Below, piece after piece: positions 1-64,000 of a stretch of DNA of 64,000 nt (position 1 is its first letter; the number at the start of each line of letters is the position of its first letter). The translations under genes and the position numbers were made by a program. The notes beneath the pieces were generated by a model. That model was not told the DNA's origin. It was given only the letters and a program-made list of their open reading frames with translations, and did no database searches. The stretch is from Amphiura filiformis. Taxonomy: Eukaryota > Echinodermata > Ophiuroidea > Amphilepidida > Amphiuridae. Location of the stretch: contig NC_092639.1 of assembly GCF_039555335.1 (NCBI RefSeq), forward strand, positions 35,898,791 through 35,962,790. Reading direction: 5' to 3'.

Positions 1-348
1 AAACCAAGGATATGCAAAATACCGACATGATAACAATAACATCTCCCAATTATCCGTATTACTACCCATCTGCAGTGGATTGCACATGGTATTTCTCTGC
101 CAATGATATCAAAGGCAGTTTCGCTCTTCATTTCCTCAAATTTGACACACAACCAGAGAAAGATACCCTAACAATTGGTGTCGGTAACATAGTCACATCT
201 CAAATAAGAGCTTTATCATTTTCCTCGTGGATATCAAGCAACGTTGTAGCGGTTATTGAAGAGCAAGCAGTATGGATGAATTTTAACTCTGATTTTGCAA
301 AGTCTAGCCGAGGATTTGAAATACAAATAGAGAGAGTTAAGGAAACAG
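1..348 (+). CDS. Copy A exon: CUB1 (partial at window edge)
   Basis: CUB domain with the SPNYPYYYP and VDCTWYF signatures and the Ca-site-like [10 protein letters not shown] stretch. By comparison with copy B (exon start 36108) about 14 nt of the exon lie upstream of the window. Donor gtaaga follows position 348; phase 1 exit. Five amino-acid differences from copy B in 113 residues. Confidence 0.9.
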
Positions 349-3300
349 GTAAGATTGCGTAGCAATAAATGGGTCAGTCAATATTGACCAGTATTATATA
401 TACCTTCTTTGAAAAGTATAATGATGCTCATAAACAAAATATGCTGCATATCTTGTTTCAAAAACTTTGCAGATTTCGATTGTGTGGTATGTAAATGTTG
501 CTTCAAGTTTAAACCAATATAGTTCATGACGTATATCAGTGTGGAAGACGGTAAAACTACACTAATCATAATGTTACTTTACTTATGCTTATATATCTTA
601 TTTGTGGTGTTTGTGAATATGTGAGGTTGTTTGGTGGAGTTTTGGGTTTGTGCCGGTAGGGGTGTGTGGGTACATACATTTATATGAACATGATTATTGC
701 ACTTGTTTGTTTGTTCACAAGCATTGTCATGGCATATCGCAATTTCAATGCTACATAAAGATAGTTTTTTGCATTGCTTTAACATTTTAAATAAACATCT
801 CAAAAAAAGTAACTAACCCCCCTTAAATAATGGCCTATATTCAAAAAGAGGCTATTGTATTACAAATCTGTAAAATACGTTGGAAGCAGAATTTATTTCT
901 GCGCATTTTGACACCTTATTTGATACGATAGCCCAGAAAACTTTAAAGTAGTGAGGGCCAGATTTGAAAGTTGCACTTATGTACAATACAAAAACACTCA
1001 GATATCATTACACAGATTTCCTTCCAATTATACTGAATTCAAAATCAATACAATTTACTTCATTGATTTAAATGTACGCTGTGACCTCAATATTTATTCA
1101 ATTGCTACAAATGAAGTGTCAAAATGTGCAGAAATATATTCTGTTTCCAACGCATTTTACAAATTTGTAATACAGTCGCCCGTTTTTGAATAATGGTCAT
1201 TATTTAAGGGGGTAGTTACTTTTTTTGCGATGTTTATTTAAAATATTAAAACAATGCAAGAAACTATCTTTATGTAGCATTGAAATTGCGATATGCCATT
1301 TACACCAGTGTACTGCTCCATTGTTTTACTTGATGCTGTGACACTTTTTGAATTTTGACAATTGACCTCTCCGTTTTTTATATAAAAGAAATTTTACGAA
1401 ACTACCTCCATTTCAATCCGTTACACGAAATCAAATATCTATCAATGATAACAGACGCCTCAATAGAATTCTCCATAGTCCACTTGCCCATTAAAACTCT
1501 GATTTAATCAATTTGTGCACATCTGATCTTTTTAGTCACCGTATTCCCTCTGTTTGTTGGCTTCCCAATTGGACTACTTACTTTGGGTTGCGGTTAAGAT
1601 TCTTAACACGGGACTCTAAGGAGAGTTAAGCCAATTTCTAACTAAAATTGGCCATGATGTAATGCATCTTTAAATGGATCTAGCTTGTGATTGGTCGCCC
1701 ACATCTCGTTATGGTTTAAATCCTCCGTGCATGTGCCATTACCATTGATTACTACATTGTACACAACTTTGCGGCGCTTTGTGTACTAGGTGCATGAGCG
1801 CGTCTTGTACGTACAGGCTTTGTGCTTGCGGTTAAATTGGACTGATAAACAAGTATGATTGACAGTGTGTGTTAGGGACTAAGTCCCCGATCAAAGTCCT
1901 GTTAAAAATGTAATGTTCATAGTCGATTTTCAACTCGGGCTTTCGAATCTACCAGTTATTTTAATCAGAACTGTTCAGTATTGAAGTGCCATTTTAATAT
2001 GTTGTACTTTAATGTTACTGTCACTAATAATTTATAATTATATAAACTTTTTCATAACCAGTATTTACTAGTATTTTAAAGTAATAAAATAATATCAGTA
2101 TAATTTCGAGTTCAACTGAATGCTTTCATAATGATCAAATAACATTGAAAATTATTTGTGTAAGAAAATGGTCCACATTTACGACCCACCAAAAATATAT
2201 AAGTTACTGGTCTGATCAGGCATGATTTTTTTTGCCGTGTCAAATAATTTGTACGTAGGTGGTGGAGTGTTAAAAAGGACCACCTTTTCCACCCACAAAA
2301 AGTATGTAGGGTGGTGGAGGGTTTGTGAATTTTGATCTCGTTGATCAGTACTTCCCTGTATGCATATTTTTCTGTGCGCAGTGAAAGTGCGGTGTGTGTG
2401 TTTGTGTCTTATTGTTCGGAGAGGATTATGGTATTGCGAAAGGTGGTAAAATTATATTGTAAATATTGTCGTTTATTGTTTATTTGGGGTTTATTGTTTG
2501 TATTTATCAATGTCATGACATAACAATCATAAGGTTGAATTACATATTAAAATTCAAATACAATAATCTTTGTCAATTTATGGCTTTTGGTAGCACATGT
2601 GGCATCAACGAGATTCTACATGACTGTATCAATTAAATTGTCGTAGAATGCGCATGTTTAGATTTATGAAGTGCTACATAAGTGAGGACTTTCTTTTTGT
2701 GTTGTGTGTATTTCAGTGCCCTGCAAGCAAACTAATGTATGGTGCAAAACTGGTGACACATGCGTGGGCGAAGTGTTTATTTGCACGGATTACCCGGAGT
2801 GTCTTAACACGTCTTCGAGCTGTGGTGAGTAAAATCAATGAAGAGCAAATAAAATGTATTAAACTTAACATGCTGCTTAAACTGAATTGTATTTTTGCGC
2901 TCCCCAAATATTATAGTTGCCCAAAAACATATAGTTTGGTAGATTAAATTTCACTACATGCATATATCATGACTTTACTTTCAAAATGAGACTTTTCGTC
3001 CTGAAAATTGGGCGCGTTGCATGAACTTCGACATGAGGTAAAATCAGCATATTTCAACGTAGCATCTGCGTTTTATACTACGTTGGAATCCAAAATGGGA
3101 AATCGCAATGTCATTTTTTGTACCCAAAGTATCACACACGTTTCAATGGGCAATCTCTGCGTATGGACATCGCGTATAAATTTAGTCGATTTTCAACACA
3201 TCGCTGTACCTTTATTATAATAATTTGTTACAAACAAAAAGGATCATAATAGTTAACGTTTTCTGTAATAGACTTTCCTTCGTATGTTCATTATCATTGA

Positions 3301-6300
3301 CTGTCTTTAACAAAATGGACAATCTTCAAAACTGGCTAAATACGTGACCTCGCTTCGATACAGGAGAGTGGTTTTGAATAGATCAACGTACGTCCGATAC
3401 CTACGTTTGGAAATCACAATCTCTGTATTATCAGTCCCAGAACAACGCCAAATATGGATTAAAAGACCTTTGACCTTGGATGTACAACAGCATGTTATGA
3501 TCTAATGGGAAACTGTGCACATCAACAAACACCATTTCTATCAAAAAGGCAACGGCCGATATAATTTGAAACCACATAAATTACTAGAGTTGGTTCTTCT
3601 CTCGGCCAGTTTATTTTGCATAACAAAAATGTGCATAAAACTGCATAATGCTGCATACCAAAATGCCAAAGATTCTCAGGCTAAAAGAGTAAAAATTATG
3701 AGAGCTCCCAAGATTGAGGAGTTGTATTAAATTTTTATGCCTATACTTCCAAAATCATATGGTGGTAGACTTGTTTTCTTCGATAAGTGTTAGACTTGTT
3801 TCAAGTCTTTGAAAGCAAACCGGCCTCATTTCCAACGGCATAGTTCAATAGCATCATACAACAGTAAGTGCTTAAAATGCAAACTCAAAGTGTGGAGTAT
3901 GAGTTTCTGTACCCAAGGACGCTCAGTGATCAAAGTGTTTAACTATACATTGTATGAATAAAAATATATCCAAAATGGTCTCAAGTGCATAGTTTGGTGA
4001 CATGCATGTAACAAGCATAACTCACAATTTGACCTCAAATTTGAGGTATGAATTTTTACCCTTAACACATTAAAAGTTCACATAAATAATTTACAAACAT
4101 ATTATGAATAGAAACATGTGTTCCATAGATGAGCATGGTTGAGATTCTGCAAGGTCTTGTTTCTGGGATTGGCCAAACTTCTCTGGAGGTCTGGCATAGG
4201 TGCCAATAATATGTAACAAAACATAATTGCCAAATTTAAAGATCCATGATCCCAAATGGTTTCCCAGCATTCAGTAGAATTTTACTATACAATATTGAAA
4301 TATGAACACCATACATCATGAGCACAGCACCGAATTTGTGTGGTGCATTGTGGGATATTAATGTTTGTTTATCTTATCTTCTATCTGTATAACATTAATG
4401 TTATACTCATAAAAATGTTGTCAAGTAAACTAAATGTCTTAATATGATTTCCAGATTTGTTCTCTTTATTGTTTTAAATTAAAATGAGAGGTTCAAAATT
4501 CCAGCATTTATTCTAAGCATTGACTTGCTGGAAAAAAGGACTTAGAAATCATGAAAAGGTATAATGCCATATTTTAATCTCTCTTGTTTTAGCATTGTTT
4601 AGCAGTGGACATAAAGAAAAAATATTTAGGCCTAATCTTACTCCATTTTTTTAAAGTGTTTCTGCCCTGTTTTATGAGCCTTTTAAAACATTTTTATTTA
4701 AATGGTGCCCCATGAAAGTGCTTCCTCTTTACTCCTTCGGCTTGCAAAAATTTAGAAAACTTCTACAATTTCATCACATTCTGAAATGATAAACACAGAC
4801 ATCCTTGGGACTTGTGTTAGCAGACCCTGTCTGTTAAAACAATTAATATACCATGCCACAAGACTTCTAGTGACATGTGACATAATAACATCTTTCAGTA
4901 CACAGTTCTTTAAACCCAATATACTTGTACACACATAGAATGACCTTTGAGTCTGTTGGGTAAAAAATCTCTAACTGGAGGTCAACTTTGAGCTATATGG
5001 AGGTTATTGAGCTTTGCCATAGGAGATGAGATCATTTTGGCTCAAAAGTAACTCCTAGGGATGAATAACTCCCCAAGTCCTCTGTCCTTTTTAGTCTGCA
5101 AATCCCATTATGCGGTTATGCAGTTTTATGCACTTTCTGTTATGCAAAATAAACTTGCCGTTCTTCTCTTGGATTTGGACCAAGCTTTAGAATATCGAAT
5201 GTTGCGTTTTGAAATAAAACAAACCAGAAATTTATCACCCATTGTAAAAGATATGTGACATGTACCGAATACATGTACATACATTGGCTGACCTTGTGGA
5301 TTTCCTGGCCCAGCCATGCTAACCACATAAGGAGATTATACGATTAACCTAGTGCAGCTATTGTCATAGCAGGGTATTATTATGTAATACTCCTGATCCA
5401 TATTTGGCGTTCTCTTGGACTGATTATTATAGTACCAATTACTCATAACCATACAATCATTTTCCTCTTCCAGATAATCAGTCGGCATCCAGAAGTATAC
5501 TTTAGGCGGAGGTGCCCTATTAAATGTTAGCTTAGGACATTGAATTATTTTATTAAATTAATTAATTAATCAAATGTCCAAAGCTAACTTTAAATAGGAC
5601 GCCTCTATTTAATGAACAAAATATTATTTTTAATGAAATGATAGATACAAATTGACACTCTAATTTTCCTATACAGCGGTGTGTGATGATGATATTGATT
5701 TTAAGTGTTATTCTGGCGTTGGGTGCGTAGACAAGGCTCTAGAATGCGATGGCATCAGAAACTGTATGGATGGATCGGATGAATGGGTTTGCTGTGAGTA
5801 TTAAACACCCCGCCCACCCACACAACGCCTACACCCACACATATTCAATTAAACGGAATAAACTGCATATTCGTAAATAGGCCATTTATTCCGTTATCAT
5901 GTTTATGATAAGGATAATGAACTGAGTGCAATGCATTCGTCAAGATAATCGCACGCGCCGTGGAGTTATTGCATTTAGCTCGAGAGCCGATAGGCTCGAG
6001 AGCTAAATGCAATAACTCCATGGCAAGTGCAATATATCTTGACGAATGCATTTGCACGAGTACAGTATCCGTCATACACTTTGAGTGTATTAAAACAATA
6101 GGCAATATTAATTGCTGCATTCATTATATTAGTTTTAATATTAGGGAAAATATCTTACATTTTAAAAACACCGTCAGGCCATGCCATTGACCAGCTAGGT
6201 AGCATTTAACTGGTAAAGAAAATCAATCCCTGTATAAGCTAGCTATCAATGGTATCGATTGCGCCATACGTCGTACTTTAGTATGACGTATGGCGCAATC

Positions 6301-9300
6301 GATACCATTGATACGCATGGTTTGTAACCAATTGACTTTATGTTGTGATCATTTAATATCGTGGTTTCGAACACAGAGAGCACTGAACCAGTTCACCTGG
6401 AAACGATCAATTTAGATGTCCGACTAGTACTACGGTGAATTGAGATGAGAAAAAAAAATATGAACTGGACTTTATAGCTCTATAATTTGAACTTTAAATC
6501 TACTTATATTAAAACAAACGACATTGGGATTTTACAATTTGTTCAGTATTATAAAGCATGATCATGATATTATGCGCTAGTGTGTGTTTCCCGGGCCCGG
6601 CCATGTTATTTTAGACATAGGCCTACATGTATTTCATTTGTAAAATGCTGAATATTTTGCAATGGTGTCATCTTGTAAAATTATGATCCACCTGTTTTTG
6701 GCACTTTTTAATTAATAGAAGCTCGATTATTCTCATTTGATGTTTGATTTATTTGAGGTCATTAATCATAATTTATGACAACGATATTTGCAAAATAGAA
6801 CACCGTTTGTAACTATACCATTTTAACACCACAGAATGTATATTCGTACTTTTTTGATGGTATATATATCAAACAGACAATTATATAGTTATGTGACCAG
6901 GCGGCATAGGAAGCGCAACAAGTGACGTACGAGGCTGGCGAAGATACAGGGCTGACAGCCCCATTCAAAATACACGGTTAGCAATTACAAATGGAAAATT
7001 AACATACTTGCAGTGGGGTACTTTGTAGAACCCCGACGGTTTTAGAGTAAGATAATTTTGCTTTGACACTACATAACAAATTTAGAATTGTTTGTGAAGA
7101 TTTCATGATTATGTGTAAATCCAATGGCGACCTCAAAATTGGCGCTATCGCTTCCATCACCGCCTGTATGTGACCTCTGTGTCGAAAGCGCCACCTAACT
7201 CTACTATATAATTATGTGAAAGTAGTGTTTCTAGTATTTGAGCGTGCACGTATTATCTAGAATCTATTGTTTAGCGTGCGGGTTTTAGATAATGCATTGT
7301 TTAGCGTGCAGGTTTATATAATTTGGGCTATGAAGGGTAGTTCGCAAAAATAATGCACGGGAGAAGAATACATAACGATGAACAGAAACGGGCACTAGAA
7401 GTGTATAGACAGATAAGACAGTGTGATTCAAAATGAAGTAAACTCATGTTTGTGGCGTTTTTGTACGAAATATAGAAGGAATTAGTCATGATCATGGTAG
7501 TGTGTTGACTGGTATAGCGCGATATTCAAATGCAAAATAAAGTTGTGTGGCAGGAGTACCTAGCGGGCTACATTGTGGCAGAAAATATTGCAAAATATGG
7601 GTCACAAATACCGATTTTCCCTCTATTTTATCACAATTTTTTAACTTCACCTAGGATTAGAGAGGAGGAAATTATTGAGGAGGCTGAGCCCCCAAGCCCC
7701 CTCCCGTTCCTAAACCTATGGCGGCTGACGGCTATTTGACGGCTCTATAACCTTTGACCTCGTATTTCTTTTATTGCCCACTGGGCACCTGTCATTTTTG
7801 ACCACTTAACATATTAGGCATCAACTTGAACCAAGAAATGTTAGTCATACGCAACTTTACACTAAAGGGGAAAGAACAAAAAAGGCATTTACTAGATAAT
7901 GGACATCATGTAATATTTTTAATAAAGGAGGTGTGATCTCCTCAATCCATATACTGTTTTACACAGCTTTGAAGGAGTAAATGAATGGCTACTTGTGAGA
8001 GTAAAATGTTTACTTGACATTCGCAGATGAATGCAGCATAGATATAGGGAATTTACTCAACAACGGTCCAATATTCATATCCTCACCAAACTACTATTTT
8101 GGCATACCGTACCCAAGTAACCTAGACTGCATATGGTTATTTACGGAATCACAACTCGGAACCTATATGATTAGCATACTAGAGCTCACAACGGAATGGT
8201 GGGATGTCCTCGCTGTTGGACATGGACACAATGTTACTGATGATACTATGGGTGTACTTGTAAGAGAATGGTCGTTTCCTTCAAGTATCCTTGTGCCGTA
8301 TATGAAAATGTGGCTGAAGTTTTCATCCAATCATGCCATAGGATTTCGTGGTGTTTTGATGGAGATTGAAAGAAGACCAGGAACAGGTAAAAATTGCATG
8401 CTTTAAATCATATTCCCAAATACAGTGTATCCTATATAAATGTATTGAATCATTTACATTGCAAACTATAGGTCATTCAGAATTCACTACCATCGCGTGA
8501 TAGTCAACTCCATAAAAGATTTTTAAAGCATTGTGTGAACGACTTCCTAACTTTTCCTCAAATTTCAACTTTTTTGTATCATTATAATACTCAATGGTGT
8601 ACTAAAATACCCTGTGAAAAACTAAGCCTGAAGTGCATTAATTCCAGTAACATTGAAGAGTTTTTGATTAAAACAATAATGTGTGATTTGCATAAAGTGT
8701 TCGTCAATACAGCTTTAGTCTCCTCCACCTTCGCAACACGGTACGTGGAGTAACTGGAATCACACTGTCGGCGGAGGAGAATACTAGCTGGTCAGACTGG
8801 CATTTGATCGATTTACTACAGAATAAATTGTATACTCAAAATATAATTTTAAAATTATAAACCTGATAACTTATATATTTGTGTACTAAAGTATAAGGAC
8901 ACGTGAATAACATCATGTAGGAAACAATATGGCCGCTAATCCGCCTATTGTCTAGACCTAAGCTATATCGTCCGGTTTCGTTACGTTATTTCAGATGCCT
9001 ATCCCGTCTATTGATCCCTGATTTTATGTAATTCCACCCTCACTTTTGGTTTCTGCCTTTTACGCCCTCAATCCCTTTTCGCGCTGCTTTTGTCTTTGTT
9101 TTTGTTCCATATTGATCATGTCTTATCATACGCATTGCCGTCACCAGCACACATATTTTGCATCTCTCCTCTCGGTAAGTTAATGTTTTGCTTAGGTTTT
9201 TATACATTCCCATACTCATTCTGTTTTTTATTGTTGGCTCTATTCAGGAACCATAGCATCATAATTTTGCTATTTTTATTTTGCCATCAACAGTTTGTAT

Positions 9301-12300
9301 TATAATTCCTTTTTCTGTATAATCTTTGTACATAAACATTGTTTCTGGTCTGCTCAGTTTTTGATTTTGTAATATTTTCCAGTAATGTATGGATTTATTG
9401 CCTGACATTTATGTATCCTCTCTCTGTTTATTCATTTAACAGTTTGCCAATGCCATCCTTGATGAAGCCCTGAAGGCGAAAGCTCGGATTAAATTTCATG
9501 TTACATGCTACGTTGTCATCTGTTCTCATTTCTTATTTATATATATATATATATATATGTGTATATGTATATTTATACCAACATTTTACTCATAGTTAGA
9601 CTTTCTTTTGAATAAAGTGCTCAATCCCAAAAGGGAGAGCATATAAAAATTCAATATTTTGTATTGAGATCAAGAATTTAATTTTCCATACGTGGATAAC
9701 AAATGTACTTTCATGCTAATGTATTGACTTTTGATTGTGTAATTAGTTGAGTGCTTACCCGACCAGTTCGCGTGTTCTAGCGGCTTTGGCTGTTTAGACC
9801 AAGCTTTGGTTTGTAATGATAAGGGAGAATGTATGGACTGGTCAGATGAGTGGGCATCCCCATGCGGTAAGTTTTCGAAATTCATGATCAGGGTTGCTAT
9901 ACACCATCAGTGAGGATTCATACTTTGGAACTCGAAGTCAAAATATTCGATGCAACAAGTATTCGTTATTCAATCAGTTTCAATTCATTTTTATCTTCTA
10001 ACGAATGTTTGTTGAAACAAAATAAAACATATTTGACGTCGAATATAGCTGGTGCATTATATTATCGATTTTACGTCAACAAAAATTCGTTACAAGTTGA
10101 TTTGAAATATAATTGGAATAGATTGACTGAGCAATACTTGTTGTACCGTACAATCGACGTCGAATATTCAGTTATTCTTATTTCGATTTCATTGTTTTTT
10201 TCATTGGTGTACTTTCTAGATTATTGCCCCAATAATACTGTTTCCGTCGGCAACGAAGTACTCGATTACAAATCGCCATTTTACCCTCTCTACTACCCGA
10301 ATAATCTGGACTGTTTCTGGCGCGTCACAAGTGACCATTCATCAGGTTCTCTGCTAATCACATTCCAGACGATTAGTTTGCATTACGAACAGGACATCTT
10401 ATACATCGGTATTGGGAACGAGATTACATACTCTGCTGTAATTCTACGTCTTACAGGCAATGCGGGGCCACGAAAAGCATCAGTCGAAGACTCGGCATTG
10501 TGGTTGAGACTGACTACAAATACTGAGGGTCAAATATCGATCGGTGTTTGGCTACAGATTGAATGGCGGGAAAAATATGGTAACATTTTACTCTTCTGTT
10601 GACAAAATTGAAAAAGGCCTTAACCTTAAAACCAATTTCATAATATTATTGCTATTTAAAAGTAATGAATTTGTGACCGTACACCACGAATGAGCCGTAA
10701 ATTCGTCTCCGGTCAATTTAGTTTTATTTCGTGTTTAGAAAATATATATCATAAGCTTTAAAATGGTATATCATTTGACTTCAAACGATATCCAGAAGCG
10801 GGTTATGGTTTGTTGAACTTTGCTCCTTCAACAAAATGGGTTTTTTTCGGTTCTACATGTGTCTCTATTTCCACATTGCTGGTAACAAATATCAAACAGT
10901 CATAATTGGCGGTCATTTCAATTCATCCCATAGTCAGCGAGGTTCAGGAATGTCCTTGTTGATTGTTGGTTATACATACCTAGACAAAATACAATGCTTT
11001 GTAACCCATCACTTGAACAGGATTTAGTCAAAGCAAACAAAGACCAGAGCTATTTAAAAATTCTATAGAAATAGGTAGACGCTTATTATCCTCTTCAACA
11101 ATAGGATTATCGATTGGTTTAAAAGGTGTTTGACAAAATGAGACACTTGTCGCACCAATTTCAGGTACCTATGAATATGACCTTCATGCACATTTTACAC
11201 TGTAACTCAGAATACAATTTATGACATTTACGGCTCATTCGTCGTGTACGGTCACATTTAACAGTAATCCGTTTGTCAAAAAAACATTTTAACCCAACTT
11301 GGATCGTTGATTGTGCAAGCTTTGTAAACACTACATAAATGGTAATATTTAGCGTTAGTATTAATACCCGTGGTATTGATATTGAATATAAATATTGATA
11401 CTGATTGATAATGATACACTGCTTGCCTTTTGTGTAGGTTTAATATTGGAATACAATGCAACAAATTATCAATCACCTTTAAATATTTTGCATCATTTTC
11501 TTCTATAGTTGGTTGTGATCCAGATCAATTTCTATGTTCTAATGGCTATGGTTGTGTAGATGAAGCCACAGTATGTGACGGCCAGGACCAATGTTTACAT
11601 GGATCGGACGAACGAGACTGCAGTAAGATATGGTTTGTTAATTTGGTTGGTTCGCTAAAAGGAAACGGAATCCATAGTTTGCCGGGGTGTATTGATGTGT
11701 ATTTACTGCTAACATAAACATAGGGCCTATCACAACTACAGTATGATCTCCGTTATCTTATTTTATTTTTATTATATATATCATTTATTATACATTCTTT
11801 GTGTTAATACTGGTTTGTATAATATTTGTCCAATTAGATTTCTGTGGCATTGAAGATATGTATCTTACTCCTAACAATGAATTCAATGTGACGTCACCAC
11901 GGTTCCCTAGACAATACCCTCTTACCATCGACTGCTCCTGGACATTAGTTACTTCTACCAGAGGAAACATCGTCATAGAAATCATAACATTGGATACTGG
12001 TCTATACCAAGACAAGTTTTACGTAGGAGCGCCTAATGCGACCATTCCATTTGACGTTTATGAGGCTATTGAAGGACCACTTGTGTTAAGGTTCACAGGA
12101 TCCGAAGCACCGAAGTCGGTGTTGTTGCCCCATTCGGAATTGAAAATGGCGTGGGATGCGTCGCCGTGGAGCCGAGACAAAAACACTGGTTTTTTTGTGA
12201 GAATAACATGGTCAGAAACTAATAGTAAGTAAACGAGAACGTTATTATCATGGCTAGTTATTATTATATCGTGGCTTGTTCCTAATATTTCAAAGCTGTA

Positions 12301-12970
12301 ATCAAGTATAATGGTATTTTGAAAAGCAGTCGACTTCAGGATAACATTCATTTAATGTAATATCAAAATGGTCGTGGTCCAAGAGTTAATAATCAAGGGA
12401 AACCAAGATGGGCCATTCGACACATTTTGACACAGGGCGTGAGTAGCCTTATTTGCGAGAGATAATTTGCGAAAAATGAAATGAAATCTGTACCCAAATC
12501 ATTAACTTCCTATTAATACATCGAAATGTGTTTGTGCAACAACCGGTTCTCTACTAAAGCGCTAATAGTAAACACTGCACACCGGTCTTAATAAAATGCT
12601 AACATTAAACACTTTAATGAGGAGTGATACCACCCTCTGTTGTTATGCAGTTGATGCTGTTATGTAGTTTATTTTGGTCCAAACCATAGGTGTTTTTCGG
12701 ATGCGCAAGGCAAGTTTGAGGCCCTCTCTGGGCCCGGGCCGCTTAATTTCTTTCTGCAACCATAATGGGCCGCAATATATCACTAACCGCATAGTCCGAG
12801 GCAAGGTTCATTATTGTCAGGGTTAGGGTCTTAGGGTTAGGGTCTTGGGGTTAGGGGTTAGGGGTTAGGGGTTAGGGTTAGGGTTAGGGTTAGGGTTAGG
12901 GTTAGGGTTAGGGTTAGGGTTAGGGTTAGGGTTAGGGTTAGGGTTAAGGTTAAGGTTAAGGTTAGGTTAA

Positions 12971-13001
<31 letters not shown>

Positions 13002-16000
13002 GGTTAGGGTTAGGGTTAATGTTAATGTTAGGGTAAGGGTTAGGGTTAGGGTTAGGGTTAGGGATTAGGGTTAGGGTTAGTATTATATTCGTATTTATTA
13101 GTACTAATATACTAGTAATAGTATATTGTGTGTATGCACTTTATTCCTTAATCAATAAGTATCATAAACAAACACCTTTGTGGCACAACGAATCATAGCA
13201 CAGTCGTGTAGTCATTAGACTATGGATACATAGATTGTGGGTTCGAACCCCAGGTAAACCGTTGTAGAATTTTTATTCTATCGATTTCTTTTTATTTTAT
13301 TAAGTAAGAGGAAATAATAATGGTAAAAAACTCGTGTTATATATAGCACTTTAAGACATGTACAAAACATAAACACAGCTCCTTTAGTAGGGCGACTATG
13401 TTTTGTTATAGTGAGATTTTCCACAATTTATCCACAGCTACATGTAATGCTGATGATTTCGTGTGCCCTTTAAATCTGGGCCTTATGTGTCTTTACGCGG
13501 ATCAGAAATGTGACGGTCGACGTCTATGCCCAACAGGACTTGACGAACAATTTTGCGGTAAGTAATATGATAGAGTACACAACTTAGGAATAGGCTACCT
13601 GGGGTGGAATTGGCTGGGTAAAATAATGCATTGCATAGAGGCTAGCATTTAGTCCGGCCTGACGATTTTTCGTGCGTTTTTCCGTTGAGACAGACGTTGG
13701 GTTTTCAGCAGCTACTTCCGGTTCTCCGCTGCAGTTTTTGCTTCCGTTCTATGATTTTCCACTCCATTAATGATCGTTGTTCTTCGCAGGACAAAAACGT
13801 CCGATTGCTCAAATTCCATATATAGAAAGCAATATATATTTTTAGTACTAATTAATTGTTTCTCTTTTTTACAGGATACTGTGGACCAAGAAATATATTT
13901 CTTGAAAATATAGAAGTGTTGAATTACACCTCACCCGGGTTTCCATTGCAATACCCGCCGAATCTAAATTGCGAATGGTATATCACAGCGGAGGAAAATA
14001 TGATTATTGCATTACGTATCAAGAGCTTCGAATTGGAAAGAGGATTTGATTATCTTTTAACAGGTAGGCGGTTTGATTGTCATTCATATCACGCGGGGTG
14101 GACCATGAACCAAATGCTTGTGTGATATCTGAAATGATAGTGGCAAAAAGTTCACCAAAATCTATATATCGTCCATGGGCAGGAAAGACCTCCTATGCGT
14201 CTTTGGCCCCTGAACATGTTTAAACCAAAATTTCCTATGTGACCTATTCGCAGTTTTGTTTTAAACATGTTTAAGGGCCAAAGACACAGAGGAGGTTTTT
14301 CCTGCAAATTATTATGGTCAGAGAATTGTAAGATAGCTACCAGAAAAATCCGTTTGCTGCGTACGCCCCTTACAGCATTCTGTGTCGTTCATCCTGTTTA
14401 ACATGGTTAGATATTTTAGAACTTTGACTGGCACTTCTGAGTTTACGAGTGACTAACAATGACGCAATGTTCTTGATAGGTAATGGCTTAGTGGCTGGAA
14501 AAGAACAGACTGCTAAACTAACAGGCGAAGTAAAGATCCGGACTATTTCATCTAGGGATTCCACCATGTGGATGATACTTGAAACTGATAACACAGGCCA
14601 GTTAGCCGGATTCCATTTACAGATAGAGAAGCTTCCTGCCAGAGGAATTAATGGTAAAGTAATAAATATGATTCTTGAAATCACACCACCATACGACAAC
14701 TATCATTTTGAACTTCCAAGCAGGAGCTGAAGCAGCTAAAGAAAAGTTTAATTAGCCATCGAACTCCTATCAAAATAGAACAACATTAGTAATGATCAAA
14801 AGAAATTCAATTGCATTATCTTCTACAAATTTAATAAGTAAATGCGTCTACTATTAAAGGCCGGGATTAAAGGATGCGTTTTTTAAGATGGATAATACCC
14901 TGATAGCAATAGCCGTAAAACTTACTTGGACCGTATTTGACCATGTTAGCTTAGCTAGAGAATCCGTACAGGTAAACGGGAATTTGTTTCCGACTACAAA
15001 CACGTTCTTTGTCAGGATGGTGACTGTTACTACACCTGAATAATCTTGTTAATTATATTTTCTCATCCAATCATGAACCCAGTTGGTAGATATCCCAGGT
15101 TTAATTTCTAGATGATTAATTAGGCTCTATATGCTCATACTTTGAGTAGCTACCATTGGTACTGCGTGTTGTTTGAAAGTGTTAATTTGTTTGGTAATTA
15201 TGATGCGTTGACCATTACGACTGCTCAGTGCCAGAAGTGGGTAAGTGCAATAGCTGCCATGTGTAGCTGTCGTGTGTATGAGAACAATATTCTGTGTGTA
15301 AATTGCCAAATGTTTACAGGGCAGCTATTGCACTTACTCATTGAGCAGTCGAATGATGTAAAAACAACTTTTATCGACATTTATAATTGATTTTTTTTCT
15401 TAGCTTTATGCGAAGGTAGTGATTACCATTGTGGTTCAGGATTTTGTGTATCTTACAATGCGAAATGCGATGGATTCACCGATTGCTATGCCAACAATGC
15501 AGACGAACTACGTTGTGGTAAATACCGTCTCCTACATTTCTAGCTATAAACGAAGTGTTGAACTTTTTGACATTAAATTTGTATTATTTCATATAAAACT
15601 ATTCGGCACAATTTTTAAAATTCTATACGGATTCTGAATAGTAAATAATAAAACTAACTGTTATCAAATCAAAATCATAATCCAAAACTATTAACGAAGA
15701 GAAAGTTATTACAGATACATAAAAATATGTTTTACCTGGTTACATCTGGAGAACCACTGTATATGTAGCGTTCTTACCATTTTAAAGTTACTACACTGAT
15801 GCATGACGTAACAAAACTGTACAAATATTTGGTACACCGGTCATTTTACATCAGCTTTTATCTGAAGCTTTGTTATCTTACCTTTATAGCATATATCCAT
15901 TGTCCTGGGTCCTACCTGTGTGACAAAGCACCTGATGTGAACATCTCAAAGTGTGTGACGATGGATGAAGTATGTGATGGCGAGATCGAATGTCCCGGAG

Positions 16001-19000
16001 GAGATGATGAAACATTTTGTGGTATTCAGTTAATTGTTAACATTGGACAATGTCCCTTTTAAACAAATCATGATTTGAGTTCATGGTCAGAATTTTCCCT
16101 GCGACAGTTTACTTAAAATGACGCTAATGTATCCGTTATACATTTTTTTATAAATTAATAAAGATACTTTTTATAGTTCCCATAGAGATCAATTAATACT
16201 GTCATAAAGTAAACGGTTGTTTCAGCATTCTTCCTGATGGATGAGTAACAAGTAAATGACTACGATTAGGTGGAGAATAAGGAACAATGTCTATATAAAC
16301 ATGATAAATAAACGAACACTGAGAAATTCGAGTGCATGTGGAGTAACTTAACTTTACATAAAACGTTCAGAATTAAGCTTTCTCATGAGGATTGCTTGAT
16401 GAAGTACTCACTCTGAGGTTGTTTCATTCGTTCATTCAGGCATTTGTTCTTTTATCCTTGTACTTTGCAGATGTGAAGAAATGTCCAGATGATTGTTCTT
16501 GTCAATATGAAGGAGAAAGTCTCATCGTCTCATGTGAACAAGGGTGGGCAGATGAAACTCTAAACAACATGGCTAGAACATCAAATTCATTGTGAGTATA
16601 CCAGGAATACCTCGGCCTTGTGATGTTTAGTCAGAAGCCTGGTGTTTCTTTGCACATGCAAATAAGACATTTAATAGATATTGAATAATAATCAAACTTG
16701 TTTTATAAGGTAACACGATCATTCCCCGTTTACATAGTTTGATTAGCTGTGTTTTCTTCTGGTATTGCAGAGTGTTATCAGAAGGACACATTGGAATTCT
16801 TGAACCTGCGATTTTTAAAGGACTCGCTAATTTACACACACTGTAAGTTTTTAATGTTCTTGTAACTTCAAAGTCAAGTAGCCTGAATACGACCACATAA
16901 CGTTTCAATTAACCTGTTCCTACTGCGTTTTCAGTGTGTAATTAATCACAATAAACCCTTCTACAATTTCTTTTAGGTCTCTGGAAGGAAATAGTATTGA
17001 TATTTTAGAACAGGGATGCTTTGACGGGCTTTACAACGTTACATGGTTGTAAGTATGAATTGACAAAGAACATTTATTTTAACTAAAACAATTGGCTTTG
17101 TGAAATATATATCCTGGATACATTAAACGAACAAGCTTTTTTTACCATACCTTTTTAATTGGATGATTTTTCGCATCATGTTTGTATCTAGGGATCTTTC
17201 ACGAAACAACATGTCTTACATTCAGTCAAATTCATTTGAGGGTATGCCGATATTGCAGGAACTGTAAGTATGTGTTAAAATGTGGTCATTATTTCCAAGT
17301 CAATTTTTCAAGATTTAAATCCCGCATATAGTTATAATAATTGTAATTATATCTAATAAGGTCTATTTTCATGAAAAAATAAAGAGTTGTTTTTCTCTGA
17401 CATAGAGAAAGACACAAGAAAGACGTTAAGAAGGTAATTTTACATAACTGCACTCGTGGGTTTCTGAGATAAAGAATCATTACATGTAGAAAATTAATAT
17501 ATTTAGTTTGTCAAATCGATTCATACGCGTCGCCGTGGGTCCATTCTTTATTTGTAATTATAATGTTGTTTAAATTTGTTAATGTAGCTTAATTTGAGTT
17601 GTTAAGACATAAATGAGCTAGATTGACATTAGCTGTATAAAATATTCTCAAATTTAGGTATTTATGGGATGTACCATTGACTACCATACATAGCGACGCA
17701 TTTGCCGGAGCTACGCTTTTAAAAACTCTGTAAGTTAATTGAAATGCTATCAGAATACGACGTCGTCTTTCATAGTTTTGGTTGTGGGTTTGGTTTTAGT
17801 CTCGCGGTTTCCCACTGTCATAGCTTACATCCCGGCGGGAGTTGTTATCGCTCGATTTGTTTCTATCCTTTAATATTACGAACCCAGTGGCGTAGCCAAC
17901 ACTCAACAAGGGGTCGTGCAAAAGCCCACTGTTCCTTACAAGTTATTGCTAAATGATATATATAAAAAAGTAATTGTGCTAATAAAATTCTTAATGTTTC
18001 ACTGTACTCTGGTTGTGTTTTAAACCGTATACTAACAGAACTGTTCACCATCATACATCTAAAACTCATTTAAAGCTTCCAAATGCTATGAAATTTCGAT
18101 AACTGAAAACTGCTGGTAACCCCGTAATATATACATTCCGAGACCTAAATGTAAAATGGTGTGCAATTATTTTCTTTCCAAACAAAAAAGTGTGTTGATC
18201 CGTGAAAGAGCAAGATACATTTCAATAACTGTGCATGAAAATGGATTCCGTGGACTCACCGCCCTACGAAAACTGTAAGTACTTGCATGAGACGACCTAA
18301 ACATGCAACACGGATCTGTTCATATACAGGCAGTAACGGTGACCTCCAGTACATTTTAATTCCGACAATTGAATTGATGCTACTTATTGATTTCTTAAAT
18401 TAATTGTTGTATTCCCTGCAATTTCGCTGGATTCTGACTGCCAAATCTAAACGTGTTTATTATAGTGATGCACATTTGAAGCTACTAAAATTGACGCTTT
18501 TATTAAATGATATTCTTGTTGTGATTTGTTTTCACATTCCTTTCCTGTTCTTCTTTTCAATTTCCACAGGTACGTTGACGACCACCATTTATGCTGCCAT
18601 TTTGATACTCTTGACGACTGTATCACTCTAGAGCCACAACCACCGCTTTTCATGTGCGGAAGCCTTATGCAAAACTCTGTGTTACGCATATCAATGTGGA
18701 TTCTGGGTATCAGTGCGCTAATAGGAAACGCTTATGTGATCGTTCTTCGCATACGGGAAAAAACGAAAAATTTAATAGCGGCAAAGCAATCGGTGTTAAT
18801 TGGTAGTTTGGCAGTGTCAGATTGCCTTATGGGGGTGTATATGGTTATTTTGGCATCCGTAGATGTCTATTACGGCGATGAATACTTCATTTATTCAGAC
18901 GATTGGAGGTCATCTGGTCTTTGCAAACTAGAAAGTTTCCTTTCCCTATTATCGAGCGAGGCCTCGGTTTTCTTCATTACCTTGATAACATTTGACCGAT

Positions 19001-19641
19001 TCCTTTGTATTGTATTTCCTCTAAGCACGATCAAATTTCATTTGCGATCATGTCGAGTTGCGACCCTGATAGCTTGGCTGATCGCTTTCGTGTTAGCGCT
19101 AGTTCCTACTTTACTTGCCGGACCTGAGTCAGAGTTTTATGATCTGTCCGATGTTTGTATTGGTTTACCATTGATTACTCGCCCTACAAGTTACAACATC
19201 GAATCGAGTGATGTTGGCGGTCTTAATTCAGCGCGTACGTTTGATCTACCTGTACCAGAGCAATTCAAGCCAGCATGGTTTTTCTCAATCTTCATATTTC
19301 TTGGTTTAAATTTAGTCTGCTTTCTTTTCATATTTGTGTGTTATTTCGTAATGTTTATAAATGTCAAAATAGTGCGTCAGAAGATGAAAGGGGTAATAAA
19401 TCACGACAGGGATGCAGATTTAAAACTGGCGGTCAAAATGTCGGCGATAGTTGGTACAGATTTTATATGTTGGATGCCAGTGATTATCATGGGTCTCCTC
19501 TCCCAGACGGGAGCCGCCGTCATTCCTCTGCAGATGTACACATGGTCTGTTGTATTTATCATCCCTATAAATTCGTCCCTTAATCCATATTTATACACAA
19601 TCGCCACTCTTATTACTGATTACAGAAAGCAGGAAAGTTGA
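1..19641 (+). CDS. CUB-LDLa-LRR seven-transmembrane receptor, copy A (5' partial)
   Basis: Multi-exon host gene; twenty coding exons are visible and the signal-peptide exon lies before the window. Domain order is CUB1-LDLa1-LDLa2-CUB2-LDLa3-CUB3-LDLa4-CUB4-LDLa5-CUB5-LDLa6-LDLa7-LRRNT-5 LRR-7TM. Every inferred junction is AG/GT; CUB and LDLa exons are phase 1-1 and LRR exons phase 2-2, so the whole reading frame closes. The 7TM part has LAxSD in TM2, DRF at the end of TM3, CWMP in TM6 and NPxLY in TM7. Known family: LGR receptors, nearest in layout to type C (relaxin receptors with one LDLa; GRL101-type with many). It should be a plasma-membrane G-protein-coupled receptor with a large extracellular ligand-capturing region; ligand unknown. 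No frame break is seen within the window, but the cytoplasmic tail is shortened. Copy B is a close tandem paralog. Confidence 0.9.
349..2716 (+). other. Copy A intron, CUB1 to LDLa1
   Basis: Holds the 729-1299 foldback element. 1330-2158 has no counterpart in copy B and shows no recognised feature. 2158-2340 is shared with copy B (42085-42330) and contains repeated TGGTGGAG-type words. No exon recognised. Confidence 0.6.
729..1299. repeat. Long foldback element in copy A intron
   Basis: Two arms of roughly 215 nt in inverted orientation, beginning ATGGCATATCGC and ending with its complement GATATGCCAT. The two arms differ at scattered sites, so the element is old. The same element at the same site in copy B (39439-39983) dates it before the gene duplication. 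No coding capacity; a non-autonomous MITE-like element. Confidence 0.75.
2717..2824 (+). CDS. Copy A exon: LDLa1 (divergent)
   Basis: 108-nt phase 1-1 exon after tatttcag, donor gtgagt. Encodes six cysteines in LDLa spacing (PC, WC, TC, IC, EC, SC) but lacks the usual acidic SDE calcium-binding end, which reads ECLNTSSSC here. Confidence 0.8.
3590..5180. repeat. Decayed inverted-repeat element, copy A only
   Basis: 3595-3660 (AGTTTATTTTGCATAAC, then GTGCATAAAACTGCAT) recurs as an inverted copy at about 5105-5180. The interior has no coding sign. The 2.5 kb around it has no counterpart in copy B. Family unknown. Confidence 0.4.
5505..5605. repeat. Small foldback MITE, copy A
   Basis: GGCGGAGGTGCCCTAT at the left pairs with ATAGGACGCCTC at the right around an (AATT)n centre. 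Same site in copy B at 46597-46714. Confidence 0.7.
5677..5793 (+). CDS. Copy A exon: LDLa2
   Basis: 117-nt phase 1-1 exon, acceptor atacag, donor gtgagt. Classic LDLa: [10 protein letters not shown], then [13 protein letters not shown] and a final Cys, so the calcium-binding residues are present. Confidence 0.92.
5926..6056. repeat. Large hairpin
   Basis: Arms of about 60 nt around a GATA loop: GGCTCGAGAGC next to the loop and TGCATTCGTCAAGATA at the outer end, with the complements on the far side. Confidence 0.8.
6244..6313. repeat. Near-perfect 33-bp hairpin
   Basis: 33-nt arms around a TTTA loop with one mismatch; the outer arm reads TATCAATGGTATCGATTGCG. Probably a foldback insertion or a MITE end pair. 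Confidence 0.85.
8027..8386 (+). CDS. Copy A exon: CUB2
   Basis: 360-nt phase 1-1 exon, acceptor ttcgcag, donor gtaaaa. CUB signatures: [20 protein letters not shown], a WDVLAVGHG turn and a closing [10 protein letters not shown] strand. Only two cysteines. This is the most divergent exon between the two copies (about 13 of 120 residues). Confidence 0.92.
8387..9746 (+). other. Copy A intron, CUB2 to LDLa3
   Basis: The first ~300 nt are shared with copy B. The rest is copy-A specific and includes a possible Penelope-like 3' fragment (9440-9500) and an AT dinucleotide run near 9540-9560. Confidence 0.55.
9440..9500 (+). other. Possible retroelement 3' fragment with hammerhead-like core
   Basis: TTGATGAA, then a GCC/GGC mini-stem, then GAAA resembles the hammerhead-type fold found in Penelope-like elements. 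The first core base (C in CTGATGA) is T here. Short and not decisive. Confidence 0.25.
9747..9866 (+). CDS. Copy A exon: LDLa3
   Basis: 120-nt phase 1-1 exon, acceptor aattag, donor gtaagt. Reads [18 protein letters not shown], then [12 protein letters not shown] and a final Cys; SDE motif kept. Confidence 0.9.
10220..10579 (+). CDS. Copy A exon: CUB3
   Basis: 360-nt phase 1-1 exon, acceptor tttctag, donor gtaaca. [18 protein letters not shown] is a typical CUB start; [11 protein letters not shown] is the calcium-site turn; GVWLQIEW closes the fold. The open frame runs upstream into the intron, but the acceptor and copy B fix this start. Confidence 0.92.
10672..11256. mobile_element. TIR element, TGTGACCGTACAC family, copy A
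   Basis: About 30-bp terminal inverted repeats: TGTGACCGTACACCACGAAT at the left, its near-complement ending GTGTACGGTCACA at the right. No coding. Same site in copy B (53200-53751); a third relative at 45043-46401. Confidence 0.78.
11509..11622 (+). CDS. Copy A exon: LDLa4
   Basis: 114-nt phase 1-1 exon, acceptor tctatag, donor gtaaga. [29 protein letters not shown]: complete LDLa with calcium site. Confidence 0.93.
11838..12224 (+). CDS. Copy A exon: CUB4
   Basis: 387-nt phase 1-1 exon, acceptor aattag, donor gtaagt. [20 protein letters not shown] and YQDKFYVG are CUB marks; the loop before the last strand is longer than in the other CUBs. Frame intact here, with seven T where copy B has six. 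Confidence 0.93.
12819..13080 (+). repeat. Interstitial telomeric repeat tract (TTAGGG)n
   Basis: About 262 bp of GGGTTA repeats with some variant units (TTGGGG, TTAAGG, TTAATG), in the intron between CUB4 and LDLa5 of copy A. The copy B intron lacks it. Confidence 0.97.
13204..13262 (+). other. tRNA-derived SINE-like fragment
   Basis: GGGTTCGAACCCC is a B-box match, with TGTAGTCATTAGA upstream resembling an A box; no acceptor stem. Confidence 0.35.
13438..13557 (+). CDS. Copy A exon: LDLa5
   Basis: 120-nt phase 1-1 exon, acceptor ccacag, donor gtaagt. Six cysteines (TC, VC, MC, KC, LC, FC); KCDG is kept but the SDE end has become GLDE, a weaker calcium site. Confidence 0.88.
13875..14063 (+). 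CDS. Copy A exon: CUB5, first half
   Basis: 189-nt phase 1-1 exon, acceptor ttacag, donor gtaggc. [20 protein letters not shown] is the CUB start; the exon ends after FDYLL. CUB5 is the only CUB split by an intron. Confidence 0.9.
14179..14305. repeat. Foldback MITE, copy A only
   Basis: Arms GCAGGAAAGACCTCC through TTTGGCCCCTGAACATG, with complements ending GGAGGTTTTTCCTGC. Lies in the intron splitting CUB5; absent from copy B. Confidence 0.75.
14480..14653 (+). CDS. Copy A exon: CUB5, second half
   Basis: 174-nt phase 1-1 exon, acceptor ttgatag, donor gtaaag. Joins to give GNG after YLLTG, then the MWMILETDN and [10 protein letters not shown] strands that close a CUB. The two halves make about 121 residues, the size of the single-exon CUBs. 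Confidence 0.9.
15219..15350. repeat. Foldback MITE in copy A, right arm shortened
   Basis: GACTGCTCA and GTAAGTGCAATAGCTGCC pair with GGCAGCTATTGCACTTAC and TGAGCAGTC. The word GTGCCAGAAGTGGG survives only in the left arm. Confidence 0.7.
15404..15517 (+). CDS. Copy A exon: LDLa6
   Basis: 114-nt phase 1-1 exon, acceptor ttcttag, donor gtaaat. [21 protein letters not shown] is clear LDLa; the terminal SDE is replaced by NADE. Confidence 0.9.
15890..16021 (+). CDS. Copy A exon: LDLa7
   Basis: 132-nt phase 1-1 exon, acceptor tttatag, weak donor gtattc kept in copy [33 protein letters not shown]; a short insert sits between Cys2 and Cys3. Last module before the LRR cap. Confidence 0.88.
16471..16591 (+). 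CDS. Copy A exon: LRR N-terminal cap
   Basis: 121-nt exon, acceptor tttgcag, donor gtgagt; enters in phase 1 and leaves in phase 2, joining the phase-1 module region to the phase-2 LRR region. [21 protein letters not shown] is the cysteine cluster of an LRRNT cap. Confidence 0.9.
16771..16842 (+). CDS. Copy A exon: LRR1
   Basis: 72-nt phase 2-2 exon, the standard LGR repeat exon. Encodes [12 protein letters not shown] with [10 protein letters not shown], a 24-residue LRR. Confidence 0.9.
16977..17048 (+). CDS. Copy A exon: LRR2
   Basis: 72-nt phase 2-2 exon, acceptor tttag. [21 protein letters not shown] with the conserved Asn and Phe positions. Confidence 0.9.
17192..17263 (+). CDS. Copy A exon: LRR3
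   Basis: 72-nt phase 2-2 exon, acceptor tatctag. [18 protein letters not shown] is a textbook LRR (LSxNxI, then NxFxG). Confidence 0.92.
17658..17729 (+). CDS. Copy A exon: LRR4
   Basis: 72-nt phase 2-2 exon, acceptor aatttag. [18 protein letters not shown], then LLKTL; LRR with the Asn replaced. Confidence 0.88.
18191..18274 (+). CDS. Copy A exon: LRR5 (84 nt)
   Basis: Exon of 84 nt, four codons longer than the other repeats, still phase 2-2. Acceptor is an AG after a pyrimidine run and seven [21 protein letters not shown], then LTALRKL. Start is the only AG that fits; copy B has the same layout. Confidence 0.78.
18570..19641 (+). CDS. Copy A exon: hinge, seven-helix domain and short tail
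   Basis: 1072-nt terminal exon after tttccacag. A cysteine-rich hinge (LCCHF, then DDC, then MCGS) precedes TM1 with IGN. TM2 has SLAVSD, TM3 ends [14 protein letters not shown]4 has AWL, extracellular loop 2 is long with VCIGLPL, TM6 has [10 protein letters not shown]7 has [10 protein letters not shown]. These are LGR-family 7TM marks; the TM3 triad is DRF rather than DRY. The frame stops soon after TM7 at YRKQES. Copy B continues for another 26 or so residues, so this tail is truncated. Confidence 0.93.
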
Positions 19642-21310
19642 GAAAGAAAGGCAGGTGAAAAATCAAAATCTATAGCGTCAGTCTCGGATATGTCAATAGA
19701 GGTTATCCATGTTACTCATGTGTGACTTCTAACAAGGCGCTGCAGGTTCCCGTAGTATTCCTCATTCAAACCAATTCAATGCACGACCTCGAAGTTAGTA
19801 TGACTTTGGCGGGCTATTTGAAACATTCGTCGTTGCACATCCAAGTACTTCTTTTGAAAATCCTAAACAAGGTATAGCAGTCGCTGATAGGATATGCAGC
19901 TTATAGAACACGGATAACATCTATGAGACAAACAAATGTAACAGAGGCAGAGTAAAAAAAAATCCAGAAATCGATCGCAAAATTAATACGATAATAGTTC
20001 AATACGCATGCACTGATTGCACGATTCGTATATTGATTGTATAAACAGTTTGTTTATTAACCAGTCGGTCCGACTGATGCACACTTATGTCCTGATGGGA
20101 CCAGACTCAAGCAAAATGCTCAACTTAAAAGCATGCTAGCATGTATGAAGCCGGGGTATGAAGACAAAAGAATAAAACAGAATTGCAGAAACTGGGCAAG
20201 GTAAAAAAATGCCTCTTCCAACAAATCAATTGTACAATTTTGCTCTCAGTGGATTGTTGAATCGGCTCACCTGTCAATCAATATGAATAGTTTACCATTG
20301 TAAAATAAGTGAATAGTTGTAGTTTTGGACTACTTTATTTACCTTAGACCCACTGAGATTATTGCAATTAAGACATTGGCAGGACACTCAGGTCACCACA
20401 TATAAACTTCTTTGTGAGGTGACTAGATTTCCCACGGCTGCAATCTGTTTCCGAACAGTTTTGATCACCTTTTCCCCATAGAAACCCATTTACCTTGTCA
20501 ATAATTATATATCATATGTATATAGCCTATATATGATCTCACGCCACCAAATAAGTCCCCATTGAGATATGAACTGAACTTGCCTTAAAAACGTCATTTC
20601 TTCTTCGCAGGAGCGACTCAGTTCTTAGCGACAGCTATGTAGCTATGATGGCTGACATTAGCCCTAGCCTGATCCCTGACTTGGAAAAATAGGTTGACCG
20701 TCATTATTTTTACGACTGGCCCTCGAAGTCTATGATGTCTGGGAATTACCTGATTTACATGCAAAATCATGCCAGTGTTTAAAATCATTAAACAATGATT
20801 TGATATTACTAGTCATGACCAATCCAAATTTAGGCAAAATAATTATGCTCAATTGCATGCCTTTAGGCGTCAACGAGGTTTTCTAAGAAATGGTTTAAGG
20901 GCGCACAACACTATAATACTATTTGGTGGTGGTAATCATATGCGTGGCTTGTAGATGAAAACATGCAGAACATTAATTTTTGGTAATGAGGTAAAAATAC
21001 CGGGTGCATAAAAGAATTTACTGGCGATATGGCAGAGTAGTTTGCGATTTACACGTACGTAAGGATAGACATTTTAGTTCACCTCTCTTCACCTCCTTTA
21101 TCCAGCATTTTAGGGGTTACTTCCAGCGGTGATATTAAATTCGTATTCGAATGCCGGACTTAGCGTTCAAACTCATGTGCGGCAATGATGTGGGTACCCT
21201 TAAATGGTGTAAAATGGGATAAAGCGTTAAATGTCTAAAATGAATACTAAATATTTATAAAGTGAGTGTTAGAACTTATATGAATTTTGGCCATGTAAGA
21301 CGATTTACTG
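19642..21310 (+). other. 3' flank of copy A
   Basis: 19645-19955 holds the broken-up remainder of the tail-coding sequence: pieces matching copy B's tail lie on both sides of about 225 nt of extra sequence (about 19692-19918). Beyond it the sequence matches copy B's 3' flank to about 21180, including a dispersed repeat at 20047-20225. No clear polyadenylation signal was singled out. Confidence 0.6.
20047..20225 (+). repeat. Dispersed repeat, copy 1
   Basis: Contains CCAGTCGGTCCGACTGATG and TCCTGATGGGACCAGACTCA. Relatives at 63333-63515 (same strand) and 33282-33461 (opposite strand). Family unknown. Confidence 0.7.
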
Positions 21311-22330
21311 ACTTTGCTTAGTTATTTGATGTTATAAACCATCCATCCAAATGCCAAATAATTTCAGTCACCAGAAAAAGAAATATGGTGAAATTTGACT
21401 ATCGTATGAACAACAATATTTTATCAAGAACTGATTCTATCAAGGATCTTGGTATTGATATTTTATCTAGTCTTGTATGGAATGACCATGTAAGACGTAT
21501 TGTCAACAAGTGCAATAAAAAGTTGGGTATGATAAAACGTGCAGTAGGATTTAACGCTCCCGAAAGGGTCACAAGGACACTTTTTACTGCACTGGTCAGG
21601 AGTGATGTGGAGTATGCCAGCTCTCTCTGGAGTGGTACATCAAAACGTATTCTTCGATTAATTGAAGGCATCCAGAGGAGAGCAACAAACTAGGTTAACT
21701 AAATTAAACCTCCATCCTTTGTCTTTTAGACGTGAAATCCTTGATCTCACATTCTTTTTTAGATGTAAAATGGAACTTTATGACCTTAATCTTAACCATT
21801 TTGTTGTTTTTAACTCCACCCTCAAGGACCGTCCCACCACCAGATCATCTGCTGAGCCCCTATTGTTGATTCCCAAACGATGCAAAACCGAATCTCACAG
21901 GGCATCGTTTTTCAATCGTATCGTTCCCCTGTGGAATCAACTTCCTCTCACAATTAGATCCACTGTCAACATGTCCTCTTTTAAGAGCCAGCTCTTTGAG
22001 TGGTACAAGAACAAACTAGAGGAGAGTTTTGATCCTTACAACACATGCTCATGGGTTACAGGTTGCCAGTGTTCTGGTTGTAGGCTTGTGTAGGTTTTTT
22101 GGGGGAGGGGGAGGGGGTGTCCTCATTGTTTTGATCTTTGGTGGGACTGTCCTAGAGGTGCTTTGCACCTGTTAGTCCTTGCCTTTCACTGGTGCAAAAT
22201 TTTATCTATACTTCCTTTTTTTTTTTGTATGTACTTTTGAATATTCATGTGCAATATATTTTGATGTTATATTATAATTATTGTATATACCAGTGATAAA
22301 GTGTAATAAATAAATAAATTTAAAAAAAAG
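21311..22330 (+). mobile_element. 5'-truncated non-LTR retrotransposon (CR1/Jockey-type LINE) 3' end
   Basis: Encodes the C-terminal part of a LINE reverse-transcriptase ORF: SKCQIISVTRKR, then KDLGI, W.DHV, KLGMIKRA, VEYASSLWSG and IQRRATN, then after a frameshift near 21690 the LHPLSFRREILDL tail, stopping at 22093. A 3' UTR follows, ending in TAATAAATAAATAAA and an A run. Most of the element is missing at the 5' end, as is usual for dead LINE copies. Confidence 0.85.
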
Positions 22331-22471
22331 TGGTTCATTTGTAAATTTCAAAACAGAAAGCTAAATTCCGCGATGACACCGTTAATTTTGAGTTTAAGTA
22401 CAAATTATTCCTATGCAACTTTTTTACTCATACGAAACTGTAATCACGATGGTAGGCCCGAGACCGTAAAC

Positions 22472-22856
22472 TAAAGCCAAGAATTTTCCGCGTTGCGGAA
22501 ATTCCGCGAAAATCGCGGAATTCGGAGGTAAAGCGGAAAACGCATTTCTGAGAAAAAAATAAAAAAAATAATCAAAAATGACCTAGAAAAAGGAAAAAAT
22601 ACAATTGAAAAGAAATAAATAAAATACTAAATGAAATGGGTCTTCAAAATTCATCAAAATAAAGTAAAATCCGTCATAAATTTACCGTAAAACGCCCCAT
22701 TGCAGCCATGATACCCAATTACCCATCCCAACTTTGCAAATCGCAATGATCGTCACAAGATTCTTGTGAAATTTTATTATGTCAGAAATGTGCTAAAATT
22801 ACAAAGCGGAGAAAAGCGGAATTTAGCATTTGTAAAGCAGAAAATTCTTGGCTTTA
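22472..22856. repeat. MITE with TAAAGCCAAGAATTTTC ends
   Basis: TAAAGCCAAGAATTTTC at the left and GAAAATTCTTGGCTTTA at the right form a 17-bp terminal inverted repeat; interior is GCGGAA-rich, no coding. Confidence 0.7.
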
Positions 22857-23141
22857 CCATAAACGTTGAACCTAAGGTTTATTCCTTAATTTGTTTTAAT
22901 ATTTGGATCTGGCTTTTATAGCTATTATAATATCAAGTTTCTTGAAATAAGTTTTGCAACATTTTGATTTTACATAGAACTGTAACCATGATTAAAGGCC
23001 CGAGACCATAAAGGTTGCACAAAGAGTTTATTCTTTGATTTGAACGATTTGCTATAGCCAGGTAGTGTGAACGCGAAATCAATGTGGATTCGATGTGGAT
23101 CGACACCAGATTACTTAGAAGACTATTCTTCATTACCTTAA

Positions 23142-23582
23142 GGGGTGGAGTATGAACGTTTGGACAGTATTTATTGTGGGACATTAGAGCACATCAGACA
23201 TCGAATTGCATTCTGAATACGAAGAATGGCCTTCTGATATCAAATAAAAAGTCTTTTGGGAAAAAATCCTATCTTCAATATAAAAGGTCAAAATTTTCAA
23301 TTGATCGTCGGCTTTTCCTCCCAGCTACATACACTTTAAGAATATGTCATTAGATTTATACAAATTTACTTCGAGGACTGTTATATATCAAAAATGTGAA
23401 AAATATCAAATTTTAATAATTTGTCATAAAATTTGTATTATATCGTGAATTTCAAAAAATGATGATTATTTGATATCAGAAAGACATTCTTCGTATTCAG
23501 AATGCAATTCGATATGTCTGATATGCTCTCATGCCCCACAAAAAATACTGTCGAAACGCTCAAAACGCTCATTCCAGATCCC
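23142..23582. mobile_element. TTAA-flanked MITE, internally deleted copy
   Basis: Flanked by TTAA on both sides; terminal inverted repeats about 100 nt long, containing CGAATTGCATTCTGAATACG. TTAA target sites are typical of piggyBac-type transposition (family inference). Full-length relative at 32319-32979. Confidence 0.75.
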
Positions 23583-23637
23583 TTAATTTCGCATTTTATT
23601 TTCTTGACTAATCATATCTAATTGTATAGATAAAGAT

Positions 23638-23944
23638 CACGTGTCCCAAGGGAGTATGCCTAAAGCTGCCTTATATTGGTAAAAATGCATAACATTGATA
23701 AAAGTTGCAAAAACTTGCCCAAACATTGATAAACATGCACAACATTATGCAAGGTTGCGTCAGGTTGCAAAAACGTGCCCAAAGATCACGACGATTATTA
23801 AAGTGCATAACATTATGCAAGGTTGCGTCAGATAGTTGAGATTGGCGAAACAGTTGCCGATTATTGTGCGATATAGAACTTTCAGCAATTTTAAGCAATT
23901 TTGCCGTCTTTCGTCAACTTTGGGTATACTCCTTGCGACATGTG
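23638..23944. repeat. Inverted-repeat element
   Basis: Ends CACGTGTCCCAAGGGAGTAT and ATACTCCTTGCGACATGTG are imperfect complements. Inside, ATAACATTATGCAAGGTTGC occurs twice. Confidence 0.5.
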
Positions 23945-24383
23945 GCCTGAAAAAAAATACATTGTCCACTCGTACAATGAACTGATTTTTTGGTGAGCAT
24001 AATAATTTCATTGCATGAATGTAGTCGGACAGAACTGAAAGTAACAACAACACACTTTTGGTTTTGACAAGATGAAATGTATATAATGAGTTTCTACAAA
24101 CCTAATGAACCTCTTCAAGAAAACACACTTACCATTCTAATAACTCTTCACAAAGATGATAAAAGAACATGTACATTTAGAGTGAAAACATAATATCGCC
24201 GTTACAATTGATTGAGAAAGGCAGCCCTGAAAAAGAAAGTTATTTTCTTGATAAAACATGAATTTCGTCTCTTAATTGATTTTTAAGAGAAAATATACTT
24301 GGAAAAAACTATGATAAAATATTTATTGGCGCGCGAGAACATACTTAAAGTTGATTAACTTTTATATGAAAATATGTCTGCGT

Positions 24384-24570
24384 ATTTATTTATTTATTCA
24401 TTTATTCATTTATTCATTTATTCATTTATTCATTTATTCATTTATTCATTTATTCATTTATTCATTTATTCATTTATTCATTTATTCATTTATTCATTTA
24501 TTCATTTATTCATTTATTCATTTATTCATTTATTCATTTATTCATTCATTTATTTATTTATTCACTTATT
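24384..24570 (+). repeat. (TTTATTCA)n tandem repeat
   Basis: About 23 units of an 8-bp satellite. Because 8 is not a multiple of 3 all forward frames read through the same cycling peptide, giving false open frames. Confidence 0.97.
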
Positions 24571-26287
24571 AGACTTCATCAATGGTACACAAATGCATGA
24601 AGCATAGTTAAATATATACAGTATATCAATATTATAATGTACATCATCCATCGCCAGTAAGCAGCGCCTTTGTTAAAATCATGCATTTAAATGAGGTTTT
24701 TGAAGCTAAGTAGTTGTTGTACAGTGCTCGTGCGTTTTATATGCATAATTTGCTATGAATGAATATATCTTAAATCATAAAATATTGAGAAATTCATCAA
24801 TGATCATTATTGTATAGCAATAAATAATAAGCGACAAATATAGAAAAATGCAGCTCAGTATTTGAAAAGTAAACATTGTGGACATTATCTAACAGCAATA
24901 ATGGTAATATTAAAAGTCGCGAATTTCTCTTTTTTTCTCAAAAAGTCTGTGAAAAAAAATGAGTGATATGTTGTAGTAACGTTTCACCAACCTTGGATAC
25001 AAATATGGTAAAAACCAGCGACTGTGTCTGTATTTTACCGCAATTGTTCTTGCTGCAAGTGCCACTTTTTTACCTTACGACTAACTCAAAACACTTCTAT
25101 TTACAATGTATAAATGTATTAAATGTCACACCAATAAGCAAGGTGACCAAATGGCATGCTGTGCCGAACCTAGCGGACAATCGGTGAAGTGCGGGTTCGA
25201 GCCCCAAGCCAAGACAGTCTGTTTTATCTACATGCAAGGAATGGGAATTTTTTCCCACTGGATTTCTTTTGGTTCCCCATAAAAGATAGCAACACTAATC
25301 TAGTGCTAATATCGTATGCGGTAGTGATTATTATGAATATTTCATATACTAAATAAAAGTTAAACATAATTACTGAAACATTCAAAGCCAAAATTTGTCT
25401 TAAAAAGAAAAGTTGTTCAATGTTTGTCCCCGTGTTAATATCAAAGCACCACATGTTTTCAGCGTATAATTTAGTGTCAATAAAATTTCCCCCTTTTGTT
25501 TTTGAAAGCAGTTCCGGTTTACTGGGATTTCATTTGCGCTCGCGAAGCGCGTGAAAAATGTCAATTTCAAAAATGTGTATTCGGCACACTCCGTTTCAAG
25601 TTTTGTGCATGCACAAACTTGCTGACAGACTTACGAACATCACGTAACACGAAACGCATTTGGCGGATGATAGCAAGACATAAAAAGAACATAAAATGAA
25701 CATTAACGAACAACCACGGCTGTACTAAAATACCATCCGTTTCTTGTATGCCGATCCGACGAAGTGTGACAGGCGCACTACTAGTGTGATATTGAACTGT
25801 CCCTCCCTCGGTTTCGTCTTCTGTTATGAATTAAAGGAGTGTCTGACCCCATCTAAATATTAAGGGTAGACGAGGCATTGTTGGTCGAAGCAACCTAAAA
25901 ATCGATTTTCCATTATCTAGATCAATATATTATTGAAAATTAACACATTGATGTTTTGCAAAAGTCCATTCTACAAATCGTATGCTTTGAAAACTTGCTT
26001 AATTTATTGTTGTTAATGAGTTATGTACGTTTACAAAAGTGTTGTTGTTTCAGCCCTCTTTACAACGTAACTCAAGAACCGCAGCACCTATAAAAGTATA
26101 TCTGTGATATTTTAATTCTTCTACACACTCGCTGTGAATTGAGCAATGCAGTTTTTGCCAAAGCTCACTACCATTCGTAAGATTCTGTGAACTACCAAAT
26201 CACAACAGTTTAAAATAATTAATAACCTTAAGGGCGTCCTGATCTCCACGTCCCCTGCCTACATGGGCCCTAGTGTATAAACGTATT
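24571..26287. other. Spacer without recognised gene
   Basis: Contains a tRNA-derived SINE-like segment (25138-25211). Otherwise AT-rich with no coding signal that I can support. Confidence 0.5.
25138..25211 (+). other. tRNA-derived SINE-like head
   Basis: TGACCAAATGG (A box) and GGTTCGAGCCC (B box) at tRNA-like spacing; no pairing acceptor stem. Confidence 0.4.
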
Positions 26288-26976
26288 AATTCGTCGGCTG
26301 TATTCCATAGTGGCGTATAGTGATTTTTGGTCATTTTATTGAAAATTGGCACATATGTTTTTAATGATGTTCTCTGTCATTTTTCTAAGTCTCATCAGTC
26401 AAAATTAGCCAGTTAATTAGTAATTAATTGATTAAATGTGGCGTATAGTTACAAAGTGAAATTTCGTGTTTTCCATAGTGGCGTATCGACCATACGTCAC
26501 TTTTCATACACATTTTATAATTAAGAAATATCGGCAAAAATAAAAACATTGCATGTCATAGTGTCGTACACCTCGCTACATGTCATAGTGACGTATCGGA
26601 CCTATACGCCACTATGGAATGAAGCCGACGAAAAGTAACGCCATAGGGATTACACGGCGACCGAGGTGGCGTAAGGTTAACGTTAGGTTAGTGTGCTGCG
26701 TTCTGCATGTTTTCCATAGTGAAGTATAGTTTTGTGTTTATTGTTTATTGTTTTCAGTTTGCCAGCAATATTACGTATCTATGTCTTTTGAAAAATATAT
26801 AAAAATAAAATTTATTTAGTTTACTACAGATATTTCACATCATTTACAAAATATGATGAATGCCTGATTTACACAACTAGATTTTAAACTGTCATTTCTT
26901 CAAACCCGATTTTCTCGAAAAGTTGTCTATTCGCGGTGCCCCACTATACGCCACTATGGAATACAGCCGACGAATT
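26288..26976. mobile_element. Non-autonomous DNA transposon, GTCGGCTGTATTCC ends
   Basis: AATTCGTCGGCTGTATTCC at the left, with its exact complement at the right; terminal repeats of about 34 bp including TAGTGGCGTATAG. An extra right-type end lies inside at about 26595-26635, which suggests a nested or composite structure. Confidence 0.8.
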
Positions 26977-27669
26977 GGGCTTGGATCAATCTATGGTGGC
27001 AAGTGCAGAAAAAAAAGTAAAATTGCGTGTTACAAAAACAAATAAATATATAAATAAATAATTTTGCATAAATATCATAACTGGAAGGTTTAATATGATT
27101 GTGTCTGTATTTTACTCGATTTGAAATTCGTGACTGTAACAATCAAAAAATGTACTAATATAACATCATATCGAAATTTTAATATCATTTTTAAAATTTT
27201 AATTTAAGACATAATAAAGTGTATTTTTGTTAACTACTTGTTTGAAATTGTCAAGTGTACAGCTTACTTTTAAGGAAAAAACGGTTATTTCCTGGAAGAG
27301 TTGATAATACAGTTTTAGACTTCTTCGCTAATGCTTTTACGGGCTCATAATTGCAAGGTCTCCACGCTATATTGAATGGCGAGGTCACCGGCAGCGTAAT
27401 GCCTATGATAGCATCAATAATAAGTAGGCCCCTCTATAAAATTTAAGAACACTTTTAGCAACCAGCGAAAAGGCTGAGATGATCAGGTGCATAATCACCT
27501 CTATATAGACCATGCGACCTTTAGAACCTGTAACCAGAACACTAGTATTCAAAAAAATCTAACGAGGTGTGGATATGTTGATGACAGGATATCCATCTAT
27601 TATGATTTGTTTGTTATGATAAGATTGTGTCTATTACGTACGTATTGCTTTTGCAACAAATTAAATAAT

Positions 27670-27718
27670 ATAAACTCCTCAACAAAAGTTTGGAAAGTTT
27701 TTTCAAGCATCTGTATCT
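27670..27718 (+). repeat. Solo Tc1 terminal fragment
   Basis: AAACTCCTCAACAAAAG and GCATCTGTATCT repeat the end found at 27833, in direct orientation, just outside the palindrome. Confidence 0.6.
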
Positions 27719-28740
27719 GTATCGTATATCGAATACCGTATACCGTATACAGTATACTTATATGTGATCGCAGCCTTACTGCCATGTTTAAGCAATTATC
27801 TGTGATAGCTTTCATTTAATATCATCTATAATAAACTCCTCAACAAAAGTTTGGAAAGTTTTTTAAAGCATCTGTATCTCAAATTATTTGTGACATATTC
27901 ATATCGTGTTGCATATCAATGGATAGCTACAATACTCCCCTTTACAATGACACCCCATTTAAAACAATAACATTTTTCACGGCTGAGTACACACCTTGTG
28001 AATGTAGTGGGGTCTCAAAAAGAATCTGCCAAATTGATCATTATTCTGTGCAGCAAGCTGCAAATCCCATAGCTTCACAATCTGGGACCTAATGCAATCC
28101 TCCAAGATGACACCGCTCGCCCCACATAGCCACGGTAGTCAACGACTACCTACAGAATATCGGAGTAGAGTCAAAATTGATTGAACACTTGTGGGACCAG
28201 CTTGATCGTGCTGTGCGTGCCAGAGAAGCCCATATGCAACCACATTGAATGACCTGCGACGAATCCTTGTTGAAGAATGAAATTCCATCCCACAGTAACG
28301 TGTAACCAGGTCGGTTAGCAGCATGAGGAGAAGGTGCCTGACTATTGTAGCTGCCTGTGGTTTTCCACCCGCTATTGAGGTTAGTGGCTAGCGTTGTTTG
28401 AGCACAGAATAATGGTCAATTTGGCAAATTCTGTTTGAGACCCCGCTACATTCACAAGGCGCGTACTCAGCCGTGGAAAATGCTATTGTTTCAAATGGGG
28501 TGTCATTGTAAAGGGGAGTATTGTAACTATCCAGTGATATGCAACACGATATGAATATATCACAAATAATTGGAGATACAGATGCTTTAAAAAACTTTCC
28601 AAACTTTTGTTGAGGAGTTTATTATAGATGATATTAAATGAAAGCTATCACAGATAATTGCTTAAACATGGCAGTAAGGCTGCGATCACATTCACATATA
28701 AGTATACTGTATACGGTATACGGTATTCGCTATACGATAT
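27719..28740. repeat. 1-kb palindrome enclosing a Tc1 remnant
   Basis: Arms of about 340 nt (27719-28056 and 28400-28740) are inverted copies. They include the Tc1 terminal repeats and also sequence outside the transposon: about 50 nt of flank and half of a second MITE. Confidence 0.8.
27829..28628 (+). mobile_element. Decayed Tc1-type DNA transposon, internally deleted
   Basis: Terminal inverted repeats of about 225 nt (AAACTCCTCAACAAAAG outward) enclose 28095-28365, which reads as the C-terminal part of a Tc1 transposase: QDDTARPH, NDYLQNIG, IEHLWDQLDRAVRAR and SSMRRRC, in different frames with stops. The region around the catalytic PDLNP is missing. Non-functional. Confidence 0.85.
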
Positions 28741-28866
28741 ACGCTCATTCAATCAGACTGAGTTCACATTGTATACTCCTATGTATATCAGCCTGATCGA
28801 ATGAGCGTATATTGTATAGCGAATACCATATACCGTATACAGTATACTTCTATGTGATCGCATCCT
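28678..28866. mobile_element. MITE with GGMTGCGATCACA ends
   Basis: GGCTGCGATCACA and TGTGATCGCATCC ends with long internal pairing (GTATACTGTATACGG). Flanked by TAA on both sides, as PIF/Harbinger elements often are (inference). Confidence 0.7.
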
Positions 28867-29124
28867 AATGGCATTTGTGTTGAATATATAGCCTACTATA
28901 CTATGCAACCAATCTTTAACTTGTCATGTGGTATGCGCTGCATTAACCCTGTCAAACATAACATTTTATTTCAGAATGTCAAACGTCACTTTCCTATGAT
29001 CATGATGATACTGTCGGGATGCCATGTGTCTTTATATCTTGATAATAAATGTATGATATAGTTTGATTCAAACCCGGGATTCAAATAATTGATTAATTTT
29101 TCTTTTCGTTTTCGTTTGGTGCAA

Positions 29125-29371
29125 GCCCGTACGCAGGGGGGGGGGATGCGACCGCACCTCCCCAAATTTGCAAAAGTATACAAAAAGTCCCAAAATATCA
29201 GAATTTGCGAGCGTAGCGAGCAAAAAAATCAGGTTTTTACGCTTTTTTGGTCAAAAAAGGTCCAAATTATGGGAAGAAAGTCCACTTTTCACAAAATTTC
29301 CCCCCCCCTTGGGAAAAAAGTCCACTTTTTCAAAATCAGCACCCCCCAAAAAAAATCCTGCGTACGGCCCT
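29125..29371. repeat. Repeat with CCCGTACGCAGG ends
   Basis: Begins CCCGTACGCAGG and ends CCTGCGTACGG; interior has several AAAAGTCCA-type and poly-C runs. Reads open in part but is low complexity. Confidence 0.6.
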
Positions 29372-31076
29372 GGGTGTCTGTAATAATTTGTAGTTCTATT
29401 GAATGTGCTTTGCAACTTAAGTAAGACCTGATCAAATTTTTCGTGTCTCCTATTTAGTAACTAGGGCCCGCAAGCAATAATTCTGTGCGATCGTCGAGAC
29501 TCACTTTATTTGCTGTATTTCATAATGCTATTTGCTTACACAAATAAAGGTGCGACCCTCGCGATTTTTATGTAATTTCTATAGCCCTTCGAAAATTAAA
29601 TTGTTTCTTATTCCTGCTGTACAATTGCAGCGTTATTTTTAGGCCCTTCACAATTGATTTTGAGTTTACTCTTTCCCTCCCGCATCCAAAATTGAGAGTT
29701 TCAAAATATTTAAAAGGGCATTTCGTGATCCACAGCCTCATCCCCCGTTTTTCTCAATAAAAAGTTGAGATTTTTATACCACTGGAAACCTCTGGCTACA
29801 TAATGTTTATGTACAAAATATTTCTAGCAAAACTTTTTCCTAAAAAACGTTCTGGTGTACCAGAACGTAATTCAACACAGTGGTCTATGGAACAAATACA
29901 CATAATCATGCATAACTAGCAAACACAAAATCGCAATCAACTGAATCAACTTTAATCATTTGCTTTTTATTTGACATTTTCTCTGTTAGATGACATTTTA
30001 ATTAATTGTTACTACTTTCTTACTTTGATCATCCTAACTATGATGCTGAACAAACAAAGAACACCCTGGCATTACTTACTTTCAATGTATAAAATCAACC
30101 ATACTTGAGATATAATTAAATCCGCAGTGCCAAAATGCACTGTTGATATTGGGCTGTGACCACTCATTTCAAAATAAAGAAAATAAGTAATTAATTATAA
30201 GTTTGTTGTGACGATAGTTCATCGATAATTGAATATTGATCATTGTGCAGTAAGCCATGATAACCATTCATCAAGTGAACGTTTTTATATCCGTGCATCA
30301 ATTGCACTGACTGAAAATGTTTTGTTTGTGCGTTAATAAAGACTTCACTCCTTGTTAACCCTGCAACCGAATCAGACGTGCCCTGGATTGGTTTATGAAG
30401 TTTAGTTAGATTGGTCAACATGATGACGATTATATTGTCATCATGTCTTGCACGTGAATCATATTCAATTGCAATTATTATGTTGCGTCTCTGGTAAGAC
30501 TTATTATTAAAACACACATTATGTATTTTGATCAATTTGTCTGATGATGTAAATTCATAATAAATTCTTAAACTTAATTTCTGTTTCATTTGGTTCATTT
30601 CGTGTTAGTCATTCCCGTTCCCGTTCATTCCCTCATCCCTTGAGACTCCAAATCTGGTACCTCGCTCTGCTTTCCCCTTGGACTAATTCCCCAATTTAGC
30701 TACATAACAAGTTTATAATTAAAAAGTTACCTTGTACCTTTTTTAAAATCTTAAACAGTAAACTGTTTTTATTTTTATTTTTATTTAATTTGAAGGGCCT
30801 TATATCCGTTTTTATCTAGCCAACCATTTTCCAATCACTTCTTTTTTCTAGTGAGTTAATTCTGGAATGCAATTTTGACTTAATTCTCAAAATACCTGCT
30901 ACTATTGTGACTTCAAACATGCCATCTACATCTACAAATATTCAATAACGTTGCTAAAAGCAATATCTAATGTAATGGTAAATAAGGGTTTTTCATACAA
31001 TACCATATACACAGTATCTTGTTACGAACGTTTAATAACGTTTTTGTTTTCTCTAGCCAGTTGAAAGTAAATATTT
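29372..31076. other. Spacer without recognised gene
   Basis: AT-rich. A 135-codon reverse-strand open frame (30191-30598) shows no recognisable domain and is not called as a gene. Confidence 0.5.
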
Positions 31077-31717
31077 TGTTACGAGTCGTACCGACTCAAG
31101 GCCAGAATTACTTTTTACCCAAATTCACATGAATGCACAACACAAATACACTGTTTGATTAAGCTAACAAAATCTAAGTCTTTAATTGAAAGTAAGATAT
31201 GATTGGTACAATAATATATGACAACAAATGAACATACAAAATAATAAAATATAATTATTCTTTAAACTAATCAGTACTTAGCCAGCATTCTTCTTCTTGA
31301 TGGTAACATAGAGTTCTTGCAATGTTCAGGACGGTTGATGTATATCCTTATTCACTTGTCAGCGAAGTCCATTGTACACTTGCATTGATAAATATCCTTG
31401 CGAATAAAATCCTCACACAGAAAATGGCGTTGCTTTCTCCAAACACTTATCTCCTTGCGCTGCTTTCTCCAAACGCTTATCCCCTTGCGCTGCTTTCTTC
31501 AAAAATGGTGCTATTTCCACCTTTCACACAATATCTTCAGGAAGCAGGACTGCGATGCAGTAAGTTGTCCCCACTTATATTGACAGATGTCATGTAGTGG
31601 GGAAGTTTTTTTAAAAACTTCTTACCCCCCCTTGAAGTCTAATGGTGCGTCCCTTACATGTAAAAATAATCACAAAAAAAGTTAATGTTAACAAATATAA
31701 ATGTCCCATTCGTGACA
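31077..31717. mobile_element. Possible old solo LTR
   Basis: TGTTACGA at one end and TCGTGACA at the other form an imperfect TG/CA terminal pair about 640 bp apart, with no internal retroelement sequence next to it. Target-site duplication not convincing. Family unknown. Confidence 0.25.
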
Positions 31718-32318
31718 TTATCTATGTACCCTCTACTAGTACCCCTGTGAATGTCAATTTCACAACTTGGGTACTCAGTCCGTATTCTACGATTTCCTGA
31801 GCAAGCTGTTATTTACCATGTTTACGTGATATTATGACACCAGTCATCACCATCATGCATTTAGTGGGGCATTATGCCCGGCATTATGAGTAGGCCCAGT
31901 CGCAGCATGAAAGATGCAGTATATTTTTATTCTGCTGAATAGAGAATGAAACCCAAACAAAGCCTATATGCAAAAGATTGTTATTAATTTCATTATGTTG
32001 ATGACAGGAGATGGACTGTAGCGTGAAGAAATGCCTTCACCAAAACGTGTTCCTCTCTAATGACCATCTTCTTTATCTGTTACCACCAATTGTCAAGAAG
32101 CTCTAAAACTTTTGGGCAAGAAGTTCAACCGTGAAAAGATATATATAAATATTGATACCAACACATCTTAACAACCAAAAATCACATTTTAATCAAATAA
32201 CTTTTATTTTGTAGCCAAGATGTAAGCGTATAATCATAGGTAAATTCAGTTTCCTGGCACATAAGACAACAAAGATGTGAGGATGGACGAGAATCAACGA
32301 GAATAATGTGTACTTTAA

Positions 32319-32979
32319 GGGATCTAAAATGAGCGTTTATTGCGTTTCGATAGTATTTTTTGTGGGACATGAGAGCACCTCAGACCTATCGAATTGCATT
32401 CTGAATACGAAGCATGTCTTTCTGATATCAAATAATTATCATTTTTTGAAAATCACAATATAATACAAATTTTATGACAAATTATAAAAATTTGATATTT
32501 TTCGAATTTTTGATATATAACAGTCCTCCAAGTAAATTATATAAATCTAATGATATATTCTTAAAGTGTATGTAGCAGGGAGGAAAAGCCGACGGTCAAT
32601 TGAAATTTTGACCTTTCATATTGAAGATATGGATTTTTTCCCAAAAAGACCTTATTTTTGTTAGGTGTTTTGGGAAAAAAAATCCATATCTTCAATACGA
32701 AAGGTCAAAATTTTCAATTGATCGTCGGCTTTTTATCCCACCTACATACACTTTAAGTATAAATCATCAGATTTATAAAGTTTACTTCAAGTACTGTTAA
32801 ATATCAAAAATATCAATTTTTAATGATTTGCCATAAAATGTGTATTAAATTGCGAATTTCAAAATTCAAAATTATTTGATATCAGAATGACATTCTTCGT
32901 ATTCAGAATGCAATTCGATATGTCTGATGTGCTCTAATGTCCCAAAATAAATACTGTCCAAACGTTCATACCCCAGCCC
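32319..32979. mobile_element. TTAA-flanked MITE, nearly complete palindrome
   Basis: TTAA on both sides; arms of about 320 nt fold on each other around a short centre near 32650. Contains the same CGAATTGCATTCTGAATACG block in each arm. No coding. Confidence 0.8.
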
Positions 32980-33281
32980 TTAACATCTAAGCTTACTTGT
33001 AATTTTAACACACAATGTCAGTAGAATCTTACAATTTGTACAGTACATGATCAATTTTCGCTAACATGTGTATTTTTAGACATACTGTACTTTGTAAGTT
33101 AAAATTGTAAATAGCCTTTATATTCACACTATTTTAAACGTTCTACGTGTACTTAACAGAAACACGGTTATTCTTATTGGTTGTATTTATTACAGCCTCA
33201 GTGGCAATTGAGATTGGATTAAGCACTTCCTTTCTCTTGACCCAAAGGCTGACATTAAAATTGTTAACTTGATTGTTGTGA

Positions 33282-33461
33282 GTGGCCTTCTTTTCCTTGT
33301 TCTTTGTCTTCAAATCTGTTTCTCACTTCTCTTTCCATACAGGCCAGCATACTTATATAGGCTTTTTAGCCTGCTGCGCCTTGAGCTATTTGTTTGAGCC
33401 TGGTCGCATCAGGTCCCAAGCGTGTCTCCACACGGAACGACCGTTTAAACAAACAAACAAT
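33282..33461 (-). repeat. Dispersed repeat, copy 2
   Basis: Reverse-strand relative of 20047-20225 and 63333-63515, running from the (TTTG)n start through CCTGATG, GACCAGGCTCAA and GGAAAAGAAGGCCACT. Shows that the sequence is a dispersed repeat and not part of the gene's 3' UTR. Confidence 0.68.
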
Positions 33462-33637
33462 CATTGTCGACGTCAAAAATAGGTCAATATTCGAATCAGC
33501 ACAAAATGTATAGCCATTGTCACTTATGAAACGCCATTAACCAATTTGACGAAAATTAAAGTAACGAAGATAACGTGTCATTCCTTTTTGCAATCATGGA
33601 CATTTTAAGAAATTAGCCAAATAAAGGTACGGTAATA

Positions 33638-35127
33638 CAGTGTGGTCCAAAAAGGACTTTACCCAACTTGAAAGCTTAATTTCTGGGAGTTCAGAATAGC
33701 TATTCCCAATATTTTTACATATTTTAAATATATATCTGTATAAAAATATGTGGTGCAAAAATGAGAGAAAAAGAAGAAAAATTGATAAAATGACAGCAAT
33801 TTTACGTCAATGGGTCGAAAATCACTTTGTCCACACGGAATTCAAATTGAATGATGGGATGTATCCGATTACTATCAGCATTGCGTTAGGCATAATGGGT
33901 AAACACAGAGGAGGCTTAAAGGCATTCCTACAATGCACTATGATTGGGAAATTTGATCAATATAACCTAATTTTAAAGGCAAAGTCCCCATTGCCACACA
34001 CACAAAATGGTAATTTTAAAACTGCAGCCAACAAGCTAATAGTTGAGACTTAGGACTGATATTTGATTTTCTTACAGGAAACATTCATATTGTCCCACTG
34101 CATTAATTTTATTCCTAAGTCTCGATGTTATAAATGTTAAATAATAGGATGAAAACACCAGATATTTGCACACAATTCCAATGCAAGGCATGATCAACTG
34201 TACCACATGTGTACAAAAGCCAGACATACAAGGTCAGAAACCCCATTGGGTTGTGGGAATGTCTTTAAACATCCTCTGGGGTAAACACCCTCGGCTTCAA
34301 TCCCGTGATTGACAAAGAATTATGAAATTAACAAATCAATCACAACTTATTTTTAACTAACTTTTTCATCGAATACTCTCAAAAATATGTTCATCAAAAA
34401 TATGCAACAACAATTTGAAACGCCATTCGTGATATGCGAGGTAAATTGTTGCGTATATAACTGACTCTGGAGTATGGAGTATTAGGCAGGAGTTCGGCCA
34501 GTTCTATTACGTCCACTCAGTCCTTCACATCTATTCAACATATAGTTACTTCTAATGTAGACTTACGATAGGTTTGGGTGGAATTCTCACATTCTGGAAA
34601 CGAATTCGAATTAACGCAGCAAGTCCAAAAAATATCTGTTCTTAAGTATACTTCTGCCAAAAAGTCATGTCTTGTATTGTAAATTGCCTTATAATGACAC
34701 CTTGAAATCCTGGCTAGAAATCCAAGCAGTCACAAAATGCAATCAAATTCAAAATCGCTCCAGGTGAAAGCATAATGTTTATGTTAATTTCGGGTACATT
34801 GTTTCATATGGCATGACTAGTGAGGATTAATATCTTAGATTGTAATAATTCGCTCATGCATGTGAAATTTTGAATGACAAGCCGAGGGTGTTTATCAATA
34901 TGAATGCCTAACACATCCCTGTTGGTAATCGGATACATCCCATTGAATTACGTGTGGACAAAGTGATTTTCGTCTCTGACGTAAAACTGGTGCCATTTTG
35001 TTACTTTAGCTTCTTTTTTTCTCTCCTTTTTTCACCACATATTCTTGGAAAGATATATATTTAGAATATGGAACACTTTTGACAATAGATGCTCAAAACT
35101 GGGTAAAGTTCTTTTTGGACCACCCTG
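33638..35127. mobile_element. Mariner-like long-TIR element
   Basis: CAGTGTGGTCCAAAAAGGAC and GTTCTTTTTGGACCACCCTG are the ends, each next to TA, as in Tc1/mariner elements. Inverted repeats extend about 250-280 nt. A second inverted pair (ACACCCTCGGCTT near 34285, complement near 34875) is nested inside. No transposase recognised. Confidence 0.8.
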
Positions 35128-35129
35128 TA

Positions 35130-35742
35130 GATTTCTTTTAAGATACCGGATGTTATATACTTCAACAACTTCCGACAAATTAGGCATAATATGATACATA
35201 TTGATTGATTGAGTGTTTGAAATATTGTTGACCCTGACTAATTATATCTTTTAAAAATATCGGTACAAATAATTTGAATCTTACATATAGTTCAGCTTTT
35301 GTTTAAATTTTAGGGTATGAAAAATTTGGCTTCTTGGACATGCTGCTGTAATTGCACCTGAATCTATTTCATTGTGGAACCCTAACTATATTATCAACAA
35401 TTACGGCACAGAAGCAGGGCCGGTCGTATTCTTAGAGTGCTTTATATCACGAAGATGTCAATTGCGATTGACGGAATTATAGTCATGGCATCAATTATTG
35501 ACAACTCGTTTACTTAATGAAGTGGCGCAATCTTTACAATTTATGAATAATACTTGACGGCCAAAGATATTAAATTTGGAGATTGAAATGTTTTTGAAGT
35601 AAATTTAAACTGGCTATACAACAAGGAACTTGACTTGCTGTCCGACTTGACTATTTCAATAGCGGTTGGCTGGATCACGAATTTAGTCAAGAACACCAAA
35701 TTTTGTCAGCAACACCAATTTTTTAAAAAATATTTCAGAATC
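35130..35742 (+). other. Upstream region of copy B
   Basis: Should contain the promoter and 5' UTR of copy B. No TATA box or other element could be chosen with confidence in this AT-rich sequence. Confidence 0.4.
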
Positions 35743-35806
35743 ATGATACCTCTGGCAGGATTGCTTTTATTATTTCGTGTGTACGGAGTGTACGGAAACA
35801 ATGAAG
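35743..35806 (+). CDS. Copy B exon: signal peptide
   Basis: ATG opens [18 protein letters not shown], a hydrophobic secretion signal, and the exon leaves in phase 1 at gtaagc, matching the CUB1 entry phase. An in-frame ATG at 35635 would add 36 residues before the hydrophobic core; the later ATG gives the better signal peptide and is preferred. No promoter element was recognised upstream. Confidence 0.75.
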
Positions 35807-38800
35807 GTAAGCTTCAACTTCAATAATTCTTGTCAACGCCTAAATAGTCTTTAGCCGTGTATTACAAACGTAAAAATTAAAGAACGTGGAATACGTGAAT
35901 CTCTTTTTCAAATTTCATTTAATGGATAGCAAAATGGATATTTTCAGGACCAATTTTTCTTCTTTTCTTTTTTAAAAAGGTTAGGTAGGTACAAAGTTAT
36001 GTATAAGAATAGCACAATGTAATCGATGATGCAACTCTGAAGTCAATGTTTATGTAAGTTATGGTAAATACTTTCCAGTGATATTATTTTGGTCTTTCTC
36101 ATTGCAGGTATATGCGGCTCAGAAACAAAAGATATGCAAAATACCAACATGATAACAATAACATCTCCCAATTATCCGTATTACTACCCATCTGCAGTGG
36201 ATTGTACATGGTATTTCTCTGCTAATGATATCAAAGGCAGTTTCGCTATCCATTTCCTCAAATTTGACACACAACCAGAGAAAGATACCCTAACAATTGG
36301 TGTCGGTAACATAGTCACATCTCAAATAACAGCTTTATCGTTTTCATCGTGGATTTCAAGCGTCGTTGTAGCGGTTATTGAGGAGCAAGCAGTATGGATG
36401 AACTTTCACTCTGATTTTGCAAAGTCTAGCCGAGGATTTGAAATACAAATCGAAAGAGTTAAAGAAACAGGTAATATTGCGTAACAATAAATGGGTAAGT
36501 CAATATTGACCAGCATTATATATCCCTTCTTTGAAAACTATAATGATGCTCATAAACAGAATATGCTGCATATCTTGTTTCAAAACATTTGCAGATTGCG
36601 ATTGTAAATGTTGCTTCAAGTTTGGACAGGGGCTATTTTAGTGTGTCTCCTGGCACGTTCGTGCAGTGTGATTAAAAATTCGTGCAGTGACAATTAAAAA
36701 TCCGTGCTTAAAATATGTAGTTGAGATGCTTGGCCTTTCTTACGATTACCAATGGTTACTGCCAGGCAAAATGTTAATTTTTCGCGCACTCTGAGCGCAT
36801 TAACACTTCATCAACACTTCAGCATCCCTTCCTTAGAAACCTCATTTCATTGACCAGTCCGGTCCGACTGCCTGATCAGGAAGTACTGCCGAATCAGGCA
36901 GTATGTTGCCGAGTCAGGCAACACAGGCTTTAGTAACCCTTCCGAATTTGACAGACTAAGGACTAAATTGTTCATGGTGATTTTATAAAAGATCGGGGAA
37001 ATTTTACTTTGACACATGAGCTACATGTAAGTTGACAATTTTTCACCGGGCGAAAAATAATTCCACCTGGAGGAAAATAATTTAAATAACAAAACAATTT
37101 CTAACGGTTTTTTAAAAATTTGATTTAAATATGCAAATTAACTTTATTTTAACTAAAATTGATGAAAAAAATACTACTAATTGTACATCCATTGATAATT
37201 TTATTTATTTCACCTACTTCTTTACTCTAAACCAAGAAATAACGGTATATTAAAAGATGCTCTATATGAAATAGAGCATTGCATTGTGGGATACCATGCT
37301 GCCTGACTCGGCAACATACTGCCTAATTCGGCAGTACTTCCTGATCAGGCAGTCGGACCGGACTGTTGACACCTCATTTCATTGGGATCGATGAATATAG
37401 AAAAAAATAAAAGAAGAAGAAGAGAAAACTGGAGAAAATGGGAAAGGAGACAGATAATAGAAAAGGGGGGTCCAGGTTTTTGAAATGGGGAGCAGGGTGA
37501 CAAATAACAGGTAAACTGGATGGGCAAATGCACACCTAGTAAATTATTTTGCCCACCCATTAATTTAAACCTTCACACTGCCCCCAAAGTGTGCACCCAG
37601 TAAATAATTGTGACCAAACAAATATTGGCACCATAAGATAATCATTCAATTATATAGTACCGTAGAATTCCGTCTAGAAGCATATATGCCTCTAAACGAG
37701 GGTTTTTTTTAACGAAAGATATGAAAGGCCAATCAAAGGCTTCTCAAAAACATTGCAATAGATTGGTCTTACAAATATACATGTTTGTAAAGCCGCCTTT
37801 ATCAGTAATATAGTTGTTCAAACTCCAAATAACGTTTTTGTTGAGAGTGTCTGCCTCTTGTCTCTTGTGTCAAAAAAACCTCGTTTAGAGGCATATATGC
37901 TTGTAGACGGAATTTTACGGTATATCATTATGATCTCTTGAAATCAACTGTTGCTGTTTAAAGTTTTATCTTTCAATTACATTTGCCATATTTATTTCAA
38001 CTTCGGAGCAAGGATAAATATCATACAGTACCCAATGGTTAGGAGGCTAGAACTATTAAAATTATTTCGAGAAATTTCCACACAATACCTGTAAAAATTC
38101 ATGGAACCTATAAATGTTGCTAAAATGAAGTCCTTTAGTGAAAAAGCAAATACAAGAAACGTATCTTTTACCTTATATTATCAGAAATTAAGTCCGGTTC
38201 AGAGAACATCTTATGACGCAAGTAGTTTGATTCTTTCTTCAATGGAAACCAAGTACAAATAATTTGGCTAAATTTTGCCTATATTATCTGAAATTAAGTC
38301 CAGTTCAGAGCACATCTTACGGCTCATCTCATGTAGCTATAAAATTAATATAATTTTGCAATTGTAACCTTACAGATAAAGCTTTTAGAGCTAATTGGTT
38401 CCTTCTTTAGTGAAAAACGTGCTAAACATCGTCATGTGCGAATGACAATAACGTATCCCTATCTGCATACAACCATACACCTTCTGGAAGTTCTGGTATA
38501 TAATCATGTATATGAAAATCCTGTTTTGTGAGTGTATACCAATTAAAAGTTAGTGGGGGTAATTTTTTAATATAGCGTTCTGAAAGAAACCATCTTGTGT
38601 GAGGCATATTGTAAGAGTTTGTTCATAATGATAATGTGATATGAGCCCTATCCAAGATATAATCATGATTTTTCTGTCTTAAATATTCATTTTAAAAGGC
38701 TATAAGCTTAAATGAAGATCCTTGATTAAAATTTAGGTGCGTAAAAAATAGGTATTATATACAAATTGGAAGCTAAAACTCGATATGAATGTTTTATTTT

Positions 38801-41800
38801 ATACCACAAAAATAAATTATGTTCATGATTCATCTGGTATACTTTACTGGTGCTAAATATATAGCTCTCAAAATTCATGATATTGTACAGACATTTCCAT
38901 CAAGCGATCAGTATTGATGAATTTTAATCACAAATTTCTTGACGCATAAAAGATTTGTGCATATCTTGTATAAAGTGCTTAAAAATACTACATGTAATTT
39001 TTAAGATCGGCATTTGGTGTCAATTTTTTGTAATTCAGACTCTGTGGAGCAAGCGCGAAGCCATGGCCGCCCTAGATCCACCCTGTACCCCACCCCCTCC
39101 CCCCACCCACAACGCTTTGCACAACGTTTACAAAGTCTGCTCGGAAGCTTTCCATTTGCTGGCGTGCAGTGACTTTTTACTCCTAAAATAGCCCCTGATT
39201 GGACCAATGTAGTTCATGACATATATCAGTGTGAAAGACGTTAAAACTATACTGTCACTTTACTTATGCTTATTTGTGGTGTTTGTGGATGTGTGGGATT
39301 GTTTGGTGGAGGTGTGTGGTGAGGAATGAACTTAAGGTTTGTGCCGGGTAAGTGTGTGTGGGTACGTGCATTTATATGAACATGATTATTGCACTTGTTT
39401 GTTTGTTGACATTCAAAAAGGGGCTAGCATATTTTGTCATGGCATATCGCAATTTCAATGCTACATAAAGATAGTTTCTTGCATAGTCATTATTCCAAAA
39501 GGGGCTATTGTATTACAAATCTGTAAAATGCGTTGGAAGCAGAATTTATTTCTGCGCATTTTGACACCTTATTTGATACGATAGCTCAGAAAACAATAAA
39601 ACACCTGTCAATTTAAAGTAGTGAGGGCCAGATTTGAAAGTTGCACTTACATACAATACAAAAACACTCAGATATCATTACACAGATTTCCTTCCAATTA
39701 TACTGAATTCAAAATCAATACAATTTACTGCAACTTTCAAATCTTGGGTTACATTGATTTAAATGTACGCTGTGACGTCAATATTTAGTCAATTGCTACA
39801 AATGAGGTGTCAAAATGTGCAAAAATATATTCTGCTTCCAACGCATTTTACAGATTTGTAATACAATCGCCCGTTTTTGAATAATGGTCATTATTTAAGG
39901 GGGTTAGTTGCTTTTTTTGAGATGTTTATTTCAAATGTTAAAGCAATACATCTTTATGTAGCATTGAAATTGTAATATGCCATTTACACCAGTGTACTGG
40001 TCCATTGTCTTAATGATGTCATCAGTATCACAGCATTAAGTAAAATCAGTATCATCATAAAGCAGGGCGGAGCGATGCACACCGACATCGCCTGGTTAAT
40101 AATTAGGCTACATTGTACAGCAGAGACACTAAAATCAAAACCCGGGATCGATACACGTGAATGTGCTTTGCATTTGATTAGAAAATGATGAATATCTCAA
40201 GTAATTTTTTTATTCTAAAGAAGCCATATTTCGATGCTTGCACTTGAATATATGTGTTGAAAGGATATGATAATCGTTAGCCTGCATATTGAGAAAGAAC
40301 CGTGCGTATTGAGCTCAAAAACTGACAAAAATTATGATTTTATATGTGCCGAACTATAGCGCAGCGTAGGCCACTGGTGGAGGCAGTCTAAAAGCAGATG
40401 ACCTCATGGCGTATACAATGCTCACTGACATCTACAGAGGTCAGTTACCAGGCTATTGTCAATAGCCTATAGCCTTAGTCGGATGTCCCTCGGCCCGTTA
40501 TGCGTCTCAAAACTATTAAACAGGTCGGAACAAAATGGCCATGTATGGCTGTGGATTCAACCTACCATGGCGATTTCTGCCATGATGATATCGGGGCGAT
40601 GACACTGTGCGGTGTAACTTGTAAGTATCTTGTAAAATAATTTGTTCCCAGTTCCCAGATAAATCGCACTATGTCAATCAAATAATCAAATAAATAAAAA
40701 ATCACGTTAAAGAACTTTTGCAATTTCAATGCTGCATTAAAATTATTTGATGCATTGCTTTACATGTTGAATACAATGGATTATTATTATTTGGTTCAAA
40801 TTGTGAAGCTCTTACTTGCTATATTATTTGAATCCATGGAAAGGTTTGAAAATGAGAAAGTTTCGTAAAATTCTTACATTCTTTCAGGGACACTCTGTAT
40901 TGGCTTGCAACCGTGGACGTCGGCAGGGAAACGCTTCACATAAATTCGGACACATTCCAATTGAGGACGTCCTCGGTTGCCAGAAGCCACCACGAGGCAT
41001 ATGACGTAAAAAGGCATTTAAGGCTATGGCTGCATTTGCCGATTTGGAGTGTAAAAAATCTCCACGGTTAGGCGGAAAATTTCAGTACGTACGGTGTGTG
41101 TATCACGTACTTGTATTCACCGGCAAGGGATGTGAGGATTATGGTGGGGTGGGGTAGATTGAAAAATAAAACCAGGTATTATGGTTCCGTCTTCTCAAGG
41201 GATTATTGTTTGTATTGATTAATGTCATAACAAAGCAGTCATAAGGTTGAAATTACATGATAAAATTTATCGCAAGACACAATTGTTACACTTTTTCATG
41301 CTTTGTTCTAGGGAAATATATATTACACTGCAAACAATTTGCAGAAACATAAGGGAACAAACCAAAAGTTCGATGACGTTGTATAAACGAAAGACCTTTC
41401 ATGTGGCAGTCAAAAAGTTTAAAAAAGTTTGTAAAAAAATAGTCAAAACACAAAGTTGAACTTTTGGGTTGCAATTTCCAACATTTTACACTTACGTTTC
41501 AGGGAGGAGTCGGATTCCTAACGAACGGACTTTCGTTCATAGGGCGTGAGAGTGAAAAACAGTGAAGAACAGAGTGAAAAACGGGCACATTTCTTAAAGA
41601 GGGCATTTCTTCAAAAGTTGTGAGCCAATTAAACTAATTGTTTTGGTTTATTAAAGCTAACGATTTAAGGTTTCTTTACATACCAACATATTTTGGATCA
41701 ACTTTTCAGAAATAGGAGAAAAAGAGGGCACAATGGGGGTTCTGTTTTTATTGGGACACCCTGTACATACATGTGCTTGGATGTTATTGTTGAATGTAGA

Positions 41801-44800
41801 TTTCCGTTAAACTAAGCTTATTACACTTGATGCTTTCTTCTTGCGTATTGGTCAACTTGAAAGCTGAAGCTTTTACCATGTTTACTCTTATGTTACTCCT
41901 ATATGAAAGGATTACTTTAATGGCTATTTTACATGATGCTATGCGGATGATTGGTCAACTTGAAAGCTGAAGCTTTTACCATGTTGTCACTCCTATATGA
42001 AAGGATTACTTTAATGGCTATTTTTACATGATGCTAAATAATATTAAATCAAAGTAATTCTTTGTCATTTTTTTGCGTCTGTTTATGTAAGAAAATGGTC
42101 CACATTTACGACCCACCAAAAATATATTGGCTACGGGTCTGATCAGGCATGATTTTTTTGCCGTGTCAAATAATTTGTACGTAGGGTGGTGGAGGGTTAA
42201 AATGGACCACATTTTCCACCCACAAAAAATATGTCTGATCAGGCATGATATTTGTTTGCCGTGTCAAATATTTTTTTTGTGTGTATTACATAGGGTGGTG
42301 GAGGGTTTGTGAATCATAATATTGGTTGACCTCGTTGATCAGTACTTCTCTGTATGCATAGTTTTCTGTGCGCAGTGAAAGTGTGGTTGTGTCTTATTGT
42401 TCGGAGAGGATTATGGTATTGCGAAAGGTGGTGAAATTATATTGTAAATATTTGTCGTTTATTGTTTATTTAGGGTTTATTGTTTGTATTCATCAATGTC
42501 ATAATATAACAATCATAAGGTTGAATTACATATTAAAATTCAAATACAATAATCTTTGTCAATTTAGGGCTTTTGGTAGCACATGTGGCATCAACTTGGA
42601 ACTAACGAGATTCTACATGACTGTATCATTCAAATTGTCGTAAGATGCACAGGTTTAGATTCATGACGTGTTAACATAAGTGAGGACTTTCTTTTTGTGT
42701 TGTGTGTATTTCAGTGCCCTGCAAGCAGACTAATGTATGGTGCAATACTGGTGACACATGCGTGGGCGAAGTTTTTATGTGCACGGATTACCCGGAGTGT
42801 CTTAACACGTCTTTGAGCTGTGGTGAGTAAAATCAATGATAGGCAAATAGAATTTATTAAATTCAAGAAAAACTCTCAAATCTACATGTTTTCTGTTTGG
42901 TACAAGTGTGGTAGTACAGCTCAACTGATCATACTTTTCCTACATTCGACCTTGCATGATTTTTGAGTTGACACAGTCATGAAAATAACTATAGATACTT
43001 GACAGACCATTAGTAGCCCAGTTCTGAACCTTTTCACTGATCATTCATAACAATAGGTATCTGATGGATCAGTGAAGATAAGAAGGATTATAATATATCC
43101 GTAACCTTGATATTATAGTACATCTCGAGGAAAAGTGCAATGGACATGTTTTCATTTTATGTTTCAAATATCCCGCGCATGAAAATTGAGTATTTAACCC
43201 AAAATGGAAAATGGAACAATTTATTGGAAATCTGTTTTAACAGATTTTTTTGACATCTTTTTCTGCACTGTATTATACCTAAATTAAGAAATTTGATAAT
43301 TATTCAAAGAAAATATAGGTCAACCTGTCTGGTTAGGAAAAGTACGGTAAGTTGAGCTGTACATCTTTTGAAAGATGCCCTACCTACTACACTTCGTGCA
43401 AACCCAACACCTGAGCGATTACCTGGGCGAGAAGGTTGCAGCCCTGGGGTTGTCGTCTAATATGAATCAATTCCCTACCCACACGCACGGGTTGAACATC
43501 TAAGACAGAAGGTTGCAGCCCTGGGGCTGCCGCCTAATATGAATCAATTCCCTACCCATACGCACGGGTTGAAAATCTAAGACAAATAAGTTCAGATACT
43601 AAGTTTTTACTACAGTCTGTCCCAAAAAAGTGGTGTAACCAAAAAATGTACTACGGGTTGACGTTTGGTGCAATTGGTATTAATAGAGAGATTGCGAAAT
43701 TTACGTGAAACGTGATACGGGAACACCAACCGCATGCTACATTAGTCGAAAATTAGTTAGTATGCCCTCTAGAGGGTGAAATCCATTGTGAATTGGTCAA
43801 TACGTTGCGGTTGGAAGCAAAAAGTGACGTTCCAAAATGACAAAAAAGGCATAACAAAATGTAGAAAATGTTCATATGTTTGTCGTGTTTTGAAGCGAAT
43901 CAAAGTATCCAAATAGAACAAGAAGTCCGACATGTAATAAAATCCATTTTGGAGGTTACAATTTGACCTAGTATAGACAAGAAGAAATAAATAAATAAAT
44001 TTCGATTTTCTTACGGCATAATGCGGAATGAATTGCATGTTTAAGCCAATCACAACATTGTACCTTATATCATGTATATGTAGAAAAATAATTATCAAGC
44101 ACGAATCACGTGGATTATATAAAACAAACTCATATTGACCATAAATACGAATAAAAACAGCCGTCTCTCACCACAAGATATTCAAACTTCCCGGGCACCG
44201 AGTGGCAATGACGATCCATTAACAAAATGAAGGCTGACGACAATTGAGCACAAATAACCATGACGTCATTGCCACCGGCAATTTCGACGCGGAAATTTTG
44301 AATTCGTTTTTATGGTCAATTTGAGGTTGTTTTAAATAAAACCACGTGATTCGTGCTTGATAATTGTTTTTCTAACATATAAGACACAATGTTGTGATTG
44401 CCAGAATGTTTAAACCAATACAACTAACTAGTTGATTTCTATAAGTGGAATAGGCAATTATTTTCCTTAGTAACGTCAATGTCATGTTCATTTAAAATAT
44501 ATAAAAACTGTTAACTATAAGTTTAACATCGTCGTTCCTTATGTGACTTAGGAAGTGTATGACGTATTAATTAAACAGTACTTATTTAAATGCACGTTTT
44601 TGTGATTATTTTTAGTGGTAAGGGGGTGATAGAGTTATACGCAGTCTAATGTTCAGATATCGGTAGGCCCATATTTTCACGTACTTGAAACGTACTTTTC
44701 TCTAAGAAATTCGCGACCAACTTTAAGAAAATGGAGTAACTTTTTCCAAATTTTAACACTTGCAGTTCAGACTTCCTTCTACATACATACCGATTTGGTT

Positions 44801-47800
44801 TTTTTAAATTATAATTTATGCATAGTTTATTTAATAAAATGCAACCTATAGTATTTAGGCAAATTAAAAGTAGCGGTTCATAAAGGTTTTCGTGGATGTA
44901 AAATAGTCACTATATCCGCCATGTATAGGAAGTACCATTGGGATACCTATTCTGTAACGACAACTACAACAACAGCAATAACCACCACCACCACCACCAT
45001 CATTACATCAATATACAAAATGGAACAAAAGTGAATATAATATGTGACTGGACGCGGCGAATCAGCCGTAAAGTCGGCCCCGGTCAATTTTGTTTTATTT
45101 CGTGTTTAGAAAATATATACCATAAGCTTTAAAATGGTATATCATTTGACTTCAAACGATATCCAAAAGCAAGGTTATGATTTGTTGAACTTTGCTCCTT
45201 CAACAAAATGGTGTTTTTTTTCGGTTCTACATGTGTCTCTTTTTCTACATTTCTGGTAATAAATATCCAACAGTCATAATTGGCGGTCAATTCAAATCAT
45301 CCCCAAGTTAACGAGGTTCAGAAATATCCTCTCATTGTTCATTGTTGATTAATATACATACCTAGACTAAATACAATGCTTTGTTATCTACCACTTGAAC
45401 AGGATTTAGCCAAAGCAAACAAAGACAAGAACTATTCTATAGAAATAGGTAGAAGCTTATTATCCTCTTCATCAGTATTATTGATTGATTTAAGGGGGTC
45501 GATCTTTTGTGCGTAATTATAGAGGGCCAGGGATTCACTCTATCATTAAAAAATTATTTGAAGAAGTCAAAGAGCCCTAGGAATAAAAACTGTAGTGTAA
45601 TTCACACCAGATACAATTTCTTTATACGACAAAAATAAATTTTTGTAATCGATCAAAAAACAAACGTTTTATATCAATTTTAAATTTAGCCTGAATCCGT
45701 AAATATGGTACCTCTCGCCCTTTTTTTGGTCAAGGCTATTTTTACCATTATGCAGCGAACCATTGTTGAAGCTATTTCACATACATGTACAAAACATTCT
45801 AGAGAAAGAATGAGGACTTATAGTGTTGAAATATCGTTTATTGATTTCGAATGATAATGTTATGAAGTCGTAAATTCTAAGGTCACATTCCTAAAACCAA
45901 AACAAAACATTGCGACGCGATAATTCCCGACTTACGCAATTTCATCATCACATCAGTGTCTTTATTATTTGTTTGAAACCTTTCCCAAACGTTCATGCTA
46001 TTTATGCATAAAACGGCTAATCTATCTTTACAAAACGCGTCTTTTTAGTAAACAAAAGGCTAAAGATGGCATTATGAGATTTATCTTTTATCATCACACT
46101 CATCCGCTCAACTGCCACGGTGGCCGAGCGGTAAAGCGCTAGACGCGTAATCGAAGGAAGTTTAGAATCGCTGGTTCGAGTCCCGACGAAGCCTGTGGAA
46201 ACTTTTTTTTTCTTCAAAATTCATGATCGCATTCCGAAATGAGTCACTTGTCAGTAAATCATGTATCCTTAAACAGCGTTTGATAAGATACTTGTTGCAA
46301 CGAATTGATACACCTATGAATACGACATTCACATACATTTTACACTTTAACTCAGAATACAATTTCCCGAGTTTACGGCTGATTCGCTGCGTCCACTCAC
46401 ATATTAATACACCAGAAGGTCAAATTATGAAATTATAGCCTGTACAAGAATACATAAAAAAACCAAGATATATATTATGTAAAAGTTTATTGGTATTCAT
46501 CCTTGAGGTTTTAATATTATTATAGTACCAATTACTCATAACTATACAATCACTTTTCCTCTACCAGATAATCAGTCGGCATCCAGAAGTATATAAGGCG
46601 GAGGTGCCCTATTTAGCGTTAGCTTTGGACATTGAATTATTCTATTTATTTTATTAATTAATTAATTAATTAATTAATCAAATGTCCAAAGCTAACTTTA
46701 AATAGGGCGCCTCCATCTAATGAACAAAATATTATTTTTAATGCAGAAATTGATTGTCAAATTGACACTCTAATTTTCCCATACAGAGGTGTGTGATGAC
46801 GATATTGATTTTAAGTGTTATTCTGGCGTTGGGTGCGTAGACAAGGCTCTAGAGTGCGATGGTGTCAGAAACTGTATGGATGGATCGGATGAATGGGCTT
46901 GCTGTGAGTATTAAACACCCCCGCCCACCCACACAACGCCTACACCCACACATATCCAATTAAACGGAATAAACTGGATATTCGTAAATATGCCGTTTAT
47001 TCCGTTATAATGTTTATAGACAGATAAAATTTAAAGATTTAAAATGAAAAACTCGTGTTTGTGGCGTTTTTGTACGAAATATAGAAGGAATTCATTGTAA
47101 ATGAAACAAATCATTGAAAAGAGCAGATTCTAAACGTGTAAATTGAAAAAGAATTGTTGTACTACTATTTGCTTACTGCAAACCCGAATACTCATCATAC
47201 TCTCTTCCCAAGCATGTAGTCATGCTCATGGTAGTGTGTTGACTGGTATAGCACGATATTCAAATGCAAAATACAGGAGTGCCTAGCGGGCTACATAGTG
47301 GCAGAAAATTTTCCAAAATATAGGTCACAAACACCCATGTTCTCTCTATTTTATCACGAATTTTTAACTTCACCTAGGATTAGGGGGGTTGAAAGGTATT
47401 CCAGCCCCGCACCAAAATTATTCAGGGCTGAGCCCCCAAGCCCCCCCCCCCTTCCTAAGCCTATGTATGTCATAATAGCTGCATCCAGTAGATTAATGTT
47501 AATTCGCATAGAATTCTCCTCGTTTTGCATGTGTGTGTGAGTACCGCCCTCCTCAAATTTACCATGATTTAAACGCATCCCTACTTCCTCCCACGTAACC
47601 CATACACACCCAAAACACATTTATGAAGAAAAAAGCAATATAATTGTGTGGAAAGGCTGTGATTTTTCATCATCCATATCCATTATTCTAGCAATAAGAT
47701 ATATTCTTAAACACTTGAGAATGTTCTTGCAATCTTATTGGTTCTTACCCGTGTGATATGACACAATATCACACACCTTAGCGCGTGTGTGTCGACGCGA

Positions 47801-50800
47801 TACTCGTACTCGCTATTTGAACCAATCGGAGGCGCATAGCAACGACGGGACTGATCGATTCTCAGCCCCAGGTAATTCCTTGTAAAATGTAGGATTTAAT
47901 TTGATTAAAATTTGGTATGCTAATGATTAAAATATTCATTTGAATTGAAGTGTTTAAGAATGAGAATAAACGTATTGTTTTTAGCCGCTGTCGTGCATCT
48001 ATCGTCTCATATACACACGACATCATTATTTTTACTTAAAATAATGATGTTGCCCGTGTTATATGAGACGATAGATGCACTCCAGCGGCTAAAAACAATA
48101 CCTTTATTCTCTAATTACAAAACATTAACGGAATCAAAACTATGCACGGTGTTTTTGTATTATTCGTATTCATCAAATTAATACCATAAAAGTCGGATAA
48201 AACTTACTTGTGAGTGTTAAGTTGGGTATGACTAACACGTTTTGCTTTAATATTGAAATCTGAGGGTACGAATATAACGGGTGCACAATGGGCACCCTTG
48301 TGAATTCCGAGAAATTCAGGGTCAACGTTTACACAAAATATTCACAAAAGGTCACAAGGATTCAGAAAATATATAATTTAACCTATACCTATGACTATAT
48401 TGGTCTGGATTCATTGGCGAAAAGGTCAAAGGTTGGAATTTGGTCCTCACAGTGTTTGTCTCAAAATGTTTGTATTGTTATAATAATTTAGAAAAGAAAT
48501 AGTTTGCACCACCTACCATGTTTCGTTAGCATGGTAACTCGGCAAAAAGAGTTAATGTCCGTTGAGTTCAACTGATGTTGACATATTTTCCTGCGTTACC
48601 TAGGTAACAAAGTGAAAACTTTTCTTTTTCTGAATATAACAAGACAAGCATTTTGAGTAATAATACAATAATACTTTTCTGTGTTTGACCCATATTGAGT
48701 CCAAATCTTTGACCTTTTCGCCATTTCAATTTTGACGGCTGTATAACCTTTGACCTCGTATTTCTTTTATTGCCCAATGGTGCCCACTGGGCACCTGTCA
48801 TTTTTGACCTCTCAACATATTAGGCATCAACTTGAAACAAGAAATGATAGTCATACGTAACTTTACACTAAGGGGAAAGAACAAAAGGCATTTACTAGAC
48901 CAGGCTTCCTCAAATAGATTTGTTGAAGTGCCACATGAAATAAAAGAAAACTGCAAATCGCCACTCTGTGGCTTCGAAGCAGCCATTACCGTGAGGGGGG
49001 TCAGAGGAGGGTGTCCCCCCTCTGAATCTATCGATTTTTTTTAACTTTAAGGTGCAAATGACGCCATTTGTTGCAACATTTTGTACTATTTTAGCCGTCG
49101 GTAGAGGACATAATTTTGAGGGCAGAATGGCAGTCAGGAAGGGCATATTATTATTTTTAATTTTGAAATGTAGAATATTGGAGATATTTCTGCTGATGAA
49201 GTTTGATCAAGGGGTTTGATTTTATTTTTATTTTATCTTTTTTAAATATTTGTTTTTTATCTTTTTTAAATATTTTTTTTAATATTTTTTTTAAATCTAA
49301 ACGGCGCCGCTATTTGCGGAGCCCTGTACTATACCATGATGGATGTCATGAAATAACTAAAAGAAGTGTGATCTCCTCAATCCATATTGGGCTATTCCAT
49401 TTAAAATCCACACTACCCCTGTGGAAGATTTTGGAAATATCAACAACAGGGGGAGTATGAATTTCAAATGGAATGAACACATTAGGCAACTCCATTAGAA
49501 TTTCACACACCTGCTGAGAAAGATTCAACCTGAATCTTCCAAAGAGAGAGGGAAGGTGAGTTTCAAATAGAGCTGCCTAATGTGTTTATTCCATTTGAAA
49601 TTCATACTCCCCTGTGAAAGGTATTTCCAAAATCTTCCACAGGGGTAGTGTGGATTTTAAATAGAATAGCCCATTCTGTTTTACACAGCTTGAAGGAGTA
49701 AATGAATGGCTACTTGTGAGAGTAAAATTGTTGCTTGAAATTCGCAGATGAATGCAGTATAGAAATAGGGAATTTACTCAACAACGGCCCAATATTCATA
49801 TCCTCACCAAACTTCTATTTTGGCATACCGTATCCAAATGATCTGGACTGCATATGGTTATTCACGGAATCAGAACACGGAACCTATATAATTAGCATAA
49901 TAGAGCTCACAACGGAATGGTGGGATGTCCTCGCTGTTGGACATGGACACAATGTTACTGATGATACTATGGGTGTACTTGTAAGAGAATCGGCGTTTCC
50001 TTCAAGTATCCTTGTGCCGTATATTCAAATGTGGCTGAAGTTTTCATCCAATCATGCCGTAGGATTTCGTGGTGTTTTGATGGAGATTGAAAGAAGACCA
50101 GGAACAGGTAAAATTTGCATGCTTTAGATCATATTCCCAAATACATTGTATCCTATATAAATGTATTGAATCATTTACATTGCAAACTATAGGTCATTCA
50201 GAATTCACTACCATCGCGTGATAGTCAACTCCATAAAAAATTAAATCAATGTGTGAACGACTTCCTAACTTTTCCTCAAATTTCTACTTTTTTGTATCAT
50301 TATAATACTCAATGGTGTACTAAAATGCTCTGTGAAAAACTAAGCCTGAAGTACATTAATTACAGTAACAATTAAAACAATAATGTGTGATTTGCATAAA
50401 GAATAGATTCATATCTAAATGTTAGTTTTCATTGATCACATTGTCCCATTTTAATTTCGATCCAAAAAAATGAGGAAAGAAGAAAAATGCTGTTTCATTC
50501 CAGCGCCTATAATGAATTTATTAGCTCACGACGAATAGCGATATGCACACAATTTATACGTCACGGATTAAGTTAATTCGGATTTAATATAAAAACCTGA
50601 AGTCTATATGAATTTGTTTCTACGCTCACCTGTAATGGGGTTTGAGCACTTTTAATTCCAAAGTTAGTCACCTGAAAAATAATACTTGTTATAATTATTA
50701 CGCCCGCACTATTTATAGTGCAGTGGTTGAGCACTTTCGACTACTGGGATGTGCTGGAATGGCTAGGTTTGTCATGGTTTTGACACCACAGAATGTATAT

Positions 50801-53800
50801 ACATGTATATGCATATGTGTTAACTTGAAACCATGACAAATTGTCCGTCCGGCAAGGCCCGCAGAGCTGGCTTAGTATTTGCTCGCGGGCAACTCAACCC
50901 AAACCTCCACGTGGTGTCGGATGGATAACGCAAACTTGGGCTCTGGGGAACCCGGTGCTGCGTGCAAAACCACATACCTTTGCAAAATATGATATTTTGC
51001 ATATGCAAAATTACATACTTTCCAAAAGTATGTAGTTTTGCATATGCAAAATTACATACTTTCCAAAAGTATGTAGTTTTGCATATGCAAAACTACATAC
51101 TTCGGCAAAATATGTAGTTTTGCATATGCAAAATATCATACTTTACGGTCACTATGAAAAAATACAAGTTTTGCTGGGAAACCCCGTGCAGTTCGTGTTT
51201 GTGAATAAGGGTGCATGTCACAATGATTGGTAACTTATATTTTAAAAGGCAAAATATAGCGGACTGTGTATGTAACAAATGAATTAGCAATATCTGTATC
51301 TGTCTCCACAATCCTAAAGTATTAGGCTACATATAATATAAACTATTCTTTAAAAGTAGAGAATATTAGAACAGTGACCGTATTCTGCCCCTAAAGCGGC
51401 CGATACCGAACAACACATAGGGCCTACACGGCCTTGACCTGCGGTTGTCTAAATTATGAGGGATTTGCATGCTGGTCAGGTAGAAGATAAATAACAGAGT
51501 GGGCAGAGTGACCTTCAGCTTCTCCGTGTTTGGTCAGACCTACCGTATTGGCGTAGGCTGCATGGGGTGTATCCTGCATAAATTAGTGTTCTTGGTCAAA
51601 CCTGAGAGTAGTATACCTCAGGTTCAAACACATGTTTCACACTTAAGTGTACGCTGCATGACTGTGTGTTTCTGTTTTCAGGGATGATTATCCTAATGTC
51701 TAATAAATGATGAGGGACATTAATTTGGTGGTATGCACCCTTACAACACACATCGCGCGGTGTTTCTTTATGCAAAATAAAAGTTATGCAAAACATCATA
51801 CTTTGTTAGTATGTAGATATGAATGCTATACCGGGTGGGGAACAGGCTTGGATGCGAGGAAGTCAAGCTAGCGGAGGATCATGCAAAGTAATTTGACCAC
51901 GTTTTAGCCCTTCCTCGGCTGACTCAGCCTGGTGTGGCTCTGAAGAGAAACCGTTTGGTTTTTACCACGCAGACAGAGGAAAAATCTAAGAAATAACTAA
52001 GATGCAGTGAAGCAGAAAATTACGTATTGTGACTGAATGGAGTTATACAGGTGCGACTTGACAAAGGAGTGAGTACTGGCGCAAATAGCCTCAGTAGTTG
52101 AAAGCGCCATACAAATCAACCAAAAACAAACAAAAAATGACAAATTATCCGCTGATGATCGGTATACCCAATGATCGTAAGTGAGGGTATGCTGTGAAAC
52201 TAGTAGTAACGGTTGCCTTTTCCACAGGTCTATACTTTGAATTTGTTTATATGTATATGTATATGTATATATGCTAATGTATTTACTTTTGATTGTGTAA
52301 TTAGTTCAGTGCTTACCCGACCAGTTCGCTTGTTATAGCGGCTTTGGCTGTTTAGACCAAGCTTTGGTTTGTAATGTTAAGGGAGAATGTATGGACTGGT
52401 CAGATGAGTGGGCATCCCCATGCGGTAAGTTTTCGAAATTCATGATCAGGTTTGCTTTACACCACCAGTGAGGATTCGAATATTACATGCACCAAGTATT
52501 CGTTATTCAATATGTTTCAATTCATTTTTATCTTCTAACGAATGTTTGTTGACACAAAATAAAACATTTTTGACGTCAAATATAGCTGGTGCATTATATT
52601 ATCGATTTTACGTCAACAAAAATTCGTTGATTTAAATATAATTGAAATATATTGACTAAGGAATACTTGTTGTACCGCACAATCGACGTCGAATATTCAC
52701 TTATTCTTATTTCGATTTCATTGCTTTTTCATTGGTGTACTTTTTAGATTATTGCCCCAATAATACTGTTTCCGTCGGCAACGAAGTACTCGATTACAAA
52801 TCGCCATTTTACCCTCTCTACTACCCGAATAATCTGGACTGTTTCTGGCGCGTCACAAGTGACCATTCATCGGGTTCTCTGCTAATCACATTCCAGACGA
52901 TTAGTTTACATTACGAACATGACATCTTATACATCGGTATTGGGAACGAGATTACAGACTCTGCTGTAATTCTACGTCTTACAGGCAATGCGGGGCCACG
53001 AAAAGCATCAGTAGAAGACTCGGCATTGTGGTTGAGACTGACTACAAACGCTGAGGGTCAAATATCGATCGGTGTTTGGCTACAGATTGAGTGGCGGGAA
53101 AATTATGGTAACATTTTACTCTTCTGTTGACAAAACTGAAAAAGGCCTTAACCTTAAAACCAATTTCATAATATTATTGCTATTGAAAAGTAATGAATTT
53201 GTGACCGTACACCACGAATGAGCCGTAAATTCGTCCCCGGTCAATTTAGTTTTATTTCGTGTTTAGAAAATATATATCATAAGCTTTAAAATGGTATATC
53301 ATTTGACTTCAAACGATATCCAGAAGCGGGTTATGGTTTGTTGAACCTTGCTCCTTCAACAAAATGGGTTTTTTTTCGGTTCTACATGTCTCTTTTTCCA
53401 CATTGCTGGTAATAAATATCAAACAGTCATAATTGGCGGTCATTTCAAATCATCCCCAAGTCAGCGAGGTTCAGGAATATTCTCTCATTGTTAATTGTTG
53501 GTTATACATACCTAGACAAAATACAATGCTTTGTAACCCACCACTTGAACATGATTTAGCCAAAGCAAACAAAGACCAGAGCTATTTAAAAATTCTATAG
53601 AAATAGGTAGAAGCTTATTATCCTTTTCAACAATAGGATTATCGATTGGTTTAAAAGGTGTTTGACAAAATGAGATACTTAGAGCACCAATTTCAGGTAA
53701 CTCAGAATACAATTTATGACATTTACGGCTCATTCGTCGTGTACGGTCACATTTAACAATAATCCGTTTGTCAAAAAAGCATTTTAACCCAACTTGGATC

Positions 53801-56800
53801 GTTGATTGTGCAAGCTGTGTTAACACTACATAAATTTTTTTAGGTAATATTTAGCGTTAGTATTAATACCCGTGGTATTGATATTGAATATAATTATATA
53901 TAAATATTGATACTGATTGATGATGATACACTGCTTGCCTTTTGTGTAGGTTTAATATTGGAACACAATGCAACAAAGTATCAATCACCTTTAAATATTT
54001 TGCATCATTTTCTTCTATAGTTGGTTGTGATTCAGATCAATTTCTATGTTCTAATGGCTATGGTTGTGTAGATGAAGCCACAGTATGTGACGGCCAGGAC
54101 CAATGTTTACATGGATCGGACGAACGAGACTGCAGTAAGATATGGTTTGTTAATTTGGTTGGTTCGCGAAAAGGAAACGGGATCCATATGTTTGCCGGGG
54201 TGTATTGAGGTGTATTTCCTGCTAACATAAACATAGGGCCTATCACAACTACAGTATGATCTCCGTTATCATATTTTTTTGTTATATATCTTTTATTATA
54301 CATTCTTTGTGTTAATACTGGTTTATGTAATATTTGTCTAATTAGATTTCTGTGGCATTGAAGATATGTATCTTACTCCTAACAATGAATTCAATGTGAC
54401 GTCACCACGGTTCCCTAGACAATACCCTCTTACCATCGACTGCTCCTGGACATTAGTTACTTCTACCAGAGGAACCATCGTCATAGAAATCATAACATTG
54501 GATACTGGTCTATACCAAGACAAGTTTTACGTAGGAGCCCCAAATGCGACCATTCCATTTGACGTTTATGAGGCTATTGAAGGACCACTTGTGTTAAGGT
54601 TCACAGGATCCGAAGCACCGAAGTCGGTGTTGTTGCCCCATTCGGAATTGAAAATGGCGTGGGATGCGTCGCCGTGGAGCCGAGACAAAAACACTGGTTT
54701 TTTGTGAGAATAACATGGTCAGAAACTAATAGTAAGTAAACGAGAACGTTATAATCATGGCTAGTTATTATTATATCGTGACTTGTTCCTAATATTTCAA
54801 AGCTGTAATTAAGTCGAAATGGTATTATGAAAACCAGTCGACTTCAAGATAACATTCATTTAATAAAATATCAAAATGGACATGGTCCAAGAGTTAATAA
54901 TCAAGGGAAACCAAGATGGACCATTCGACACATTTTGATACAGGGCGTGAGTAGCCTTATTTGTGAGAGATAATTTGCGAAAAATGAAATGAAATCTGTA
55001 CCCAAATCATTAACGTCCTATTAATACATCGAAATGTGTTTGTGCAACCGGTTCTCTATTAAAGCCCTAATAGTAAGCACTGCACACCCCCGTCTCAATA
55101 AAATGATAATATTAAACACTTTAATGAAGAGTGATACCACCCTCTGTTGTTATGTAGTTAATGCTGTTATGAAGTTTATGCATTATGGTCATAAACCCAT
55201 ATACAGGCGTCAACATTCGCGGATGTTTGTATGGACCACCATCCCTATCAACATATTGGTGTGTTAGCCCCCCCCCGCATCTACGCCTATATTAAACACT
55301 CAGCGGTGTCAAACTATATACAGAATAAACTGCATAATAGTATCAACAGCATAATAGCAGAGGGTGCTATTAACACTTTAAGACATGTACAAAACATAAA
55401 CACGGCACCTTTAGTAGGGCGACTAGGTTTGTGTCATAGCGTTATTTCCCCTTAATTTATCCACAGCTACATGTTATACTGATGATTTCGTATGCCCTTT
55501 AAATCTGGGCCTGATGTGTCTTTACGCGGATCAGAAATGTGACGGTCGACGTCTATGCCCAACAGGACTTGACGAACAATATTGCGGTGAGTAATAATAG
55601 AAATAACAAGAGTACTTGACTTAGGTACTAGTTCAGGACCGATAGGGCTACCTGGGGTGTATTTGCTGCGTATAATGCATTGTATTGAGGCTAGTATTTA
55701 GTCCCACCTTCCGACGATTTTTCGTGCGTTTTTCCGTTGAGACAGGCGTTGCGTTTTCAGCAGCTATTTCCCACTCCAATAATGACCGTTGTTCTGTTTC
55801 ACGACGTTTTCTGCAGCAAGTAATAAACCTAAGACTATATACTAGCCTTTAGAGTGCTCCTACCGTCAGAGGAACACAGTTTGCCGGTTCCATGGAAATA
55901 AAATAAACATCTAGACAGTCGCGCAAAACTAGGACAAAACGTCCGATTGGTCCAATTCCATACAGAAAGCAATGCTTTAGTAGTAATTAATTGTTTCTCT
56001 TTTTTACAGGATACTGTGGACCAAGAAATATATTTCTTGAAACTGTAGAAGTGTTGAATTACACCTCGCCCGGGTTCCCATTGCAATACCCGCCGAATTT
56101 AAATTGCGAATGGTATATCATAGCGGGGGAAAATATGATTATTGTATTACGTATCAAAAGCTTCGAACTGGAAAGAGGATTTGATTATCTTTTAACAGGT
56201 AGGCGGTTTGACTGTCACTCATATCACGTGGGGTGGACCGTGAACCAAATGCTTGTGTCATATCTGAAATGATAGTGGCATCTATGTATTATTTATTCTT
56301 CTTCAAATTAGAGAATTGTACTAAGATGGCTACCAGCATAAGAAAATCCGTTTGCTGCTTACGCCATTTACAGCATTCTGATCGTTCAGTCCTGTTTAAC
56401 ATGGTTATTTCAAAGATATTTTTGAGTGACTAACAATGATGCAATGTTCTTGATAGGTAATGGCTTAGTGGCTGGAAAAGAACAGACTGCTGAGCTAACA
56501 GGCGAGGTAAAGATCCGGACTATTTCATCTAGGGATTCCTCCATGTGGATGATACTTGAAACTGATAACACAGGCCAGCTAGCCGGATTCCATTTACAGA
56601 TAGAAAAGCTTCCTGCAAGTAGAATTAATGGTAAAGTAATAAATATGATTCTTGAAATACTACCACCATACGATAACTATTATTTTGAACTCTCAAGCAG
56701 GAGCTGAAGCAGCTTACGATTATTTTCGACACTTGCTCTATGCGCAGATATACAAGTTTAATTAGCCATCGAACTATTATTAAAACTTTAATAATGATCA

Positions 56801-59800
56801 AAAGAATTCAATTGCATTACAAATAAGTAATGCGTCAGGATGGATGCGTTTTTTAAGATGGCTAATACCCTGATAGCAATTTTCACGTTCTTTGTAAGGA
56901 TGGCGATTGTTTTTGCATCTGAATAATCTTGTTAATTATATTTTCTCATCCAATCATGAACCCTGTTGCTAGATATCCCGGGTTCAAATTCTGGATGATC
57001 AATTAGGCTCTATATCTTCTTATTTTGAGTAGCTACTATCATGACCATTGGTACTGCGTGTTGTTTGAAAGTATTAATTTGTTTGGTAATTATGGTGCAA
57101 TGACCATTACGACTACTCAGTCGTGTGTATATGAGTACAACACACTGTGTGTAAATTGCCAAATGTTTACAGGGAAGCTATTGCACTTACCCACTTCTGG
57201 CACTGACCAGTCGAATGATGTAACAACGACTTAAACGACATTTATATTGAGTTTTGTTTTCTTTTCTTCTCAGCTTTATGCGAAGGTAGTGATTACCACT
57301 GTGGTTCCGGGTTTTGTGTATCTTACAATGCCAAATGCGATGGATTCACCGATTGCTATGCCAACAATGCAGACGAACTTCGTTGTGGTAAATACCGTCT
57401 CCTAAATGTCCAGCTATAAGCGAAGTGTTGAACTTTCTGGTGTTAAACTTGTATTATTTCATATAAAACTGTTCGGCACAATGTTCAAAATTCTATACGG
57501 ATTCTGAATAATAAAACTAACTGTTATCAGATCAAAATCAAAATCAAAAACCATTAGCGAAGAGAAAGTTATTACAGATACATAAAAAGATGTTTTACCT
57601 TCCCAGCAAACACAAAAACGTTTTTAAAACGTTTTAAATAAGTTATATTTTGGGTTTTGGTTTAGGTAAAACGTTTTAATAACATTAAAATGTCGGGTTA
57701 TATAAAGGTCATGAAATCGTTTGAAAACGTTTTGTATGAAAACACACTACAACAATATTTTTAAAATGTTTTCGAAATGTCATTGTAAACTATTTTTGGA
57801 AAAATTTTTGGCCAAATATGTTGTCAACACTTAAATAACATCATGTTAAAATATTTGCACCCAGCAAACACAGAAATGTTCTTAAAATGTTTTTTACAAA
57901 ACGTTTTAATAACATTTAAATGTCGGGTTATATAAAGGTCGTGAAAACATTTTAAAAACGTTATTGTAAAATTTTGGGCAAACGTTTTTTGCAAAATATT
58001 TTTCAACCCCAAAATAACATTCTGTTTAGAATGATTTGTACCAAGTTTTCAAAAATGTTTTTGGAATGTTATTAAAACGTTTTTATACCCTTTATATAAC
58101 CCGACATTTAAATATTTTCTGTAAAACATTTTTGTTTGCTGTGCAGTAAATTACCAAGAAATGTTATTTAATGTTATGAAAATGTTTTATACCATAAATG
58201 TACCCTTTATAAAACCCGACATTTAAACGTTTTCTGACAACCTTTTATAACCTTTTGCGAATGATGTCGAAAACGTTTTGTGTTTGCTGGGTTCCTATAT
58301 CTGAAGAACTTCGCTATAATGTAGCATATTAATACTATTTTTTAAGTTACTTTACTGATGCATGGTGTAAGAAACCTGATACATGAGTCATTTTCTGGTA
58401 CACCGATCATTTATCTGAACCTTTGTTATCTTATATATCTTTGCAGCATATATCCATTGTCCTGGGTCCTACCTGTGTGACAAAGCACCCGATGTGAACA
58501 TCTCAAAGTGTGTGACGATGGAGGAAGTATGTGATGGCGAGATCGAATGTCCCGGAGGAGATGATGAAACATTTTGTGGTATTCATTTAATATTATTAAC
58601 ATTGGACAATGTTCCAATTAAACAAACTTTGGGTTCATGGTCAGAATTGTCCTTACGGCAGCTTACTAGAAACGACACTAATGTATCCGTACACTTTGTT
58701 TATAAATGAATAAAGATACTTTTTTATAGCTCCCATAAAGATCAATAATACTGTCATAAAATAAACGGCAGTTTCAGCATACCTGCCTAATGGATGAGTA
58801 ACAAGTTAATGACTACAATGAGAACAATTGCTATATAAATCAACGAGCATTCAGAAATTCGAGTGCATGTGGAGTAACTCAACTTGACATAAAACATTCA
58901 GAATTAAGCTTTCTTATGAGATTGCTTGATGAAGTACTTTCTCTTAGGTTGTTTTATTTGTTCATTCAGTCATTTGTTCTTTTATCCTTGTATATACTTT
59001 GCAGATGTGAAGAAATGTCCAGATGATTGTTCTTGTCAATATGAAGGAGAAAGCCTCATGGTCTCATGTGAACAGGGGTGGGCGGATGAAACTCTAGACA
59101 ACATGGCTAGAACATCAAATTCATTGTGAGCATACCACGAATACCCCGGCCTTGCGATGTTTAGTCAGAAGCCTGGTGTTTCTTTGCACATGCAAATAAG
59201 ACATTTTTTAATAATTAATATTGAATAGGCCCAGATTTTTCTATCAGCCACTAAGATTATGATAATTTGAAGATAAAACCTGTTTTTAAAAGGTAACGCG
59301 TTCATTCCCTGTTTTCAAAGTTTTCTTCTGGTTATTTCAGAGTGTTATCAGAAGGACACATTGGAGCACTTGAACCTGGTATTTTTAAAGGACTCGCTCA
59401 TTTACACACACTGTAAGTTTTGAATGCTCTTGTAATTTCAAAGTCAAGTAGTCTGAATCCGACGACCACATAACGTTTCAATTACGTTTTCAGTCCTTGT
59501 GTAATAATAAACCCTTCTACCATTTCTTTTAGGTCTCTGGAAGGAAATAGTATTAATATTTTAGAACATGGATGCTTTGACGGGCTTTACAACGTTACAT
59601 GGTTGTAAGTATGAATTGAAAAAGAACATTTATCTTAACTAAAACAATTGGCCTTGTAAAAATATATTAAAGAAACAAGCTCTTTTACAATAACTGGATG
59701 ATTTTTCGCCTTCATTTTTGTACCTAGGGATCTTTCACGAAACAACATGTCTTACATTCAGGCAAATTCATTTGAGGGTATGCCGATGTTGCAGGAACTG

Positions 59801-62800
59801 TAAGTATGAGGTTAAAATGTGGCCATTATTTCCAAGATTTAAATCCCAAACATGGTTATAATAATTGTAATTAAATCTATTAAAGTCTATTTTCATCAAA
59901 CCATTTGTTTGGCAAAAATAGTTATAGCTGTAATTTGACATAACTACACTCGTGTTTCTGAGACAATCATTAGTTAATAGCACTGCAGAATGGTGAAAGT
60001 ATTGTTTACTTTTGGTGAAAAGCCCCAAAATTGGCACAGATGTAGCTCTTGATATGCTTAACAAATTTGGATAAAGGGTCAATTTAAATTGATTCCAAGA
60101 TGGCGGGTAGAGGTCATCGAATTTTATACAGGGAGAAAAACCATGTCAAAGTGTTCCTCTGATCATAAGGATTCAGAAAAAGTATAGTTTGACTTATCTG
60201 TGATGTATGGTTCTCAAGTTATAGGCAAAAAGGTCAACTACATTTGAACAAGTCTGAATTTGTTTCCCTTTCCCTGTTCGATATGACCTCTACCCGCCAT
60301 CTTGGAATGAATTTAAATTGGCCCTGGATCCAAATTTGTTAAGCATATCAAGAGCTACATCTGTGCCAATTTTGGAGCTTTTCACCCAAATTTTACCAAA
60401 TGTTTGCTATGATTTACCATTCTGCAACACTATGTCAAATCGAATTATCTTTCCATTACGTCGCAGAATCTTATCAAGACCGTAATGTGGCATAATTTGA
60501 GTTGTTAAGACATTAATGAGCTAGATTGACATTACCTGTATAAAATGTTTTTAAATTTAGGTATTTGTGGGATGTACCATTGATTACCATACAGAGCGAC
60601 GCATTTGCCGGAGCTAGGCTTTTAAAAACTCTGTAAGTTAATTGAAATACTATCAGAATACGTCTTTCATAGTTTTGGTTATGGGTTTGATTTTAGTCAT
60701 GTGGTTTCCCACTGTCATAGCTTAAATCCCGGCGGGAGTTGTTATAGATCGATTTGTTTCTATCCATTATTACGAACCCGGTGACGTACCCAGCACTTTT
60801 ACGTTTTCAGAGGGTGGGCAATGGGGGGCAAAAAATGATACAAATCTTACATATCAGGGCTGCCAACATCCCACAGGGGGGAGAGGGGGACAAGACTTCT
60901 CACAGGGGGCACTGTACGAACCCACAGCTTTAAAAAAGTATTCTCTTTTTATTTTAAATAGTATGACCGCTAAAAGAAGTCAGCTGAACACTATATTGTT
61001 GTCTATGTATTCTCGGGTTTTTTGTTAATAGTATGACCGCTAAAAGAAGTCAGCTGATTATTGTTGTCTAATCACATTTATGAACCGCCTCTATCTATAT
61101 TGCAATCTGGTGACCAACTGTTATATAGGCTAATGGAAAGGCCTGTTCTCTTCAGAACATGCTGTTTTGTGTTTTAAACCGTATACCAACAGTTCCAGAA
61201 ATGTTCCCCATCATCAAGTTCAAGTTTATTTCACCATCATATCATAATTATATACAGTAACAAAAGTCGAGAAAAGGATGGTAGGACAATCACAAGAGCA
61301 AAGCTCGAAAGTCGTAATTGCCCTCAGTGCAAAAACAAAAGACGCCTACAGACAACAGACAAGGACGGGGTGAAAAACGGCAGACTGACAGGACTAGTGC
61401 ATCTACAACTCATTAAAAGCTTCAAAATCCTATGAAATATCCATAACTGAAAACTGCTGGTAATCCCGTAATACATACATTCCGAGACCAAAATGTAAAA
61501 CGGTGTGCAATTATTTTCTTTCCAAACAAAAAAGTGTGTTGATCCGTGAAAGAGCAAGAGAGATTTCAATAACTGTGCATGAAAATGGATTCCGAGGACT
61601 TGCCGCCCTACGAAAACTGTAAGTACTTGCATGAGAGCTAAACACGCAGCACGGATTGTTATCAGTCAAATAACATCGAATTTGTGTGTGTTCCTATACA
61701 TTTGAATGGAAAGGTGTTAAGGGTGACCATTTTTAGAGCAACAATGTGTTTTGTGAATCACAGTGCAGATCTGTTCATATAGAAGCACTAACGGTGATCT
61801 CCAGCACCGGTATCGACGACATTGTAATTCCGACAATTGAATTGATGCTACTTATTGATTTTTTTAAGTAAAAACAACAACAAATAGGTCTGCACAATGG
61901 ATTGAAAGTGATAAAGATTATAAGATGATAACACATTGTAGAATTCCCTGCAATGCTAATTTCGCCTGGATTCTGCCAAATCTAAATGTGTTTATTATAG
62001 TGATGCAAATTTGAAGCTACTAAAATTGACGCTTTTATTAAATGATATTCTTCTTGTGATTTGTTTTCACAATCCTTTCCTGTTCCTCTTTTCAATTTCC
62101 ACAGGTACGTTGACGACCACCATTTGTGCTGCCATTTTGATACTCTTGACGACTGTATCACTCTAGAGCCACAACCACCGCTTTTCATGTGCGGAAGCCT
62201 TATGCAAAACTCTGTGTTACGCATATCAATGTGGATTCTGGGTATCAGTGCGCTAATAGGAAACGCCTATGTAATCGTTCTTCGCATACGGGAAAAACGA
62301 ATACTTTAATAGCGTCAAAGCAAGCGGTGTTGATTGGTAGTTTGGCCGTGTCTGATTGTCTTATGGGGGTGTATATGGTTATTTTGGCATCCGTAGATGT
62401 TTATTACGGCGATGAATACTTCATTTATTCAGACGATTGGAGGTCATCTGGTCTTTGCAAACTAGAAAGTTTCCTTTCCCTATTATCGAGCGAGGCCTCG
62501 GTTTTCTTCATTACCTTGATAACATTTGACCGATTCCTTTGTATTATGTTTCCTTTAAGCACGATCAAATTTCATTTGCGATCATGTCGAGTTGCGACCC
62601 TGATAGTTTGGCTGATCGCTTTCGTGTTAGCGCTAGTTCCTACTTTACTTGCCGGACCTGAGTCAGAGTTTTATGATCTGTCCGATGTTTGTATTGGTTT
62701 ACCATTGATTACTCGCCCTACAAGTTATAACATCGAATCGAGTGATGTTGGCGGTCTTAATTCAGCGCGTACGTTTGATCTACCTGTACCAGAGCAATTT

Positions 62801-63241
62801 AAGCCAGCATGGTTTTTCTCAATCTTCATATTTCTTGGTTTAAATTTAGTCTGCTTTCTTTGCATATTTGTGTGTTATTTCATAATGTTTATAAATGTCA
62901 GAATAATGCGTCAGAAGATGAAAGGGGCAGTAAACAACGAGAGGGATGCAGATTTAAAACTGGCGGTCAAAATGTCGGCGATAGTTGGTACAGATTTTAT
63001 ATGTTGGATGCCAGTAATTATCATGGGTCTCCTCTCCCAGACGGGAGCCGCCGTGATTCCACTGCAGATGTACACATGGTCTGTTGTATTTATCATCCCT
63101 ATAAATTCGTCCCTTAATCCATATTTATACACAATCGCGTCTCTAATTACTGATTATAGAAAGGCAGGTAAAAAATCAAAATCTATATCGTCAGTCTCAG
63201 ATATGTCAATGAGACAAACAAATGTAACAGAGGCAGAGTAA
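35743..63241 (+). CDS. CUB-LDLa-LRR seven-transmembrane receptor, copy B (complete span, two frameshifts)
   Basis: Complete tandem paralog of copy A in 21 exons, from a signal-peptide exon to a taa stop; product about 1,450 residues if read through in frame. Exon order, phases and splice sites match copy A one for one. Two single-base deletions relative to copy A interrupt the frame: a T run in CUB4 (54698-54703) and an A run in the first intracellular loop (62293-62297). Both are in homopolymers, so sequencing or assembly error is as plausible as true inactivation; all other exons are open and splice sites intact. The cytoplasmic tail is longer than in copy A and rich in Ser ([15 protein letters not shown]), as expected for kinase and arrestin contacts. 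Role inferred as for copy A. Confidence 0.85.
36108..36470 (+). CDS. Copy B exon: CUB1
   Basis: 363-nt phase 1-1 exon, acceptor attgcag, donor gtaata. Begins ICGSETKD, giving the first CUB cysteine, then SPNYPYYYP and VDCTWYF. Two cysteines only. Confidence 0.92.
36855..37365. mobile_element. Nested MITE with ~66-bp TIRs and TTGAC target duplication
   Basis: CAGTCCGGTCCGACTGCCTG at the left and its complement at the right, with about one mismatch over some 66 nt. Direct TTGAC flanks on both sides (36850-36854 and 37366-37370). Confidence 0.88.
37658..37922. mobile_element. Nested MITE with TACCGTARAATTCCGTC ends
   Basis: TACCGTAGAATTCCGTCT through CATATATGCCTCTAAACGAG at the left, and the complement at the right ending in TTTTACGGTA. 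TA target-site type. Confidence 0.85.
39439..39983. repeat. Long foldback element in copy B intron
   Basis: Counterpart of 729-1299. The left arm has lost an internal piece, but an inner inverted pair (GATTTGAAAGTTGCA and its complement) is better kept than in copy A. Confidence 0.72.
39984..42084 (+). other. Copy B intron, segment without copy A counterpart
   Basis: About 2 kb. Ends of Tc1/mariner type may be present (GGGACACTCTGTA near 40889, GGGACACCCTGTA near 41754) but no matching partner end was found. A near-direct repeat of about 60 nt lies at 41850-41920 and 41953-42020. No exon recognised. Confidence 0.45.
42715..42822 (+). CDS. Copy B exon: LDLa1 (divergent)
   Basis: 108-nt exon equivalent to 2717-2824; six cysteines kept, no SDE end. 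Separated from CUB1 by a 6.2-kb intron enlarged by transposon insertions. Confidence 0.8.
43431..43584 (+). repeat. Two-unit 77-bp tandem repeat
   Basis: GAAGGTTGCAGCCCTGGGG to ATCTAAGACA repeated twice with about five differences. Confidence 0.85.
44036..44420. repeat. Foldback element, copy B only
   Basis: Arms contain AATTATCAAGCACGAATCAC and CACAACATTGT with complements on the far side; total about 385 nt, arms about 130 nt. Confidence 0.75.
45043..46401. mobile_element. Third TGTGACC-family element, interrupted
   Basis: Ends TGTGACTGGACGCGGCGAAT and GATTCGCTGCGTCCACTCACA match the family. An insertion of about 0.8 kb (about 45496-46308), including a tRNA-like segment, splits it. Copy B only. 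Confidence 0.7.
46115..46198 (+). tRNA. tRNA-like segment (class II length), probably pseudogene or SINE head
   Basis: TGGCCGAGCGG is a good A box/D arm, GGTTCGAGTCC a perfect B box, and CCACGG pairs with CTGTGG to form an acceptor-like stem; 84 nt fits a Ser/Leu-type tRNA. The anticodon stem pairs poorly and the loop lacks T33, so no identity is assigned. Confidence 0.45.
46597..46714. repeat. Small foldback MITE, copy B
   Basis: Counterpart of 5505-5605, with better matched ends (GGCGGAGGTGCCCTATTTA and ATAGGGCGCCTCC) and a longer AATT-repeat loop. Confidence 0.72.
46787..46903 (+). CDS. Copy B exon: LDLa2
   Basis: 117-nt exon equivalent to 5677-5793; NCMDGSDE calcium motif present. Confidence 0.92.
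47962..48111. repeat. 150-nt foldback, copy B only
   Basis: Arms of about 70 nt: GAGAATAAA, TTTTTAGCCGCTG and GCATCTATCGTCTCATAT, then the complements. Lies in a roughly 1.3-kb block that copy A lacks. Confidence 0.8.
49389..49672. mobile_element. MITE with GGGCTATTCCATTT ends, copy B only
   Basis: GGGCTATTCCATTTAAAATC and its near-complement at the far end; inverted repeats of about 90 nt. Copy A is uninterrupted here (near 7951), so it inserted after the duplication. It ends 75 bp before the CUB2 exon. Confidence 0.85.
49748..50107 (+). CDS. Copy B exon: CUB2
   Basis: 360-nt exon equivalent to 8027-8386. By eye about 13 residues differ from copy A with only about five silent changes. A copy-B-only MITE ends 75 bp upstream. 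Confidence 0.92.
50108..52304 (+). other. Copy B intron, CUB2 to LDLa3
   Basis: The first ~300 nt match copy A; the rest is copy-B specific and includes the 41-bp palindrome array at 50982-51145. No exon recognised. Confidence 0.55.
50982..51145. repeat. Array of alternating palindromes, 41-bp period
   Basis: GCATATGC occurs at 50999, 51040, 51081 and 51122, exactly 41 bp apart. Between them lie TACATACTTTCCAAAAGTATG-type mirror segments that also pair with themselves. Confidence 0.9.
52305..52424 (+). CDS. Copy B exon: LDLa3
   Basis: 120-nt exon equivalent to 9747-9866; ECMDWSDEW kept. Confidence 0.9.
52748..53107 (+). CDS. Copy B exon: CUB3
   Basis: 360-nt exon equivalent to 10220-10579; about four amino-acid differences from copy A. 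Confidence 0.92.
53200..53751. mobile_element. TIR element, TGTGACCGTACAC family, copy B
   Basis: Counterpart of 10672-11256, present before the gene duplication. Confidence 0.78.
54021..54134 (+). CDS. Copy B exon: LDLa4
   Basis: 114-nt exon equivalent to 11509-11622; one Pro-to-Ser change seen. [13 protein letters not shown] kept. Confidence 0.93.
54346..54731 (+). CDS. Copy B exon: CUB4 with 1-nt deletion
   Basis: 386 nt against 387 in copy A. A T run (54698-54703) has six T instead of seven, so the frame meets TGA near the end of the domain, in the last strand. Otherwise nearly identical to copy A (about three substitutions). Flanking splice sites are intact. Confidence 0.9.
55467..55586 (+). 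CDS. Copy B exon: LDLa5
   Basis: 120-nt exon equivalent to 13438-13557, donor gtgagt; GLDE end in place of SDE. Confidence 0.88.
56010..56198 (+). CDS. Copy B exon: CUB5, first half
   Basis: 189-nt exon equivalent to 13875-14063; about five residue changes. Confidence 0.9.
56457..56630 (+). CDS. Copy B exon: CUB5, second half
   Basis: 174-nt exon equivalent to 14480-14653; about four residue changes. Confidence 0.9.
57111..57212. repeat. Foldback MITE in copy B, left arm shortened
   Basis: Counterpart of 15219-15350; here the right arm keeps CCCACTTCTGGCAC and the left arm has lost most of its length. Confidence 0.68.
57274..57387 (+). CDS. Copy B exon: LDLa6
   Basis: 114-nt exon equivalent to 15404-15517, acceptor ttctcag. 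Confidence 0.9.
57602..58291. mobile_element. 690-bp MITE with CCCAGCAAACAC ends, copy B only
   Basis: CCCAGCAAACACAAAAACG and CGTTTTGTGTTTGCTGGG form the termini. Inside, AATGTCGGGTTATATAAAGG recurs twice forward and its relatives twice inverted, with many AAAACGTTTT words. Absent at the matching copy A site (about 15740). Confidence 0.85.
58447..58578 (+). CDS. Copy B exon: LDLa7
   Basis: 132-nt exon equivalent to 15890-16021; the unusual donor gtattc is also conserved. Confidence 0.88.
59005..59125 (+). CDS. Copy B exon: LRR N-terminal cap
   Basis: 121-nt exon equivalent to 16471-16591; phase 1 to phase 2. Confidence 0.9.
59341..59412 (+). CDS. Copy B exon: LRR1
   Basis: 72-nt phase 2-2 exon equivalent to 16771-16842. 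Confidence 0.9.
59533..59604 (+). CDS. Copy B exon: LRR2
   Basis: 72-nt phase 2-2 exon equivalent to 16977-17048. Confidence 0.9.
59728..59799 (+). CDS. Copy B exon: LRR3
   Basis: 72-nt phase 2-2 exon equivalent to 17192-17263. Confidence 0.9.
59981..60430. repeat. Foldback element in LRR3-LRR4 intron, copy B only
   Basis: Arms of about 150 nt contain GCAGAATGGT, AAAATTGGCACAGATGTAGC and AAGATGGCGGGTAGAGGTCA, with complements on the far side. The copy A intron is shorter and lacks it. Confidence 0.82.
60561..60632 (+). CDS. Copy B exon: LRR4
   Basis: 72-nt phase 2-2 exon equivalent to 17658-17729; preceded by an intron enlarged by a foldback element. Confidence 0.88.
60633..61534 (+). other. 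Copy B intron, LRR4 to LRR5
   Basis: Holds a direct repeat, GTATGACCGCTAAAAGAAGT at about 60961 and 61030, and G-rich low-complexity DNA at 60800-60920. The copy A intron is about half as long. No further LRR exon was found in either copy. Confidence 0.5.
61535..61618 (+). CDS. Copy B exon: LRR5 (84 nt)
   Basis: 84-nt phase 2-2 exon equivalent to 18191-18274, with the same A-rich acceptor. Confidence 0.78.
62105..63241 (+). CDS. Copy B exon: hinge, seven-helix domain and full tail, with 1-nt deletion
   Basis: Equivalent to 18570-19641, with about 15 residue differences. Five A at 62293-62297 replace six in copy A, shifting the frame just after TM1, where the protein would end REKRIL. Downstream everything from TM2 to the tail is open, with DRF, CWMP and NPYLY intact. 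The tail runs to TNVTEAE and a taa stop. Confidence 0.9.
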
Positions 63242-64000
63242 AAAAATCCCAGAAATCGATCGCAAAATTCATATAATTAGTTCAATACGCATACGCATGC
63301 TCGGATTGCACGATTCTTATAATGATTAACATTGTTTGTTTGTTTGTTTGTTGTTTGTTTGTTTGTTCAACCGGTCGGTCCGGCTGATACACACTTAGTT
63401 CCTGATGGGACCAGGCTCAAGCAAAATGCTAGCCTGTATGAAGACAAAAGAATGAGACAGAATGGCAGAAAAATGGGCAAGGAAAAGGAAGGCCACTTCC
63501 TAGCAATCAACTATACAATGCTCTCAGAGTATTGTTGAATCTACATCTACATCTACAGGAATACGGTCCATGAATCGTCTCACCTGTCGAACAATATGAA
63601 TAGTTTACCATTGTAACTACTTTATTTACCTTGGGTCCCTGAGATTATTGCAATTAAGAAATTGGCAGGACACTCGGGTCACCACAAACTTCTTTGTGAT
63701 GCGACTAGATTTCCCATGGCTGCAATCTGTTTCCCCCATAGAAGCCCATTCAGCTCATGTGTCGATCGATTGTATTTACACGTGGCTTGTAGATGAAAAC
63801 ATTTAGAAATTTTTGTAATGAGGTAAAAATACAGGGTGCATAAAATATTCAATTGCAGAGTAGTTTGCGATTTACACATACGTAAAGCTAGACATTTGAG
63901 TTCAACTCCTATAGCCACCATTTCAGGGATTACTTCCAGCGGCGATATTCTCGTCATTATTCGCATTCGAATGCCGGACTTAGCGTTCAATTATGTGTGG
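63242..64000 (+). other. 3' flank of copy B
   Basis: Matches the 3' flank of copy A through the dispersed repeat and on to the window end (GAATGCCGGACTTAGCGTTCA corresponds to about 21150). The duplicated block therefore continues past position 64000. Confidence 0.7.
63333..63515 (+). repeat. Dispersed repeat, copy 3
   Basis: Begins with a (TTTG)n run, then CGGTCGGTCCGGCTGATAC and CCTGATGGGACCAGGCTCAA. Same position relative to the stop codon as copy 1. Confidence 0.7.

Follow-up and report, generated by a model that had tools for sequence, protein, structure and literature searches.

The window analysed here, a stretch of 64,000 nucleotides of Amphiura filiformis DNA, carries two tandem copies of one gene, which we read, with a probability of roughly three in four, as coding for a type-C, GRL101-like (C2-like) LGR that works through an insulin/relaxin-peptide mechanism. 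The predicted receptor starts with a signal peptide, continues with an arm in which five CUBs are interspersed among seven LDLa modules (a degenerate one included) and ends in a short N-capped LRR block and a class-A 7TM. A CUB-bearing LGR of this sort is an unusual variant and not a new kind, as the general make-up has already been published for a sea anemone and a placozoan; the locus offers such a receptor with its arm under selection and its gene duplicated, and opens no new class.

Copy 1 lies on the plus strand at positions 1-19641 and comprises 20 exons with GT-AG introns in one open frame (Table 1), in the order CUB1, degenerate LDLa, LDLa1, CUB2, LDLa2, CUB3, LDLa3, CUB4, LDLa4, CUB5 (two exons), LDLa5, LDLa6, LRR cap, five LRRs and one 7TM exon. 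All exons are alike in strand, order and phase. In the first model of this copy, 18 of 18 introns were GT-AG with matching phases; inserting the degenerate LDLa exon, bordered by AG and GT (GTGAGT), turns one of these introns into two. The 5' end falls outside the window, the signal peptide and the first CUB1 residues being absent. A whole-gene tandem paralogue at 35743-63241 retains the full set of exons in unchanged order, and the signal-peptide exon immediately before its CUB1 supplies the 5' end absent from copy 1. The sequence-only reading had assigned the gene to 1-19641; its exons are real, but the gene begins before the window and the second whole copy had been missed.

Table 1. Exons of the two gene copies, with positions in the window.
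Exon	Copy 1	Remarks on copy 1	Copy 2	Remarks on copy 2	Strand
Signal peptide			35743-35806	21 residues	+
CUB1	1-348	5' end before window; Pfam CUB	36108-36470	complete; Pfam 43.5 bits	+
Degenerate (seventh) LDLa	2717-2824	six Cys, without SDE motif	42715-42822		+
LDLa1	5677-5793	Pfam 32.1 bits	46787-46903		+
CUB2	8027-8386	Pfam 24.3 bits	49748-50107		+
LDLa2	9747-9866	Pfam 36.5 bits	52305-52424		+
CUB3	10220-10579	Pfam CUB on spliced protein	52748-53107		+
LDLa3	11509-11622	Pfam 37 bits	54021-54134		+
CUB4	11838-12224	Pfam 26.2 bits	54346-54731	homopolymer one T shorter than in copy 1, frameshift	+
LDLa4	13438-13557	Pfam 26.5 bits	55467-55586		+
CUB5a	13875-14063		56010-56198		+
CUB5b	14480-14653		56457-56630		+
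LDLa5	15404-15517	Pfam 33.1 bits	57274-57387		+
LDLa6	15890-16021	Pfam 23.1 bits; weakest donor after it (GTG/GTATTC)	58447-58578		+
LRR N-terminal cap	16471-16591	CPDDCSC..C	59005-59125		+
LRR1-5	16771-16842, 16977-17048, 17192-17263, 17658-17729, 18191-18274	phase 2; LRR_8 2.2e-36	59341-59412, 59533-59604, 59728-59799, 60561-60632, 61535-61618		+
Last exon	18570-19641	hinge, 7TM, truncated C-tail (YRKQES stop)	62105-63241	7TM (homopolymer between TM1 and TM2 one A shorter than in copy 1), untruncated C-tail	+

To assess domain content, the protein spliced from the copy-1 exons other than the degenerate LDLa (1365 aa) was scanned with Pfam. CUB matched in five stretches (6.8e-48), Ldl_recept_a likewise in five (4.7e-28), LRR_8 at 7.9e-33 and 7tm_1 over its full length at 8.1e-24; these are the four families for which the sequence-only reading had suggested a search. 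In scans of single exons, each extended slightly into the following exon, 6 of 6 clear LDLa exons matched Ldl_recept_a, five above the cut-off and LDLa6 slightly under it (23.1 against 24.1 bits). The seventh LDLa of the earlier count is degenerate: its exon keeps six cysteines and differs between the copies at 5 of 108 bases, with a weak Pfam match (15.7 bits) in copy 2 only. It accounts for two of three conserved candidate exons, which are versions of it; the third candidate, at 392-490, holds four cysteines and is unlike an LDLa. The LRR cap, the five LRR exons and the DRF, CWMP and NPYLY motifs (the last anticipated as NPxLY) are found in copy 1, and here, as for the five CUBs and the single splice-compatible frame, the initial description held.

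CUB1-4 contain only one cysteine pair each, and CUB5 likewise. An AlphaFold2 model built from 7 of the 10 CUB copies, omitting both CUB5 copies (split over two exons) and the frameshifted CUB4 of copy 2, reached a mean pLDDT of 78.7, and its best solved matches are CUB domains, with TM 0.82 for PCPE-1 and 0.79 for a chain of a neuropilin-1 complex; a small number of beta proteins other than CUBs were matched at lower TM (0.54-0.63). A single-sequence model of the 7TM (mean pLDDT 39.8) was not used, and a hydropathy scan alone did not resolve seven separate stretches. Pfam matches of the spliced copy-1 protein up to E 0.1 include no fibronectin type II domain. Among the long open reading frames outside the exons of the initial gene models, five of ten with at least 105 aa, together with the other possible leader of the copy 2 LRR cap, gave no match (0 of 6) at Pfam E 0.01; Rfam returned no match at the gathering threshold and NCBIfam a sub-threshold match only.

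The second copy is a recent tandem duplicate, separated from the first by about 16 kb. The same unit occurring twice in succession could also be an uncollapsed allele or an assembly artefact and no true paralogue, and both frameshifts of copy 2 are single-base homopolymer losses of the kind typical of read errors. This explanation is nevertheless unlikely, as the overall silent-site divergence of 0.088, the identity of the matching blocks of exons and introns (about 74 to 94%, interrupted by large insertions) and the difference in CUB1-LDLa1 distance (5.3 and 10.3 kb) are all large for alleles.

Selection was compared between the parts of the gene over 1363 codons. The copies show a dN/dS of 0.24 for the CUB and LDLa modules (dS 0.094) and of 0.25 for the 7TM (dS 0.081), with the same Sd:Nd ratio in both (Fisher P = 1), the comparison omitting codons gapped in copy 2, the copy 1 stop, the first two bases, the unpaired bases of the longer copy 2 tail, the signal-peptide exon (outside the window in copy 1) and the degenerate LDLa exon. 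For the LRR exons alone the constraint is not significant (P 0.21). Arm and 7TM are equally constrained, which fits one protein; together with the conserved exon order of the tandem copy, this supports at the sequence level the proposal of a single LGR-type receptor in which the CUB/LDLa modules would precede the LRR-7TM part.

A single transcript would have to use the donor after LDLa6, which joins arm to receptor; among 18 scored introns of copy 1 and 19 of copy 2 it is the poorest each time, agreeing with the consensus at 4 of 9 bases. Such a donor could point instead toward two genes or transcripts, one for a secreted protein that comprises the CUB/LDLa part and stops after LDLa6, the other for a short receptor of LRRs and 7TM that opens with the LRR cap. 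In this regard, AATAAA signals lie within the intron after LDLa6, one pair at corresponding places (16157 and 58709), and an ATG of copy 2 (58929), which shares the frame of the LRR-cap exon and has a hydrophobic leader, could start the short form. The counterpart ATG of copy 1 (16399), however, is out of frame and runs into a stop five codons on, so the short-form start is not conserved; pyrimidine tracts before acceptors encode Phe and Leu anyway, and AATAAA is present by chance in 42-45% of shuffled introns. Moreover, read-through beyond LDLa6 adds tails that are dissimilar between the copies, 13 residues long in one and 43 in the other, the intron to be removed is short (449 and 426 bp) and joins phase 1 to phase 1, and one-protein precedents have been published for both the multi-LDLa-LRR-7TM (PMC8286064) and the LDL-CUB-LRR-7TM arrangement (PMC9545775). 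We thus regard the split as improbable and one continuous receptor as the probable product.

Neither copy is perfect: a stop truncates the tail of copy 1, which carries an insert of 21 bases, and copy 2 has lost one base in each of two homopolymers. With one frameshift in CUB4 and another between TM1 and TM2, copy 2 might be a young pseudogene, or the source of only a secreted CUB/LDLa fragment with a potential decoy function, for which a soluble LDLa-linker splice form of RXFP1 that antagonises relaxin provides a precedent (PMC4561518). Both alternatives appear rather doubtful in view of the remaining aligned codons, which are stop-free in the frame of copy 1, and of the constraint that persists downstream of the first frameshift; in addition, losses in homopolymers may be sequencing errors. 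The hypothesis that one copy has drifted neutrally since it duplicated is rejected in a simple Poisson test.

An N-capped LRR ectodomain in front of a class-A 7TM (LRR_8 2.2e-36; 7tm_1 8.1e-24) makes the product of the gene an LGR. Its closest solved 7TM, ranked by bit score among the best 60 of 136 matches, is that of RXFP1 (129 bits), the only type C receptor among the matches listed, followed by TSHR (107), FSHR (101), LHCGR and 8w1z (90 each) and LGR4 (50); RXFP1 used as query finds LHCGR as its best match besides itself, at 96 bits. The sequence-only reading took the receptor for a lineage-specific subtype, which it may be; in a scan of viral contigs for relatives, the 7TM gave three pattern stretches and no relative. 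Type C is indicated by the six clear and one degenerate LDLa modules in front of the LRRs and by a short hinge of about 40 residues before TM1 in the last exon, the hinge measuring about 30 residues in RXFPs against 72-123 in other LGRs (PMC4561518).

Within type C, the C1 receptors RXFP1 and RXFP2 also place LDLa before the LRRs, yet C1 is described with a single LDLa, or two in some starfish (PMC8286064), and RXFP1 with one LDLa and ten modelled LRRs (PMC4561518), as compared with seven LDLa and five LRR exons here. The linker that RXFPs have from LDLa to LRR is also missing, with only four residues between the last LDLa cysteine and the first one of the cap, and four cysteines are present in the hinge as opposed to two in RXFP1. 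Multiple LDLa modules and five LRR exons plus cap, close to the six or so LRRs of GRL101, point to type C2. The locus could be the ordinary GRL101 orthologue of the species, in a lineage whose GRL101 gained CUBs without comment. This possibility, compatible with our main reading, deserves some weight without being favoured: several LDLa and few LRRs suit GRL101 (six LRRs and twelve LDLa in the snail; PMC8286064) and a starfish GRL101-like receptor with six LDLa has been published (PMC6267866), while the text on ambulacrarian GRL101 and the Fig. 11 legend of PMC8286064 name LDLa and LRR only (12 of 13 places covered, the paper's single use of the word 'cub' lying outside them), and the likeness to GRL101 is drawn from its published description.

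Like the receptor described here, GRL101 of Lymnaea and other type C2 LGRs combine many LDLa, few LRRs and a class-A 7TM near the relaxin and glycoprotein hormone receptors (PMC8286064); the snail receptor has twelve LDLa versus seven here, and the excerpted text of that paper leaves CUB unmentioned for GRL101, whereas here CUBs alternate with LDLa. CUB domains had been taken to lie outside any known LGR, a claim of novelty weakened by a 2022 review, which already describes the type-C LGRs Nvec-LGR4 of the sea anemone Nematostella and Tadh-LGR-5 of the placozoan Trichoplax as having LDL domains plus extra ones that include CUB and fibronectin II (PMC9545775). As here, LDL modules, CUBs, LRRs and a 7TM would be united in one receptor; the fibronectin II named for them in that description has no Pfam match here up to E 0.1, and it may not be a defining feature, since the available text leaves unsaid whether both receptors have it. 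In the portions of the literature searched, PMC9545775 alone describes CUB domains in an LGR, and an alternation of CUB and LDLa in an LGR was not met, that review giving module number and order in a figure only.

The product is most likely a receptor for peptides of the insulin/relaxin type, which it would capture with a long arm of many modules, a ligand role that we infer from distant relatives. In the proposed mechanism, the peptide would bind the LRR block together with the flexible CUB/LDLa arm, whose acidic LDLa modules, like its CUB modules, could make further contacts with basic tails, with carrier proteins or with matrix; for GRL101, the LDLa modules have been proposed to recognise IGF-like peptides by their basic tail (PMC8286064). 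The proteins, carbohydrate or protease-like partners suggested for the CUBs by the sequence-only reading are possible ligands. Ligand binding would shift the membrane-near modules against the 7TM, which would then signal via a G protein, as its DRF motif suggests. GRL101-type receptors are orphans and the purpose of their many LDLa modules is unexplained, and five CUBs woven into a GRL101-like base make a natural variant for testing arm function. A far bolder view, in which the locus represents an undescribed bilaterian LGR subtype that recognises its ligand mostly through the CUB/LDLa arm and less through the small LRR block, with one tandem copy now serving as signalling receptor and the other as a secreted ectodomain decoy, seems to us very improbable.

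Outside the LGRs, Adgrg6/GPR126, one of the solved structures matched by the CUBs described here, is likewise a GPCR with a CUB in its ectodomain. It belongs to the adhesion class and is not known to have the LDLa-LRR-7tm_1 arrangement. Both CUB and LDLa have been reported in Adhesion GPCRs of amphioxus (PMC2246102).

The CUB, LDLa, LRR and 7TM coding stretches of copy 1 (1-19641, 5' end outside the window) all lie on the + strand, and exon borders placed via splice sites gave a first model of 19 exons and 18 introns, 18/18 of the latter GT-AG and phase-compatible, with an open frame of 1365 residues. CUB and LDLa exons have phase 1 at both ends, and the LRR exons are phase 2 and measure 72 bp (four exons) or 84 bp (the last). 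An LDLa profile built from five LDLa exons and run on the window identified a sixth clear LDLa of copy 1, along with six more at 46.8-58.7 kb. When copy 1 introns were screened for overlooked phase-1 exons that encode four or more cysteines, three candidates emerged, 3/3 conserved in copy 2; two of them are versions of one degenerate LDLa, which brings copy 1 to 20 exons and to the five CUB and seven LDLa of the sequence-only reading. The candidate at 392-490, with four cysteines, lacks the look of the module. The 5' end of the gene is contributed by copy 2, in the form of a signal-peptide exon and a full CUB1; as profile searches of the window found no extra CUB or LDLa exon upstream of that signal-peptide exon, CUB1 is most likely the first module of the receptor. 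Taken as a whole, the receptor gene pair is well supported, and we place the probability of the modelled gene and domain structure at about 0.85. The sequence-only reading was right about a CUB/LDLa/LRR/7TM gene, and the locus is richer, with a tandem second copy.

Features of the two receptor copies, with supporting evidence
Feature	Copy 1	Copy 2	Strand	Evidence
Signal-peptide exon (21 residues)		35743-35806	+	spliced directly onto complete CUB1
Degenerate six-cysteine LDLa	2717-2824	42715-42822	+	intron screen
Sixth clear LDLa (ORF)	9743-9910		+	LDLa profile search
CUB1 of copy 2				Pfam CUB, exon alone, 43.5 bits
CUB2 of copy 1				Pfam CUB, exon alone, 24.3 bits
CUB4 of copy 1				Pfam CUB, exon alone, 26.2 bits

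On the spliced copy 1 protein, Pfam supports five CUB, plus LDLa, LRR and 7tm_1. Of the single-exon CUBs, three were scanned alone (CUB1 of copy 2, CUB2 and CUB4 of copy 1), and all three passed the cut-off; 6/6 clear LDLa exons matched Pfam LDLa (5/6 above cut-off). The degenerate LDLa appears among the listed matches for copy 2 alone, at 15.7 bits. Cubilin, enteropeptidase, neuropilins, VLDLR, PCPE-1, C1s and TMPRSS6 are among the 26 sequences of solved structures matching the CUB/LDLa ectodomain (the arm). The predicted CUB1 structure (pLDDT 78.7) aligns with solved CUBs at TM up to 0.82, and a few non-CUB beta proteins match it at lower TM. CUB domains usually carry two cysteine pairs, and CUB1-4 each have a single one. 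In an alignment with neuropilin-2, CUB5 retains 3/3 and CUB1 2/3 of the acidic positions that we take to be calcium ligands.

Whether arm and receptor form one protein was addressed by comparing the two copies over 1363 codons. The dN/dS is 0.24 for CUB+LDLa, 0.25 for the 7TM, 0.57 for the LRRs and 0.28 overall; CUB+LDLa (P 4e-11) and the 7TM (P 9e-5) show significant purifying selection, which falls short of significance for the LRR exons tested alone (P 0.21). Arm and receptor are thus under equal constraint, which fits a single protein. Two adjacent genes, each constrained, could produce the same pattern. Against one gene stands the donor of the last LDLa exon (LDLa6), which joins the arm to the LRR N-terminal cap: its GTG|GTATTC matches 4/9 consensus bases, the lowest value in either copy (18 donors scored in copy 1, 19 in copy 2). 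In favour of one gene, exon order is identical in both copies, intron phases match throughout, and the sole clean signal-peptide exon found precedes CUB1. Poly(A)-like AATAAA words occur in the LDLa6-cap intron of both copies, but also in 42-45% of shuffled introns. An ATG at 58929 in copy 2 lies in frame with the cap behind a hydrophobic leader; however, its copy 1 counterpart (16399) reads MKYSL and then a stop, out of frame with the cap, and the copy 2 start is therefore held to be chance or at most an isoform of that copy.

The last exon (hinge, 7TM and C-tail) covers Pfam 7tm_1 from first to last position. Nine overlapping windows from a hydropathy scan merge into TM1-TM5 and one block (288-335 of the last exon) that contains both TM6 and TM7. 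GN (TM1), LAxSD, DRF, W (TM4), CWMP, NPYLY and the cysteines of TM3 and ECL2 were found. Among the best 60 of 136 matches to solved receptors, RXFP1 ranks first (129 bits), followed by TSHR (107), FSHR (101), LHCGR (90), 8w1z (90) and LGR4 (only 50). TM1-4 alone score equally against RXFP1 and TSHR (79.0 and 78.4 bits), whereas TM5-7 favour RXFP1 (56.4 vs 35.6); RXFP1 used as query scores highest, self-match aside, against LHCGR (96 bits). These match scores fit a receptor of type C, near RXFP/GRL101.

The types of LGR are told apart by how many LRRs they have, by the hinge and by LDLa; type C carries LDLa, whose number divides C1 (the RXFP kind) from C2 (the GRL101 kind) (PMC4561518). GRL101, which has six LRRs and twelve LDLa, is an orphan; its proposed ligand is IGF-like, with a basic tail that the LDLa would read (PMC8286064). 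A starfish GRL101-like receptor with six LDLa has been published in a paper whose main text lacks the word CUB (PMC6267866), and cnidarian LGRs near type C1 have multiple LDLa (PMC4079206). CUB within an LGR is already known outside Bilateria, in Nvec-LGR4 (sea anemone) and Tadh-LGR-5 (placozoan), type-C LGRs described with LDL domains and further ones such as CUB and fibronectin II (PMC9545775), which weakens the sequence-only view that an LGR with CUB lies outside the known classes; for the alternating five-CUB/seven-LDLa order without fibronectin II, the literature searched yielded no published example.

In RXFP1 ligand binding falls to the LRRs, and LDLa is regarded as the actual agonist (PMC4561518); by analogy, the ligand here would be an insulin/relaxin-type peptide. 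However, RXFP1 has a linker between LDLa and LRR, whereas here the last LDLa lies four residues from the cap, and the two hinge cysteines of RXFP1 contrast with CC..C..C. Both differences argue against the RXFP1 mechanism being taken over outright, and hence we tentatively favour, at slightly less than even odds, a capture arm in which LDLa and CUB modules would make additional contacts, with the basic tail of a ligand, with a carrier or with a matrix partner, and membrane-near modules would pass on the signal.

DNA and protein self-comparison (the latter among the matches listed) showed the whole locus to be duplicated in tandem, with blocks of about 74 to 94% DNA identity between 1-21182 and 36123-64000. 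Along the locus the copies are offset by 36 to 43.5 kb, and the matches reach the window's end. This full second copy, at 35743-63241, had escaped the earlier reading. The copy 1 protein ends YRKQES at a stop carried by 21 extra bases, past which its frame still encodes the start of the copy 2 tail (25 residues), until about 220 extra bases break the remnant. Relative to copy 1, copy 2 lacks a single T in CUB4 and a single A between TM1 and TM2, both in homopolymers, and it has no stop in the remaining aligned codons. Neutral drift of one copy after the duplication predicts 133 or more nonsynonymous changes, against 76.5 seen (P 6e-8); in exons downstream of the first loss, 78 are predicted and 45.5 seen (P 6e-5). 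Given this deficit, the copy 2 losses are recent or read errors. Identity is unbroken at 93%, introns included, between 9713-12672 and 52271-55179, where silent divergence is low in CUB3, LDLa3 and CUB4, perhaps through gene conversion between the copies.

About 42 copies of AGGGTT, a TTAGGG telomere-type repeat, lie at 12819-13080 within the CUB4-LDLa4 intron of copy 1; the tandem-repeat scan listed none in copy 2. Two overlapping ORFs at 21322-22093 resemble the end of a reverse transcriptase of LINE type and had no Pfam match. Between the copies, about 22 near-perfect copies of ATTTATTC occupy 24384-24562. In copy 2, additional sequence within the LDLa5-LDLa6 intron (57600-58290) carries GTCGGGTTATATAAAGG in direct and inverted copies (4 matches at up to 2 mismatches, 0 expected) and resembles a small transposable element.
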